Assembly (NCBI GenBank): GCA_947652115.1
Contig: OX393565.1
Location: 10,846,214 to 10,910,213 of the forward strand
Source of the DNA: Blastomussa wellsi
Taxonomy: Eukaryota; Cnidaria; Anthozoa; Scleractinia; Plerogyridae
DNA length: 64,000 nucleotides
Reading direction: 5' to 3'
Shown here: positions 1 to 64,000 of the stretch, piece by piece
Numbering within the stretch: position 1 is the first letter of the stretch
Layout: each line of letters starts with the position of its first letter
Program-made: the position numbers and the translations under genes
Notes under the pieces: model-generated
What the model saw: only the letters and a program-made list of their open reading frames with translations
What the model was told of the DNA's origin: nothing
The model's database searches: none

Positions 1-449
1 TACTATTGCTATAACCAGGATACGGTGGGGTGGGATATATACATTCAGTTGGTATAGGGGAATCATTTATGACTGGTTTTGTTTATACCTTTTTGGTTAC
101 TCATAAGTAACTGAAGTGGACTCTTTCTTCAGAAAGTAATCTCTCATGTGGTGAACCCCAAGGCTCAGTGCTGGGTCCCCTGTTATTACATCAGTGATCT
201 CTTCAAGTAAGCTAATGTAATGCATAATCACGGACGAAAATAAACTTGATGTATAATTTTTCCTTTAATTTGTTTCTGTGGTAATTGTTTCTGTAGTAAT
301 TAGTTAAATAAAGAATTATAGCTTAGATGTAAGTCTTTTCAACATCAACTTACTTTTGTGTGCCTTAAACAGTGTTTCCAGTTGATTAATGAATGGCGTG
401 CATTTTATGTCCTCTTACTAGTTAGAAACATGTTATTTTACTTGTGTAG

Positions 450-1106
450 AACGCAAGCATGGGAGTAGCAGTGAGGAGGATGAGGATTCAACGGATGAAG
501 AATCAGCCAGCACTGCCAGCAGGAGCAGTAAAAAAGGTGTGCAATTTCGAGATTGTGTTGCAAAAAATAAATAACTAAATAAATAAATAAACAAGTGACA
601 ATCTTAAGTGATTGAAGAATACAATGCATTTTTTAAGGAATAAATGAAAGCTTTTAGTTGTTTACTTTCAAGCACATTCAAGGTGCTACAGAGATAGCTA
701 GCTCATATTTTTTTTTTCAAGGCACCAGTACCTGACAAGTTTTACAGTATCATCATCATCATTTTGTCCTTTTCCCTTTAAGGGAAATGGGGCCTTTATG
801 TTTTACAGTATACTGTTCTTTAAAACCATGCAGTGTTTTTGTTATTCAGTAAAATTGTTTTAATTTATAGATTCTAATGGGAAAGCTTCAAGAAAGAGAG
901 GGACAAAACTTTCTGCTATTCAAATGCTCGAGAAAAAGTATGAAAGGAAATCAGACCTGAAGGAAAGGGAGCTCAAGCTTAAAGCGGAAGAGCTTGAACT
1001 CCAGAGGAGGAAGTTCGATGCTGAAGCTGACGAAAGAAAGGAGAAACTCAAACTAGAAATGGAAGAGAGAAGAATGTTTTTAAACTTCTTGAAGGATAGG
1101 TTTTAA
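450..1106 (+). CDS. 3' exons of Harbinger Myb-partner-like protein (partial)
   Basis: Two exons are visible, 450-536 (acceptor TAG before 450, donor GTGTGC after 536) and 871-1106 (acceptor ATAG, stop TAA). The first encodes an acidic serine-rich linker (SSSEEDEDSTDEESAS). The second encodes a highly charged coiled coil made of KxxELxLxRRKxxxE-type heptads and ends FLNFLKDRF. That is the layout of the C-terminal half of Myb/SANT-like proteins encoded beside Harbinger transposases. The N-terminal Myb domain would lie upstream of the window, so the DNA-binding half is not seen. The pairing with the transposase at 1533-3467 is the main reason for the call. It could also be the tail of an unrelated coiled-coil protein. 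Confidence 0.55.
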
Positions 1107-1532
1107 TTCAGTGGTTATCAGCTGTTACTGTTGTTGTTTTTGTAATACCAGGGCCAGGTTGTTGAAGGTCTTTGCAAAAAGTTTTTTTGTCTTCCAGTTT
1201 CAATTCAACTTTCTTTACAATCAGTTTCCAAGATTTGCTTTTTCAAACATGAGGTAAATTTTTAATTCCTTGTTAGCATTGGTTATCTTGCAAATAACCT
1301 AGCCCAGTTAGATTTTGTAGCCAGTCCACTGGAGGCCTTTGGAACAGAGGAGTATACTCAAACACTTTCACCCTCCAGTGACACATGAGAGAACAGACCA
1401 ATTAAAGGCTGTTAACTGTAATACTTTTACTGTTTTTATTTCATTCTCTGTATTTGAGATATACATTTGGTTGTATATTAAAGTTTTATAAAAGGTAAGT
1501 GTTTCCATACAACTCTTTGGCTTTGACTGTTT

Positions 1533-3467
1533 CTAGGTGTTGGACAAGTAAGTTTCAAGGGTGGGAGGCTCTAAATCAAAATAAGTTCCTGTGACAGACC
1601 CATAAAGACATGTATGGCAGTTGGTCAAAAGGGCACCAACTAAGTAATACTTTGCAACTGGTTGAAGAAGTACTTTGAGATTCTTGCGGAAATCTAAGTA
1701 TCCAAAATACTGGATAATCTTACCAAAACCCCACTCAACAGATATGCGCACTTTACTCATTGCACTATTGAAATCTTGTTGTTGATCTGTAAGATTGGCT
1801 CCCCTAAAGGGGGGGATGATGTTTCTAGCTATCCCATAAGCAGGATCACCATATATTACATAGGGATCACCATTTGGATTTACAAGTCTTGCAAGCTTTG
1901 GTGTTAAATTACTCTCGTTTAACATAAATGCATCATGTCGCCTTCCCTCGATGGGCCCAAACATATGTGCAATCATACCATTTGGAGCCACCACAGACTA
2001 GGAAAAAATAAAAAACAAACAAGCAAACAAATAAGTAGGAGGAACACATGCCCTCATTTAATTTAATTGTTTTTATTTCATATCCAGAATCAATAGCTAT
2101 ATAGTAGAGCAATCAGGGATAAAAATAAAGTCCATAGAATGTTTAAAAAAAGGCTGGTAAGTACCACCTTAAAAGCACTGAAGAAATTTACAGGTTGACA
2201 ACAAATACCAGTAGTAAATAAACATACTTGGAATTTAATACAATGCACTCTCTTGTGCCCACTAAACATACGGGCTGTACCATCAATAAAGCCCCAGCAC
2301 TGGTCAAGTGGAGCCCCCTTCCTGTGTATTGCATCGGCAAACAGTCCAGGGTCCAGCCATACTAAATTCAGGGAGTCAAGGAGCTGATTGAACCGTGTGT
2401 ACAGATCATCTGTTATCTAACACAAGGCAAAGGAAATTAAGAAATTGTTCCAGACTCTCAAGAAAGAAAAGAAAGAAGCATATAAATAAAAAAAAGGTAT
2501 GTGTAAACAATCAAAAAACAAATTGAGTATGACTGTACACTGAATAAGAAAACATTATCAAGAATAAAAAATCTTGATTGCCCCAGAAAGGCAATGTTTA
2601 ATGGCAATGGCCAGAATCCATGGTAATTGGCAACTAGAAGGCCTTTTTATAATTGACTTGATTAATTTTTAATACCATATTAAAGACCATGCTCAGCTCT
2701 GGTTCTGATCTGCCAAAGATGGGTACAAAATCGCACCATCGATTTGGATAACTGAGCCTGCGAAGCAGGATCAGTAGAGCCTCCATCCCTGAATACATAG
2801 AACCTTGATGTGTGATGTAAAACTGAGGTATTTCCAGAGCACCAAGCAGACGAGGAATATCCTGTTTATGAAACCTGAAAGAGCATTTGATGTTGGGTTG
2901 AAAAGTATATATCACACAGCAGACAAAAAAAAAACACTCATGTTTATTAGAATCAAGGTTGCATACTAGGGTAATATACATTTTGATCAGCTGTGCTGAT
3001 ATAAAAATCATACTCAACAAAGCACGTGCTGACCTAACAGAGCAAAATATTTAATACAAAAAGGAATGAGGTATATTGTTAAGCAGGAAATACTGTAAAT
3101 ATTGTAAGTACAGGTGCCCTGCTAGCATCAGTGTCCCTACGAAGGAAAAAAGCGACTAACTTAACAACTAGTGCTACCTAAACATCTGCTCGCTTTCAAT
3201 TTCGCCAACATCCTCTAGGTTTAGGCGTGGGCCAAGCCTTTGTGGTTCATCGAAACAGCCAAAAGCATGTAACAAAATCAAGTCCAGATCGTCATCACTG
3301 CTTTCTGTGCTACTACTCTTGCTATCATCCAAAAGCATGATGTCCAAAATTTCCCTTGAATTTTTCCTGGCATAAGCGAAAAGAGTATCCTTAGTGGTTA
3401 TGAGTCGAATGAAGACGATTTGGATCAACAACAGCTATCTGAATACTTACCTCCGTACAGCCGCCAT
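1533..3467 (-). CDS. Harbinger DDE transposase (HARBI1-like nuclease), five exons, apparently intact
   Basis: Exons read on the - strand: 3467-3451 (ATGGCGGCTGTACGGAG), 3366-3178, 2874-2676, 2416-2228 and 1997-1533. All junctions use GT/AG and the phases agree, giving about 352 residues with no internal stop. Exon 2 encodes an acidic DSKSSSTESSDDDLDL stretch. Exon 3 carries GMEALLILLRRLSYPNRW, a signature of this family. The DDE triad is visible as WGFIDGTAR (exon 4), VIYGDPAYG and VEWGFG (exon 5), matching DDE_Tnp_4. The protein cuts and pastes the element and leaves 3-bp target duplications. The start is chosen because AAGATGGCGG sits exactly at the ATG and the 17-nt exon has the right phase. 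An earlier in-frame ATG at 3431 lies inside the proposed intron 1. I infer a possibly functional copy. Confidence 0.85.
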
Positions 3468-3504
3468 CTTGTTTCCCTACGAGTATCCCATGATGACTAG
3501 GTAA

Positions 3505-3625
3505 AAAGTCAACCTCAATCTTAAGCCCAAACTATGCGCAAACGGCGAACTTCAAACTATAAACCGCTGGCCGACGTTTGCGGTTTGCGGTTAAAGGGGA
3601 AACCCTCAATCTTAAGGTCTCTATT
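3505..3625. repeat. 13-bp direct repeat flanking an approximately 80-bp hairpin-prone segment
   Basis: The 13-mer CCTCAATCTTAAG occurs near 3513 and again near 3605. The segment between them contains GCGCAAAC, AAACCGC, GTTTGCGG and TTTGCGGTTA-type inverted motifs, so it can fold. It could be a small insertion with a target duplication or the edge of the Harbinger element. The right end of the Crypton-like pseudogene runs into it. Confidence 0.35.
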
Positions 3626-4394
3626 GTCAAAACAAATACCGTCAACGCCAATTTTACTTCCTTTCTTTGGCCTTTGGAACAAGAACTCGTTCTTGGGATT
3701 GAGATGTTTTATGTAGAGTTCCAACGAAGCAACGGGACACTGGGGTCCGGGTTTTTCGAACATCATTCCACCTTCAAAGCCCTCGTCATCCTCTCTCCTG
3801 TTCTTTGTCACATATCGAGCTCCTTTGTCATCTTTTGTGAATGAGAAGTCTTTTTTTTCAGCTCCCTGAGGTTTTGCCTTCCACGGCTGCAAAAGTAGAG
3901 CATAATCTCAAAGAAAACTTTGTTTTGAAGGGTTGTGGGATCACTCAAGCTAAAAACTCCACACTCGTACAGTTTTCGAAGGTCGTTTTCTAAGATGGCA
4001 GGTTTGTGGTCAACCTTCACCAAACCCTGCCGCTTTAAATCAACACACTTCGCAAGAAATACCTTATTCGCCTCGGCGAATTCCGGGTCTTGAACAATGT
4101 CAGTTCCTTTTGTCTTGAAATGCCTGTTGAGTCCAAATCGTAAAGAAGTCATGGAACTTTTCGAATACGGGCTCCCATCACTTTTTTTTCGAGCTTCTGC
4201 ATAAAACCGTTTCAGAACCTTCGCCAACGTGACTTTATCATCATGATGTGGCTCGTCGAATTTCTTTTCTTGCAAGTATTCATAAAAGACTTTAACGCTT
4301 GCCTTTGTTGCTCTTTTTGTGTTTTTGGAATCTTTCTCGTCAATTCAATCCCATCATCCTCAGTGCAGGGATCCCATGAGATTGCACCATCCAA
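3557..4394 (-). pseudogene. Crypton-like tyrosine recombinase remnant (DUF3504 type)
   Basis: On the - strand three overlapping frames read as one decayed protein. The N-terminal piece starts at 4394 (MDGAISWDP). A central piece (about 4275-3890) contains DEPHHDDKVTLAKVLKRFYA, SMTSLRFGLNRHFK, an ILENDLRKLYECGVFS helix and FCSRGRQNLRELKK. A C-terminal piece (about 3880-3557) has GGMMFEKPGPQCPVASLELY and FLFQRPKKG. These are hallmarks of the DUF3504 family, Crypton-derived tyrosine recombinase domains related to those in ZMYM2, QRICH1 and KIAA1958. The arginine of FCSRGRQNL corresponds to the first catalytic Arg region. The HxxR and nucleophilic Tyr segment is missing because the sequence ends in unrelated DNA near 3600. 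Frame changes near 3885 and 4255 disable it. Its first codons overlap the left inverted repeat of the neighbouring DIRS element. Confidence 0.7.
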
Positions 4395-4407
4395 TCCCAG
4401 AATTCAA
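4342..4407 (+). repeat. DIRS left inverted terminal repeat
   Basis: This segment is the reverse complement of 8718-8786 with a few differences. The core running from ATGAGATTGCACCATCC through CCCAGAATTCAA is identical. Both arms also contain a CCCATCATC block at the outer end. Confidence 0.75.
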
Positions 4408-4620
4408 TGCACGTCCTTTCCCGCTTCGAGAGCAAATGTGTCTTCAAATTCACCTGAAAATATCAGCAAAAATTGAAAATTTTTGCGCAAAGAACATTTA
4501 TAAAGCACAACATCCGACCTCGGCTATCACAGGACTCATAGAAAACCACGGTTTTCTCTCGTTCTTCGTCGTTTGACAACAAACACACGGTGTTTGCACG
4601 GTTCCCGCCGGGACTTCAAA

Positions 4621-5854
4621 ATGTCGGATACCAACGAAGACAAGGAGCTTCGTAAAGATTTGGAGGATTTAACCTCTGCTGAATCGCTTGACCCACTGGG
4701 TGAGCTGCAGAGGGGAAAAACTGCACCTAAACCACGGGTTTCAAAAAGGAGCAGTTCCAAAGACTCCAACCAAAAGGCCACGTTGCCGAAAGCCTCTGCT
4801 ACAAGCAGTACAAACAAACCACGTGCTCCTTCGCACACTAACCATGAGGCGGTCATGGAAGGCCTTAAATCACTCCAAGAAAATCAAACAGCCTCTATAG
4901 CCGCGATTACCGACATGGTATCTACTATGAACAAGTTTTTTAATTCATCTGGGAGCGGCATTTCCCGAAAAAGGAAAAGAGATGAACTCAGCGATTCAGA
5001 AGCTGATGAACACGATGGTGATGACGAGGCTGAATCACTTAACGTGGAGGAGGCGTACCAAAAACTTGTCAATGAGGACAAGACGCCAGAAAAACTAGCT
5101 GAAGACGAGGACAATGTTCTCGCCGAATTGTCTAAGATTTATGACTCGGAAGGAGCTGTGAGTGATGCAGTTAGCTCACAGTTAGCTAACCTTGTTAAAA
5201 AAAATGGTCAAAACAATGTTGTCCGAGGACAATGCTAAAGAAAAGCTGGGAAAATACAACAGACCTCAGAATTGTGAAAACTTAGTAAGTACAAGGGTCA
5301 ACCCTGAAATTTGGGCTAAAATGAGATCCAGCTCAAAATCAAGAGATCTAAAAATGCAAAAGATCGAAACTAGTATGCTCAAGAGCATGCACCCAATCAT
5401 TAATTTGACAGACAAACTTTTGGTTTTGAAAAGTAAACCTCAAGACATCAGCAAGGAAGATGTATCATCTTTCCTCCGGTTTACTTTAGATTCACTGACT
5501 CTTATTGCACATTCTGTTTATGAAGCCAATCTTGTCAGACGGGAACTGATCAGACCAGATCTTAATGATCAATATAAACAACTTTGCAGTTCTCAAACTC
5601 CAATATCAAAGTTTTTATTTGGAGATGACCTGCCCAAGGCAGTCAAGGAAATAAGCGAAACCAACAAGGTCAGCCAGCGAGTATCTTATTCAAAGCATGG
5701 AACTTTTTTCAAACATGGATCCAATAATCTCAAGAGACATGGATCATACCCGAATCGTCAAACTCATTTTTTGTACCAAGGTCAAGGACAACGGAGGAAG
5801 CCACCTCCAAAATTCAAAGCACACAAAGGAGCCCGGGTGGAACACTCCAAGTAG
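4621..5854 (+). pseudogene. DIRS gag-like protein, one frameshift
   Basis: Reading from ATG 4621 (MSDTNEDKELRKDLEDL) gives an acidic, serine-rich N-terminal half with a basic patch SRKRKRDEL. At about 5200-5210 a run of eight A (GTTAAAAAAAATGG) marks a frame change. The remaining half (5192-5854) has the helical LGKYNRPQNCENL, LTLIAHSVYEANLVRREL and a basic QGQRRKPPPKFKAHKGAR tail. Position ahead of RT-RNase H and the charged, low-complexity composition fit a DIRS gag. There is no zinc knuckle. The A-run could be a programmed slip, but it lies inside gag and decay is the simpler reading. Confidence 0.6.
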
Positions 5855-5865
5855 CTCCTGATCAA

Positions 5866-7760
5866 TTGGGAAGCCAGGTGAGCATCCTACTCACTACATT
5901 AAAACCATGCACGGCAGGTAGATTGAAAAATTTTCTTTCCAAATGGCAAACTATTACCTCAGATCAAAGGATCCTCAATGCTATTAGGGGGGTCACAATT
6001 GATTTTTATGAGCAACCCACTCAGGTTTTTATACCGAGCCAGTACAAATTCAGTCCATCGGAGGTAAAGATCATTGATCAACAAATCAAATGTTTTCTTC
6101 AAAGGGGTATCATTGAAAAAACCACCCATACAACTGGAGAGTACATTTCTAACATTTTCATACGCCCGAAAAAAGATGGCTCTCATCGCCTTATTCTTAA
6201 TCTCAAACAACTGAATCAATCAGTAGAATATCACCATTTCAAGATGGAAAATCTTAGAAATGCTATAACTCTCATGACCCCAAACTGCTTTATGGCTAGC
6301 ATTGACCTAAAAGATGCTTATTATTCAGTATCTGTCAATGTAAATCACCGGAAATATCTGAGATTTATTTGGAAAAACCAACTTTTTCAATTTACCTGCC
6401 TGCCAAATGGTTTAAGCAGTGCACCCAGAATATTTACTAAAATACTTAAACCTGTTTATGCTACAGTACGATCCCAAGGTCTTGAAAATGTGGGTTATAT
6501 TGATGACTCGTACCTTCAAGGACGCACCTTTGCTGATTGTGACACCAATGTCACGGTCACCACCAAATTTTTTGGAGACCTTGGGTTCATTTTAAACCAA
6601 GAGAAATCTATTTTTGAACCAAGACAGATAGTCACTTTTCTGGGTTTTGTTTTGAATTCAGTTGCCATGACTGTTACTTTGACACCAGGCAAGGCTACAA
6701 AATTAGTCACAAAAGCTAAAGAAATACTTGCAAAACAATCACCCTCAATTAGGGAGGTGTCCGAACTGATCGGCTTAATGGTCTCCAGTTTTCCAGGCGT
6801 CATGCATGGTGCACTATTTTATAGACAGTTAGAACTTGACAAAGCAATGGCCTTAAAAGTCAACAATGGTAATTTTGATGCACCCATGACTCTTTCAGAC
6901 ACATCAAAGTCTGATCTGAACTGGTGGATCACACACACACACATACCACATTCAATAAGGTATCCCACAACAGCCCTAGTGTCACAATTCACTCTGATGC
7001 ATCCTTGACTGGCTGGGGTGGGGTCATGAATGATGTGTCTACTGGAGGTTCTTTTTCAGAGGAAGAACAGGCAAACCACATAAATTATCTGGAGCTCTTG
7101 GCCTGTTTCTTTACACTTAAAACTTTCTGTTCTAGTCTAACAAACTGTCATATCAAGGCGATGATTGACAATACAACCGCAATTTCCTACATTAATAACA
7201 TGGGCGGTAGAACTATTCCATGCAATCGGCTAACAAGAAATTTGTGGCTGTGGTGTATAGAAAGAAATTTGTGGATTACCGCAGCCCACATCCCGCGAAA
7301 ACTTAATGTCATAGCTGATGGAGAATCAAGAAAAAACCACCATGACACTGAGTGGAAACTAAACCCACTTGTTTTTAACAGGATTTCTTTTTTGTGGGGT
7401 AAACCCTCAATAGATCTTTTTGCATCAAGACTCAATTTCCAACTCAAACCTTTTGTTTCATGGAAACCAGATCCAGAAGCCTTTGCAATTGACGCCTTCT
7501 CAATTTGCTGGAAGGAACAAAATTTTTATGCTTTTCCTCCTTTTGCTGTAATCAACAGGGTATTACAGAAAGCAGAACAGGATCAGTCACACGGTGTATT
7601 AATTGTTCCACTTTGGACCACGCAGATCTGGTTTCCACGTCTGTTGCAGATGCTAGTAGATTATCCAGTTATTCTACAATGTTCCCCTCATCTACTGACA
7701 CTCCCAACAAATCAACTCCTGAGACACCCACTCCACAACAAGCTAAAATTAATGGCATGC
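5866..7760 (+). pseudogene. DIRS reverse transcriptase - RNase H, frameshifted
   Basis: The reverse transcriptase spans about 6030-6700: RPKKDGSHRLILNLKQLNQ, the fingers/palm motif ASIDLKDAYYSV, LPNGLSSAPRIFTK and the catalytic GYIDDSY near 6494-6510. The RNase H frame starts after a CA-repeat (6931-6945) where the frame changes. It shows IHSDASLTGWGG, NYLELLACFF, AMIDNTTAISYINNMGG and IPRKLNVIADGESR, which supply the four acidic residues. Beyond it, SIDLFASRLN and YAFPPFAVINRVL form the conserved domain that follows RNase H in DIRS elements, sometimes compared with a Dam-type methylase. The protein copies element RNA into DNA. One CA-tract frameshift inactivates it. Confidence 0.85.
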
Positions 7761-8780
7761 AAGTTGTCCGGGATTCTTTGCGAACAAGAGGAGTTTCAGA
7801 GAAAGCTTCAGCAGTTATCCTCAACTCCTGGAGAGGAACCACTCAGAAACAATACCAAGTCTACCTTAAAAAGTGGTACAGTTTTTGCAGTAAAAGGGGT
7901 TTTGATCCCTGCGCAGTTTCTCCCGTAAAGGCTCTGGATTTCTTGGCTGAGTTGTTGGAACAGGGCTTAGGTTACAGCGCGCTTAACACTGCCAGATCTG
8001 CTTTGTCACAAGTACTACCTGCTCAAGCTGGAGTTTCGTTTGGAGAATTACCTCTTACCAAACAATTCATGAAAGGGGTTTTTCAAGAGAAGCCCTCTCT
8101 TCCCCGATACACAGTTACCTGGGATCCAGTTTTGCTGCTCAGTTTTCTCAGAAGCCAGCCTCCAAATGAAAAACTAGACCTTAAAATGTTGACTTTTAAA
8201 ACTGTGACTTTGTTAACCTTCTTATCAGCCCAGAGGATACAAACTGTTCATTTATTTGATATTCGTAATACGACTGTTAGTGATTCCATTGTTAAAGTTT
8301 CTATTGGAGATAAGTTGAAACAAACCAGGCCAGGTCATCATCTCCATGAACTTGAATTTCCAGCTTATTCTCCTGATCAACAACTTTGTCCAGTTTCAGT
8401 TGTTAAACAATATTTAACTCAGACAAAGCTTCTTCGGGGCAAGATTACAAACCTATTTATCAGTTTTGTAAAACCCTATAAGTCAGTTAGTTAAAGTACA
8501 ATTTCACGCTGGGTTAAAACCACTTTAGGTCTCGCAGGAGTCGATCTGACTTGTTTTAAACCACACAGCATTAGGGCAGCATCTAGCTCTGCTGCATCTC
8601 AGGCAAGTGTCCCTCTTGCAACCATTCTTCGCACAGCAGGTTGGTCAAGTGTCGTCTGTTTGGACCCACCCAAGTTTTATGACCAATTCTGTGTCGCATT
8701 TGTTCACTCTCTCAAATTTGAATTCTGGGATTGGATGGTGCAATCTCATGTGATCCCTTTACACTTCGTGATGATGGGAT
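7760..8780 (+). pseudogene. DIRS tyrosine recombinase, nonsense-mutated
   Basis: A phage-integrase-like N-terminal SAM-like domain (VILNSWRGTTQKQYQVYLKKW, about 7800-7890) precedes the catalytic domain. First Arg in LSAQRIQT (about 8234), then HSIR (about 8565-8575, the HxxR box), GW (about 8640) and a candidate nucleophile Tyr in KFYDQF (about 8679). An in-frame TAA at 8492-8494 separates the first Arg from HxxR, so the enzyme is truncated. The recombinase normally inserts the circular DNA intermediate without target duplication. Its 5' part overlaps the end of the preceding frame. Confidence 0.8.
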
Positions 8781-8786
8781 AGAATC
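8718..8786 (-). repeat. DIRS right inverted terminal repeat
   Basis: Partner of 4342-4407. The outer part is followed about 25 bases later by a strong splice-donor-like CAGGTAAGT (near 8808). The recombinase frame runs into this repeat (the EFWDWMVQS codons). Confidence 0.75.
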
Positions 8787-8939
8787 CATATCAAACTTCA
8801 ACTTACAGGTAAGTCTCGTTTAATTTTACAATTAATCGACACAATTCATCCTCCGAAACAGAAGCGAAGCGTTCAGCCATTCTGATTCTGAGGAGAACAC
8901 TCCAAGGGGCTTAGTAACCAGGCAGACGTTGAACTTGAC

Positions 8940-8990
8940 ATGATAAATGCAATATCTGCAGCAGATATTGCATTTATCATGTCAACTTCA
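8940..8990. repeat. 51-bp perfect palindrome
   Basis: Two 25-base arms beginning TTGACATGATAAATGC and ending in the exact complement, separated by a single A inside CTGCAGCAG. It lies in 8790-9640, about 150 bases outside the DIRS right repeat. That stretch has no supported gene. Confidence 0.85.
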
Positions 8991-9329
8991 CAAGCTATTG
9001 TAAATTGATTGAATGCTCTCGACCAATCACATTTTTCAAAGTGAGTCTGATGTATAATAATAAGTCTTGTAAGAAGAATGCAAACAAAATTACCACAGAT
9101 CTAAGGGGATTTCTTTAATATATTTTTTATAGCAACAATTTTCTGCAAAGCGAACAAGGCCCATTGTACTTTGCGATGGCAAGTCCAACCTGAGTCCAGG
9201 ACTTGCAGTGAAAAGAAGGAACGAGACTCTTAATGCTGCAACAATGATCCATGGTGGTACAAAAGGCAAACAAGAAACCGGCACTTGATGGAATGTTTGA
9301 TACATTAAACAAAAGATGTAAACTACCGT

Positions 9330-9410
9330 ATTTACCTGTGTATAAGTCGACCTTTCACGACCTAAAAATCAGTCCAAAAAATCGCCCTTGACTTATACAT
9401 GGGTCAAAAA
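9330..9410. repeat. Short foldback repeat fragment (MITE-like end)
   Basis: The block CCTGTGTATAAGTC near 9338 is matched in inverted form by GACTTATACATGGG near 9390. The motif with a TTTACCTGTGTATAAGTCG core resembles termini of widespread animal MITEs, but no second end or target duplication is visible. Nothing else recognisable lies between 8990 and 9540. Confidence 0.35.
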
Positions 9411-11337
9411 CTAAAACCCAAGCACCAATAAAATAAATTCGGCACAATTAGCATAACAATTGTGTCTATAATCTTACGTAAAACATCTTACAAACAATGA
9501 CACAAAACGCGAAGTCCTTCATTTAGCGGTCTGCGTCTAAAGAAAGGGTTGTGTCGGATGCATATTCCAAGAGTGTACGGTCATTTGAAATTTCTGAAGA
9601 AAATGTTATCCGCAGCATTGCCACTTATTATAGTGCTGGGGTTATGGGTAAACAAAAGTATAAGGCTGTGAGGCTAGTTTTGTCTACAAAAACCAGCAGA
9701 AGAAAGCATGGAGGGAGAACTTCCTTGTGTATTATGCATAAATGTGCAGTGCCTAAACTTTCTCCTTACAGTAAACTTATCGGGTATATTAATCAGATTG
9801 ATATTGGGAAAATTTTATTCTGTCGAAGAGGAATTTTCTACCTATTTGGCTGATGATGAAGTCATTCATGGCTCTCTTAGAGATCTCAGAGAATTTCTTC
9901 CTCGGCTTGCAAAATTTTATTTTCAAATAAAGAACAAACGTCACAAAGCATTGAAATGGTTTGGCGAAACTGAAGGTACCTTTTTGGTAGCATTTGGTGA
10001 GCTTTTTGAATGTGGGAAAGTGTGTTGCCTCCAGTGCTGACAATTCTCTCACATTTGGAGCTAACTGTGAATCAGAATTTTGTGCTGTTGTGCAAAATTA
10101 TGTGAAAAGTGTATGCAAACAAATTTCAGACCTTGAAGGTAAAGTCTTTGATGTTGATGGAATACATGTAACTTTCAAATTTAGTGAGTTACCAAATGAC
10201 ATGAAAATGTTAGCCCTATTAGCAGGAGAATTGCCAAATTCTGCTAAGTACTTTTCAACCTTTGCCAATGTAAACAAGGATAATTGCAAGGACCACAATG
10301 GTACTTTTGGAACAGGTAATAGCAACACCTGGCAGCCATGGGAGTACAAAGCTAGACTAAAGGTGGTAAAAGAAGTAGAGCAATTCAAACTCTCATTGGC
10401 AGGGAAAACTATGTCAGAGAAGGTGCGACGATCAAAGATCACTGAGTTCATTGCTCGCAAGAAAAGTAGGCAAGAGTTTGCACCTTTTGTGGGTAAATTA
10501 ATTAATAGGGCCGATGTAGAGCCGTTACACCTTAAAAACAATGCCTGGCAACTTTTTTTCAAGGGTTTATTGAAAGAGTCCATTGCCAAGTCAAACCTCC
10601 CTGCATCATGCAAGAAATTCACAGATGTCCCAAAGGAGAGCTGTTTTAGTAGAGTGGTAAATGCCCTTTGGTTTGAAGTGAAAAGCAAGTGTCTTGCACG
10701 AAAAGTGACTAAGTGGTTTGATGAAACTGAAACAAAGGTCGGTGATTTGCAATGTAGGTTCACTGGGAAAGATTCAAGATTATTCTGTCACAATTTCATG
10801 CGACTAATTAAGTTTTTGAGTTGTGAGGGTGACTTAAGAAAGCAGAGACTCGCTGTTATCGTGTATGCTTTCATTGGGCTTAAATTGAGAGACTGTGTCT
10901 CACTTTTCAATCATTTTGAAGTCACAAATGAACAAATTCAAGAACTTGCCAGAAGGTCACAGGAATATTTCAGGGCAAATGCCTTGTTTCTTCCCACTTC
11001 AGTTAATCCAACAGTGTGGACTTTGGGAAACATTGTCCCTGCTCATTGCAAAGAGGTTTTTCAGAGATATGACCAAGGCCCATGCACAGTAACAATGGAG
11101 GGCAGAGAGGCAAAGCATATTTTTTTGAAGAAGCTCTCTGAAAACAGTTCATTTCAAAGGCAGTGGTATGACATATTTAAAGGGATACTCTCGACCTCAG
11201 AACAATATTTTAAAAATGAAAGCTTATTAGCCCCAAAAAAGATTTCAAAAGGCTTGGAGCAGTGAATCTTTTTAATTTTCCTACAAATGGGGAATGTTTT
11301 GTGACTAGCGGTTCGTGCTTTGGCTCTTGGTCAATTA

Positions 11338-11366
11338 ACCGGAAGTGACGTAGAAAGGAGAACTCA
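11338..11366 (+). promoter_or_regulatory. Left subterminal ETS/CRE-like promoter motif of Kolobok
   Basis: ACCGGAAGTGACGTAG followed by AAAGGAGAACTCA sits about 160 bases inside the left end and 500 bases before the transposase ATG. The same blocks recur inverted at the right end (16332-16391), with a roughly 30-base insertion between the ETS-like CCGGAAGTGA and the ACGTAGAAAGGAGAACTCA parts. They may drive both genes inward. Confidence 0.5.
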
Positions 11367-11871
11367 CAAATTCGCGGGGAGGAGGATCATGAAGGATGGA
11401 GACCAGTTGAGCTATAAAGAAGCTCTCTGCGTCGTGTTTACTGCCAAATATTGTTCGGGCTTTCCACTCAAAATACACAAAAAAATCAGGTTCTCTTTAA
11501 GAGTAATTTTAAAGTCCGTTTTTGCTCTTGTATATTGCTAGTACACGCCATTATTTTGCAATGCTAGTATTGAGTAATCGCACTGTGAAATTATATAGCT
11601 TTGTTGTTATCTACTGAGGAAACTCCAGAGATTCTTTGTACCTATTTTGCAATCCCGTGTTGTAATTAACCTCACATAAAGACGTGATTCAAGCAACAAA
11701 AAGCGATCGTGTTTAAACAGTCGGGTTGTGTGTCCATTTTGTGGTTTGTTACTTGCCTGGGATCCCACTAGCACAAACAGTAATTTCGACGTGACGTGAC
11801 CTCATCCTCGCCGTGTACAACACTCTGTAAATAAGCGATAACCCGAGTAGCGCATCAACACGAAATTTGAA

Positions 11872-14800
11872 ATGCCGCATCGCTGTGTAGTCGGTGGATG
11901 TTCTAACGTGCGCAAGGATGGAGTAAGCCTTCACAAATGGCCTGAAGATGCGAATGTGGCTAAGCTGTGGACAAAAGCGGTGAAGAACACCCGTTTTGAC
12001 TTTTTTAATCTGACGACTAGCCATATTTGCAGTGCTCACTTTACTGTCGATTCTTTTGAAAAACAGTCGGTGATTGCAAAATCTCTGGGTTTAAAAATGA
12101 AAAATATTCTAAAACCCAATGCTTTCCCCACGATTTCCACAAGTGGTCCTCCAGACAAAAAGAAACAAAAGCGAGTAGAAGACGAAGACATCTCCTTTCC
12201 CGATGCGAGCGCCGGGCCATCGAAACACGTGGAGAAGCCATTACGAGGAGCCTTTAGGAAACGGGAAGCTGCTAGGGTATGTTTGTGCCGAAATTAAATT
12301 TTGTCACAATTAATTTTAGATTAAAGAAACCGGTGTGTGCTAAGCTATTTTTTTCTTTTTTTTTAAAGATCCTTGCGGAACATGAAAAGAAGGAATTGCA
12401 GTCAACTTCTGGGGAAGGTAACGAGGGGCTAAAATTGGCAGAAAATGCGGAGGAAATATTGCCTGCAGCTGTAGATGTATGTAGCTACCCAAACCAGGAG
12501 TAGTGGGAAAAACGTTTCTGTGCAATTTCGAAGCAGCCAAACCGCGAGAGGCAAGTTTACCTTTTCAAATTATACAAGCAATCTGTATGGAGCTATAATG
12601 TACTAATGGGCATTTGCATGGTATATTGTCACTAACACTTAGTCTAGCTATAAAATTCAACTAAAACATTTATGATGAACTCTCTTTTTTTAATCAAATT
12701 TGTAGGTTGTCAAGCTTCAATCGCCAGAAGGGATCAAGGAACTCAATGCACTCTTCTCAGGGACTTTATTATGACTTCGACTCCGGTCCAAAGCGACGAT
12801 GAATTGTCAGACTACGAAGAAGAAATGGAGCTTGATGACGACCCTTCATATGTTCCCGATCCCGAAGATATTGCTGATGATGATGACGATGATATGGATT
12901 TTTACGACTTTGATGATCGATTATACGAGTAAGTAATGTCAATACATGTATGTGGATATATTTCCATACAAACAAACAATGACAAAAAGAGTGAATACAG
13001 TTAAAAAATAAGCATACTAAACTTACTGTATTTTTTCACAGGGAGTCTCCCAAAAATGCACCTCCCCATCGACAAAACCTGTTCTTGGTAGCAGAGTCAT
13101 CACTTCTTGCACTCTTCCAGTTTTGTCCTGTATGTCGGTCGGAATGTGAATTCAAGATTTGGTACAAGAATAACAGTGACGCAAAAATGTTTATCGTGTG
13201 CGTTCTTTAGAAGTTGGGATTCCCAGCCCTCTGTCGGTGACATTCCTATCGGAAACATCATGATGTCTTCTTCTATTCTCTTCGGTGGTGGAAGCCCAGC
13301 AAAGGTACTGAGGATATTGAAACACATGAACGTTCCAACGATTGGCTACTCGACATTTATGACTCACCAGAGAAAGTATCTACGTACTGCCGTTCAAAGA
13401 ACCTACAAAGACCAACAGTCTGCTTTGCTGAACGAGATCAAGGCCGAAGGCAATGAATTATACTGGGAGGAGATGGCCGTTGTGACAGCCCTGGCCATTC
13501 AGCAAAGTATGGAACCTACTCCCTTATAGATGTGGAGCAAAATAAAATCATAGATTCCCAGCTGGTACAGGTTTGTACTTAATTTATCGTAAAATGGCGT
13601 ATTGTCTTGTTTAATAACATGATTGCGTTTTCACTAATTATACTTAGAGCAATGAAGTGAAAAACTCAGCTGCCATGGAAAAAGAGGGGCTAGCAAGGTC
13701 ACTGGCTTTTGTTACTGGAGAAGGACTGTCTGTAAATACATTAATTACAGACAGACATGTTCAAATACGGAAATACATGAGGGTGAGCTGCTCTGGAATT
13801 AAGCATAGGCTGGATGGGTGGCATCTTGGAAAAGGTATTTTTTTTTTTAGAAAATCTTATTTTGTTTAGCAAAAACCATATCTACTCAAATTAATTTGCA
13901 ATTGTATCTCAGGAACTGGAAAAAAGATTGATGCTATTGCAAAAAAGAAGGACTGCGATGTGGTAAAAAAGTGGAAGAAAAGCGTTGTTAACCATATGTT
14001 CTGGTGTGCCTCATCAACTGACGACGATGATCCTGACCTAAAGGAGGCAAAGTGGTTGTCAATAACAAACCACCTCATGGATCGACACACTGGACATGAT
14101 AATCCACTGTTTACGCAGTGTGCTCATGGCAGACTTCGTGGAAGGGAAAGAAAAAAGAAATGGCTCAAACCAGGTACATTTATACACCTAGACACAAGCA
14201 TTTTTTTCTCTGGTATGGCATTTATCCTAAGCTTTGATGGTGCAATCGCTATTGACAGCAAACACTTATTTTTGCAGGTACACCACCCTATGAAAATCTA
14301 ACAGACCTTCTGACCAAGGGGTCCCTCTTGAAGGATATAAGGCAAATGTCTGGAGAACATGCAACATCTTCACTGGAGGCTTTTCATTCTGTTTATAACC
14401 ACTTTGCTACAAAAATGTTAGCATTTTCATACCATGGAATGACTAGCAGGTATTGGCACGTATTGTAACTTCTAATGTACATAAACGTTATAAACGTTAT
14501 TTTTGATGTTGCAGAAACACTACAATTTCTTTTTCTATTTGTTTGGATGCAAAGGAAAAACAAAAACCTGACAAAATAACATTATCAATCTTTTAAGATT
14601 GCAGATAGCAATCCTACATTTCAATGAAAATAGTGACAGGGAGCAGGCAACAACACAAGATGGCAAGGAACAGTTCAACATTGCTTTCCCAAAGTACAAG
14701 AAAGGAGAACACACAGTGACAAAGATTTTAGTGAAATGTACATATGGTAGGTAATATTTGAACTAGTAGCAACTTGAAATTTTGTTAATATTTGGTAATA

Positions 14801-15012
14801 TATCTAAATGACTATGACCCAAACTTTCAATAACTCTTTTTTTCTAACTAGGATATGTGGCCGACCTGAAAGAAAGAGTTATGCAAATTCTCCAAGGCAA
14901 TGAAAGCTCTGTTTTGGAGAGAGGTGCTGCTCCACGATCACTCTCATCAAATTACGATCGTCCAGACAAACAGGCCGCAGTAAATGAGTTGAAATCAAGA
15001 TTCAACAAATGA
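11872..15012 (+). pseudogene. Kolobok THAP-domain DDE transposase, nine exons, frameshifted
   Basis: Exons with GT/AG borders: 11872-12276, 12369-12476, 12706-12928, 13042-13570, 13648-13834, 13913-14173, 14278-14449, 14598-14746, 14852-15012 (stop TGA). Exon 1 encodes a THAP zinc finger: MPHRCVVGGCSN, W at LHKW, CSAHF and a terminal AFPT, i.e. the C2CH pattern. Exon 3 is acidic. Exon 4 holds CLSCAFFRSWDSQP and FGGGSPAKVLRI, then the catalytic GRCDSPGHSAKYGTYS. Exon 5 has TDRHVQIRKYMR and KHRLDGWHLGKG. Exon 7 has ATSSLEAFHS and exon 8 AILHFNENSDREQ. Likely catalytic residues are D in RCDS, D in TDRH and E in SSLE. Frame changes near 12735, 13155 and 13475 would inactivate it unless they are sequencing errors. 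Confidence 0.85.
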
Positions 15013-15437
15013 TTCTGTTATGGAGGTTCCTAACTATCCTCAAAAACTGTTTCCTAAATGCAATGCAGCTAGAGTGAAAACAAATTGAGTCGACTGTCGT
15101 GACACAGTAGTGAGATCAAGCCTTTCATACAGCTGTGATAAACAATTTCTTTGATTTATTATTATTATTCCATAGATATTTTGTGCAGTCTTAGGTATGA
15201 CTGAATGTAACTATTCTTTGTTTGGATGAAACCTTTGAAGTTAAACAAAATTTATACCAAAAGATAAATGACGATGTCACAATGTTACAAATTCATCATA
15301 CATAAAGTTCAGTATTTTGTTACCATGTTATAAAACTCAATAAAAAATCACAACAGACCAGTGATGCCAAAAAGCAGTTCCGTTTTTGTTTACACATAGA
15401 CACGGTCAAAACCAAAACGAATTGACAATTAAAATTA

Positions 15438-16297
15438 TTATTCGTCTGGAAAGTGAAAACCTTCAAACAGAAAGTCTTCCTCGGGCCCTGGAGGAGGGAA
15501 ATGTGCGCGTATACAGCACACAGCACATGATGGCAGGACCACTCGCACTTCTTTTCCCAAAAGACCCCAACGCCACCTCGCCAACTGCCTGTAAGCTATA
15601 TGTCTATTTTGTTTGTGCTGTGGGCCTTCATATGCGTCCTTGTACTGTTGTTTATACTGATGCCACGCCGTCTACAAAACCCAGCGATTCAAACAAACAG
15701 CGTGGAACCCGGGATGTTGTGTAATACATGTAGGTGGCTCGGTCAGTCTTTCTGCCTCGACCGCTTCATAGTTTTTGGCCACAATGCAGTCAATTTCCGC
15801 ACAGCACACGCACTCTACAACTCGATTGAGTCGCTGGCAATTTCCACACCGACACCTAAAATTAACAATCGAAATATGTGATCGCAGCTAAAAAAATTTT
15901 AGACACATACTTCACACGCCTGTTCAAATCGACACTTTGACTATAGATATACACGAAAATATAAAACACAACGAATGTATTAATGAAACTTTATTGTCCT
16001 GTTCGCTCAATTTATTCGCTAATGAAATCTGGATACAAAATTACAAAAACAACTGGCCCTATAAAGAAACAGATTTTTCGCTCACCAGTCTGTGTTTTTC
16101 AGTCGTTCGAACTGCCGACCGTCATCTGACTCATTTGAAGAGTCCGTGCTCGCACTAGCATCGCTGTCATAAGGCTCAAACAAATATGGTTGTGCTCCCT
16201 GACAATCCTGTAATGCCGTTTCGTAGGTAGAATCCCCATCGCTTATAGAAGAACGCGGAGATGAACTGACTGAACTAGACGAGCCCTCTGATTCCAT
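15438..16297 (-). pseudogene. P2X7 C-terminal (ballast)-like protein inside Kolobok, one stop codon
   Basis: Two exons on the - strand: 16297-16086 and 15855-15438, joined TG|G with donor GTGAGC and acceptor TTTTAG, giving about 209 residues. Exon 1 starts MESEGSSSSVSSSPRSS and ends PYLFEPYDSDAS ... RLKNTD; the spliced codon is Trp. Exon 2 contains CRCGNCQRLNRVVECVCC, ITQHPGFHAVCLNRWVL, YRQLARWRWGLLGKEVRVVL, PSCAVCCIRAHFPPP and a terminal FEGFHFPDE. This cysteine-rich order (WCxCGxC, ECxCC, HPGF, CLNRWVL, YRxLxRW, PSCxxxxIRxxFP) is that of the cytosolic ballast domain of the vertebrate P2X7 receptor. That domain also occurs as a stand-alone protein in invertebrates. A TAG at 15674-15672 replaces a codon after RWVL. 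No channel segment is present. Function within a transposon is unknown. Confidence 0.75.
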
Positions 16298-16725
16298 GAT
16301 TACCATAACAAACACGCAAGGTTCGTCTTGCTGAGTTCTCCTTTCTACGTCATAAATCACGTGTCTAAAGAAGTGACACTTCACTTCCGGTCACCGAAAA
16401 GCGGGAAATTTCGCTTTTCAAGCGTAAATTTTAGCCGTAAAAATTTAATTCGAACGCTTTTTTTGTTTCCCAATGATCTTTTTAGTGCTAAAGCTACATT
16501 TTGAGCAAATGTTGTTCTGAGGTCGAGAGTATCCCTTTAAGCATGAATTTTTGTGTCAATCTAGCTGCCAGAGAAAGGGTTTAACACATTTTTGTACAAA
16601 CCAAGCAAGGATGTTTACATCCCAAGTAGAGTTTTTGACAATGGCAACTATTGTTATTGTGGTTTAGAAAAGGCAGACCCAGCAGATGAAAGTTGTTACT
16701 TTTGTGGTGACCAGCTTTAAAGCTA

Positions 16726-17734
16726 TTCAAGACAGTGTTTTGACAGGAAAAGTTCTTGCTACACTAGCTCGGGAGCTTCAAAGTCCCCAGCAACACTGAT
16801 GGTGTGGGAAATTTCATCCTATTTGAACAACAAGTTAAAGACACCCTTTCTTCCACTTTTGAAAGGCATCAAACTTAGCAAAGTGTTTTTACACAAGTTT
16901 AAATTTTGCAAATTCAAGTTAACTCTGTATTTCAGATATCAGCATTTAACAAGTACATGTTCTGAGCAATTGCTAAATTTCACCTTGATGCACAATTTGT
17001 TATAGAATACATTTGCTATTATTTATTACATTTGTATCCCCTGTAGCTTGTTGAAATAAAGGTTCAAACGAGTTTCAATCAGTTAATTATTGTCTTGTTC
17101 TGCTTGTAATACCCCTCCCAACACACAGAAAAAGCGATTGCATGATAACCCTGCCATTATTTGTCAGGTTGTCCCAGTTTCTAAGCAGACAAATAAATGT
17201 GTGGAACAAATATCTTGCAGGCTTGTTTCCGGATCATTAATATCAAGCTTCATACAAATACAAATTAAGTTATAATTTTACAGAACTTCAACTCTAAATT
17301 TCCCCTTTATACATCAGTCAATTCCAGGGGTGCCCAACGCCCCCTCTCCCCCCCCCCCCCCCCGGCCCCAATCAATAACACAGCATCCTTACCAGCAATA
17401 AAAAAAGTAGACTTTTAAGAAAATGATCATCTTGCATACCTTTAAAATCTACATATTTTCTATAATTAATCCCATTTGATCCATGTTCAACCAGAAACTG
17501 ATGAAATTGGTATGGAATGGCATGTTTCCCTTCTCTGTCATGAGTGACCAAAATCACAACAGTGCTTATGTGAATTAAGGAATGGCAAAAAGTGACGAAA
17601 ATTAAAAAAAAATTTAAAAAAAATTATAAAAAAATACGTAAAGCTGTTATCGTACATTTTTTAACGGAGTTTTGTGTTACCCTAGGAAATGAAAATCCCA
17701 AGTCGATGACATCACTCAACCGTTACTGTCAACA
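16726..17734. other. Non-coding stretch with no supported gene
   Basis: AT-rich sequence. A C-homopolymer-rich tract lies at 17341-17365 and an A-rich tract near 17600-17635. Open frames here are short and lack recognisable domains or splice context. Confidence 0.6.
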
Positions 17735-18116
17735 GTGTTTTGGTGCCATTTTGGTTCTCTTCAGCCGCGCTATCATCTCCGTTCAGCTAGCGGTCTTTTC
17801 TTAAAGTATCCCAGTTTAAAACTTAAAAAGACTTTAGGGGATCGTGCTTTTTCATCTGCGGCCCCTAATTTATCGAACAATCTGCCCCTTCATATCCGCC
17901 TTGAGGAGAATTTTGAACGTTTTAAATCTTTACTTAAAACGCATCTTTTTAGACTAGCTTTTGATTTGTAATATTTTATTTTAGTTTTTAGCGTTATCTA
18001 GTTTTAGCCTTAATTATAATGCTCTTTTCATTTTTTAATTACTTTAAATATTTAAGTATTAGTTGTTACGCGCTTTTGATCATATCTGCATGGAAAGGGT
18101 GCGTTATAAATCTTTA

Positions 18117-18151
<35 letters not shown>

Positions 18152-18152
18152 C
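17735..18152 (+). mobile_element. 5'-truncated CR1/L2-type LINE 3' end with (ATT)n tail
   Basis: The frame ending at 17971 contains LKKTLGDRAFSSAAPNLSNN and FKSLLKTHLFRLAFDL, the usual C-terminus of CR1/L2-group reverse transcriptase proteins. About 140 bases of untranslated sequence follow, with GAAAGGGTGCGTTATAAATC, and then ATT repeats (about 18115-18152), the simple-repeat tail typical of this group rather than poly-A. Only the last few hundred bases were copied, as usual for target-primed insertions. Confidence 0.75.
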
Positions 18153-18576
18153 TTCCTTTACTTCTACTTTACGGGAACTTAGATAGTATCAAATAAGCGG
18201 ATAAGCAGCAAGATGAATACCCACAAGTTCACTGTCTCTAAAACTGATCGAGGAATTTGACAAAAAGTCAACTACTATAGATAAATTTGTCGTTCTTTTT
18301 CGGGTAACGACATTATGGCTCAAGATCGTAATTTTTTCCTTCAGTTTGGGAAAAAGTCAAAATCCCTGTTTAGATTCTTGTTTCTTTCACTATGACCTTG
18401 TTTTGAGAATAGAATTAAAGTCGAGGTTAGCATAAAAACAGCCCGTATTCGTCCTACTTAATACACTACTAGCTGACTTTCTTGTCCGCCATGTTTGAAA
18501 CACGCGGCTGAGTTTTCGGCAGACTAAGCACCAGTCATTTTTCTCGCTGCCATGGAAACTAAAATTGTTCTGCAAG

Positions 18577-18627
18577 ATGGCGGACGAGCAGGTTGTCGAA
18601 GGTTGTGCAGTGTATTGCATAAAATGT
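18577..18627 (+). other. Candidate orphan first exon (AAGATGGCGG start, GTAAGT donor)
   Basis: CAAGATGGCGGACGAGC starts a 17-codon open stretch ending TGT|GTAAGT, an excellent donor. It has the same start context as the Harbinger and HECT genes in this window. It lies about 450 bases ahead of the next gene, so it could be an upstream exon of that gene or a remnant of another. The rest of 18153-19072 shows no gene. Confidence 0.35.
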
Positions 18628-19072
18628 GTAAGTTCTTCTTCGTACAGTCAGTGTTTTTCAAAGATCATTTGCACATTTAATTAATTAAAGACAGAAAATT
18701 GCCAAAATCATTGTAATTTTGCCCTTCGCAATTTACAATGGCTCTACTCGCAGAGGACCGCTTGCACCAATAATTTTCATGCCGTAAAGTACAAATTTTA
18801 GCAAGTCCGTTGACCTTATTTTGCACGCTTTTGGCTCTCAGGACTATTATTATCTGTAAATAAGATATCAAGTTCCCTTTATAAATTACTCTCGCGGTTT
18901 AGGCGCAATTTTAGTTAGCAGAGTCGAGGAGGTAAACGGTTGCTTTGTGTGCAGTTTCGAGTTTTCGATCGCTCTAAACACCTATAATATCCAGTGTTAC
19001 TTGGTTATACATTTCCAGCAAATAGTTTTGTGTCAATTTAGTGTCGGTTTAGCTTAACTTCTTGCTGCTATT

Positions 19073-21658
19073 ATGGCGGGATTTTTCAACTGCGGGTTCG
19101 CGCGTGTAGCAGCAAAGAACAGTGCATACAATGAAAATGGCAAGCTCATAAGGGACAAAACAACTCGCCTTCAGAAGTTCTTGATTATATTTGGTGATGA
19201 CAAAGAAGCCTTCGCTGTTAGCCAGAATACATTTGACAAGCGACTGCCTGTGTTGCTTAGAAACTTTGAAAAATGGCGGGGTGAAAACAAATCAAGGTAC
19301 TTGGAACACTTCAGCTCCACTGGATGGAGAAACCTCTCAGCAACCAAGAAAGTATTGCATTCAATCTCAAACTGCAAAGGCTGCCAGTCAAACCATCTCA
19401 GTTTTCAATCCCTTTTCCCTCTGAAAACTAACCGACTGAAAGGGGTTGACCCAGTGTCTGTCTGTCTCAAGGAAGCAACAAATTTAAGAAAGGCAAACAA
19501 ACAACTTAAAGCTTCAAAAACAGCTCTTCAAGAAACAGCCAAAAACAAAAACAAAAACAATCAATGAGCCATTTAAAAGTCTTTTTAACACAGACCTTGC
19601 TGAGGCCTTGACTAAAGTACCAGAAATTGGGCTTACACATTCAAAAACCAAGGCTCAAAAGAAAAAGGAAAGGAGGGAAAATGCAAGGTGTTTTAAAAAC
19701 AAAATTGAAGGGCAGTGGTCCAAAGTTGATTGTGACACCTTGCTTGGAACACGTCAGTCCTTTAAGCAGAGGGATTTCCAACGAAAATCTCTGTTTTTCG
19801 AGTCCACGGAGGAAAGTCTACTGAGGACCAAGAAAAGGAAGGCACTTGAGGATGCTGGACTTCGGAAGAAGAAACGTCACTCTCCAGATCCAAATTCAGT
19901 TGATTTTGACAAGGATGGTCTCCTACAAGAAGTGAATACAATGAAAGCAGGTGGAAAGGTGAGAATACAGTTTATGAAACACTGATCAACTATTAATAAT
20001 ATTGTTATCTTTTTCTGCATTTATTTATTTTTGTGAATTATATGGTGATAATTAATTGTCTTGTAAATTAACTACCAGGGTAATATTAATTAATTGTTTT
20101 TCGATAAAATATTATTTGTATAAACAAGTTTACTCTTGCAACATACAGATAAAGATCTTAAATATATTATGCATGATTTATTTAATTTTCTACACACAGA
20201 TTAACTACTCCGAACTGGCCAGAAAATATGGCACAACTGAGAAAACAAAGCTTGGCAATATGGTTGTAAAAGAATTTCTTGAAAACAATGGTGTGGATGT
20301 TGGAAAGTTTACCAACCACCGAAAGAACAAACCACTTCCAAGGAGGCAGCTAAACAAAACCTTTGATGGGGAGATTACAACACCAGTGCCCCGTACCAGC
20401 GACGCCATAAGAAAAACCCTACTACATAAAATAGAAAACGGAGAATATCGCTTGGGTGAAATTGTTGCTCCAAAATCCTACAAAAAATTAACATTGAATC
20501 CTGATGGCACCCTGAAGGAGGAATATTTCACAGTGAGTGGAAGAAAAATTCCTTTACTGGAAATACGAAAAAACACCTTGTATCAGCAGGAGAAGGATGG
20601 TCTTGTTTGTGATCATTCTGACACCCACTATGAGGCAATGACATATGAGGACATAAAAGAACGTCTTCAAGAGCTTGGAGAGTACAAGGAACTGTTAAGT
20701 GGTGAAGCAACCAGAGAAGAGCTCTTAGAATCGTTGAAAAAAATGGGAAAGAACACGGCATCTAACCTTCTGGTCTGACCATTCCAGCCTAATGAATCAT
20801 GGCCACATGGTTCTGACAGTTAATGCTATCTATGACCCAGCATTTTACTTCACTTCTGAAGAGCTCAGTGGCTTAGATGTTCAAGAATTGGTTGAGAAGC
20901 CGCCAGTCTACTTGTTAGCGAGATGCAGAGATACCACAGAAGATCAACTCTTGTACAGTGACACTCGCCTGGATGACATACAGCAGTTTGACATAGAAAT
21001 TACCTCAAATCACAACATTCCTGTGAAGGACATCTGTAGAATGTTTCATGGAGACCACCCAGCACAAGAGGTTGAATGTGGAGAACAAAATGGAGGGCAC
21101 TTTGGGTGCTGTGGCTGCACTGGAGCATCAGCAGCTTATGTTGACCATGTAGCTTCAATGAGAGCCCCACAGGTGACACAAGAAGAGAGAAGAAAGAACG
21201 TAATTGCAGGCCCCGCTGGATGAGAGAGAAGAAATGAAGGTGTAAATCCTTTCCAACAGATGACCAAAGATGAGCTCATTAAGGAATGCAGAGGGCGCAA
21301 TCTTACAACAGATGGTTTGCTAAAACCAGCCTTATACAGCCAGCTTAGAGAGGAAATAAAGGTATTCAGAGGGTCCCAGCACTCTGTTTTCCAGCTCAGA
21401 TGTCTTCCATGCAAGACCTTAACCTAGCCCAGTATGAAGTGGTACCCGTGGAGCCTCTGCATGACCTCAAGGAGCACATTAACAATTTGTTGAAAGAACT
21501 CCCCAAACATCTCACCAGTGAGGAAAAACCACTATTCGAAGAGGCAGTGGAAGCTGTGATTTCCACTAAAGAAAAGATTAGGGGTTCAGATTACTGTCTG
21601 TGCTGTGTTGTTCTGGCCTTGCATCTTGGGAACAACTGTCGCCTGACTATCAGAAGAC
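19073..21658 (+). pseudogene. 5' half of a possible unclassified DDE transposase, split by the BEL composite
   Basis: Starts MAGFFNCGFARVAAKN (ATG 19073). A frame change occurs in an AAAAAC repeat near 19545. An intron at 19959-20199 (GTGAGA...ACACAG) joins AGGK to INYSELARKYGTTEK. After a frame change near 20750 the sequence reads FWSDHSSLMNHGHMVL and AIYDPAFY, then ICRMFHGDHPAQ and ECGEQNGGHFGCCGC. A TGA at 21221-21223 and a frame change near 21365 precede EPLHDLKEHINNLLKELP and end at RRLL, where the BEL element sits. The continuation is at 60312-61776. D in WSDHS, D in FHGDHPA and E in TEEEERQFS (after the break) could be a DDE triad. That is inference from spacing and conservation-like context. 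I recall related multicopy cnidarian proteins without an assigned superfamily. Confidence 0.5.
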
Positions 21659-21663
21659 TGCTG
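21659..21663. repeat. BEL target-site duplication, left copy (TGCTG)
   Basis: TGCTG directly precedes the first LTR. The same five bases follow the third LTR at 60307-60311. Five-base duplications are normal for BEL/Pao integrases, so the whole 21664-60306 segment entered as one insertion site. Confidence 0.9.
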
Positions 21664-21854
21664 TGTGGCTACCATCTCATTTCCGTTAGATTCGTTTCCG
21701 GTTTGTTGCGTATCATGTGACACTGCCTGTGCTTTTCAGATTTGCAAAGGGTAAGTTGCTGGCTTAGCAGATTTTTGTAGTTTTGTCCAAACAGTTCTTT
21801 AACGTGCTTGAGGCACGTTTTGATTCATTAAAAAATGAGCTAACGATAGCTACA
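21664..21854 (+). repeat. BEL LTR 1 (191 bp)
   Basis: Begins TGTGGCTACC, ends GATAGCTACA (TG...CA). Contains the small hairpin ACGTGC/GCACGT near 21803-21820. Appears identical to LTR 2. Confidence 0.9.
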
Positions 21855-21868
21855 GTTAAAGAACTGTT
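21790..21868 (+). promoter_or_regulatory. 14-bp inverted repeat across the LTR 1/leader border
   Basis: AACAGTTCTTTAAC (21790-21803, in the LTR) pairs perfectly with GTTAAAGAACTGTT (21855-21868), which begins at the first base after the LTR. In RNA this makes a stem with a 51-nt loop at the region where a primer-binding site would be expected. The same pair is present at 41015-41093. Confidence 0.6.
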
Positions 21869-21907
21869 CGCGAAAGTTTTCTTCAGCTCAAGGATTTGGA
21901 GCATTTG

Positions 21908-22167
21908 GTTCTCAGGGAGAACATCGCACTGTTTGTTCGTGTTGGAATTTGGATTGCTTCGCTTGAAGAAGTCGCCGTGTTGTTTTTCTCATGGAGGAAA
22001 GTCTTCTATTTGTACTGTTCATTGCCGCTCGACGAGTTTGGCGCGTCGTGCTGTTTTCCTCAGGGAGGAAAGACTTTGTTTATCATCGGCTTCATCGCTC
22101 GATTATGAGTGTGAAGTGTCATGTTTAATTTCCCGCCAAACGGCTTGCAATTTCCTCAGGGAGGAAA
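21908..22167 (+). promoter_or_regulatory. Four repeated AGG/ATG-loop hairpins in the BEL leader, unit 1
   Basis: Four near-identical stem-loops precede the gag start: 21908-21922 (GTTCTC-AGG-GAGAAC), 21984-22000 (TTTTCTC-ATG-GAGGAAA, one G-U pair), 22055-22071 and 22151-22167 (TTTCCTC-AGG-GAGGAAA). Stem changes are compensated on the other arm, which suggests RNA structure is conserved. Packaging or dimerisation elements are a plausible role, not shown. Confidence 0.6.
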
Positions 22168-22190
22168 ACTTTGCATCTAATTAATCAAGT

Positions 22191-23230
22191 ATGTCTGTGA
22201 AATCGCTACCTGTTCCCGATAAATCTCGTCGAAAACATGTGCGAGAAGCTTCGTCGGATGTTGGTGTTGAAAATTCCCTGCAATTGAGAAAAAGTAGCCG
22301 CTTGAAGATGGCAAATAAGACAAGTGATGTGGAAGGTGAAAGAGCCGAAAGGACAAGAGCCATGTTTAAATCCCGAGCCGGATACATCGGCGCTCTAAAA
22401 AGGCTGCAAGGAAACATTGAAGAGCTTATGGAAAACTGTGGAACTTTGGAGGATTTGAAGTCCAAGCGGAAATCGTATGACGAAATTTGGCGCAAATTCG
22501 TAAGTACACACGAAGAATACATTGAATTACTTTGTTATGAGGAAGAGCTCGAGAAGGCTCGCCTTAGTTATGATGAACAAATGTCAAGGAAATTAAAGTG
22601 CACCTAACCCCAAAATATTTTTTTCGCTAGAATAAACCTTTGCACCACTTTGAAACGCATTGCACCTTTTTACCAAATTCTGACTATTTATAGCATTCAA
22701 AAGTTACGATAAACTGTGCATCATTTGTTCCACGACCGAGTCAGAAGGGGCGTGGGTCTATTCCCGATTTGACGTCACAAACTGATTTGCATGCATTTTT
22801 ACAAAGAGTTGATGTGATGCAAATCATTTTGTGACGTCAAATCGGGAATAGACCCATGCCCCTTCTGACTCGGCCGTGTAACAAATGATGCACAGTTTTT
22901 CATAACGTTTGAATGCTATAAATAGCCAGAATTTGGTAAAAAGGAGAAACGAAAGGTGCAATGCGTTTCAAACTGGTGCAATGGTATATTTTAGCAAAAA
23001 AAATATTTTGGGGTTAGGTGCACTTTAACCTTTGACAATGTTATGGAGTCTTGGTTTAAGAAGTCGAGGCTTGAATCGAAGGAAGTGAGCGAAAGGTCGT
23101 TATCATTGACCAGAAAATCTAGAAGAAGTCATGAAAGTAAATCGTCATATTCTAGTTCAATTTCATCGTCGGTCGTAAAGAGAAAAGAGAAATTAGCTCT
23201 TGCACAGTTGAAAACAAAACAGTTACTTAA
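22191..23230 (+). pseudogene. BEL gag N-terminal part, unit 1, split by MITE and piggyBac
   Basis: ATG 22191 opens MSVKSLPVPDKSRRKHVR, then an R/K-rich linker and a coiled coil (GALKRLQGNIEELMENC, FVSTHEEYIELL, LCYEEELEKARLSYDEQMSR). A 428-bp MITE interrupts at a TTAA (22593-22596). The frame resumes after its second TTAA (23025-23028) and stays open to the piggyBac insertion at TTAA 23227-23230. Both junctions are in phase, so before these insertions this was one frame. Coiled-coil N-termini are usual in BEL/Pao gag. The rest of gag starts at 33651. Confidence 0.75.
22597..23024. mobile_element. Palindromic TTAA MITE (428 bp), unit 1
   Basis: Ends AGTGCACCTAACCCC and its complement, between TTAA duplications (22593-22596, 23025-23028). 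The element is a foldback over nearly its whole length: blocks such as GAGTCAGAAGGGG, TCTATTCCCGATTTGACGTC and AATGCTATAAATAG recur inverted around a centre near 22800. It has no coding capacity. TTAA targets point to a piggyBac or Kolobok transposase as mobiliser. Confidence 0.85.
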
Positions 23231-24589
23231 CCCTTTCACTACTGGAGCGGCCAACCGGAAATGGCCAATTATTCCTAGAGCGGCCAAAAGCGGCCAAATA
23301 AACATACCCATTTTTAACTTACCCTCTCTTCCCTTAGCAACATTTTGTATATCAAAACAAAAGCGCTATTGTTAAAATAAGCATTGGCCAATCAAATCCT
23401 CTGGACTGCGCATATGATTTGTACTCCCATGTAGAGTAGTGAGCGGTCAAATTTCTCATTTTGCTACAGCACACGAGAGACATGGCGCAACCTTCGATCC
23501 TCACTGCGGAAGAATATCACGATATTTTCGGTACTTCGGATGAAGAAGATGGCGATATAGATCCTGAAGGCTCTGATATCAAAGTTCAAGAATTCGATAG
23601 CGACGAAGAGGCAGAAGAAAACAACAATGAAGGCAATGTGGCTGATGCAATCGATGAAGAAGCCGCGTGGTCAAATGAGCTTTCGGACTTTGTAATATCT
23701 CAATTTAATGGCCTATGTGGAATAAAAGTTGAAGTTCCAGCAGAGGCAACGTCTGATTTCTTTTTCAATTTAATATTTGGGGATGAATTGATCAATTTAA
23801 TTGTCAGGGAGACAAATAGATATGCTCGACAAAAGCTCGAAGGAAACAACGCTCGACTCGCGAAGTGACAAGATACAACTCGCCAAGAAGTGAAAGCTTA
23901 TCTTGGCATCTGCCTTGTGATGGGTATAAACAACCTTCCGAGACTAGCAATGTACTGGTCTTCAGATCCATTTATTGGCAACACTGGTATACAAAATGTT
24001 ATGACAAAAAATAGATTTGAGGAACTTAGCCAGTATTTGCATTTTTCAAATTCGGCAACAGAGCCGCAGCGTGGCGAAGAGAATTTTGATCGCCTTTATA
24101 AGGTTCGAGCACTTCTTTCGGGAGTTTTGGAGAACGCTCAAAAAGCCTACGAGCCGTCAAAAAGCCTCTCCATCGATGAGGGGATGATTGCTTTCAAAGG
24201 CAGGTTATCATTTCGGCAATATATGCCAGCGAAACCAACGAAATACGGCATCAAAGTCTGGATGGCGGCCGATTCGCAAAATGGCTATGTAAACAACTTC
24301 TCTGTTTACCTTGGCAAAGAAGCAAACGTTCCTCGTGTCAACGGCCTAGGTTATGATGTTGTGATGAAAATGGCCACTCCATTTCTAAAAAGGCACAGGC
24401 ATATATTTTTCGATAATTTTTTTTTACTAGCACGAAGCTTATGGAAGACCTGCTAGCTCAAGACACCTACGCTTGTGGCACTGTGCGAAGCAATCGCAAA
24501 GACTTGCCGCCATGTGCAAAGAACAAACTTCGCCAAGGGGAAAAAGTGTCCTCTCAGCGCGGAAAAATCGTTTTCACGAAATGGCATGA

Positions 24590-24595
24590 CAAAAG
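24590..24595. repeat. IS3EU-like target duplication CAAAAG, left, unit 1
   Basis: CAAAAG here matches 32639-32644. Deleting one copy plus the element rejoins the piggyBac frame exactly (KWHDKR / DISFLSTN). Confidence 0.9.
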
Positions 24596-24715
24596 TACAG
24601 TGGCCTATAAGGGACATCAAAACCTGTTTGTTTTATTTTCAAGGAACTAAAAAAATTGCACCTTTACAGGTCTTGGTTTGATTTTTATTTGGTTAATTCT
24701 AAAGTTTATTTGTTA

Positions 24716-24935
24716 AAACTCAAGATTTTTGAGAAACTCAACTTTCTTTTAGAAAACTGTAGTCGTTGCAGTTAAAAACCCGACCTTTTTCTAAGAAAGC
24801 GCCAGTTTTTTTTTAAAACTCCACTTAAAAAACTCAATTAATATTTATTTGAAAACTCAACATTTTTTTAATAGAAAAAACTCAACTTTAAAAAAACTCA
24901 ACTTTTTTTTTGAAAAACTCAACTTTTTGAAAACT
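24716..24935 (+). repeat. Left subterminal ACTCAAC array, unit 1
   Basis: Several copies of an AAACTCAACTTT-like word separated by A/T runs. The right end (32127-32500) has a longer array of the complement (AAAGTTGAGTTT). They may be transposase-binding sites. Confidence 0.7.
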
Positions 24936-24996
24936 TTTGTCACTCATAAGAAATGATACTGCAATCCTTTTGAATGCGGGCTCATTGCGATCCAAG

Positions 24997-27900
24997 ATGG
25001 CGGAAGAGAGGGATCCTCTAAGCGATGTGAGTATACTTGTGATTATAGCAATGACAATGTATACCTGCTTAGTTTAATACAATGCCATGCTAAAAGCGTT
25101 TTTCGAATAGCTATTAGAGAGGGCTATTCTGCCTTATATTTTAACATTGACTTTGTCTACAAGCTAGTGCCGCAGTCGTTTAGGCCTCATCTGCATCGGC
25201 AAACGAAAACTGTAGTTGTTAATATCTCGATTTCTCTATGCAACAAGAGACATTTGCAACAACGTTGGCATAAATACTTTTGACTTTGGCATAAATACTT
25301 TTGACTTAAGCATTCATGTTTCAGTTTCAGGCTAGAAGTTGTCAGTTGGTCAATTTTTATGAGTTTGAAGGTGTACACTGCATTTCCGACGAAAGCAACC
25401 TCGGCATAAGCTTTATATATTACGTATAAATCAGGCCATATTTTTCATGTCTTCCGATTAAAAAAGAAGATAGGCCACCCAAATTCACGGTCTGTTATCA
25501 AGAATGTGACAATTGCTTATGAGTAAGGATTCTAAAATTGGTAGGTGTTTGTTGTTTGTTTGTAAGTGTATTGATTTGGAGATTGCAGACACAGATTTCT
25601 GGGAGGGGGAGGAAGGAGTCCTTTGTTTTTGCAAAAATAAATCATTACAATAAGTGTATTGATTGGTTGATGTTTGAATAAGGGGTGGTGGGGAGAAGCT
25701 TTTTCGTTAATTACTGTAATGATAATTTTTTACAATAAATGTATTGATTTGGGTATTGGAGACTTTGGAGAATTTTTTTTTGGGGGGGGGGTGGGTAGGG
25801 GGGTTGAGAGAGGTTCTAAAACACTGCAAAAAGAAAGACATTGTTTGTTCTGTTAGCAGTGAATACCCAAATAAAAAATAGATTATTGAAATCACTTTAA
25901 ATCAGCCTCCATCACAAATAACCAAGCTTATAACACAACAGTGGGTCAACTCTATTTTGTTTAAAAAACAGTCAAATCAATACCTTTTAAAATGAAACAG
26001 TTCCATTTAATATAAAAACAAATAATTACAGGTAATTTTCTCTACTACCCTATATGCTGGCATAGCATAGAGGATCGTAGAGGAACTCAACTGCTGACAG
26101 GTAAGCAACTTCCTTACAAATCAAATGCTGTTCATGAGTGAGAAAATGTGAATAAAAAATGGTGGCAATATTGAGGAAGAAGAAATCTCTTTATTTTATT
26201 GATTTCAGGTTTTAGATTTCTTGAAGTGTGAGTTGAAGTTGGATGTTGTTAAAAAATTTAGGAGTGAAAAGGTTAGTGTGATGGGCCAATAAGTTGGTTT
26301 TGTGGTTCGTTCAAGTGCAACAATCATGCTTTATTTATCCAATAGCTGTAGGTTGATGTGGAATTGTTATCATTTTGTAGCGATGAGCTCTGGAAACTAG
26401 TCATATGAATGGAAGACTGAATAAAATACAAAAAAAAGTACATTTAGAAAATAAATACATGACATTTGTGTACTTTTTCATGAACAATAATTATTAATTT
26501 TTCTAAAATACCAATGGAAGGTGAGAGATGTCACCTTAACAGTATTGTAAATATCACATGAAGTGATTGTCAGCCATTACTTGCAGAAGTTTTAGTAACT
26601 GTGAACCGGCTTTCCTATCTTCAATTTAATAGTTATCGGTTCAGCATTTATTTTTATAGAGCACTCCTGTAATTGTGTGAAGCTGATATATTTTTCTATA
26701 TTTATCAGTTCTCCTTTCAAGTTTCACAGCTACACAGTTGGATATTCATTCAGTTGTTTTCTCATTTATTCATTCATTCATTCATTCATTCATTCATTCA
26801 TTCCTTCCTTCGTTCCTTCCTCCCTTCCTTCCTTCATTCATTCATTCATCCATTTATTTCATTTTTTTTCACATAAACCAGGTTGACAAGGCGGCAGTGT
26901 TAATTATGTCAGACGAGGCGTTAGCTGACTTAGGTGTTGTAGCAGCTGGCGATAGAGCTAAACTTCGAGCATTTTGTGAAGGAGAGAATAATTTAAAAGA
27001 TGAGAAAAGGGCTGAAATGAAAAGAAAGTTGACGGAAATCTTAGAAGCTTCCAAAAGTCGTAGAGCGTCAGGAAAATCAGCAAAAAAGACCAAGGTAGCC
27101 CCACAAGGTCCAAAGAAAACCACTTTGAAGTTTGAATTACGTTGGAAGCACTACGTGGAAGGTGCCGGCTTCAAGCTCAAAAGGTCCGAACAGGGGGGTG
27201 GGGTAAGAACAGTAGACCTCCCAAGAGATGCAACCGCCAATGACTGCCTCCTGGAACTAAAAGGCACCTTTTTTCCAAATGGTGTAAGCCCCGTGGGTAA
27301 CGCAGACGACATGGAATTTACACTGGCAGATTTTAAATGCCAGAAAATCAACATGGGAGACAACTTTTCCCCTGAAAGTTACAAGAAAGAAAACCGCCTC
27401 AATACTCCCCGTTTGTTTCTCCTTAGTCGAGACAAGGGATCGATGTCGGAGGAGTCAGATAATGAGGATTTGATGAAGTCTCCATTTGATTCGTCCAGTA
27501 CGAGAGATAGGTTGCTCAACAGCTCTGGACCAGACACTGTGAATCTTGATCCTATATGTATCACATCGAAAGAAGATGAATCCTTGGGAAATTCAGCTAA
27601 AGAGAACGACCTATCTAACGAGGTTGGCTTGGCAAGAACACATTCAGAAGATGACACCTCCGAATGTGCAAGGGATGGCTTGATTAGAACATCTGAAGAA
27701 CGTAAAGAATTAATTGATCGCCTTAATGCAAATTACCAGGTGTCTCTGGCTGTCGACAGAGAGAAGAGACTGCAGCAGGAGGAAAGGGATCGAAGAGAGG
27801 TTCTTCGAGTGTCGAGAGAGAATCGAGTCTTGTACGAACCGGCCCCAAATAAACCACGCGTGACGGTCTCCGTACGTCATCCAAAGCTTGGGGTTATCAA

Positions 27901-29344
27901 AAGAGCGTTTCCTACGGGCTGCAAAGTGTCGGCGTTGTATGATTGGGTGGGCTCATTATCCACTGATCCGGAGCATTTTTCACTCGCCTTTAGCCGTCAA
28001 GGAATTATTTATCCGGAAGAAGACATTAGCTCCATTGCGTCGTCGATGCTTTGTATGTCACAATGTGAATTCCCCATTCCCCTATGCAAGGATGAGGACG
28101 AGGTTTCATTTTATAACGGTCGATGTGATAGCAACCATGATGACACAATTCCAGATCAGGAGTCGCATCAAGAGCTCCCCATTTCCATGCACGAGGAGAA
28201 CGATGATACTAACTTGCTAAGTGCACAACATTTCTTTGCCGAAGTCCCACTTCGTCCCCCCGTACAGTTACTGGTAGACGATCCAGAGATCTCCCCTGGA
28301 GAGCAAGCTGCCCTACAGGAACTGAATGTCAGGCAAGAAGAGGTCAAAGGAAAATTTGAAAACGTGATGACAAAAGAGATCAGTCGGCACAATTGTGTCC
28401 ATGAGCTGTTGACTTTGTATCAGGACGAAACAATTGTTAACCATGAGCTTATATTTTCAATGAGAGACGAAGATGCAGCTGGAGAGGGCGTGCGTAGAGA
28501 AGTCTATTCTGTCTTTTGGGACAGTTTCGTTTCCAGTTACTGCGAGGGAAGCTCTCACTTCACTTTCTCCGTCTCTGCAGCGTTATCACAAGGCGACTTT
28601 GTTGCTATTGGCCGTCTTTTAACTCATCAGTTTATCCAGACGGGCACCTTTCCACTGCAGATATCAGAAGCCATCATACAGCAAGCGGTTGTCGGGAAAG
28701 TTGCAGACGAATGTTTGATGCAGTCCTTCCTAAGGCTGCTGCATGAAAAGGAAAGAGAGATTCTTCAACAGGCTATGCTTGGAAAGAAACCATTTCCCAC
28801 AGAAGATGTGGTGGAGATCCTGTCTGATTATGGCGTCACAACAATGCCAAGTGATTCTAACATTGGAAAGATATTGCTTCAAGTAGCTGAAACAGAACTG
28901 ATTTCAAAGCCCTTTCTCTACATTACCAATCTAAGGAAAGGAATGGGGCCATTCTGGGATGATGTCACAGAGAAGGAGATTCATGCTCTCTACAGTGTCT
29001 GCACTCCAACCGCTTTAAATGTTTTACAAAGTCTTGAGATCAGTGTTGCCGATCAACAAGAATCCAGAGTTTCAAGGTGGCTCACCCGGTACATAAAAAG
29101 CAAAGACCACAAGTTACTTGGTAGGTTCCTTCGCTTCTGTACTGGAAGCAACATCGTGCTGCCTTACAAGCCCATTAAAGTCAACTTTGTGAGTATGAGC
29201 AATACAGCCATTCGCCCCAAAGCTACCACCTGCTTCAATCTTCTCACACTCCCAAAAAGTTATAGGACAATGGTACATTTGAGTGATAACTTAGATTTCT
29301 ATTTGAACAATCCACACCTGTGGGATTTAAGTGACATGGCATGA
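24997..29344 (+). CDS. SAM / ubiquitin-like / HECT E3-ligase-type protein carried by the transposon, unit 1
   Basis: Exons 24997-25026 (MAEERDPLSD, start AAGATGGCGG), 26209-26271 and 26882-29344, all phase 0, give 851 residues. Residues about 11-62 form a SAM-like domain (VLDFLKCELKLDVVKKFRSE, LADLGVVAAGDRAKLRAF). A GGGVRTVDLPRDA ... GTFFPNG block (about 115-165) is a segment I associate with multicopy HECT proteins. A UBX-like ubiquitin fold lies at about 356-428 (VRHPKLGVIKRAFPTG, LAFSRQGIIYPEEDI). The HECT domain occupies about 545-851, with catalytic Cys about 815 in KATTCFNLLTLPKS, 36 residues from the end as in active ligases. Similar to G2E3-like proteins. The introns (25027-26208 and 26272-26881) hold microsatellites, including (TTCA)n at 26763-26850. 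Probable role: ubiquitin transfer; its target and its benefit to the transposon are unknown. Confidence 0.85.
26763..26850 (+). repeat. (TTCA)n / (TTCC)n microsatellite in HECT intron, unit 1
   Basis: ATTC repeats degrade into CTTC repeats. They keep an artefactual upstream frame open in front of the true exon at 26882. Repeated at 45988-46075. Confidence 0.9.
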
Positions 29345-30784
29345 CAAAGAAAAGGAACTTGACGTTATTCATGTGAGAATATGTATAGGTTATCCTTGCT
29401 AACTAGCTACATATATAGCATCAGTGGTTATTGAAGTTGCAATTATGTTGTCTTTTTTTACACGAGTTTTGTTTGAATTGATAATTTAACATGTTGTATG
29501 CATTGTAACTTTGTTTGTGATTTTTTTTTATCTTTAACTAATATTGAATCAGTGCTAATGGCGAAGGATAAGTGGATAAGTGCACAAGTATTACGGGTAA
29601 ACGATCTTTCGTTTTATTGTACATGTTCCGGTTGTGTTTATCTTTGAGTGAAAGACATTAATTTGTAAGGAACAGTTTTTGGAGAACAAACATTGTTAAT
29701 ATTCCATTATATTACGATTTGATTGTTGGACTTCTCGTTTTGAAGGGGAGGGATCATTGTTTTGTTTGTTATTATAGATTTGAGAAAATAAAGCCACTTA
29801 AAAATTGTTATGCCAGCCCGAGTTGCGAAAACTCTATCCAATTTTTTTTTAGATTTAGCACTCGCCGATTGTTTAAGTAGGTTATCCGTTGAAATCGATT
29901 GAATGGTTTCATACTACTTTATAACAAAATTGAACATTGCATTTCTGAGTACTGTATAATGGGAGTTACTGTTGTTGTTGTTATCTTACGAGATGCCCTT
30001 CTTCAAGAGATATATTTCGTTTTCTATAAACTGTACTACTTTTAAGCTCATTAATGAGAATAAAGTGCAATGTTGAGTTTAGTTTATGATCTATCCAATT
30101 CCAAGACGATTAAAATTTGGGTACTTTATGCCTTAACTTCATCATTGCCACACTCGAACATTTCTATCCGCCCCCCCCCCTCCCCTCCCCCATTTCAATT
30201 TTGAACCCTTCATGAATAGTGATTGCCAGCGCATGAGTTGGGAAGCTCAACATTGAAAAGGGGAGGGGGGAGGAAGGAAATAAATTTCTGATCGTGCCAA
30301 TAGTTTTGTCCATGGTTGTAGGTAGTGATTACAGGACTAACACTTTCAGCCGTTCCTTCTTCGAATATGCTAATACTATTTTTTTCTCATGCTTAATAAC
30401 AACATTGTGTAGCTAATTAAAAACTAAATTAAACTGAGCAACACTCAGATGTCCGTGTTTACCATGCACAGAATCGGTGAACAATTTCGACATTAGAAAC
30501 TCTCTTCAAAAACGCAAACTTGATGGAGAGCTTGTAAACAGGATCCTAAGTGACGTAAATAACGATCCTCCGAGAAGAAAAATGAAATGTGCGCTCTGCT
30601 CCGCTCGCATGGCTCACCAATCACACTTTCCCTCTTTTCACCTTACTAGGGATCCTGCTCACAGGCTATCCAATAATTAAGAGAACGACGTGCTTCTTTA
30701 TCTAAGCACAAATAATTCATTATTTTGTTCAAGGATGCTGCTTGTTTAATTTAATTCTTAGTGTCCGAAACGAAACCTAGATTG
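29345..30784. other. Intergenic region between the two transposon genes, unit 1
   Basis: No supported gene. It holds AATAAA-type signals (for example ATAAAG near 29790) and a C-rich tract (about 30170-30191) that is partly complementary to a G-rich tract (about 30257-30276). A 67-codon frame at 30477-30680 has no recognisable domain. It repeats at 48570-50009. Confidence 0.6.
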
Positions 30785-31981
30785 TCAGATCATGTTCTCG
30801 ATGTGATAAAGCAGTTCGCCGTATAGATCTGACGCCTCCACGGGTGTTGTCAGCATTTGCAGATTATTGTCAACCATTATCATTTGTGCAAGTTCCACAA
30901 ATGTCTCGTCGACTTGTAGGATTTGATTCTCACAGCACAATTCCTCAGCCACTGCCAATTCCTCATCATCTACAGATTTAAGATAACTACTTGCTCCCTG
31001 TAATTCTGGCAAAAAATACAAAACATCTGGTCGTCCTGGTGGAGATTCTTGATTCAAAGATGGCCTGATTTTGTGAAGATTCCAATGTTGCGCAACACGA
31101 TTGAGTTCTTCCTGAAGTATAGGTGTAAAGCAGAACCTCAAACTTTCTACATGCAACGGGTTATCATCGCAATATAAACCAACATCTCTTAAATCCTTAA
31201 AAAAATTGATCCACCAATCAGTGTCATTATTACGTAGGAATGACCACCAAGCCTCAATCCTCTGGTTAGATACTGAACGACCATAAAGGAAACTTTTTTC
31301 CCCAGCCATTGAGTCCGTTCCATTTCTTCTAAAAAAAGTTTGCATACCAGCAATATTTACATTTTCTGTGCCTCCGTCTCCCCTTATAGTTCGTGGAACA
31401 CCTCCCAGTTGCTTTACACAATCCAAGTAGTAATGCGCTATGATGCGAGGATTATTATTCGACGGTCCCACCTCAAGCCATAGAATTCGACGGCTGTATC
31501 CATCAATCACTCCATGAATACACAGTCCAAAAGGTTTCAATTTATCATACCCATCTAGATGCCATATGAAGCTTGGTCCCTTGGCCGAGTATGTCCTCCG
31601 TTTTAACCTGTGTTGTGACCTCCTCTCGACACCATCAGGGTCAAGTAGTTTCAGAGCATGTCGAACTGTCTCCCTACTTACAACCAAGCCATAATCAACG
31701 CGAAGCCTTTGATGCATCTGACGGTATCCAATCAGGCTACCGGATCCATTTAGCTCCCTTTCTATCGCTGCAATAACTTCTTCCACATCGCTGTGATTTC
31801 TTCTCCTACACAAACCTTTCGAGAAAAGCACCCTCTTAAGTTGACGGAGGCTGAGACGTATTCCATGTATGAGTAAAAGGAAACTTAGTATTTCTGAGTA
31901 ATCCAGTCCAAGATTAAAATAACATTCGATCAAAGAATTGCGATCAGAATTTCCTGGTGTTACTGGAATGTACACCGGCAT
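30785..31981 (-). CDS. IS3EU-like rve/DDE integrase (transposase), unit 1
   Basis: From ATG 31981 (MPVYIPVTPGNSDRN) about 398 residues run without a stop. An N-terminal helix-turn-helix-like part (LSLRQLKRVLFSKGL, GYRQMHQRLRVDYGLVVSRE) resembles IS3-type orfB proteins. The catalytic core has D1 in IWHLDGYDKL (about 31555), D2 in TIRGDGGTEN (about 31380) and E in NQRIEAWWSFLR (about 31255), with 40 residues between D2 and E, then LHKIRPSLNQESPPGRPDVL. The protein should catalyse cut-and-paste with 6-bp staggering. A frame extending to 32113 includes GTAAGG...GACCAG, which I read as an intron in the 5' untranslated region, so I prefer the start at 31981. A CAAGATGG motif precedes that intron. 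Confidence 0.85.
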   Translation of the reverse strand: MPVYIPVTPGNSDRNSLIECYFNLGLDYSEILSFLLLIHGIRLSLRQLKRVLFSKGLCRRRNHSDVEEVIAAIERELNGSGSLIGYRQMHQRLRVDYGLVVSRETVRHALKLLDPDGVERRSQHRLKRRTYSAKGPSFIWHLDGYDKLKPFGLCIHGVIDGYSRRILWLEVGPSNNNPRIIAHYYLDCVKQLGGVPRTIRGDGGTENVNIAGMQTFFRRNGTDSMAGEKSFLYGRSVSNQRIEAWWSFLRNNDTDWWINFFKDLRDVGLYCDDNPLHVESLRFCFTPILQEELNRVAQHWNLHKIRPSLNQESPPGRPDVLYFLPELQGASSYLKSVDDEELAVAEELCCENQILQVDETFVELAQMIMVDNNLQMLTTPVEASDLYGELLYHIENMI

Positions 31982-32126
31982 CGTGCTTGCACTGGTCGAT
32001 AAGCATAGGAGAAAACAAACAATACAAAAATGTAAACTTATTTTCTTCGTCCTTACCACCATCTTGTCGCGTTGTGAGCATGCGTTCCACGACCTTGCGG
32101 TGTTAGGTACCATTCTCCTGCTTTTG

Positions 32127-32500
32127 AAAAAAAAGCTGAGTTTTCAAGCTTTGTAAAAAGATTGAGTTTTTTTTTTAAAAAAAGATGAGTTTTCTTTTGA
32201 AAAAAAAAGTTGAGTTTTTGTTCTATAAAAAAAGTTGGGAGTTTTGACGGTTTTTTATAAAAACGTTGAGTTCTTTTTTTAAAAAAAGCTGATTCTTTTA
32301 AAAAAAAGTTGAGTTTTTTCAAAAAGAGTTGAGTTTCTTTTTTAAAGTTGAGTTTTCAAATAAGTTGACTATTTTTAAAATGGAGTTTAAAAAAAAAACA
32401 AACTGGCCCTTTCTAAAAAAAGTCCGGTTTTTTACTACGAAGACTAGAATTTTTTTAAAAGAAAGTCGAGTTTCTAAAAAAAGCCTGAGTTTTAAAAAAT
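32127..32500 (-). repeat. Right subterminal GTTGAGTTT array, unit 1
   Basis: Roughly ten or more degenerate AAAGTTGAGTTTT words in A/T-rich spacers, inverted relative to the left array. It lies immediately upstream of the integrase gene, so it may also affect its promoter. Confidence 0.7.
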
Positions 32501-33650
32501 AGACTTCACTAAAAAACGAACAAATCTTGAATTAGCCAAATAAAAATCAAACCAAGACCTGGACTGGAAAGCTGCTAATTTTTTTTAGTTCCTTGAAAAT
32601 AAAACAAATAGTTTTGATGTCCCTTATGGGCCACCGTACAAAAGAGACATTTCTTTCTTGTCCACAAATGTTTTGCCTAGCGAGCCATCACGCCTTGTTC
32701 CACGGAAAAAGAACGGGCAAAATATTCAAATTGAGAAGCCCCGTGTTGCTGACGTTTACACAGCGAACATGGGCGGTGTTGACCGAGCTGACCAGCTTCG
32801 GTCTTTTTATTTCGCCGGTTATTCCTTGCGAAAATGGTATAGGAATATCTTTTGGTTTTTATTTAATCTTTCTGTTTGCAATGGCTACATTCTTGAGTCA
32901 ATTTATCGTACTACTCAAGGAAAACAAAAGCGCCCGCTGATCAGCTTCAGGCTTGATTTGGCAAAACAACTGATAAATGATTTCAGCCAAAGGAAGAGAA
33001 AAAGAAGATCACAGGAGGCTCTACAACAGCCAGTACCTCGCGTGTTACATGTTTCAGTTCATGTGGAGGGTAGGAAGCGAAAGTGTTTTCAATGCAGTAA
33101 GGCCGGGCGAAGACCACCGAAAGGATACAAAGTCGAGACGCGCTTCGAGTGTCGTTTGTGCAAGGTTGCGCTATGCAAACCATGCCACAATGAATACCAC
33201 GCTTGAGTGTAAAATTTTATTGTCCTTTATTTCTTTTGTGTTGAAATACAATGATATTCAATGGCGTGTATCAATGGCTTTGTATTTTGCTATGCATTTC
33301 TTTCCATAAAGGAAAGTTGTTATCCCATTCTCTGTACATATTTAGCTTTGAACATCTAGAGGCGTTTCGTGACAAATAATTATAATGGCGGAAAATTAGA
33401 ATTTTTTATCGTGTTGATACTTTCAAGTTAAAATGTATTCATATCCAGATAGCAATGTACATCTTTTTCATGGTTAACAGTAAAGCAACCATTTTTCTTT
33501 ATTTCTGTGGTCTTTTATTTCAATATCTTGCCTTAGAAACCTACTGAGCATGTATATTTTGATTTCTACTTCAAAAATACCTGTCGACCTTAATTTGCTA
33601 CAGGAACAGAGGGGGTTGACCTCATTTGCATATAGTAGTGAAAGGGTTAA

Positions 33651-36014
33651 AGAGCAAGAATTAAAACGGAAAATGACAGAATTACAGTATGAAAAGGAGT
33701 TTACGGAGGCCCAAATGGAAGAAGAGAGGGCAGCAGTTAGCCTTGATGTTTATAAACAAGCTGAAGTAGGAAATGAGATCAACAACGTAGACAATATGGA
33801 TATTGTATCAATGGAACTTGAGTCATCTGTTACTCAAGGAACTGAACTATGTTACTTACATGAAGAGCCTAACTGGAGTGATGAAAGAGCAAATGTTATA
33901 GTGCAGCCTATTCCCTTTGAATGCACATCTGTGCAAGTACATGTACCTTCGGAGCAATTACCGACATCAGCAAACGTCTTTTGTGGACAGAAGGTTGGGC
34001 CACACACTGCAAAGGAAACTGAGGGATTAAGAGCCCCACCAGTACTAAGTAATTGGCCTCCACGAGTTCAGCTACCCTTAACACAGCAGACCAACAGTAA
34101 GCAAGTCCCAGTCCAGTCTCAGTGGACACACCCAGCCGAGAGGCAATTGAAAGCTGTGTGAACTTACCTGTGGAAGAAGGTTATTACGTTGCAAAGAACA
34201 CTTTGCGTGAGAACTTTGGCAAGCCTCACATCACAGCAAAGGCACATATCAAGAAACAAACAGATGGACAAAGCCTACTAGAATTTGCCAGGAATTTGGA
34301 GGTTGCTGAAAGAACCCTTACCGGCATGGGACCTGAGTATATAAGTGACTTAAATCATACAAACACTCTGAGAGAAATAAACAGGAAGCTTCCATTGTTT
34401 ATGAGGGCAAAGTGGACCGAGTGTGCGGGTAAGATTATAGAGTCGGGCCAGAGGCCCAGATTTGTGGACTTTCTTCAGTTCTTGAAACAGAGAGCAACAC
34501 TTGTTAACAATGAATTTGGAGAAGACCTTAATTGTACTCCACCAAAGGACAAGGAGAAAGCCAAAGGCAGAGATAGTTGGAGCCGACCTCCTTACAAGTT
34601 TACAACAATGGCTGGAGGTGCACGTAACGATCGAAACTCTCGTCACAAAGGCTCACAAGGAGTGAACGGTGCAAAGCAAAGTTGTTCTGTCTGTTCTGAC
34701 CAGTATGGTGTTTGGAGGTGTGGGAAATTTAAAGATTTACCCTACCCTGACAAAATGAAGATTGTTCAAGAACACAGCCTTTGTATCAAGTGTCTCAATG
34801 GTGGCCACTATGCGAGAATATGCCCTAGGACAAATTTCAGATGCCAGAAAAAAGGATGCAATAAGGAGCACAACACATTGTTACACCCTCCACCCTCAGA
34901 ACCTAATGGTGGTGGTGCCAGCCAAAGTCAGCTCAACCCAGAAGGCCCAAGATTGAACACAGCCAATGGTTCAAATTCTGAGACAAGCAATCAAGATGGA
35001 GTTACTGTAACTGCTGCAACTGGGGCCGGCGAGCGAGTGTGCTTAAGTGTTGTTCCTCTCAAAGTTCAAGTTAAAGGAAGTGATTTACCACCAGTCGAGA
35101 CATATGCTTTGTTAGATAGTGGATCAGAAATAACTCTTTGTCATGAACATTTGCAGCAGAAACTTGGAGTGGTTGGTCCAAAGCTTAACTTCACACTATC
35201 AGGGATGACAGGGTCCACAAGGGTGGAAAGTCAATTACTAGACATTGTTGTGACATCAATGGATGAAACTGTGTTTGTGGAGTTTTCAAATGTTAGAACA
35301 GTGAAACAGATGCCAATCTCAAGTGACTGTATTGCCAAGAAAGGAGACCTTAACAGGTGGCCTCATTCGTGCGATATTGAATTACAAGAGTTAGCAGTTG
35401 GAGAAATTATGTTTTTGATTGGTCTTAAGGAGAAACCAAGTTTGTTCCTACCTCTCGAGTACAAGGAAGGAGGTGAAGATGAACCAGTAGCAGTCAGATG
35501 TAGTTTAGGATGGACTGTAATAGGACATGTTGGTGGTCAAAAGGATGGCCCAAGTTGTTCAGCAAATTTCACGCGCACAATAGAGAGCCCTATTGTCTAT
35601 GACAATGTTCCCGACTTGCAAGATGAACATTTGTGTGCCAGCTCGATTAAAGGTAGAAGATTATATCTGCGATCAGATGACATTGACAGTAGTAGAGTCC
35701 AAAGTGAGAGGTGCAGCAATGAGTTGTCTGACCAGAAGAATGCCAATTCATTATTGTTCAGTAAAGTTGAATGTGAAATTCGTGATGGAGAATTATGCCA
35801 GCAGTTACAGAGACTCTGGAAAACAGACTTTGAAAATACAGAAGTAGAAACTAAAGTTTGTGCATCGGTTGAAGACAAAAGAGCCCTAGAGATTATGGAA
35901 GGGTCCCTGCAACAAGTCAATGGACACTTTCAAGTTGCTTTGCCCTGGCGACATGACCCACCGTACTTGCCTAACAACAAGATGATGGCAGAACGAAGAG
36001 CCCTGCTTCTAAAG
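33651..36014 (+). pseudogene. BEL gag C-terminal part, protease and start of RT, unit 1
   Basis: The frame resumes directly after the piggyBac TTAA with an E/K-rich coiled coil. Near 34125 the frame changes and the core of the DUF1759 domain is absent; only its end is present (NLPVEEGYYVAKNTL, LRENFGKPHI). A zinc knuckle CIKCLNGGHYARICP is at about 34783-34827. The aspartic protease motif ALLDSGSEITLC is at about 35106-35141. RT begins with LPWRHDPPYLPNNKMM and stops at the LINE insertion after 36014. Internal deletion plus frameshift make it non-functional. Confidence 0.85.
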
Positions 36015-37420
36015 AGGCGCCATTATCTACAACTTTATCTGGAAAGGAAAGGATAAAATCAAACGCCTTGCTATTATTAGTGATTATAAAAACGGTGGTT
36101 TGAGAATGCCTCATATTCAAACATCAATCGACACGCAACGTATTATTTGCCTTAAGAAATACTGTGAAGACTACAGTAGCCCTTGAAAACTCATACTTTC
36201 TTTTTTTCTGAAGGACCAGGGCGGAAAACTTCTTCTGCACTGTAACTTTAGTACTTCTGATCTTCCTAGTTGTCTTCCTCCTTTTTATAGGGAATGTTTT
36301 GCAGTCTGGTCCAGCCTATCGAATATATCTCATGTGTCTACCCGCGAAGAAGTACTTAATCAAATATTATGGAACAATCAATACTTACGAGTTGACAAAA
36401 AACCTGTTTTTTGTATGAAGCTCTTCTCTAAGGGTATTATATATCTTGCAGATATTCTAACAAATCAAGGAAGACTTAGTTCTTGGAACTCCTTCAAGGC
36501 AAGGGGACTTAATGTGAACGAATACTTTCTGCTCGTAGGTCTTTACAACTCGCTACCTCTAGAATGGAAGAATTTTATCATCTCTATCAACGAAGCTCAA
36601 GTTACCATGGAGAAAAATACCACGAATTCGCCCACTTTAAACTTAAAAGGCAACACTCTAAGTCTTGATTCAATTACCTCTCAAAATTGTATTGGAAACT
36701 TATCGAAACCATTCAGGTTGATCCTTCTGCACGTTCTAAATATGTTGCTTTGTATCCCAATTGTAATTTTGACTGGGAAGTCATCTATCTGATTCCACAC
36801 ACTGTGACCCTCGATACCAAAACAAGAATGTTTCAATACAAAGTACTAAACCGAATACTTTTCACAAATAAGTCGTTATACAAAATGAAAATTGTTGAGT
36901 CACCCCTTTGCTCCTTCTGTAAGACCGTAGAGGAATGTCTTGAGCACTTATTCTGTAGTTGCGATTTTAGTTGCGCTTTTTGGACGTCTGTTGTTCTTTG
37001 GGTTAAATCTCTGCAAATCAATATTGCTTCTTTAAAAAATGAAGATATTATTTTTGGTATAACTCAAAAGATGTCTCATTGGTTACTTTTAAACCATATT
37101 ATTATTGCTGGAAAACAGATAATTTACCAAAATCGTTTAAAGAACTTCGCACCATTGTTGTCTCATCTTGTAGTTAGATTGAAGCATATAGAATCTATTG
37201 AACGAGCAATCGCCACAAAGAACAATAGACTGGAATTTCACGAAAGGAAGTGGAAGCCTTTTCTTTCTTAAAATTAAAATGAAGGATAATTTTTTTTTTT
37301 GAGTGTAATGTAACATTATGTAGCGTAATGTAAACTAGTGTAGAAATGTAAACTAGTGCAATGTAGCGTCTGTCATGTATGTAAATATCAAAAAAATAAA
37401 AATAATTAAAATATAAAAAA
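36015..37420 (+). mobile_element. 5'-truncated non-LTR retrotransposon in BEL RT, unit 1
   Basis: The C-terminal part of an L1/Tx1-like ORF2 is legible: NFIWKGKDKIKR, NGGLRMPHI and a zf-RVT-like C-terminal region CSFCKTVEECLEHLFCSC with FW. There is an in-frame stop near 36183 and a frame change near 36700. The 3' end is A-rich (about 37390-37420). AAAG at 36011-36014 and 37421-37424 is the probable short duplication. Removing the insertion rejoins the BEL frame in phase. Confidence 0.8.
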
Positions 37421-37424
37421 AAAG

Positions 37425-40400
37425 GATGAAGACTTGTTGGAGAAGTATCAGACGACAATAAACGATTACATTGAAAAGGGGCATGCAGAAAAGGTTCCTG
37501 AAGAAGAGTTGAATTCAAGGGACAAACCATTGTGGTTCCTTCCTCACCATCCAGTGACACACCCTTTGAAGCCAGACAAGGTGAGGGTCGTTTTTGATTG
37601 TGCAGCAAAGTTTGGACAGACATCTCTTAATCAGCAGTTGATGCAAGGCCCGGATCAGACAAACCAATTGGTAGGTGTCTTAAGTCGCTTCAGACAAGAT
37701 ACTGTTGGAATGGTTGCTGACATAGAAGCAATGTTTCACCAGGTCCTGGTGGATCCAAAGGACTGTGACAGTTTAAGATTTTTATGGTGGCCAAATGGAG
37801 ACCTGACAAGGGAAATGAAGGAGTATCGAATGGTAAAACATCTGTTTGGTGCAACATCTTCGCCCAGTGTTGCTAATTTCTGTCTAAGGAAGACAGTGCA
37901 GTTGTATCAGGAAGACTTTGACAAAGAAGTGACAGAGACAGTGAACCGAAACATGTATGTAGATGACATGATGAAGTCGACAAGCACCACAGAAAAAGCT
38001 ATCAGTTTGGCAAGTCAACTGCGGACATTGCTAGAGAAAGGTGGATTCCGCTTGACGAAGTGGTATAGTAATGACAGAGAAGTGATGGCGACGATTCCAG
38101 AGTCCAAAAGAGCTAAATCAGTGGTAAATTTGGAACTTGAGCAACTCCCAACTGAGAGTGCTCTGGGACTAAAATGGAACATAGAAGAAGACAAGTTTGT
38201 ATGGGAAGTCTTGGATAAGATATTGCAGTGAGTGAACCAGAACCCAGCGACACGCAGAGGGATTGTGTCATCTGTTTACTCCCTCTTTGATCCGTTGGGA
38301 TTTATCACACCGTACACCATGAAAGCCAAGTTGTTGTTGCAAACACTCAGTAGGAAGAGGTTAGGCTGGGATGAAACATTACAGGAAACTGACAAAGAAC
38401 AATGGAAGCGCTGGCTGGATGATCTTCCAAAATTGCAAACCCAAGGGATTTGGTGAAGTTAAAGAAGTACAGTTGCACCTCTTCTCAGATGCTTCTCGTC
38501 AGGGATATGCAGCCGCGGCATATCTCCGTTTGAAAGATGTGACCAACCAAGTTCACTGTGCATTTGTGATGGGAAAAGCAGGATTGGCTCCCATTCGCAA
38601 AATTTTGATTCCAAGATTGGAACTGTCAGCCGCCATCATCTCCGTAAGGCTGTCTAAGATTATTTGAGAAGAATTGAACATGACAATAGATCGTGTTTGC
38701 TACTGGACTGACTCAACTTCTGTGTTGAAGTGCATCAACAACGAGTCAAAGAGATTTCATACGTTCGAGTCTAATTGGCTGACGGTGATACACAGTGGTT
38801 CTAATCCCTCTGAGTGGCGGCATGTGAACCGAGACGATAACCCTGCTGACGTTGGGTCGAAAGGTCTTAAAATAGATGCCATGTTGAAGAACGACCGTTG
38901 GTTGAAAGGTCCCAAGTTCCTGTGGAAGGACGAGAGTCACTGGCCCAAAATGACTGAAATTCCAGTCTTAGAAGATGATGATGTAGAAGTTAGAAAGGAG
39001 GCTCAGATTTATATGTCCACTGTTCAAATTAATGTATTAGATGCCCTGATTTCATACTACTCCTGTTGGTGGAAGTTGAAATGTGCTATTGCGTGGCTGT
39101 TACGCTACAAGCAGTATCTGCGAATGAAAGTCCAGATGAAAAGGAATGCGTCAATTGCAAGTGGTTCTCCGGTTGAGTCCAGTGAAATGCGTCCGATCAA
39201 GTGTAGCCATCTGACAGTCGCAGAGCTTCAAGTAGCCGAAAGAGAAATATTCAAACGCGTTCAGCTTGTAGCCTTTCATTGTCAGTCATTGATGTACTTT
39301 CAGCCACAGAAAGTTGTGAGGACAAGAGGTATTTAAAGAAAATCCTTAAGAAGGCCGGTGCGTCAATACGTCAACTGAATCCACAGTTTAAGGAAGGCCT
39401 GTTGAGAGTCAGAGGTCGACTAGTCAATGCACCTGCTGGCGATGAAAGGAAGCATCCCATTATCCTCCCTTACAAGCATCATGTGACAGATCTCGTTATT
39501 AAGCAGTGTCATGAAAGCTTGGGTCACATGGGACAAGAATCTGTTTTGTCATCCTTGAGAGAGACCGTTTGGATAGTAAAGGGGAGATCAGCAGTGCGGC
39601 GTGTAATAGGAAGATGCATGACCTGTCAACGGCAGAGAAAGGCATGCCCAGGGAAGCAGATCATGGCAGCTTTACCAGAAGAGAGGCTTGTACCTGAGAA
39701 ACCACCTTTCACTTACGTGGGTGTTGATTATTTTGGACCGCTTGAAGTGAAGCAAGGAAGATCCCGTGTAAAGAGATATGGTTATCTCTTCACCTGTTTA
39801 ACGACACATGCTGTGCACATTGAGATAGCCCACTCCTTAGACACTGATTCAATGATAAACGCCCTTAGAAGATTCATTAGTGTTCGTGGCTATCGAGAGC
39901 AGATAAGGAGTGACCAGCAAGGAAGTAACTTCACAAGGGCAGATAAAGAGCTGAAAGAAGCCATCGAAGAGTGGAATCAACGCAAGATCAACAACTTCTG
40001 TGGACAGAAGAAGATCGAGTGGATTTTTAATCCACCCTCGGCGAGCCACATGGGTGGTGCATGGGAGCGGATGATACGTTCCGTAAGACACATTTTAAAG
40101 GCCATTCTAAAGGAGCAGTTAGTCACTGATGAAGTTCTTTCAACTGTGATGGCAAAGGCAGTTAACATTCTAAATTCCAGACCTCTTACTCACAACAGCG
40201 ACAGCCCCCTAGATGGCCAGCCACTAACACCTAACCATTTATTACATTTGCGTCCCTGTCAAGACTTACCACCAGGCATATTTGCTAAAGATGACCTCAG
40301 CTGTAGACGTGCTTGGAGGGAAGCTCAATACTTAACTAACTTGTTCTGGTGCAGGTGGACGCGAGAATACCTCCCAACCTTGATGGAGAGGAGGAAGTGG

Positions 40401-40661
40401 AACGCGCTGGAAAGAAACTTGAAAGTCGGTGATTTAGTCTTGTTAGCAGACGAGTCCTTCTCCAGAGGTAAGTGGCCGCTTGGACGAGTCGTTGAGGTCG
40501 TACCAAGTCGAGACGGATTGGTGCGCACAGTGAGAGTAAAGACGAGTTGTACAGTTGATACACGCACTAAACGACAACACAAGGGTGAACATCTAAGCGG
40601 AGAGAGTACGACTGTGCTGACGCGCCCGGTGACCAAGTTATGCTTGCTTGAAATGGACTGA
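37425..40661 (+). pseudogene. BEL reverse transcriptase, RNase H and integrase, unit 1
   Basis: RT continues with VVFDCAAKFGQTSLNQQL, DIEAMFHQVLV and the catalytic MYVDDMM (about 37953-37973). Stops or frame changes: TGA 38229-38231, frame change near 38450, TGA 38665-38667, frame change near 39285. RNase H shows [18 protein letters not shown] and WTDSTSVLKCI, DDNPADVGSKG. Integrase (39279-40661) has an H2C2 finger (HESLGHMG, CMTCQRQRKAC), D in GVDYFGPL, D in IRSDQQGS, E in MGGAWERMI, and a DUF5641 C-terminal domain (LKVGDLVLLAD, WPLGRVVEV). The integrase frame itself is open. Stretch 40662-40888 is the 3' untranslated region and polypurine tract. Confidence 0.9.
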
Positions 40662-40888
40662 ACAGTCAACATTGACCTTGAAAGTTTAATATGGCTTACA
40701 AAGCCAGAAGGAACTTGCGCGTGTGACTTTGAACTGTCAAGTTTAAGACTTTAAGAACTTGCAAATGTTAAGACTTTGAGAACAGAACAGTTGCTTGAGA
40801 TATGAAACTTTACTTAGTAGTTGTAGTCGGTAGCCCTGTTCTTTGCATGTAAATGCGACTGCTGTATACATTCCCATTTAGGGGCCAG

Positions 40889-41079
40889 TGTGGCTACCAT
40901 CTCATTTCCGTTAGATTCGTTTCCGGTTTGTTGCGTATCATGTGACACTGCCTGTGCTTTTCAGATTTGCAAAGGGTAAGTTGCTGGCTTAGCAGATTTT
41001 TGTAGTTTTGTCCAAACAGTTCTTTAACGTGCTTGAGGCACGTTTTGATTCATTAAAAAATGAGCTAACGATAGCTACA
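40889..41079 (+). repeat. BEL LTR 2 (shared middle LTR)
   Basis: Appears identical to LTR 1. Preceded by a polypurine-like AGGGGCCAG. It serves as 3' LTR of unit 1 and 5' LTR of unit 2, with no flanking duplication of its own. Confidence 0.9.
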
Positions 41080-41093
41080 GTTAAAGAACTGTT
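41015..41093 (+). promoter_or_regulatory. Inverted repeat across the LTR 2/leader border, unit 2
   Basis: Copy of 21790-21868. LTR 3 lacks the leader partner because host DNA follows it. Confidence 0.6.
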
Positions 41094-41132
41094 CGCGAAA
41101 GTTTTCTTCAGCTCAAGGATTTGGAGCATTTG

Positions 41133-41392
41133 GTTCTCAGGGAGAACATCGCACTGTTTGTTCGTGTTGGAATTTGGATTGCTTCGCTTGAAGAAGTCGC
41201 CGTGTTGTTTTTCTCATGGAGGAAAGTCTTCTATTTGTACTGTTCATTGCCGCTCGACGAGTTTGGCGCGTCGTGCTGTTTTCCTCAGGGAGGAAAGACT
41301 TTGTTTATCATCGGCTTCATCGCTCGATTATGAGTGTGAAGTGTCATGTTTAATTTCCCGCCAAACGGCTTGCAATTTCCTCAGGGAGGAAA
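41133..41392 (+). promoter_or_regulatory. Four leader hairpins, unit 2
   Basis: Copy of 21908-22167: same four stem-loops at 41133, 41209, 41280 and 41376. Confidence 0.6.
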
Positions 41393-41415
41393 ACTTTGCA
41401 TCTAATTAATCAAGT

Positions 41416-42455
41416 ATGTCTGTGAAATCGCTACCTGTTCCCGATAAATCTCGTCGAAAACATGTGCGAGAAGCTTCGTCGGATGTTGGTGTTGAAAATT
41501 CCCTGCAATTGAGAAAAAGTAGCCGCTTGAAGATGGCAAATAAGACAAGTGATGTGGAAGGTGAAAGAGCCGAAAGGACAAGAGCCATGTTTAAATCCCG
41601 AGCCGGATACATCGGCGCTCTAAAAAGGCTGCAAGGAAACATTGAAGAGCTTATGGAAAACTGTGGAACTTTGGAGGATTTGAAGTCCAAGCGGAAATCG
41701 TATGACGAAATTTGGCGCAAATTCGTAAGTACACACGAAGAATACATTGAATTACTTTGTTATGAGGAAGAGCTCGAGAAGGCTCGCCTTAGTTATGATG
41801 AACAAATGTCAAGGAAATTAAAGTGCACCTAACCCCAAAATATTTTTTTCGCTAGAATAAACCTTTGCACCACTTTGAAACGCATTGCACCTTTTTACCA
41901 AATTCTGACTATTTATAGCATTCAAAAGTTACGATAAACTGTGCATCATTTGTTCCACGACCGAGTCAGAAGGGGCGTGGGTCTATTCCCGATTTGACGT
42001 CACAAACTGATTTGCATGCATTTTTACAAAGAGTTGATGTGATGCAAATCATTTTGTGACGTCAAATCGGGAATAGACCCATGCCCCTTCTGACTCGGCC
42101 GTGTAACAAATGATGCACAGTTTTTCATAACGTTTGAATGCTATAAATAGCCAGAATTTGGTAAAAAGGAGAAACGAAAGGTGCAATGCGTTTCAAACTG
42201 GTGCAATGGTATATTTTAGCAAAAAAAATATTTTGGGGTTAGGTGCACTTTAACCTTTGACAATGTTATGGAGTCTTGGTTTAAGAAGTCGAGGCTTGAA
42301 TCGAAGGAAGTGAGCGAAAGGTCGTTATCATTGACCAGAAAATCTAGAAGAAGTCATGAAAGTAAATCGTCATATTCTAGTTCAATTTCATCGTCGGTCG
42401 TAAAGAGAAAAGAGAAATTAGCTCTTGCACAGTTGAAAACAAAACAGTTACTTAA
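41416..42455 (+). pseudogene. BEL gag N-terminal part, unit 2
   Basis: Apparently identical to 22191-23230, including the MITE (41822-42249) and the piggyBac entry at TTAA 42452-42455. Confidence 0.75.
41822..42249. mobile_element. Palindromic TTAA MITE, unit 2
   Basis: Copy of 22597-23024 with the same TTAA duplications (41818-41821 and 42250-42253). Confidence 0.85.
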
Positions 42456-44221
42456 CCCTTTCACTACTGGAGCGGCCAACCGGAAATGGCCAATTATTCC
42501 TAGAGCGGCCAAAAGCGGCCAAATAAACATACCCATTTTTAACTTACCCTCTCTTCCCTTAGCAACATTTTGTATATCAAAACAAAAGCGCTATTGTTAA
42601 AATAAGCATTGGCCAATCAAATCCTCTGGACTGCGCATATGATTTGTACTCCCATGTAGAGTAGTGAGCGGTCAAATTTCTCATTTTGCTACAGCACACG
42701 AGAGACATGGCGCAACCTTCGATCCTCACTGCGGAAGAATATCACGATATTTTCGGTACTTCGGATGAAGAAGATGGCGATATAGATCCTGAAGGCTCTG
42801 ATATCAAAGTTCAAGAATTCGATAGCGACGAAGAGGCAGAAGAAAACAACAATGAAGGCAATGTGGCTGATGCAATCGATGAAGAAGCCGCGTGGTCAAA
42901 TGAGCTTTCGGACTTTGTAATATCTCAATTTAATGGCCTATGTGGAATAAAAGTTGAAGTTCCAGCAGAGGCAACGTCTGATTTCTTTTTCAATTTAATA
43001 TTTGGGGATGAATTGATCAATTTAATTGTCAGGGAGACAAATAGATATGCTCGACAAAAGCTCGAAGGAAACAACGCTCGACTCGCGAAGTGACAAGATA
43101 CAACTCGCCAAGAAGTGAAAGCTTATCTTGGCATCTGCCTTGTGATGGGTATAAACAACCTTCCGAGACTAGCAATGTACTGGTCTTCAGATCCATTTAT
43201 TGGCAACACTGGTATACAAAATGTTATGACAAAAAATAGATTTGAGGAACTTAGCCAGTATTTGCATTTTTCAAATTCGGCAACAGAGCCGCAGCGTGGC
43301 GAAGAGAATTTTGATCGCCTTTATAAGGTTCGAGCACTTCTTTCGGGAGTTTTGGAGAACGCTCAAAAAGCCTACGAGCCGTCAAAAAGCCTCTCCATCG
43401 ATGAGGGGATGATTGCTTTCAAAGGCAGGTTATCATTTCGGCAATATATGCCAGCGAAACCAACGAAATACGGCATCAAAGTCTGGATGGCGGCCGATTC
43501 GCAAAATGGCTATGTAAACAACTTCTCTGTTTACCTTGGCAAAGAAGCAAACGTTCCTCGTGTCAACGGCCTAGGTTATGATGTTGTGATGAAAATGGCC
43601 ACTCCATTTCTAAAAAGGCACAGGCATATATTTTTCGATAATTTTTTTTTACTAGCACGAAGCTTATGGAAGACCTGCTAGCTCAAGACACCTACGCTTG
43701 TGGCACTGTGCGAAGCAATCGCAAAGACTTGCCGCCATGTGCAAAGAACAAACTTCGCCAAGGGGAAAAAGTGTCCTCTCAGCGCGGAAAAATCGTTTTC
43801 ACGAAATGGCATGACAAAAGTACAGTGGCCTATAAGGGACATCAAAACCTGTTTGTTTTATTTTCAAGGAACTAAAAAAATTGCACCTTTACAGGTCTTG
43901 GTTTGATTTTTATTTGGTTAATTCTAAAGTTTATTTGTTAAAACTCAAGATTTTTGAGAAACTCAACTTTCTTTTAGAAAACTGTAGTCGTTGCAGTTAA
44001 AAACCCGACCTTTTTCTAAGAAAGCGCCAGTTTTTTTTTAAAACTCCACTTAAAAAACTCAATTAATATTTATTTGAAAACTCAACATTTTTTTAATAGA
44101 AAAAACTCAACTTTAAAAAAACTCAACTTTTTTTTTGAAAAACTCAACTTTTTGAAAACTTTTGTCACTCATAAGAAATGATACTGCAATCCTTTTGAAT
44201 GCGGGCTCATTGCGATCCAAG

Positions 44222-47200
44222 ATGGCGGAAGAGAGGGATCCTCTAAGCGATGTGAGTATACTTGTGATTATAGCAATGACAATGTATACCTGCTTAGTTT
44301 AATACAATGCCATGCTAAAAGCGTTTTTCGAATAGCTATTAGAGAGGGCTATTCTGCCTTATATTTTAACATTGACTTTGTCTACAAGCTAGTGCCGCAG
44401 TCGTTTAGGCCTCATCTGCATCGGCAAACGAAAACTGTAGTTGTTAATATCTCGATTTCTCTATGCAACAAGAGACATTTGCAACAACGTTGGCATAAAT
44501 ACTTTTGACTTTGGCATAAATACTTTTGACTTAAGCATTCATGTTTCAGTTTCAGGCTAGAAGTTGTCAGTTGGTCAATTTTTATGAGTTTGAAGGTGTA
44601 CACTGCATTTCCGACGAAAGCAACCTCGGCATAAGCTTTATATATTACGTATAAATCAGGCCATATTTTTCATGTCTTCCGATTAAAAAAGAAGATAGGC
44701 CACCCAAATTCACGGTCTGTTATCAAGAATGTGACAATTGCTTATGAGTAAGGATTCTAAAATTGGTAGGTGTTTGTTGTTTGTTTGTAAGTGTATTGAT
44801 TTGGAGATTGCAGACACAGATTTCTGGGAGGGGGAGGAAGGAGTCCTTTGTTTTTGCAAAAATAAATCATTACAATAAGTGTATTGATTGGTTGATGTTT
44901 GAATAAGGGGTGGTGGGGAGAAGCTTTTTCGTTAATTACTGTAATGATAATTTTTTACAATAAATGTATTGATTTGGGTATTGGAGACTTTGGAGAATTT
45001 TTTTTTGGGGGGGGGGTGGGTAGGGGGGTTGAGAGAGGTTCTAAAACACTGCAAAAAGAAAGACATTGTTTGTTCTGTTAGCAGTGAATACCCAAATAAA
45101 AAATAGATTATTGAAATCACTTTAAATCAGCCTCCATCACAAATAACCAAGCTTATAACACAACAGTGGGTCAACTCTATTTTGTTTAAAAAACAGTCAA
45201 ATCAATACCTTTTAAAATGAAACAGTTCCATTTAATATAAAAACAAATAATTACAGGTAATTTTCTCTACTACCCTATATGCTGGCATAGCATAGAGGAT
45301 CGTAGAGGAACTCAACTGCTGACAGGTAAGCAACTTCCTTACAAATCAAATGCTGTTCATGAGTGAGAAAATGTGAATAAAAAATGGTGGCAATATTGAG
45401 GAAGAAGAAATCTCTTTATTTTATTGATTTCAGGTTTTAGATTTCTTGAAGTGTGAGTTGAAGTTGGATGTTGTTAAAAAATTTAGGAGTGAAAAGGTTA
45501 GTGTGATGGGCCAATAAGTTGGTTTTGTGGTTCGTTCAAGTGCAACAATCATGCTTTATTTATCCAATAGCTGTAGGTTGATGTGGAATTGTTATCATTT
45601 TGTAGCGATGAGCTCTGGAAACTAGTCATATGAATGGAAGACTGAATAAAATACAAAAAAAAGTACATTTAGAAAATAAATACATGACATTTGTGTACTT
45701 TTTCATGAACAATAATTATTAATTTTTCTAAAATACCAATGGAAGGTGAGAGATGTCACCTTAACAGTATTGTAAATATCACATGAAGTGATTGTCAGCC
45801 ATTACTTGCAGAAGTTTTAGTAACTGTGAACCGGCTTTCCTATCTTCAATTTAATAGTTATCGGTTCAGCATTTATTTTTATAGAGCACTCCTGTAATTG
45901 TGTGAAGCTGATATATTTTTCTATATTTATCAGTTCTCCTTTCAAGTTTCACAGCTACACAGTTGGATATTCATTCAGTTGTTTTCTCATTTATTCATTC
46001 ATTCATTCATTCATTCATTCATTCATTCCTTCCTTCGTTCCTTCCTCCCTTCCTTCCTTCATTCATTCATTCATCCATTTATTTCATTTTTTTTCACATA
46101 AACCAGGTTGACAAGGCGGCAGTGTTAATTATGTCAGACGAGGCGTTAGCTGACTTAGGTGTTGTAGCAGCTGGCGATAGAGCTAAACTTCGAGCATTTT
46201 GTGAAGGAGAGAATAATTTAAAAGATGAGAAAAGGGCTGAAATGAAAAGAAAGTTGACGGAAATCTTAGAAGCTTCCAAAAGTCGTAGAGCGTCAGGAAA
46301 ATCAGCAAAAAAGACCAAGGTAGCCCCACAAGGTCCAAAGAAAACCACTTTGAAGTTTGAATTACGTTGGAAGCACTACGTGGAAGGTGCCGGCTTCAAG
46401 CTCAAAAGGTCCGAACAGGGGGGTGGGGTAAGAACAGTAGACCTCCCAAGAGATGCAACCGCCAATGACTGCCTCCTGGAACTAAAAGGCACCTTTTTTC
46501 CAAATGGTGTAAGCCCCGTGGGTAACGCAGACGACATGGAATTTACACTGGCAGATTTTAAATGCCAGAAAATCAACATGGGAGACAACTTTTCCCCTGA
46601 AAGTTACAAGAAAGAAAACCGCCTCAATACTCCCCGTTTGTTTCTCCTTAGTCGAGACAAGGGATCGATGTCGGAGGAGTCAGATAATGAGGATTTGATG
46701 AAGTCTCCATTTGATTCGTCCAGTACGAGAGATAGGTTGCTCAACAGCTCTGGACCAGACACTGTGAATCTTGATCCTATATGTATCACATCGAAAGAAG
46801 ATGAATCCTTGGGAAATTCAGCTAAAGAGAACGACCTATCTAACGAGGTTGGCTTGGCAAGAACACATTCAGAAGATGACACCTCCGAATGTGCAAGGGA
46901 TGGCTTGATTAGAACATCTGAAGAACGTAAAGAATTAATTGATCGCCTTAATGCAAATTACCAGGTGTCTCTGGCTGTCGACAGAGAGAAGAGACTGCAG
47001 CAGGAGGAAAGGGATCGAAGAGAGGTTCTTCGAGTGTCGAGAGAGAATCGAGTCTTGTACGAACCGGCCCCAAATAAACCACGCGTGACGGTCTCCGTAC
47101 GTCATCCAAAGCTTGGGGTTATCAAAAGAGCGTTTCCTACGGGCTGCAAAGTGTCGGCGTTGTATGATTGGGTGGGCTCATTATCCACTGATCCGGAGCA

Positions 47201-48569
47201 TTTTTCACTCGCCTTTAGCCGTCAAGGAATTATTTATCCGGAAGAAGACATTAGCTCCATTGCGTCGTCGATGCTTTGTATGTCACAATGTGAATTCCCC
47301 ATTCCCCTATGCAAGGATGAGGACGAGGTTTCATTTTATAACGGTCGATGTGATAGCAACCATGATGACACAATTCCAGATCAGGAGTCGCATCAAGAGC
47401 TCCCCATTTCCATGCACGAGGAGAACGATGATACTAACTTGCTAAGTGCACAACATTTCTTTGCCGAAGTCCCACTTCGTCCCCCCGTACAGTTACTGGT
47501 AGACGATCCAGAGATCTCCCCTGGAGAGCAAGCTGCCCTACAGGAACTGAATGTCAGGCAAGAAGAGGTCAAAGGAAAATTTGAAAACGTGATGACAAAA
47601 GAGATCAGTCGGCACAATTGTGTCCATGAGCTGTTGACTTTGTATCAGGACGAAACAATTGTTAACCATGAGCTTATATTTTCAATGAGAGACGAAGATG
47701 CAGCTGGAGAGGGCGTGCGTAGAGAAGTCTATTCTGTCTTTTGGGACAGTTTCGTTTCCAGTTACTGCGAGGGAAGCTCTCACTTCACTTTCTCCGTCTC
47801 TGCAGCGTTATCACAAGGCGACTTTGTTGCTATTGGCCGTCTTTTAACTCATCAGTTTATCCAGACGGGCACCTTTCCACTGCAGATATCAGAAGCCATC
47901 ATACAGCAAGCGGTTGTCGGGAAAGTTGCAGACGAATGTTTGATGCAGTCCTTCCTAAGGCTGCTGCATGAAAAGGAAAGAGAGATTCTTCAACAGGCTA
48001 TGCTTGGAAAGAAACCATTTCCCACAGAAGATGTGGTGGAGATCCTGTCTGATTATGGCGTCACAACAATGCCAAGTGATTCTAACATTGGAAAGATATT
48101 GCTTCAAGTAGCTGAAACAGAACTGATTTCAAAGCCCTTTCTCTACATTACCAATCTAAGGAAAGGAATGGGGCCATTCTGGGATGATGTCACAGAGAAG
48201 GAGATTCATGCTCTCTACAGTGTCTGCACTCCAACCGCTTTAAATGTTTTACAAAGTCTTGAGATCAGTGTTGCCGATCAACAAGAATCCAGAGTTTCAA
48301 GGTGGCTCACCCGGTACATAAAAAGCAAAGACCACAAGTTACTTGGTAGGTTCCTTCGCTTCTGTACTGGAAGCAACATCGTGCTGCCTTACAAGCCCAT
48401 TAAAGTCAACTTTGTGAGTATGAGCAATACAGCCATTCGCCCCAAAGCTACCACCTGCTTCAATCTTCTCACACTCCCAAAAAGTTATAGGACAATGGTA
48501 CATTTGAGTGATAACTTAGATTTCTATTTGAACAATCCACACCTGTGGGATTTAAGTGACATGGCATGA
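44222..48569 (+). CDS. SAM / ubiquitin-like / HECT protein, unit 2
   Basis: Exons 44222-44251, 45434-45496 and 46107-48569. The predicted protein is the same as that of unit 1, with catalytic Cys at about 48456-48458. If the duplication is real, the locus has two intact copies of this ligase-type gene. Confidence 0.85.
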
Positions 48570-50009
48570 CAAAGAAAAGGAACTTGACGTTATTCATGTG
48601 AGAATATGTATAGGTTATCCTTGCTAACTAGCTACATATATAGCATCAGTGGTTATTGAAGTTGCAATTATGTTGTCTTTTTTTACACGAGTTTTGTTTG
48701 AATTGATAATTTAACATGTTGTATGCATTGTAACTTTGTTTGTGATTTTTTTTTATCTTTAACTAATATTGAATCAGTGCTAATGGCGAAGGATAAGTGG
48801 ATAAGTGCACAAGTATTACGGGTAAACGATCTTTCGTTTTATTGTACATGTTCCGGTTGTGTTTATCTTTGAGTGAAAGACATTAATTTGTAAGGAACAG
48901 TTTTTGGAGAACAAACATTGTTAATATTCCATTATATTACGATTTGATTGTTGGACTTCTCGTTTTGAAGGGGAGGGATCATTGTTTTGTTTGTTATTAT
49001 AGATTTGAGAAAATAAAGCCACTTAAAAATTGTTATGCCAGCCCGAGTTGCGAAAACTCTATCCAATTTTTTTTTAGATTTAGCACTCGCCGATTGTTTA
49101 AGTAGGTTATCCGTTGAAATCGATTGAATGGTTTCATACTACTTTATAACAAAATTGAACATTGCATTTCTGAGTACTGTATAATGGGAGTTACTGTTGT
49201 TGTTGTTATCTTACGAGATGCCCTTCTTCAAGAGATATATTTCGTTTTCTATAAACTGTACTACTTTTAAGCTCATTAATGAGAATAAAGTGCAATGTTG
49301 AGTTTAGTTTATGATCTATCCAATTCCAAGACGATTAAAATTTGGGTACTTTATGCCTTAACTTCATCATTGCCACACTCGAACATTTCTATCCGCCCCC
49401 CCCCCTCCCCTCCCCCATTTCAATTTTGAACCCTTCATGAATAGTGATTGCCAGCGCATGAGTTGGGAAGCTCAACATTGAAAAGGGGAGGGGGGAGGAA
49501 GGAAATAAATTTCTGATCGTGCCAATAGTTTTGTCCATGGTTGTAGGTAGTGATTACAGGACTAACACTTTCAGCCGTTCCTTCTTCGAATATGCTAATA
49601 CTATTTTTTTCTCATGCTTAATAACAACATTGTGTAGCTAATTAAAAACTAAATTAAACTGAGCAACACTCAGATGTCCGTGTTTACCATGCACAGAATC
49701 GGTGAACAATTTCGACATTAGAAACTCTCTTCAAAAACGCAAACTTGATGGAGAGCTTGTAAACAGGATCCTAAGTGACGTAAATAACGATCCTCCGAGA
49801 AGAAAAATGAAATGTGCGCTCTGCTCCGCTCGCATGGCTCACCAATCACACTTTCCCTCTTTTCACCTTACTAGGGATCCTGCTCACAGGCTATCCAATA
49901 ATTAAGAGAACGACGTGCTTCTTTATCTAAGCACAAATAATTCATTATTTTGTTCAAGGATGCTGCTTGTTTAATTTAATTCTTAGTGTCCGAAACGAAA
50001 CCTAGATTG

Positions 50010-51206
50010 TCAGATCATGTTCTCGATGTGATAAAGCAGTTCGCCGTATAGATCTGACGCCTCCACGGGTGTTGTCAGCATTTGCAGATTATTGTCAACC
50101 ATTATCATTTGTGCAAGTTCCACAAATGTCTCGTCGACTTGTAGGATTTGATTCTCACAGCACAATTCCTCAGCCACTGCCAATTCCTCATCATCTACAG
50201 ATTTAAGATAACTACTTGCTCCCTGTAATTCTGGCAAAAAATACAAAACATCTGGTCGTCCTGGTGGAGATTCTTGATTCAAAGATGGCCTGATTTTGTG
50301 AAGATTCCAATGTTGCGCAACACGATTGAGTTCTTCCTGAAGTATAGGTGTAAAGCAGAACCTCAAACTTTCTACATGCAACGGGTTATCATCGCAATAT
50401 AAACCAACATCTCTTAAATCCTTAAAAAAATTGATCCACCAATCAGTGTCATTATTACGTAGGAATGACCACCAAGCCTCAATCCTCTGGTTAGATACTG
50501 AACGACCATAAAGGAAACTTTTTTCCCCAGCCATTGAGTCCGTTCCATTTCTTCTAAAAAAAGTTTGCATACCAGCAATATTTACATTTTCTGTGCCTCC
50601 GTCTCCCCTTATAGTTCGTGGAACACCTCCCAGTTGCTTTACACAATCCAAGTAGTAATGCGCTATGATGCGAGGATTATTATTCGACGGTCCCACCTCA
50701 AGCCATAGAATTCGACGGCTGTATCCATCAATCACTCCATGAATACACAGTCCAAAAGGTTTCAATTTATCATACCCATCTAGATGCCATATGAAGCTTG
50801 GTCCCTTGGCCGAGTATGTCCTCCGTTTTAACCTGTGTTGTGACCTCCTCTCGACACCATCAGGGTCAAGTAGTTTCAGAGCATGTCGAACTGTCTCCCT
50901 ACTTACAACCAAGCCATAATCAACGCGAAGCCTTTGATGCATCTGACGGTATCCAATCAGGCTACCGGATCCATTTAGCTCCCTTTCTATCGCTGCAATA
51001 ACTTCTTCCACATCGCTGTGATTTCTTCTCCTACACAAACCTTTCGAGAAAAGCACCCTCTTAAGTTGACGGAGGCTGAGACGTATTCCATGTATGAGTA
51101 AAAGGAAACTTAGTATTTCTGAGTAATCCAGTCCAAGATTAAAATAACATTCGATCAAAGAATTGCGATCAGAATTTCCTGGTGTTACTGGAATGTACAC
51201 CGGCAT
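50010..51206 (-). CDS. IS3EU-like rve/DDE integrase, unit 2
   Basis: Same 398-residue protein as 30785-31981, with the IWHLDGYDKL, IRGDGGTEN and NQRIEAWW motifs intact. Confidence 0.85.
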   Translation of the reverse strand: MPVYIPVTPGNSDRNSLIECYFNLGLDYSEILSFLLLIHGIRLSLRQLKRVLFSKGLCRRRNHSDVEEVIAAIERELNGSGSLIGYRQMHQRLRVDYGLVVSRETVRHALKLLDPDGVERRSQHRLKRRTYSAKGPSFIWHLDGYDKLKPFGLCIHGVIDGYSRRILWLEVGPSNNNPRIIAHYYLDCVKQLGGVPRTIRGDGGTENVNIAGMQTFFRRNGTDSMAGEKSFLYGRSVSNQRIEAWWSFLRNNDTDWWINFFKDLRDVGLYCDDNPLHVESLRFCFTPILQEELNRVAQHWNLHKIRPSLNQESPPGRPDVLYFLPELQGASSYLKSVDDEELAVAEELCCENQILQVDETFVELAQMIMVDNNLQMLTTPVEASDLYGELLYHIENMI

Positions 51207-52875
51207 CGTGCTTGCACTGGTCGATAAGCATAGGAGAAAACAAACAATACAAAAATGTAAACTTATTTTCTTCGTCCTTACCACCATCTTGTCGCGTTGT
51301 GAGCATGCGTTCCACGACCTTGCGGTGTTAGGTACCATTCTCCTGCTTTTGAAAAAAAAGCTGAGTTTTCAAGCTTTGTAAAAAGATTGAGTTTTTTTTT
51401 TAAAAAAAGATGAGTTTTCTTTTGAAAAAAAAAGTTGAGTTTTTGTTCTATAAAAAAAGTTGGGAGTTTTGACGGTTTTTTATAAAAACGTTGAGTTCTT
51501 TTTTTAAAAAAAGCTGATTCTTTTAAAAAAAAGTTGAGTTTTTTCAAAAAGAGTTGAGTTTCTTTTTTAAAGTTGAGTTTTCAAATAAGTTGACTATTTT
51601 TAAAATGGAGTTTAAAAAAAAAACAAACTGGCCCTTTCTAAAAAAAGTCCGGTTTTTTACTACGAAGACTAGAATTTTTTTAAAAGAAAGTCGAGTTTCT
51701 AAAAAAAGCCTGAGTTTTAAAAAATAGACTTCACTAAAAAACGAACAAATCTTGAATTAGCCAAATAAAAATCAAACCAAGACCTGGACTGGAAAGCTGC
51801 TAATTTTTTTTAGTTCCTTGAAAATAAAACAAATAGTTTTGATGTCCCTTATGGGCCACCGTACAAAAGAGACATTTCTTTCTTGTCCACAAATGTTTTG
51901 CCTAGCGAGCCATCACGCCTTGTTCCACGGAAAAAGAACGGGCAAAATATTCAAATTGAGAAGCCCCGTGTTGCTGACGTTTACACAGCGAACATGGGCG
52001 GTGTTGACCGAGCTGACCAGCTTCGGTCTTTTTATTTCGCCGGTTATTCCTTGCGAAAATGGTATAGGAATATCTTTTGGTTTTTATTTAATCTTTCTGT
52101 TTGCAATGGCTACATTCTTGAGTCAATTTATCGTACTACTCAAGGAAAACAAAAGCGCCCGCTGATCAGCTTCAGGCTTGATTTGGCAAAACAACTGATA
52201 AATGATTTCAGCCAAAGGAAGAGAAAAAGAAGATCACAGGAGGCTCTACAACAGCCAGTACCTCGCGTGTTACATGTTTCAGTTCATGTGGAGGGTAGGA
52301 AGCGAAAGTGTTTTCAATGCAGTAAGGCCGGGCGAAGACCACCGAAAGGATACAAAGTCGAGACGCGCTTCGAGTGTCGTTTGTGCAAGGTTGCGCTATG
52401 CAAACCATGCCACAATGAATACCACGCTTGAGTGTAAAATTTTATTGTCCTTTATTTCTTTTGTGTTGAAATACAATGATATTCAATGGCGTGTATCAAT
52501 GGCTTTGTATTTTGCTATGCATTTCTTTCCATAAAGGAAAGTTGTTATCCCATTCTCTGTACATATTTAGCTTTGAACATCTAGAGGCGTTTCGTGACAA
52601 ATAATTATAATGGCGGAAAATTAGAATTTTTTATCGTGTTGATACTTTCAAGTTAAAATGTATTCATATCCAGATAGCAATGTACATCTTTTTCATGGTT
52701 AACAGTAAAGCAACCATTTTTCTTTATTTCTGTGGTCTTTTATTTCAATATCTTGCCTTAGAAACCTACTGAGCATGTATATTTTGATTTCTACTTCAAA
52801 AATACCTGTCGACCTTAATTTGCTACAGGAACAGAGGGGGTTGACCTCATTTGCATATAGTAGTGAAAGGGTTAA

Positions 52876-55239
52876 AGAGCAAGAATTAAAACGGAAAATG
52901 ACAGAATTACAGTATGAAAAGGAGTTTACGGAGGCCCAAATGGAAGAAGAGAGGGCAGCAGTTAGCCTTGATGTTTATAAACAAGCTGAAGTAGGAAATG
53001 AGATCAACAACGTAGACAATATGGATATTGTATCAATGGAACTTGAGTCATCTGTTACTCAAGGAACTGAACTATGTTACTTACATGAAGAGCCTAACTG
53101 GAGTGATGAAAGAGCAAATGTTATAGTGCAGCCTATTCCCTTTGAATGCACATCTGTGCAAGTACATGTACCTTCGGAGCAATTACCGACATCAGCAAAC
53201 GTCTTTTGTGGACAGAAGGTTGGGCCACACACTGCAAAGGAAACTGAGGGATTAAGAGCCCCACCAGTACTAAGTAATTGGCCTCCACGAGTTCAGCTAC
53301 CCTTAACACAGCAGACCAACAGTAAGCAAGTCCCAGTCCAGTCTCAGTGGACACACCCAGCCGAGAGGCAATTGAAAGCTGTGTGAACTTACCTGTGGAA
53401 GAAGGTTATTACGTTGCAAAGAACACTTTGCGTGAGAACTTTGGCAAGCCTCACATCACAGCAAAGGCACATATCAAGAAACAAACAGATGGACAAAGCC
53501 TACTAGAATTTGCCAGGAATTTGGAGGTTGCTGAAAGAACCCTTACCGGCATGGGACCTGAGTATATAAGTGACTTAAATCATACAAACACTCTGAGAGA
53601 AATAAACAGGAAGCTTCCATTGTTTATGAGGGCAAAGTGGACCGAGTGTGCGGGTAAGATTATAGAGTCGGGCCAGAGGCCCAGATTTGTGGACTTTCTT
53701 CAGTTCTTGAAACAGAGAGCAACACTTGTTAACAATGAATTTGGAGAAGACCTTAATTGTACTCCACCAAAGGACAAGGAGAAAGCCAAAGGCAGAGATA
53801 GTTGGAGCCGACCTCCTTACAAGTTTACAACAATGGCTGGAGGTGCACGTAACGATCGAAACTCTCGTCACAAAGGCTCACAAGGAGTGAACGGTGCAAA
53901 GCAAAGTTGTTCTGTCTGTTCTGACCAGTATGGTGTTTGGAGGTGTGGGAAATTTAAAGATTTACCCTACCCTGACAAAATGAAGATTGTTCAAGAACAC
54001 AGCCTTTGTATCAAGTGTCTCAATGGTGGCCACTATGCGAGAATATGCCCTAGGACAAATTTCAGATGCCAGAAAAAAGGATGCAATAAGGAGCACAACA
54101 CATTGTTACACCCTCCACCCTCAGAACCTAATGGTGGTGGTGCCAGCCAAAGTCAGCTCAACCCAGAAGGCCCAAGATTGAACACAGCCAATGGTTCAAA
54201 TTCTGAGACAAGCAATCAAGATGGAGTTACTGTAACTGCTGCAACTGGGGCCGGCGAGCGAGTGTGCTTAAGTGTTGTTCCTCTCAAAGTTCAAGTTAAA
54301 GGAAGTGATTTACCACCAGTCGAGACATATGCTTTGTTAGATAGTGGATCAGAAATAACTCTTTGTCATGAACATTTGCAGCAGAAACTTGGAGTGGTTG
54401 GTCCAAAGCTTAACTTCACACTATCAGGGATGACAGGGTCCACAAGGGTGGAAAGTCAATTACTAGACATTGTTGTGACATCAATGGATGAAACTGTGTT
54501 TGTGGAGTTTTCAAATGTTAGAACAGTGAAACAGATGCCAATCTCAAGTGACTGTATTGCCAAGAAAGGAGACCTTAACAGGTGGCCTCATTCGTGCGAT
54601 ATTGAATTACAAGAGTTAGCAGTTGGAGAAATTATGTTTTTGATTGGTCTTAAGGAGAAACCAAGTTTGTTCCTACCTCTCGAGTACAAGGAAGGAGGTG
54701 AAGATGAACCAGTAGCAGTCAGATGTAGTTTAGGATGGACTGTAATAGGACATGTTGGTGGTCAAAAGGATGGCCCAAGTTGTTCAGCAAATTTCACGCG
54801 CACAATAGAGAGCCCTATTGTCTATGACAATGTTCCCGACTTGCAAGATGAACATTTGTGTGCCAGCTCGATTAAAGGTAGAAGATTATATCTGCGATCA
54901 GATGACATTGACAGTAGTAGAGTCCAAAGTGAGAGGTGCAGCAATGAGTTGTCTGACCAGAAGAATGCCAATTCATTATTGTTCAGTAAAGTTGAATGTG
55001 AAATTCGTGATGGAGAATTATGCCAGCAGTTACAGAGACTCTGGAAAACAGACTTTGAAAATACAGAAGTAGAAACTAAAGTTTGTGCATCGGTTGAAGA
55101 CAAAAGAGCCCTAGAGATTATGGAAGGGTCCCTGCAACAAGTCAATGGACACTTTCAAGTTGCTTTGCCCTGGCGACATGACCCACCGTACTTGCCTAAC
55201 AACAAGATGATGGCAGAACGAAGAGCCCTGCTTCTAAAG
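52876..55239 (+). pseudogene. BEL gag C-terminal part, protease and start of RT, unit 2
   Basis: Copy of 33651-36014, with the same missing DUF1759 core and frame change near 53350. Zinc knuckle near 54008, protease motif near 54331. Confidence 0.85.
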
Positions 55240-56645
55240 AGGCGCCATTATCTACAACTTTATCTGGAAAGGAAAGGATAAAATCAAACGCCTTGCTATT
55301 ATTAGTGATTATAAAAACGGTGGTTTGAGAATGCCTCATATTCAAACATCAATCGACACGCAACGTATTATTTGCCTTAAGAAATACTGTGAAGACTACA
55401 GTAGCCCTTGAAAACTCATACTTTCTTTTTTTCTGAAGGACCAGGGCGGAAAACTTCTTCTGCACTGTAACTTTAGTACTTCTGATCTTCCTAGTTGTCT
55501 TCCTCCTTTTTATAGGGAATGTTTTGCAGTCTGGTCCAGCCTATCGAATATATCTCATGTGTCTACCCGCGAAGAAGTACTTAATCAAATATTATGGAAC
55601 AATCAATACTTACGAGTTGACAAAAAACCTGTTTTTTGTATGAAGCTCTTCTCTAAGGGTATTATATATCTTGCAGATATTCTAACAAATCAAGGAAGAC
55701 TTAGTTCTTGGAACTCCTTCAAGGCAAGGGGACTTAATGTGAACGAATACTTTCTGCTCGTAGGTCTTTACAACTCGCTACCTCTAGAATGGAAGAATTT
55801 TATCATCTCTATCAACGAAGCTCAAGTTACCATGGAGAAAAATACCACGAATTCGCCCACTTTAAACTTAAAAGGCAACACTCTAAGTCTTGATTCAATT
55901 ACCTCTCAAAATTGTATTGGAAACTTATCGAAACCATTCAGGTTGATCCTTCTGCACGTTCTAAATATGTTGCTTTGTATCCCAATTGTAATTTTGACTG
56001 GGAAGTCATCTATCTGATTCCACACACTGTGACCCTCGATACCAAAACAAGAATGTTTCAATACAAAGTACTAAACCGAATACTTTTCACAAATAAGTCG
56101 TTATACAAAATGAAAATTGTTGAGTCACCCCTTTGCTCCTTCTGTAAGACCGTAGAGGAATGTCTTGAGCACTTATTCTGTAGTTGCGATTTTAGTTGCG
56201 CTTTTTGGACGTCTGTTGTTCTTTGGGTTAAATCTCTGCAAATCAATATTGCTTCTTTAAAAAATGAAGATATTATTTTTGGTATAACTCAAAAGATGTC
56301 TCATTGGTTACTTTTAAACCATATTATTATTGCTGGAAAACAGATAATTTACCAAAATCGTTTAAAGAACTTCGCACCATTGTTGTCTCATCTTGTAGTT
56401 AGATTGAAGCATATAGAATCTATTGAACGAGCAATCGCCACAAAGAACAATAGACTGGAATTTCACGAAAGGAAGTGGAAGCCTTTTCTTTCTTAAAATT
56501 AAAATGAAGGATAATTTTTTTTTTTGAGTGTAATGTAACATTATGTAGCGTAATGTAAACTAGTGTAGAAATGTAAACTAGTGCAATGTAGCGTCTGTCA
56601 TGTATGTAAATATCAAAAAAATAAAAATAATTAAAATATAAAAAA
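55240..56645 (+). mobile_element. 5'-truncated LINE in BEL RT, unit 2
   Basis: Copy of 36015-37420, with AAAG at 55236-55239 and 56646-56649. Confidence 0.8.
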
Positions 56646-56649
56646 AAAG

Positions 56650-59600
56650 GATGAAGACTTGTTGGAGAAGTATCAGACGACAATAAACGATTACATTGAA
56701 AAGGGGCATGCAGAAAAGGTTCCTGAAGAAGAGTTGAATTCAAGGGACAAACCATTGTGGTTCCTTCCTCACCATCCAGTGACACACCCTTTGAAGCCAG
56801 ACAAGGTGAGGGTCGTTTTTGATTGTGCAGCAAAGTTTGGACAGACATCTCTTAATCAGCAGTTGATGCAAGGCCCGGATCAGACAAACCAATTGGTAGG
56901 TGTCTTAAGTCGCTTCAGACAAGATACTGTTGGAATGGTTGCTGACATAGAAGCAATGTTTCACCAGGTCCTGGTGGATCCAAAGGACTGTGACAGTTTA
57001 AGATTTTTATGGTGGCCAAATGGAGACCTGACAAGGGAAATGAAGGAGTATCGAATGGTAAAACATCTGTTTGGTGCAACATCTTCGCCCAGTGTTGCTA
57101 ATTTCTGTCTAAGGAAGACAGTGCAGTTGTATCAGGAAGACTTTGACAAAGAAGTGACAGAGACAGTGAACCGAAACATGTATGTAGATGACATGATGAA
57201 GTCGACAAGCACCACAGAAAAAGCTATCAGTTTGGCAAGTCAACTGCGGACATTGCTAGAGAAAGGTGGATTCCGCTTGACGAAGTGGTATAGTAATGAC
57301 AGAGAAGTGATGGCGACGATTCCAGAGTCCAAAAGAGCTAAATCAGTGGTAAATTTGGAACTTGAGCAACTCCCAACTGAGAGTGCTCTGGGACTAAAAT
57401 GGAACATAGAAGAAGACAAGTTTGTATGGGAAGTCTTGGATAAGATATTGCAGTGAGTGAACCAGAACCCAGCGACACGCAGAGGGATTGTGTCATCTGT
57501 TTACTCCCTCTTTGATCCGTTGGGATTTATCACACCGTACACCATGAAAGCCAAGTTGTTGTTGCAAACACTCAGTAGGAAGAGGTTAGGCTGGGATGAA
57601 ACATTACAGGAAACTGACAAAGAACAATGGAAGCGCTGGCTGGATGATCTTCCAAAATTGCAAACCCAAGGGATTTGGTGAAGTTAAAGAAGTACAGTTG
57701 CACCTCTTCTCAGATGCTTCTCGTCAGGGATATGCAGCCGCGGCATATCTCCGTTTGAAAGATGTGACCAACCAAGTTCACTGTGCATTTGTGATGGGAA
57801 AAGCAGGATTGGCTCCCATTCGCAAAATTTTGATTCCAAGATTGGAACTGTCAGCCGCCATCATCTCCGTAAGGCTGTCTAAGATTATTTGAGAAGAATT
57901 GAACATGACAATAGATCGTGTTTGCTACTGGACTGACTCAACTTCTGTGTTGAAGTGCATCAACAACGAGTCAAAGAGATTTCATACGTTCGAGTCTAAT
58001 TGGCTGACGGTGATACACAGTGGTTCTAATCCCTCTGAGTGGCGGCATGTGAACCGAGACGATAACCCTGCTGACGTTGGGTCGAAAGGTCTTAAAATAG
58101 ATGCCATGTTGAAGAACGACCGTTGGTTGAAAGGTCCCAAGTTCCTGTGGAAGGACGAGAGTCACTGGCCCAAAATGACTGAAATTCCAGTCTTAGAAGA
58201 TGATGATGTAGAAGTTAGAAAGGAGGCTCAGATTTATATGTCCACTGTTCAAATTAATGTATTAGATGCCCTGATTTCATACTACTCCTGTTGGTGGAAG
58301 TTGAAATGTGCTATTGCGTGGCTGTTACGCTACAAGCAGTATCTGCGAATGAAAGTCCAGATGAAAAGGAATGCGTCAATTGCAAGTGGTTCTCCGGTTG
58401 AGTCCAGTGAAATGCGTCCGATCAAGTGTAGCCATCTGACAGTCGCAGAGCTTCAAGTAGCCGAAAGAGAAATATTCAAACGCGTTCAGCTTGTAGCCTT
58501 TCATTGTCAGTCATTGATGTACTTTCAGCCACAGAAAGTTGTGAGGACAAGAGGTATTTAAAGAAAATCCTTAAGAAGGCCGGTGCGTCAATACGTCAAC
58601 TGAATCCACAGTTTAAGGAAGGCCTGTTGAGAGTCAGAGGTCGACTAGTCAATGCACCTGCTGGCGATGAAAGGAAGCATCCCATTATCCTCCCTTACAA
58701 GCATCATGTGACAGATCTCGTTATTAAGCAGTGTCATGAAAGCTTGGGTCACATGGGACAAGAATCTGTTTTGTCATCCTTGAGAGAGACCGTTTGGATA
58801 GTAAAGGGGAGATCAGCAGTGCGGCGTGTAATAGGAAGATGCATGACCTGTCAACGGCAGAGAAAGGCATGCCCAGGGAAGCAGATCATGGCAGCTTTAC
58901 CAGAAGAGAGGCTTGTACCTGAGAAACCACCTTTCACTTACGTGGGTGTTGATTATTTTGGACCGCTTGAAGTGAAGCAAGGAAGATCCCGTGTAAAGAG
59001 ATATGGTTATCTCTTCACCTGTTTAACGACACATGCTGTGCACATTGAGATAGCCCACTCCTTAGACACTGATTCAATGATAAACGCCCTTAGAAGATTC
59101 ATTAGTGTTCGTGGCTATCGAGAGCAGATAAGGAGTGACCAGCAAGGAAGTAACTTCACAAGGGCAGATAAAGAGCTGAAAGAAGCCATCGAAGAGTGGA
59201 ATCAACGCAAGATCAACAACTTCTGTGGACAGAAGAAGATCGAGTGGATTTTTAATCCACCCTCGGCGAGCCACATGGGTGGTGCATGGGAGCGGATGAT
59301 ACGTTCCGTAAGACACATTTTAAAGGCCATTCTAAAGGAGCAGTTAGTCACTGATGAAGTTCTTTCAACTGTGATGGCAAAGGCAGTTAACATTCTAAAT
59401 TCCAGACCTCTTACTCACAACAGCGACAGCCCCCTAGATGGCCAGCCACTAACACCTAACCATTTATTACATTTGCGTCCCTGTCAAGACTTACCACCAG
59501 GCATATTTGCTAAAGATGACCTCAGCTGTAGACGTGCTTGGAGGGAAGCTCAATACTTAACTAACTTGTTCTGGTGCAGGTGGACGCGAGAATACCTCCC

Positions 59601-59886
59601 AACCTTGATGGAGAGGAGGAAGTGGAACGCGCTGGAAAGAAACTTGAAAGTCGGTGATTTAGTCTTGTTAGCAGACGAGTCCTTCTCCAGAGGTAAGTGG
59701 CCGCTTGGACGAGTCGTTGAGGTCGTACCAAGTCGAGACGGATTGGTGCGCACAGTGAGAGTAAAGACGAGTTGTACAGTTGATACACGCACTAAACGAC
59801 AACACAAGGGTGAACATCTAAGCGGAGAGAGTACGACTGTGCTGACGCGCCCGGTGACCAAGTTATGCTTGCTTGAAATGGACTGA
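56650..59886 (+). pseudogene. BEL reverse transcriptase, RNase H and integrase, unit 2
   Basis: Copy of 37425-40661 with identical stops (57454-57456 and 57890-57892) and frame changes. Integrase domain 58504-59886. Confidence 0.9.
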
Positions 59887-60113
59887 ACAGTCAACATTGA
59901 CCTTGAAAGTTTAATATGGCTTACAAAGCCAGAAGGAACTTGCGCGTGTGACTTTGAACTGTCAAGTTTAAGACTTTAAGAACTTGCAAATGTTAAGACT
60001 TTGAGAACAGAACAGTTGCTTGAGATATGAAACTTTACTTAGTAGTTGTAGTCGGTAGCCCTGTTCTTTGCATGTAAATGCGACTGCTGTATACATTCCC
60101 ATTTAGGGGCCAG

Positions 60114-60306
60114 TGTGGCTACCATCTCATTTCCGTTAGATTCGTTTCCGGTTTGTTGCGTATCATGTGACACTTTGCATGTGCTTTTCAGATTTGCATA
60201 GGGTAAGTTGCTGGCTTAGCAGATTTTTGTAGTTTTGTCCAAACAGTTCTTTAACGTGCTTGAGGCACGTTTTGATTCATTAAAAAATGAGCTAACGATA
60301 GCTACA
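60114..60306 (+). repeat. BEL LTR 3 (193 bp, diverged)
   Basis: Same ends as LTRs 1 and 2 but differs at CACTTTGCATGTG (against CACTGCCTGTG) and GCATAGGG (against GCAAAGGG). It is followed by the right TGCTG duplication at 60307-60311. Confidence 0.9.
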
Positions 60307-60311
60307 TGCTG

Positions 60312-61776
60312 AACACTCTTGCAGAACTCTGAACTGCTGTATGCTCCTGCAGAGAAAAGAACTCCTCGGTTCATTTTGCATTTGCACAATGTTACATTCT
60401 CTCACATGATTGCTGTTCGAAAAGTATTTCAGTCACCAGAAGTACTGACCTACAGAAAACTTTATGGTATATACTACCACAGTATAACATGCCATGCCCC
60501 CTTAACGTCGCGTCTGATTTCCCTTAGTTCAGTAGATACTGAGGAGGAGGAGAGACAGTTCAGTACAATGAATGCGATCAGCAAAGCAACATCTAATGGT
60601 CACCCAGAACATATCATTCCAAACTGCATAATTCGAGCTCAAGCAGAACAGAAGTTCAGATCTAAGAAGAGTTGCTTTGTTGATCAGCAGTCGAAGATTG
60701 GAAAGTTTGCCACAAATCTCCCAGATTTCCCAGGGACTGTAATTCCTCAAGAGCTACTTGAAAAGGAAGTGTACCAGGCACACCTTGAACAGATTGGTGA
60801 TTTTCTTCTTTGTGGAAGAGGAGTATGGTGGCACGCAGATGAAGAAAACAAGGAAATCATATTCCATGACAGCAAAGGACAGCCTGAATTTCAAGACCAA
60901 GGGCCTTCAATGCACCACTGTCGTTCCTCTTCCTTTCATAGTGAAAGACTCTATCTTGATAAGAAATGGAACGAATGCCTTGCACAAGATCTCCCATTAC
61001 CAATCAGAAAGGTAAAAGTGTACAACTCCAGTGGGACTGTAGCATTCACAGAACACTACAGGATATTTCTGGATGATCCCTGGCCACTGGGTGATCAAAA
61101 TAATGAACAACAGGAAGATAGCCTGCAATGTCCTGATGATAGAGAAGGCATGCAAGATCAAGATCAAGAATCAATCTGCACTAATTCGACGATCATTTCC
61201 AGTGTAGAAGCTGCAGAACTGAGTGATGATGAGTGTGATGTTAATGCTGGTGAATGTGGTAATGAGAGTAGTGATGATGAATACAGATATGATGGTGGTC
61301 ATGGTTGTTTTGTGGAAAATACAGATGTTATCAACTCACCTGAAGCCACTCATTTTCTTGTTAAAGACCATGGTAAACCAGATGAAACCAGACCTGGTGA
61401 TGGCATTGGCATGACAAAAGTAATCCTGCAAACAAAACTCGCAACATCTGTTTCCAAAGTACTTGGGGTGACACCTCTTGTGAATACCCTTGACAAGGCC
61501 AGGAATGCCCTTCACAAGGTGGAAAACTACCAAAACAGACATAATCAAAACAAGAAAAACAATACTTTGGCTTCCATTCAAACTCAAATGCTTGCAGCCC
61601 ACCAGACGTATTCAAAGGAAATAGAACAGTGGGAGAAAGAATTTGTTGTCAAGAACGGTTTTGCACCAACTTTTGAACACTTTCAATCTGAAGACACTAT
61701 TATGTCTGCATATAAGAAGAAGAAATTGAGCAGGGAACTACTCAAACACTGGAAAATAACTGTACATAATTATTAA
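60312..61776 (+). pseudogene. 3' half of the possible unclassified DDE transposase
   Basis: This continues the gene broken at 21658. The duplicated TGCTG joins it, but a 1-base frame difference near 60312-60330 adds to the decay. From about 60325 the frame is open for 484 residues to TAA 61774-61776: SELLYAPAEKRTPRF, LHNVTFSHMIAVRKVF, YGIYYHSITCHAPL, then SVDTEEEERQFSTMNAIS, whose Glu is my candidate third catalytic residue, and HIIPNCIIRAQAEQKF. A RGVWWHADE and HSERLYLDKKW segment follows, then an acidic low-complexity region (about 61080-61320) and a basic helical tail (AHQTYSKEIEQWEKEF). The C-terminal half is unusually well preserved compared with the 5' half. Function is inferred only. 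Confidence 0.5.
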
Positions 61777-61921
61777 TACTTAATGCCTGTCCATAATGGC
61801 TTTTTGTTTTTTCTTTCTCTATACCTGAAGGTATATGTATTGTCATTTCGCTGCAAGAAAAATGCTTTAGCTGGGTGTGCTCATATCTTAATGGATCCGC
61901 AGGCCACAGATTCATAAAACA

Positions 61922-61990
61922 GTTCTTCTAGGAACCATAAAAAATGGTTCTACTAGGAACCACCCAAAAATGGCTCCTTTAGGAGCCACC
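61922..61990 (+). repeat. Three tandem diverged stem-loops
   Basis: GTTC-TTCTAG-GAAC (61922-61935), TGGTTC-TACTAG-GAACCA (61945-61962) and TGGCTCC-TTTA-GGAGCCA (61971-61988), spaced about 25 bases. Arm changes are compensated (GGTTC/GAACC against GGCTCC/GGAGCC). Confidence 0.6.
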
Positions 61991-64000
61991 AAATCTTAGA
62001 AAGTCATGGTCAACAACATGGTAAAAATATTGAATACAATTTGTTTTCACTGGCCACGGAAAAACTGGGTGATACAAATTCCATCAAACATTCTTGTTCT
62101 CAGAGCCTGTATTCCTTTGGTAGCAACCAAAAGAAAAGAAGCTGGCTATGGGGATGAGACTGATTGATCGAGTGGTAAATGGAGGTTTTATTCGTGCAAA
62201 TGGAAAATCGATGGCCATGGCCAAATCGATGACGGTCAAGCTTTAAAATAACTGTGACTGGTGTTTTATGGTATGTGAACCGCACCTTGTGAAAAATATT
62301 TATCGAGTTGAATGTCTGTAGTGAATGAACTTTACCTTTGTAGTGAATCAACTTTCGATGTGTTCTGAATCAACTTCAATGTGAATTGACTTTTAGTGAA
62401 TTGAGCAAAACGATTTTGGAGCGAAACAACTGCAAACCTACCTGAATAGTCAGTTAGACCTGGACAGTTGGTCAAGAGTAAGAAGGAGAAATGCAATGTT
62501 TTAAAAGACAGAGCTAATCATTTGAAGATTGAAGTTTTATAGAATTAAATTTGCCAAATTTTAATCAAAATGTGCCACACATTACCAATGTAGAAAATAT
62601 TTAACCTTGGGTCATTTTTGTCTGTGATGTTTTCCACAAGTAACCACATTAAATAAAAGTGGACAACATGGAATATAATTTTCATACAATTGTATGGCTT
62701 ATGATATACCTTACATGTATTCAAATTTGTCCGAACAAAGACTAATATTAATGTAACTCCCACAACTCAGTTTCAGAAATGCCTCAAATTAAAAACCACT
62801 ATAGAGCGAGCGGGCAAGCGAGTCACATTCAACAACAACAGCTTTAGGAAACAATACAGAATCCAACTTTCCTAGCTCCACTGACAAACTAAAGAGAGAT
62901 TTTAATCAGTATTTCTATTTAAATTGACCTTCAATGGCATTCATATCCATGATATAAAGCAATGCAAATGAAGGAGACGGGACCCATTTCTGTTTACTCG
63001 AGTGAAATATGACCTTTAGAAGTTTATCAACTCCTCGCTTCTTCATACCTGAATGCTTGGTTATGTGTACATACTGCGAGGAGAATTCAATTTTGATCAC
63101 TTTTCGGTTTAAAGAGTTAATCAGATTTAGATTTAGGGTTTGGGACTTCAAAATTTACTACAATTAATTGATATGTGGGCAACTGTGAAGAAGAGCTTCC
63201 AATCCCAAGAATATTTTACAAGGAAGCAAGTTATTTTGCTTTAAAGTATGTTTTGTATCCGCGACGTTTGCCGCGAGCATCATAACAAACAAATTTTAAA
63301 GCGGACAACATGAACATATACCAATTTAAAACGCTGCAGTAGACCTAGATCACTAAATACTGGGGACATTAATTCATTAATTCAAACGCGACTCGACCGG
63401 CCGCAATTTCCCATTACACTTTAGTAGCGAATGTTCAGAGAATGCGATTAGCCAAATGATTAGCCAGCGATCGACCAACCCAATTCTTAAACATCCAGCA
63501 CATTCTAAAAGCTTTCTGGAAACTTAATACCTAATCAAACTTACCTCTGGTACAAACTGCAGAGACATTTCATCGGTATTCCCATCAAACTATCTCCTTG
63601 AAACAAGTTAAATCAATGATAAAATGCTACGTAAAATATCCACGCATCACATGAAACACATGTGACACCACGATACAAATGACCTCACAACAGTATCGCC
63701 TTTCAAAGTTGATAAAGTCGTCTATTAAATAATGCTTAACTTTGAACGTTGCTGGGGGTCTGATTGTCTCTTTGGACCCATTCCTTAATTCACCTGAGTG
63801 TCAGATGCCCTGGGGTTGTCATGGGGATAGGCACATGCCCCCAGCCCCTGGGGAACAATAAAATTTCAAAGGGGGGGAATGGGCACTGCTGGAAATGACT
63901 GGTGCATTAACAATATCAACTAAGATGTCCAGCTTCATTCAATCTGCTTGACTGCACAGTCATAGGCCAGTCATTAGTTACATGAACTTCATACATTCTT
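61990..64000. other. Right flank without a supported gene
   Basis: AT-rich sequence with short frames lacking domains. A set of diverged TGAATCAACTTT-like words lies at about 62318-62405, and a TGGCCATGGCCA palindrome near 62213. Confidence 0.55.

What the first reader, a model, noticed from the sequence alone, without database searches (positions are those of the whole stretch)
24596..32638. DNA transposon that carries an intact SAM/ubiquitin-like/HECT ligase-type gene beside an IS3-like integrase
Seen: inverted termini TACAGTGGCC, 6-bp duplication CAAAAG that rejoins a piggyBac frame exactly, a rve-type DDE integrase and, convergent to it, an 851-residue protein with a HECT C-terminus (KATTCFNLL, Cys 36 residues from the end). 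Known: eukaryotic IS3EU elements have IS3-like transposases; HECT ligases transfer ubiquitin through that Cys. Inference: the ligase is element cargo that may promote mobility or counter host control, and element-borne copies could seed multicopy G2E3-like genes of aquatic animals. I do not know whether this pairing has been described.
Basis: partly seen in the sequence, partly recalled or inferred. Interest (0 to 1): 0.88.

Follow-up and report, generated by a model that had tools for sequence, protein, structure and literature searches.

The report
Jumping genes that carry ubiquitin ligases
In this animal (probably a coral), many lineages of one group of jumping genes carry, facing their cut-and-paste enzyme, a second gene for a HECT-type ubiquitin ligase that seems to be exchanged between lineages, so the ligase looks like a regular partner gene and not a chance passenger.

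Summary
Confirmed and enlarged. The 8,043-bp element (24596-32638, duplication CAAAAG) carries an intact three-exon SAM/UBX-like/HECT gene convergent to an integrase-type transposase (Pfam rva_4). Two further insertions of this subfamily have matching ends, their own 6-bp duplications and both genes (HECT interrupted in one). A second subfamily (three insertions, three duplications) has both genes too. In capped genome searches, 73 of 114 HECT loci lie within 6 kb of a transposase locus, 73 of 73 convergent; about 0.9 expected by chance. Among 22 paired loci (19 transposase lineages) the HECT cysteine is kept in 20 of 20 readable. A single capture is ruled out. But HECT and transposase do not diverge together: partners appear swapped between lineages. 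One subfamily's partner keeps the shared N-terminal domain but ends in a protein kinase. Not every transposase has a detected HECT. Termini and duplications fit IS3EU/GingerRoot; fungal IS3EU carry an opposite alpha-kinase gene. No report of the HECT pairing was found in an open-access library; Repbase was not consulted. Function is inferred: most likely a host-directed ligase that favours transposition.

The parts
24596..32638 (.). IS3EU-like two-gene transposon, 8,043 bp
   Evidence: ends, duplication and two further insertions with the same ends
24590..24595 (.). target-site duplication CAAAAG, left
32639..32644 (.). target-site duplication CAAAAG, right
24596..24928 (+). left inverted repeat with subterminal AACTCAAC array (8 sites with at most 1 mismatch, 24717-24923)
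32283..32638 (-). right inverted repeat; the mirror AACTCAAC array (9 sites) spans 32135-32472
24997..25026 (+). HECT partner gene, exon 1 (MAEERDPLSD)
   Evidence: GT border; spliced frame
26209..26271 (+). HECT partner gene, exon 2 (part of SAM domain)
   Evidence: AG/GT borders; SAM_2
26882..29344 (+). HECT partner gene, exon 3 with stop codon
   Evidence: AG border; ORF 26906-29344
27107..27475 (+). conserved N-terminal domain of the partner family (GGG..FFPxG), shared with the kinase-type partner
   Evidence: profile of residues 68-190
27848..27988 (+). UBX-like stretch (below Pfam cut-off here, above it in homologue P0004)
28604..29302 (+). HECT domain, PF00632 match
29231..29233 (+). 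predicted catalytic Cys codon (residue 815 of 851)
   Evidence: column conserved
30785..32113 (-). DDE integrase-type transposase, 442 aa, D187/D246/E287
   Evidence: rva_4 E 1.9e-32
43821..51863 (.). second copy of the element, part of the 19.2-kb tandem unit (not an independent insertion)

Best explanation
A two-gene cut-and-paste transposon of the IS3EU/GingerRoot kind. One gene is the DDE transposase; the convergent second gene is a strongly favoured partner that encodes a HECT-type ubiquitin ligase. Shown: both genes lie between the inverted ends; separate insertions carry both; the convergent pairing recurs in 19 sampled transposase lineages of this genome; the HECT cysteine is preserved; partners and transposases have discordant histories, so partners are exchanged; one subfamily has a partner with the same N-terminal domain but a kinase end. 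Inferred: the N-terminal part picks a target and the enzyme end modifies it, with p97/VCP possibly recruited by the UBX-like stretch. Since nearly the same HECT partner is found with transposases only 32% identical, I think the target is more likely a host factor (silencing, chromatin or repair) than the element's own transposase. The recurrence of the partner gene I hold at about 0.95, the host-directed role at about 0.5; the score below is for the whole statement.
For: Own duplications GCTGCC, TCCTAA and ACACTC, CAATCC, ACATTG. 73 of 114 HECT loci within 6 kb of one of 210 transposase loci, 73 of 73 convergent, 0.86 expected under uniform placement. 22 paired loci: 19 transposase clusters at 70-80% identity; Cys 20 of 20, D 17 of 17, D 22 of 22, E 21 of 21 of those with a letter. 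Discordance: L052/L059 HECT 73% over 333 aa, transposase 32% over 205; L062/L065 transposase 85% over 131, HECT 18% over 165; Mantel r 0.12, 397 of 5000 permutations. Kinase partner with the same N-terminal domain.
Against: No ligase activity, expression or dN/dS was measured. 137 of 210 transposase loci had no HECT detected, and of 11 read, 5 have no clear HECT, so the partner is not universal. One of the two C9 insertions has its HECT frame interrupted by about 1.35 kb, and several other HECT copies are broken. Chance expectation assumes uniform placement, copies are not independent events, and searches are capped. The HECT match is remote (E 2e-10), so it could be a degenerate or altered enzyme.
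Confidence: 0.6

Rival explanations
1. The ligase acts on the element's own transposase: it limits its dose or, through ubiquitin and p97 (UBX-like stretch), takes the transposition complex apart, as the unfoldase ClpX does for phage Mu (recalled).
For: Both genes sit in one element in fixed convergent order; UBX-like stretch.
Against: HECT and transposase do not diverge together; similar HECT partners go with very different transposases and the reverse.
Confidence: 0.25
2. Neutral cargo: HECT genes are passed passively between elements by recombination and give the element no benefit, as proposed for the mode of transfer of TET/JBP genes in fungi (PMC12730594, passages).
For: Discordant histories; HECT missing or unrecognised in part of the elements and broken in some copies.
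Against: 73 of 73 convergent and Cys kept in 20 of 20 readable loci at pairwise HECT identities down to 18%; passive cargo predicts mixed orientation and decay.
Confidence: 0.12
3. One capture of a host HECT gene by one element.
For: None found after the genome search.
Against: Separate insertions and many diverged subfamilies have it.
Confidence: 0.01
4. The HECT gene is a mobile unit of its own that inserts next to these transposases.
For: HECT partners are exchanged.
Against: No ends of its own were seen; the gene lies inside the transposon's ends in the 6 insertions whose ends I have.
Confidence: 0.02

Closest known systems
IS3EU / GingerRoot DNA transposons (Kojima 2023, PMC10045372: passages and section 3.3 read)
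   Same: TA..TA termini, 6-bp duplications, integrase-like DDE transposase
   Different: HECT and ubiquitin do not occur in that paper's main text; here a HECT partner gene recurs
Fungal TET+ IS3EU families (Kojima 2025, PMC12730594: passages read)
   Same: Partner gene opposite to the transposase; accessory genes exchanged between transposon lineages
   Different: Partners there are an alpha-kinase and a TET/JBP dioxygenase; here a HECT ligase or, in one subfamily, a Pkinase-type kinase
Helitron-encoded deubiquitinases, VTD and OTU (PMC9741609: passages read)
   Same: DNA transposons that encode a ubiquitin-pathway enzyme; role proposed, not shown
   Different: Removes ubiquitin, other transposon class; here a ligase
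RAG-like transposons (PMC7204232, seen in the listing only)
   Same: Convergent transposase and partner gene
   Different: Unrelated transposase; partner RAG2-like (recalled), not HECT
G2E3-like HECT proteins (recalled)
   Same: HECT C-terminus
   Different: No PHD or RING domain found by Pfam here

Membership tests
IS3EU/GingerRoot | TA..TA termini | tested here: met
   both ends seen for 6 insertions, two subfamilies
IS3EU/GingerRoot | 6-bp target-site duplication | tested here: met
   CAAAAG, GCTGCC, TCCTAA, ACACTC, CAATCC, ACATTG
IS3EU/GingerRoot | integrase-like DDE core without an HHCC zinc domain upstream | tested here: met
   rva_4; N-terminal matches are weak HTH models, no zinc-domain match listed; D187, D246, E287
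IS3EU/GingerRoot | transposase groups with Repbase IS3EU in a tree | not testable with these tools
   Repbase not available
HECT E3 ligase | HECT domain over the curated cut-off | tested here: met
   PF00632 41.3 bits, cut-off 23.9
HECT E3 ligase | conserved catalytic Cys near the C-terminus | tested here: met
   residue 815 of 851; 20 of 20 readable loci
HECT E3 ligase | thioester and ubiquitin transfer | not testable with these tools
   needs protein
G2E3 | N-terminal PHD/RING region (recalled) | tested here: not met
   Pfam lists SAM and HECT, none of PHD or RING, for the window protein
Polinton/Maverick | DNA polymerase B and capsid genes (recalled) | tested here: not met
   8-kb element with two long ORFs, neither matching such a family

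The most novel reading that the evidence does not exclude
Animal IS3EU-like transposons have a standing, modular partner slot: a convergent gene with a shared N-terminal targeting domain and an exchangeable enzyme end (HECT ligase or protein kinase), handed between transposon lineages as a general tool against host control; many multicopy HECT or 'G2E3-like' genes of aquatic animals are these partners or their descendants.
Probability: 0.4. Interest if true: 0.9.

Novelty: new variant of a known kind. Interest (0 to 1): 0.8.

Why it matters
It would make a ubiquitin ligase a recurrent and conserved component of a eukaryotic DNA transposon group, beside TET/JBP dioxygenases (fungal transposons) and deubiquitinases (Helitrons). 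It offers a testable way in which transposons could act on host control, and it warns that HECT or 'G2/M phase-specific E3 ligase-like' gene counts in corals may include many transposon genes. The exchange of partners between very different transposases predicts that the ligase's target is something they share.

Tried and rejected
Single capture: rejected. Tight co-evolution of HECT and transposase: I expected it and did not find it. Two insertions in the window: rejected, 43821-51863 belongs to an LTR-flanked tandem unit. Related loci in viral contigs and in bacterial/archaeal genome contigs: none confirmed. A shared contig length of 914,443 for HECT fragment P0139 and transposase P0016 suggested linkage; superseded by the genome search. 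P0147 (L046) as a divergent HECT: motif only by my eye, Pfam lists no HECT, hhalign E 0.0069 with probability 5.6, N-terminal domain not significant; left open. Second end of the kinase-type element: not in the last kilobase fetched. L064 was fetched as a paired locus but my HECT profile found nothing there, although the PF00632 scan had. Papers: ten searches answered; IS3EU with HECT: 0 papers; the GingerRoot paper is not held.
Full report
WHAT IS IN THE WINDOW. The element runs from 24596 to 32638. Its ends are TACAGTGGCC and TACGGTGGCC, inside longer inverted repeats (371 columns, 77% identity). Both subterminal regions hold arrays of the motif AACTCAAC: 8 and 9 sites with at most one mismatch, in mirror orientation, against means of 0.34 and 0.42 in 500 shuffles each (maximum 3); probably transposase binding sites (inference). 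CAAAAG flanks both sides, and without the insert and one CAAAAG an open piggyBac frame reads through the joint.

THE TWO GENES. The + strand gene has three exons with GT/AG borders and gives 851 residues. Pfam finds SAM_2 (E 6.8e-05) and HECT (E 2e-10); PAS and UBX are listed below their cut-offs. UBX is above its cut-off in homologue P0004 (E 1.8e-06), and the family profile matches FAF1 chains of the PDB (E 1.2e-08) and, weakly, the HECT ligase AREL1 (E 0.0016). The Cys of KATTCFNLL lies 36 residues from the end. The - strand gene is a 442-aa integrase-type transposase (rva_4, E 1.9e-32) with D187, D246 and E287. The genes are convergent.

NESTING. The element sits in a piggyBac remnant (DDE_Tnp_1_7), which sits in an LTR element whose ORFs look to me like BEL/Pao (zinc knuckle, protease, reverse transcriptase and integrase pieces; ORFs, only a weak protease match). 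A 192-194-bp repeat occurs three times and I read a 5-bp TGCTG at the two outer borders (flanks printed). The 19.2-kb unit is present twice in tandem, and the copies differ only inside the third LTR-like repeat. This is a very recent LTR-to-LTR duplication or an assembly artefact; the second copy of the element (43821-51863) is not an independent insertion.

SEPARATE INSERTIONS. The genome search gave 64 HECT matches, of 144 candidates 56 scored. Two loci on contig C9 are 99% identical in HECT protein, end exactly at positions 1 and 8043 of the element and have their own duplications, GCTGCC and TCCTAA; transposase matches of 94% and 99% lie beside them. In the second, the HECT frame is split by about 1.35 kb (positions). 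Three copies of another subfamily (C1, C8, C4; transposase 48% identical to the window's) are 4,816-4,837 bp, over 99.9% identical, bounded by TACGATGGCCCAGAAGG, with duplications ACACTC, CAATCC and ACATTG. The copy whose ORFs I listed has a 657-aa HECT-type frame and a convergent 410-aa transposase frame (notes one TAA within the transposase matches); Pfam's HECT model does not list that 657-aa protein, but it matches the family profile (E 1.2e-198 after one iteration that included it) and has the Cys motif. The other two copies show both matches.

GENOME-WIDE PAIRING. I merged the HECT matches (64 + 118 rows) into 114 loci and the transposase matches (96 + 150 rows) into 210 loci. 73 HECT loci lie within 6 kb of a transposase locus (645-5,343 bp, median 1,433); 73 of 73 are convergent; 0.86 is expected with uniform placement. 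The other 41 include what look like ordinary multi-exon host HECT genes and some isolated relatives of the element's gene. With and alone, 37 of 47 HECT loci are within 10 kb, 37 of 37 convergent. Copies are not independent events, the searches are capped, and transposons cluster, so the chance figure is a guide only.

TRANSPOSASES WITHOUT A DETECTED HECT. These are 137 of 210 loci. I chose 11 of them and read about 4-5 kb each. Six have HECT on the facing strand (L040, L041, L042, L044, L049, L050; L041, L042 and L044 only in pieces). L046 and L047 have a 717-aa ORF that resembles HECT by motif only. L048 has a kinase gene. L043 and L045 show nothing recognised. So the partner is frequent but not universal.

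A KINASE IN THE SAME SLOT. L048 and L060 (99.3% identical over 3.67 kb, two contigs) carry, facing a transposase 48-49% identical to the window's, a gene that ends in a protein kinase domain (E 2.1e-53 for P0149). Its N-terminus matches the conserved N-terminal domain of the HECT partners: 24.5 bits against 8.1 for the best shuffled decoy (200 shuffles of each protein searched), and 45.8 bits after one iteration. On the transposase side both copies start with TACGAAAGCCGAGGAGGG next to different flanks. The other end was not found, so that the kinase gene lies between the ends is likely, not shown.

SWAPPING. For 22 loci chosen because both genes were found (copies such as L036-L038, L041, L042 and L050 left out), HECT and transposase distances hardly correlate (Mantel r 0.12, reached by 397 of 5000 permutations, 183 of 231 locus pairs usable). 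L052 and L059 share HECT at 73% over 333 residues but transposase at 32% over 205; L062 and L065 share transposase at 85% over 131 but HECT at 18% over 165. L049 and L054, copies of one subfamily, agree in both. Some fragments are short and very distant HECT pieces may be misaligned; the L052/L059 case is long and clear. The 22 loci fall into 19 transposase clusters at 70% or 80% identity and 12 at 60%. Of 17 blocks fetched as paired (L051-L068 without L060), HECT was found again by my profile in 16; L064 failed.

CONSTRAINT. Of those 22 loci the HECT Cys is present in 20 of 20 with a letter in that column; the catalytic D, D and E of the transposase in 17 of 17, 22 of 22 and 21 of 21. This is what selection for both activities predicts; dN/dS was not computed.

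OTHER SPECIES. Protein searches gave 13 HECT relatives and 13 further ones with a profile (24 rows, 11 of them already known); only the candidates sharing most words were scored. The named ones are corals (Montipora capricornis, Desmophyllum pertusum). Two D. pertusum pieces on contigs of different length are 149/152 identical, as a recent copy would be. The window's species is not given; a coral is my inference.

MECHANISM. Shown: a two-gene element that moved recently enough to leave near-identical copies, with a preserved and exchanged partner. Inferred: the HECT domain transfers ubiquitin; because one partner type goes with very different transposases, the target is probably a host factor. 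The p97 link through the UBX-like stretch is a lead only.

RELATION TO KNOWN WORK. PMC10045372 (passages and section 3.3 read) describes IS3EU as TA..TA with usually 6-bp duplications: met. PMC12730594 (passages) reports fungal IS3EU with TET/JBP between the transposase and an opposite alpha-kinase gene, and passive transfer of TET/JBP between transposons, so a partner slot and gene exchange have precedents. PMC9741609 (passages) reports transposon-encoded deubiquitinases. PMC8195603 (passages) was not relevant. A search for IS3EU with HECT found no paper in the library held; Repbase entries and subscription journals were not searched.

Noticed in passing
30785-32113 (-), N-terminus; homologues P0014-P0133: The transposase begins with a signal-peptide-like stretch (basic residues, hydrophobic run, small residues). 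Of 120 homologues listed, 92 had 30 or more residues before the conserved domain; 71 of 92 have an uncharged 12-residue run of hydropathy 2.0 or more and 84 of 92 such a run followed by a possible cleavage site. Composition explains part of it: the median fraction of shuffles that reach the observed value is 0.05, and 26 of 92 are at 0.01 or less. Odd for a nuclear enzyme; unexplained.
   Followed up: partly
21663-60306: A 19,225-bp unit in tandem, flanked by three 192-194-bp LTR-like repeats and a 5-bp TGCTG; the copies differ only inside the third repeat. Recent LTR-to-LTR duplication or assembly artefact.
   Followed up: partly
L048 and L060 (genome C2:3894532-3899400 and C9:16476700-16480600): Partner gene with the shared N-terminal domain but a protein kinase end, facing an IS3EU-like transposase.
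   Followed up: partly
22593-23028: A stretch of about 436 bp that is its own inverted repeat (85.5% identity between the arms; seen against the second unit), a fold-back or MITE-like piece.
   Followed up: no
23920-24456 and 32769-33206: Remnant of a piggyBac transposase that holds the element; it changes frame upstream of the insertion site.
   Followed up: partly
4621-8494: ORFs that read to me like a retroelement with reverse transcriptase and a tyrosine-recombinase-like end; by eye only.
   Followed up: no
L046 and L047 (genome C10:10807300-10812141, C2:17220189-17225000): 717-aa ORF facing an IS3EU-like transposase; HECT-like only by motif (P0147).
   Followed up: partly
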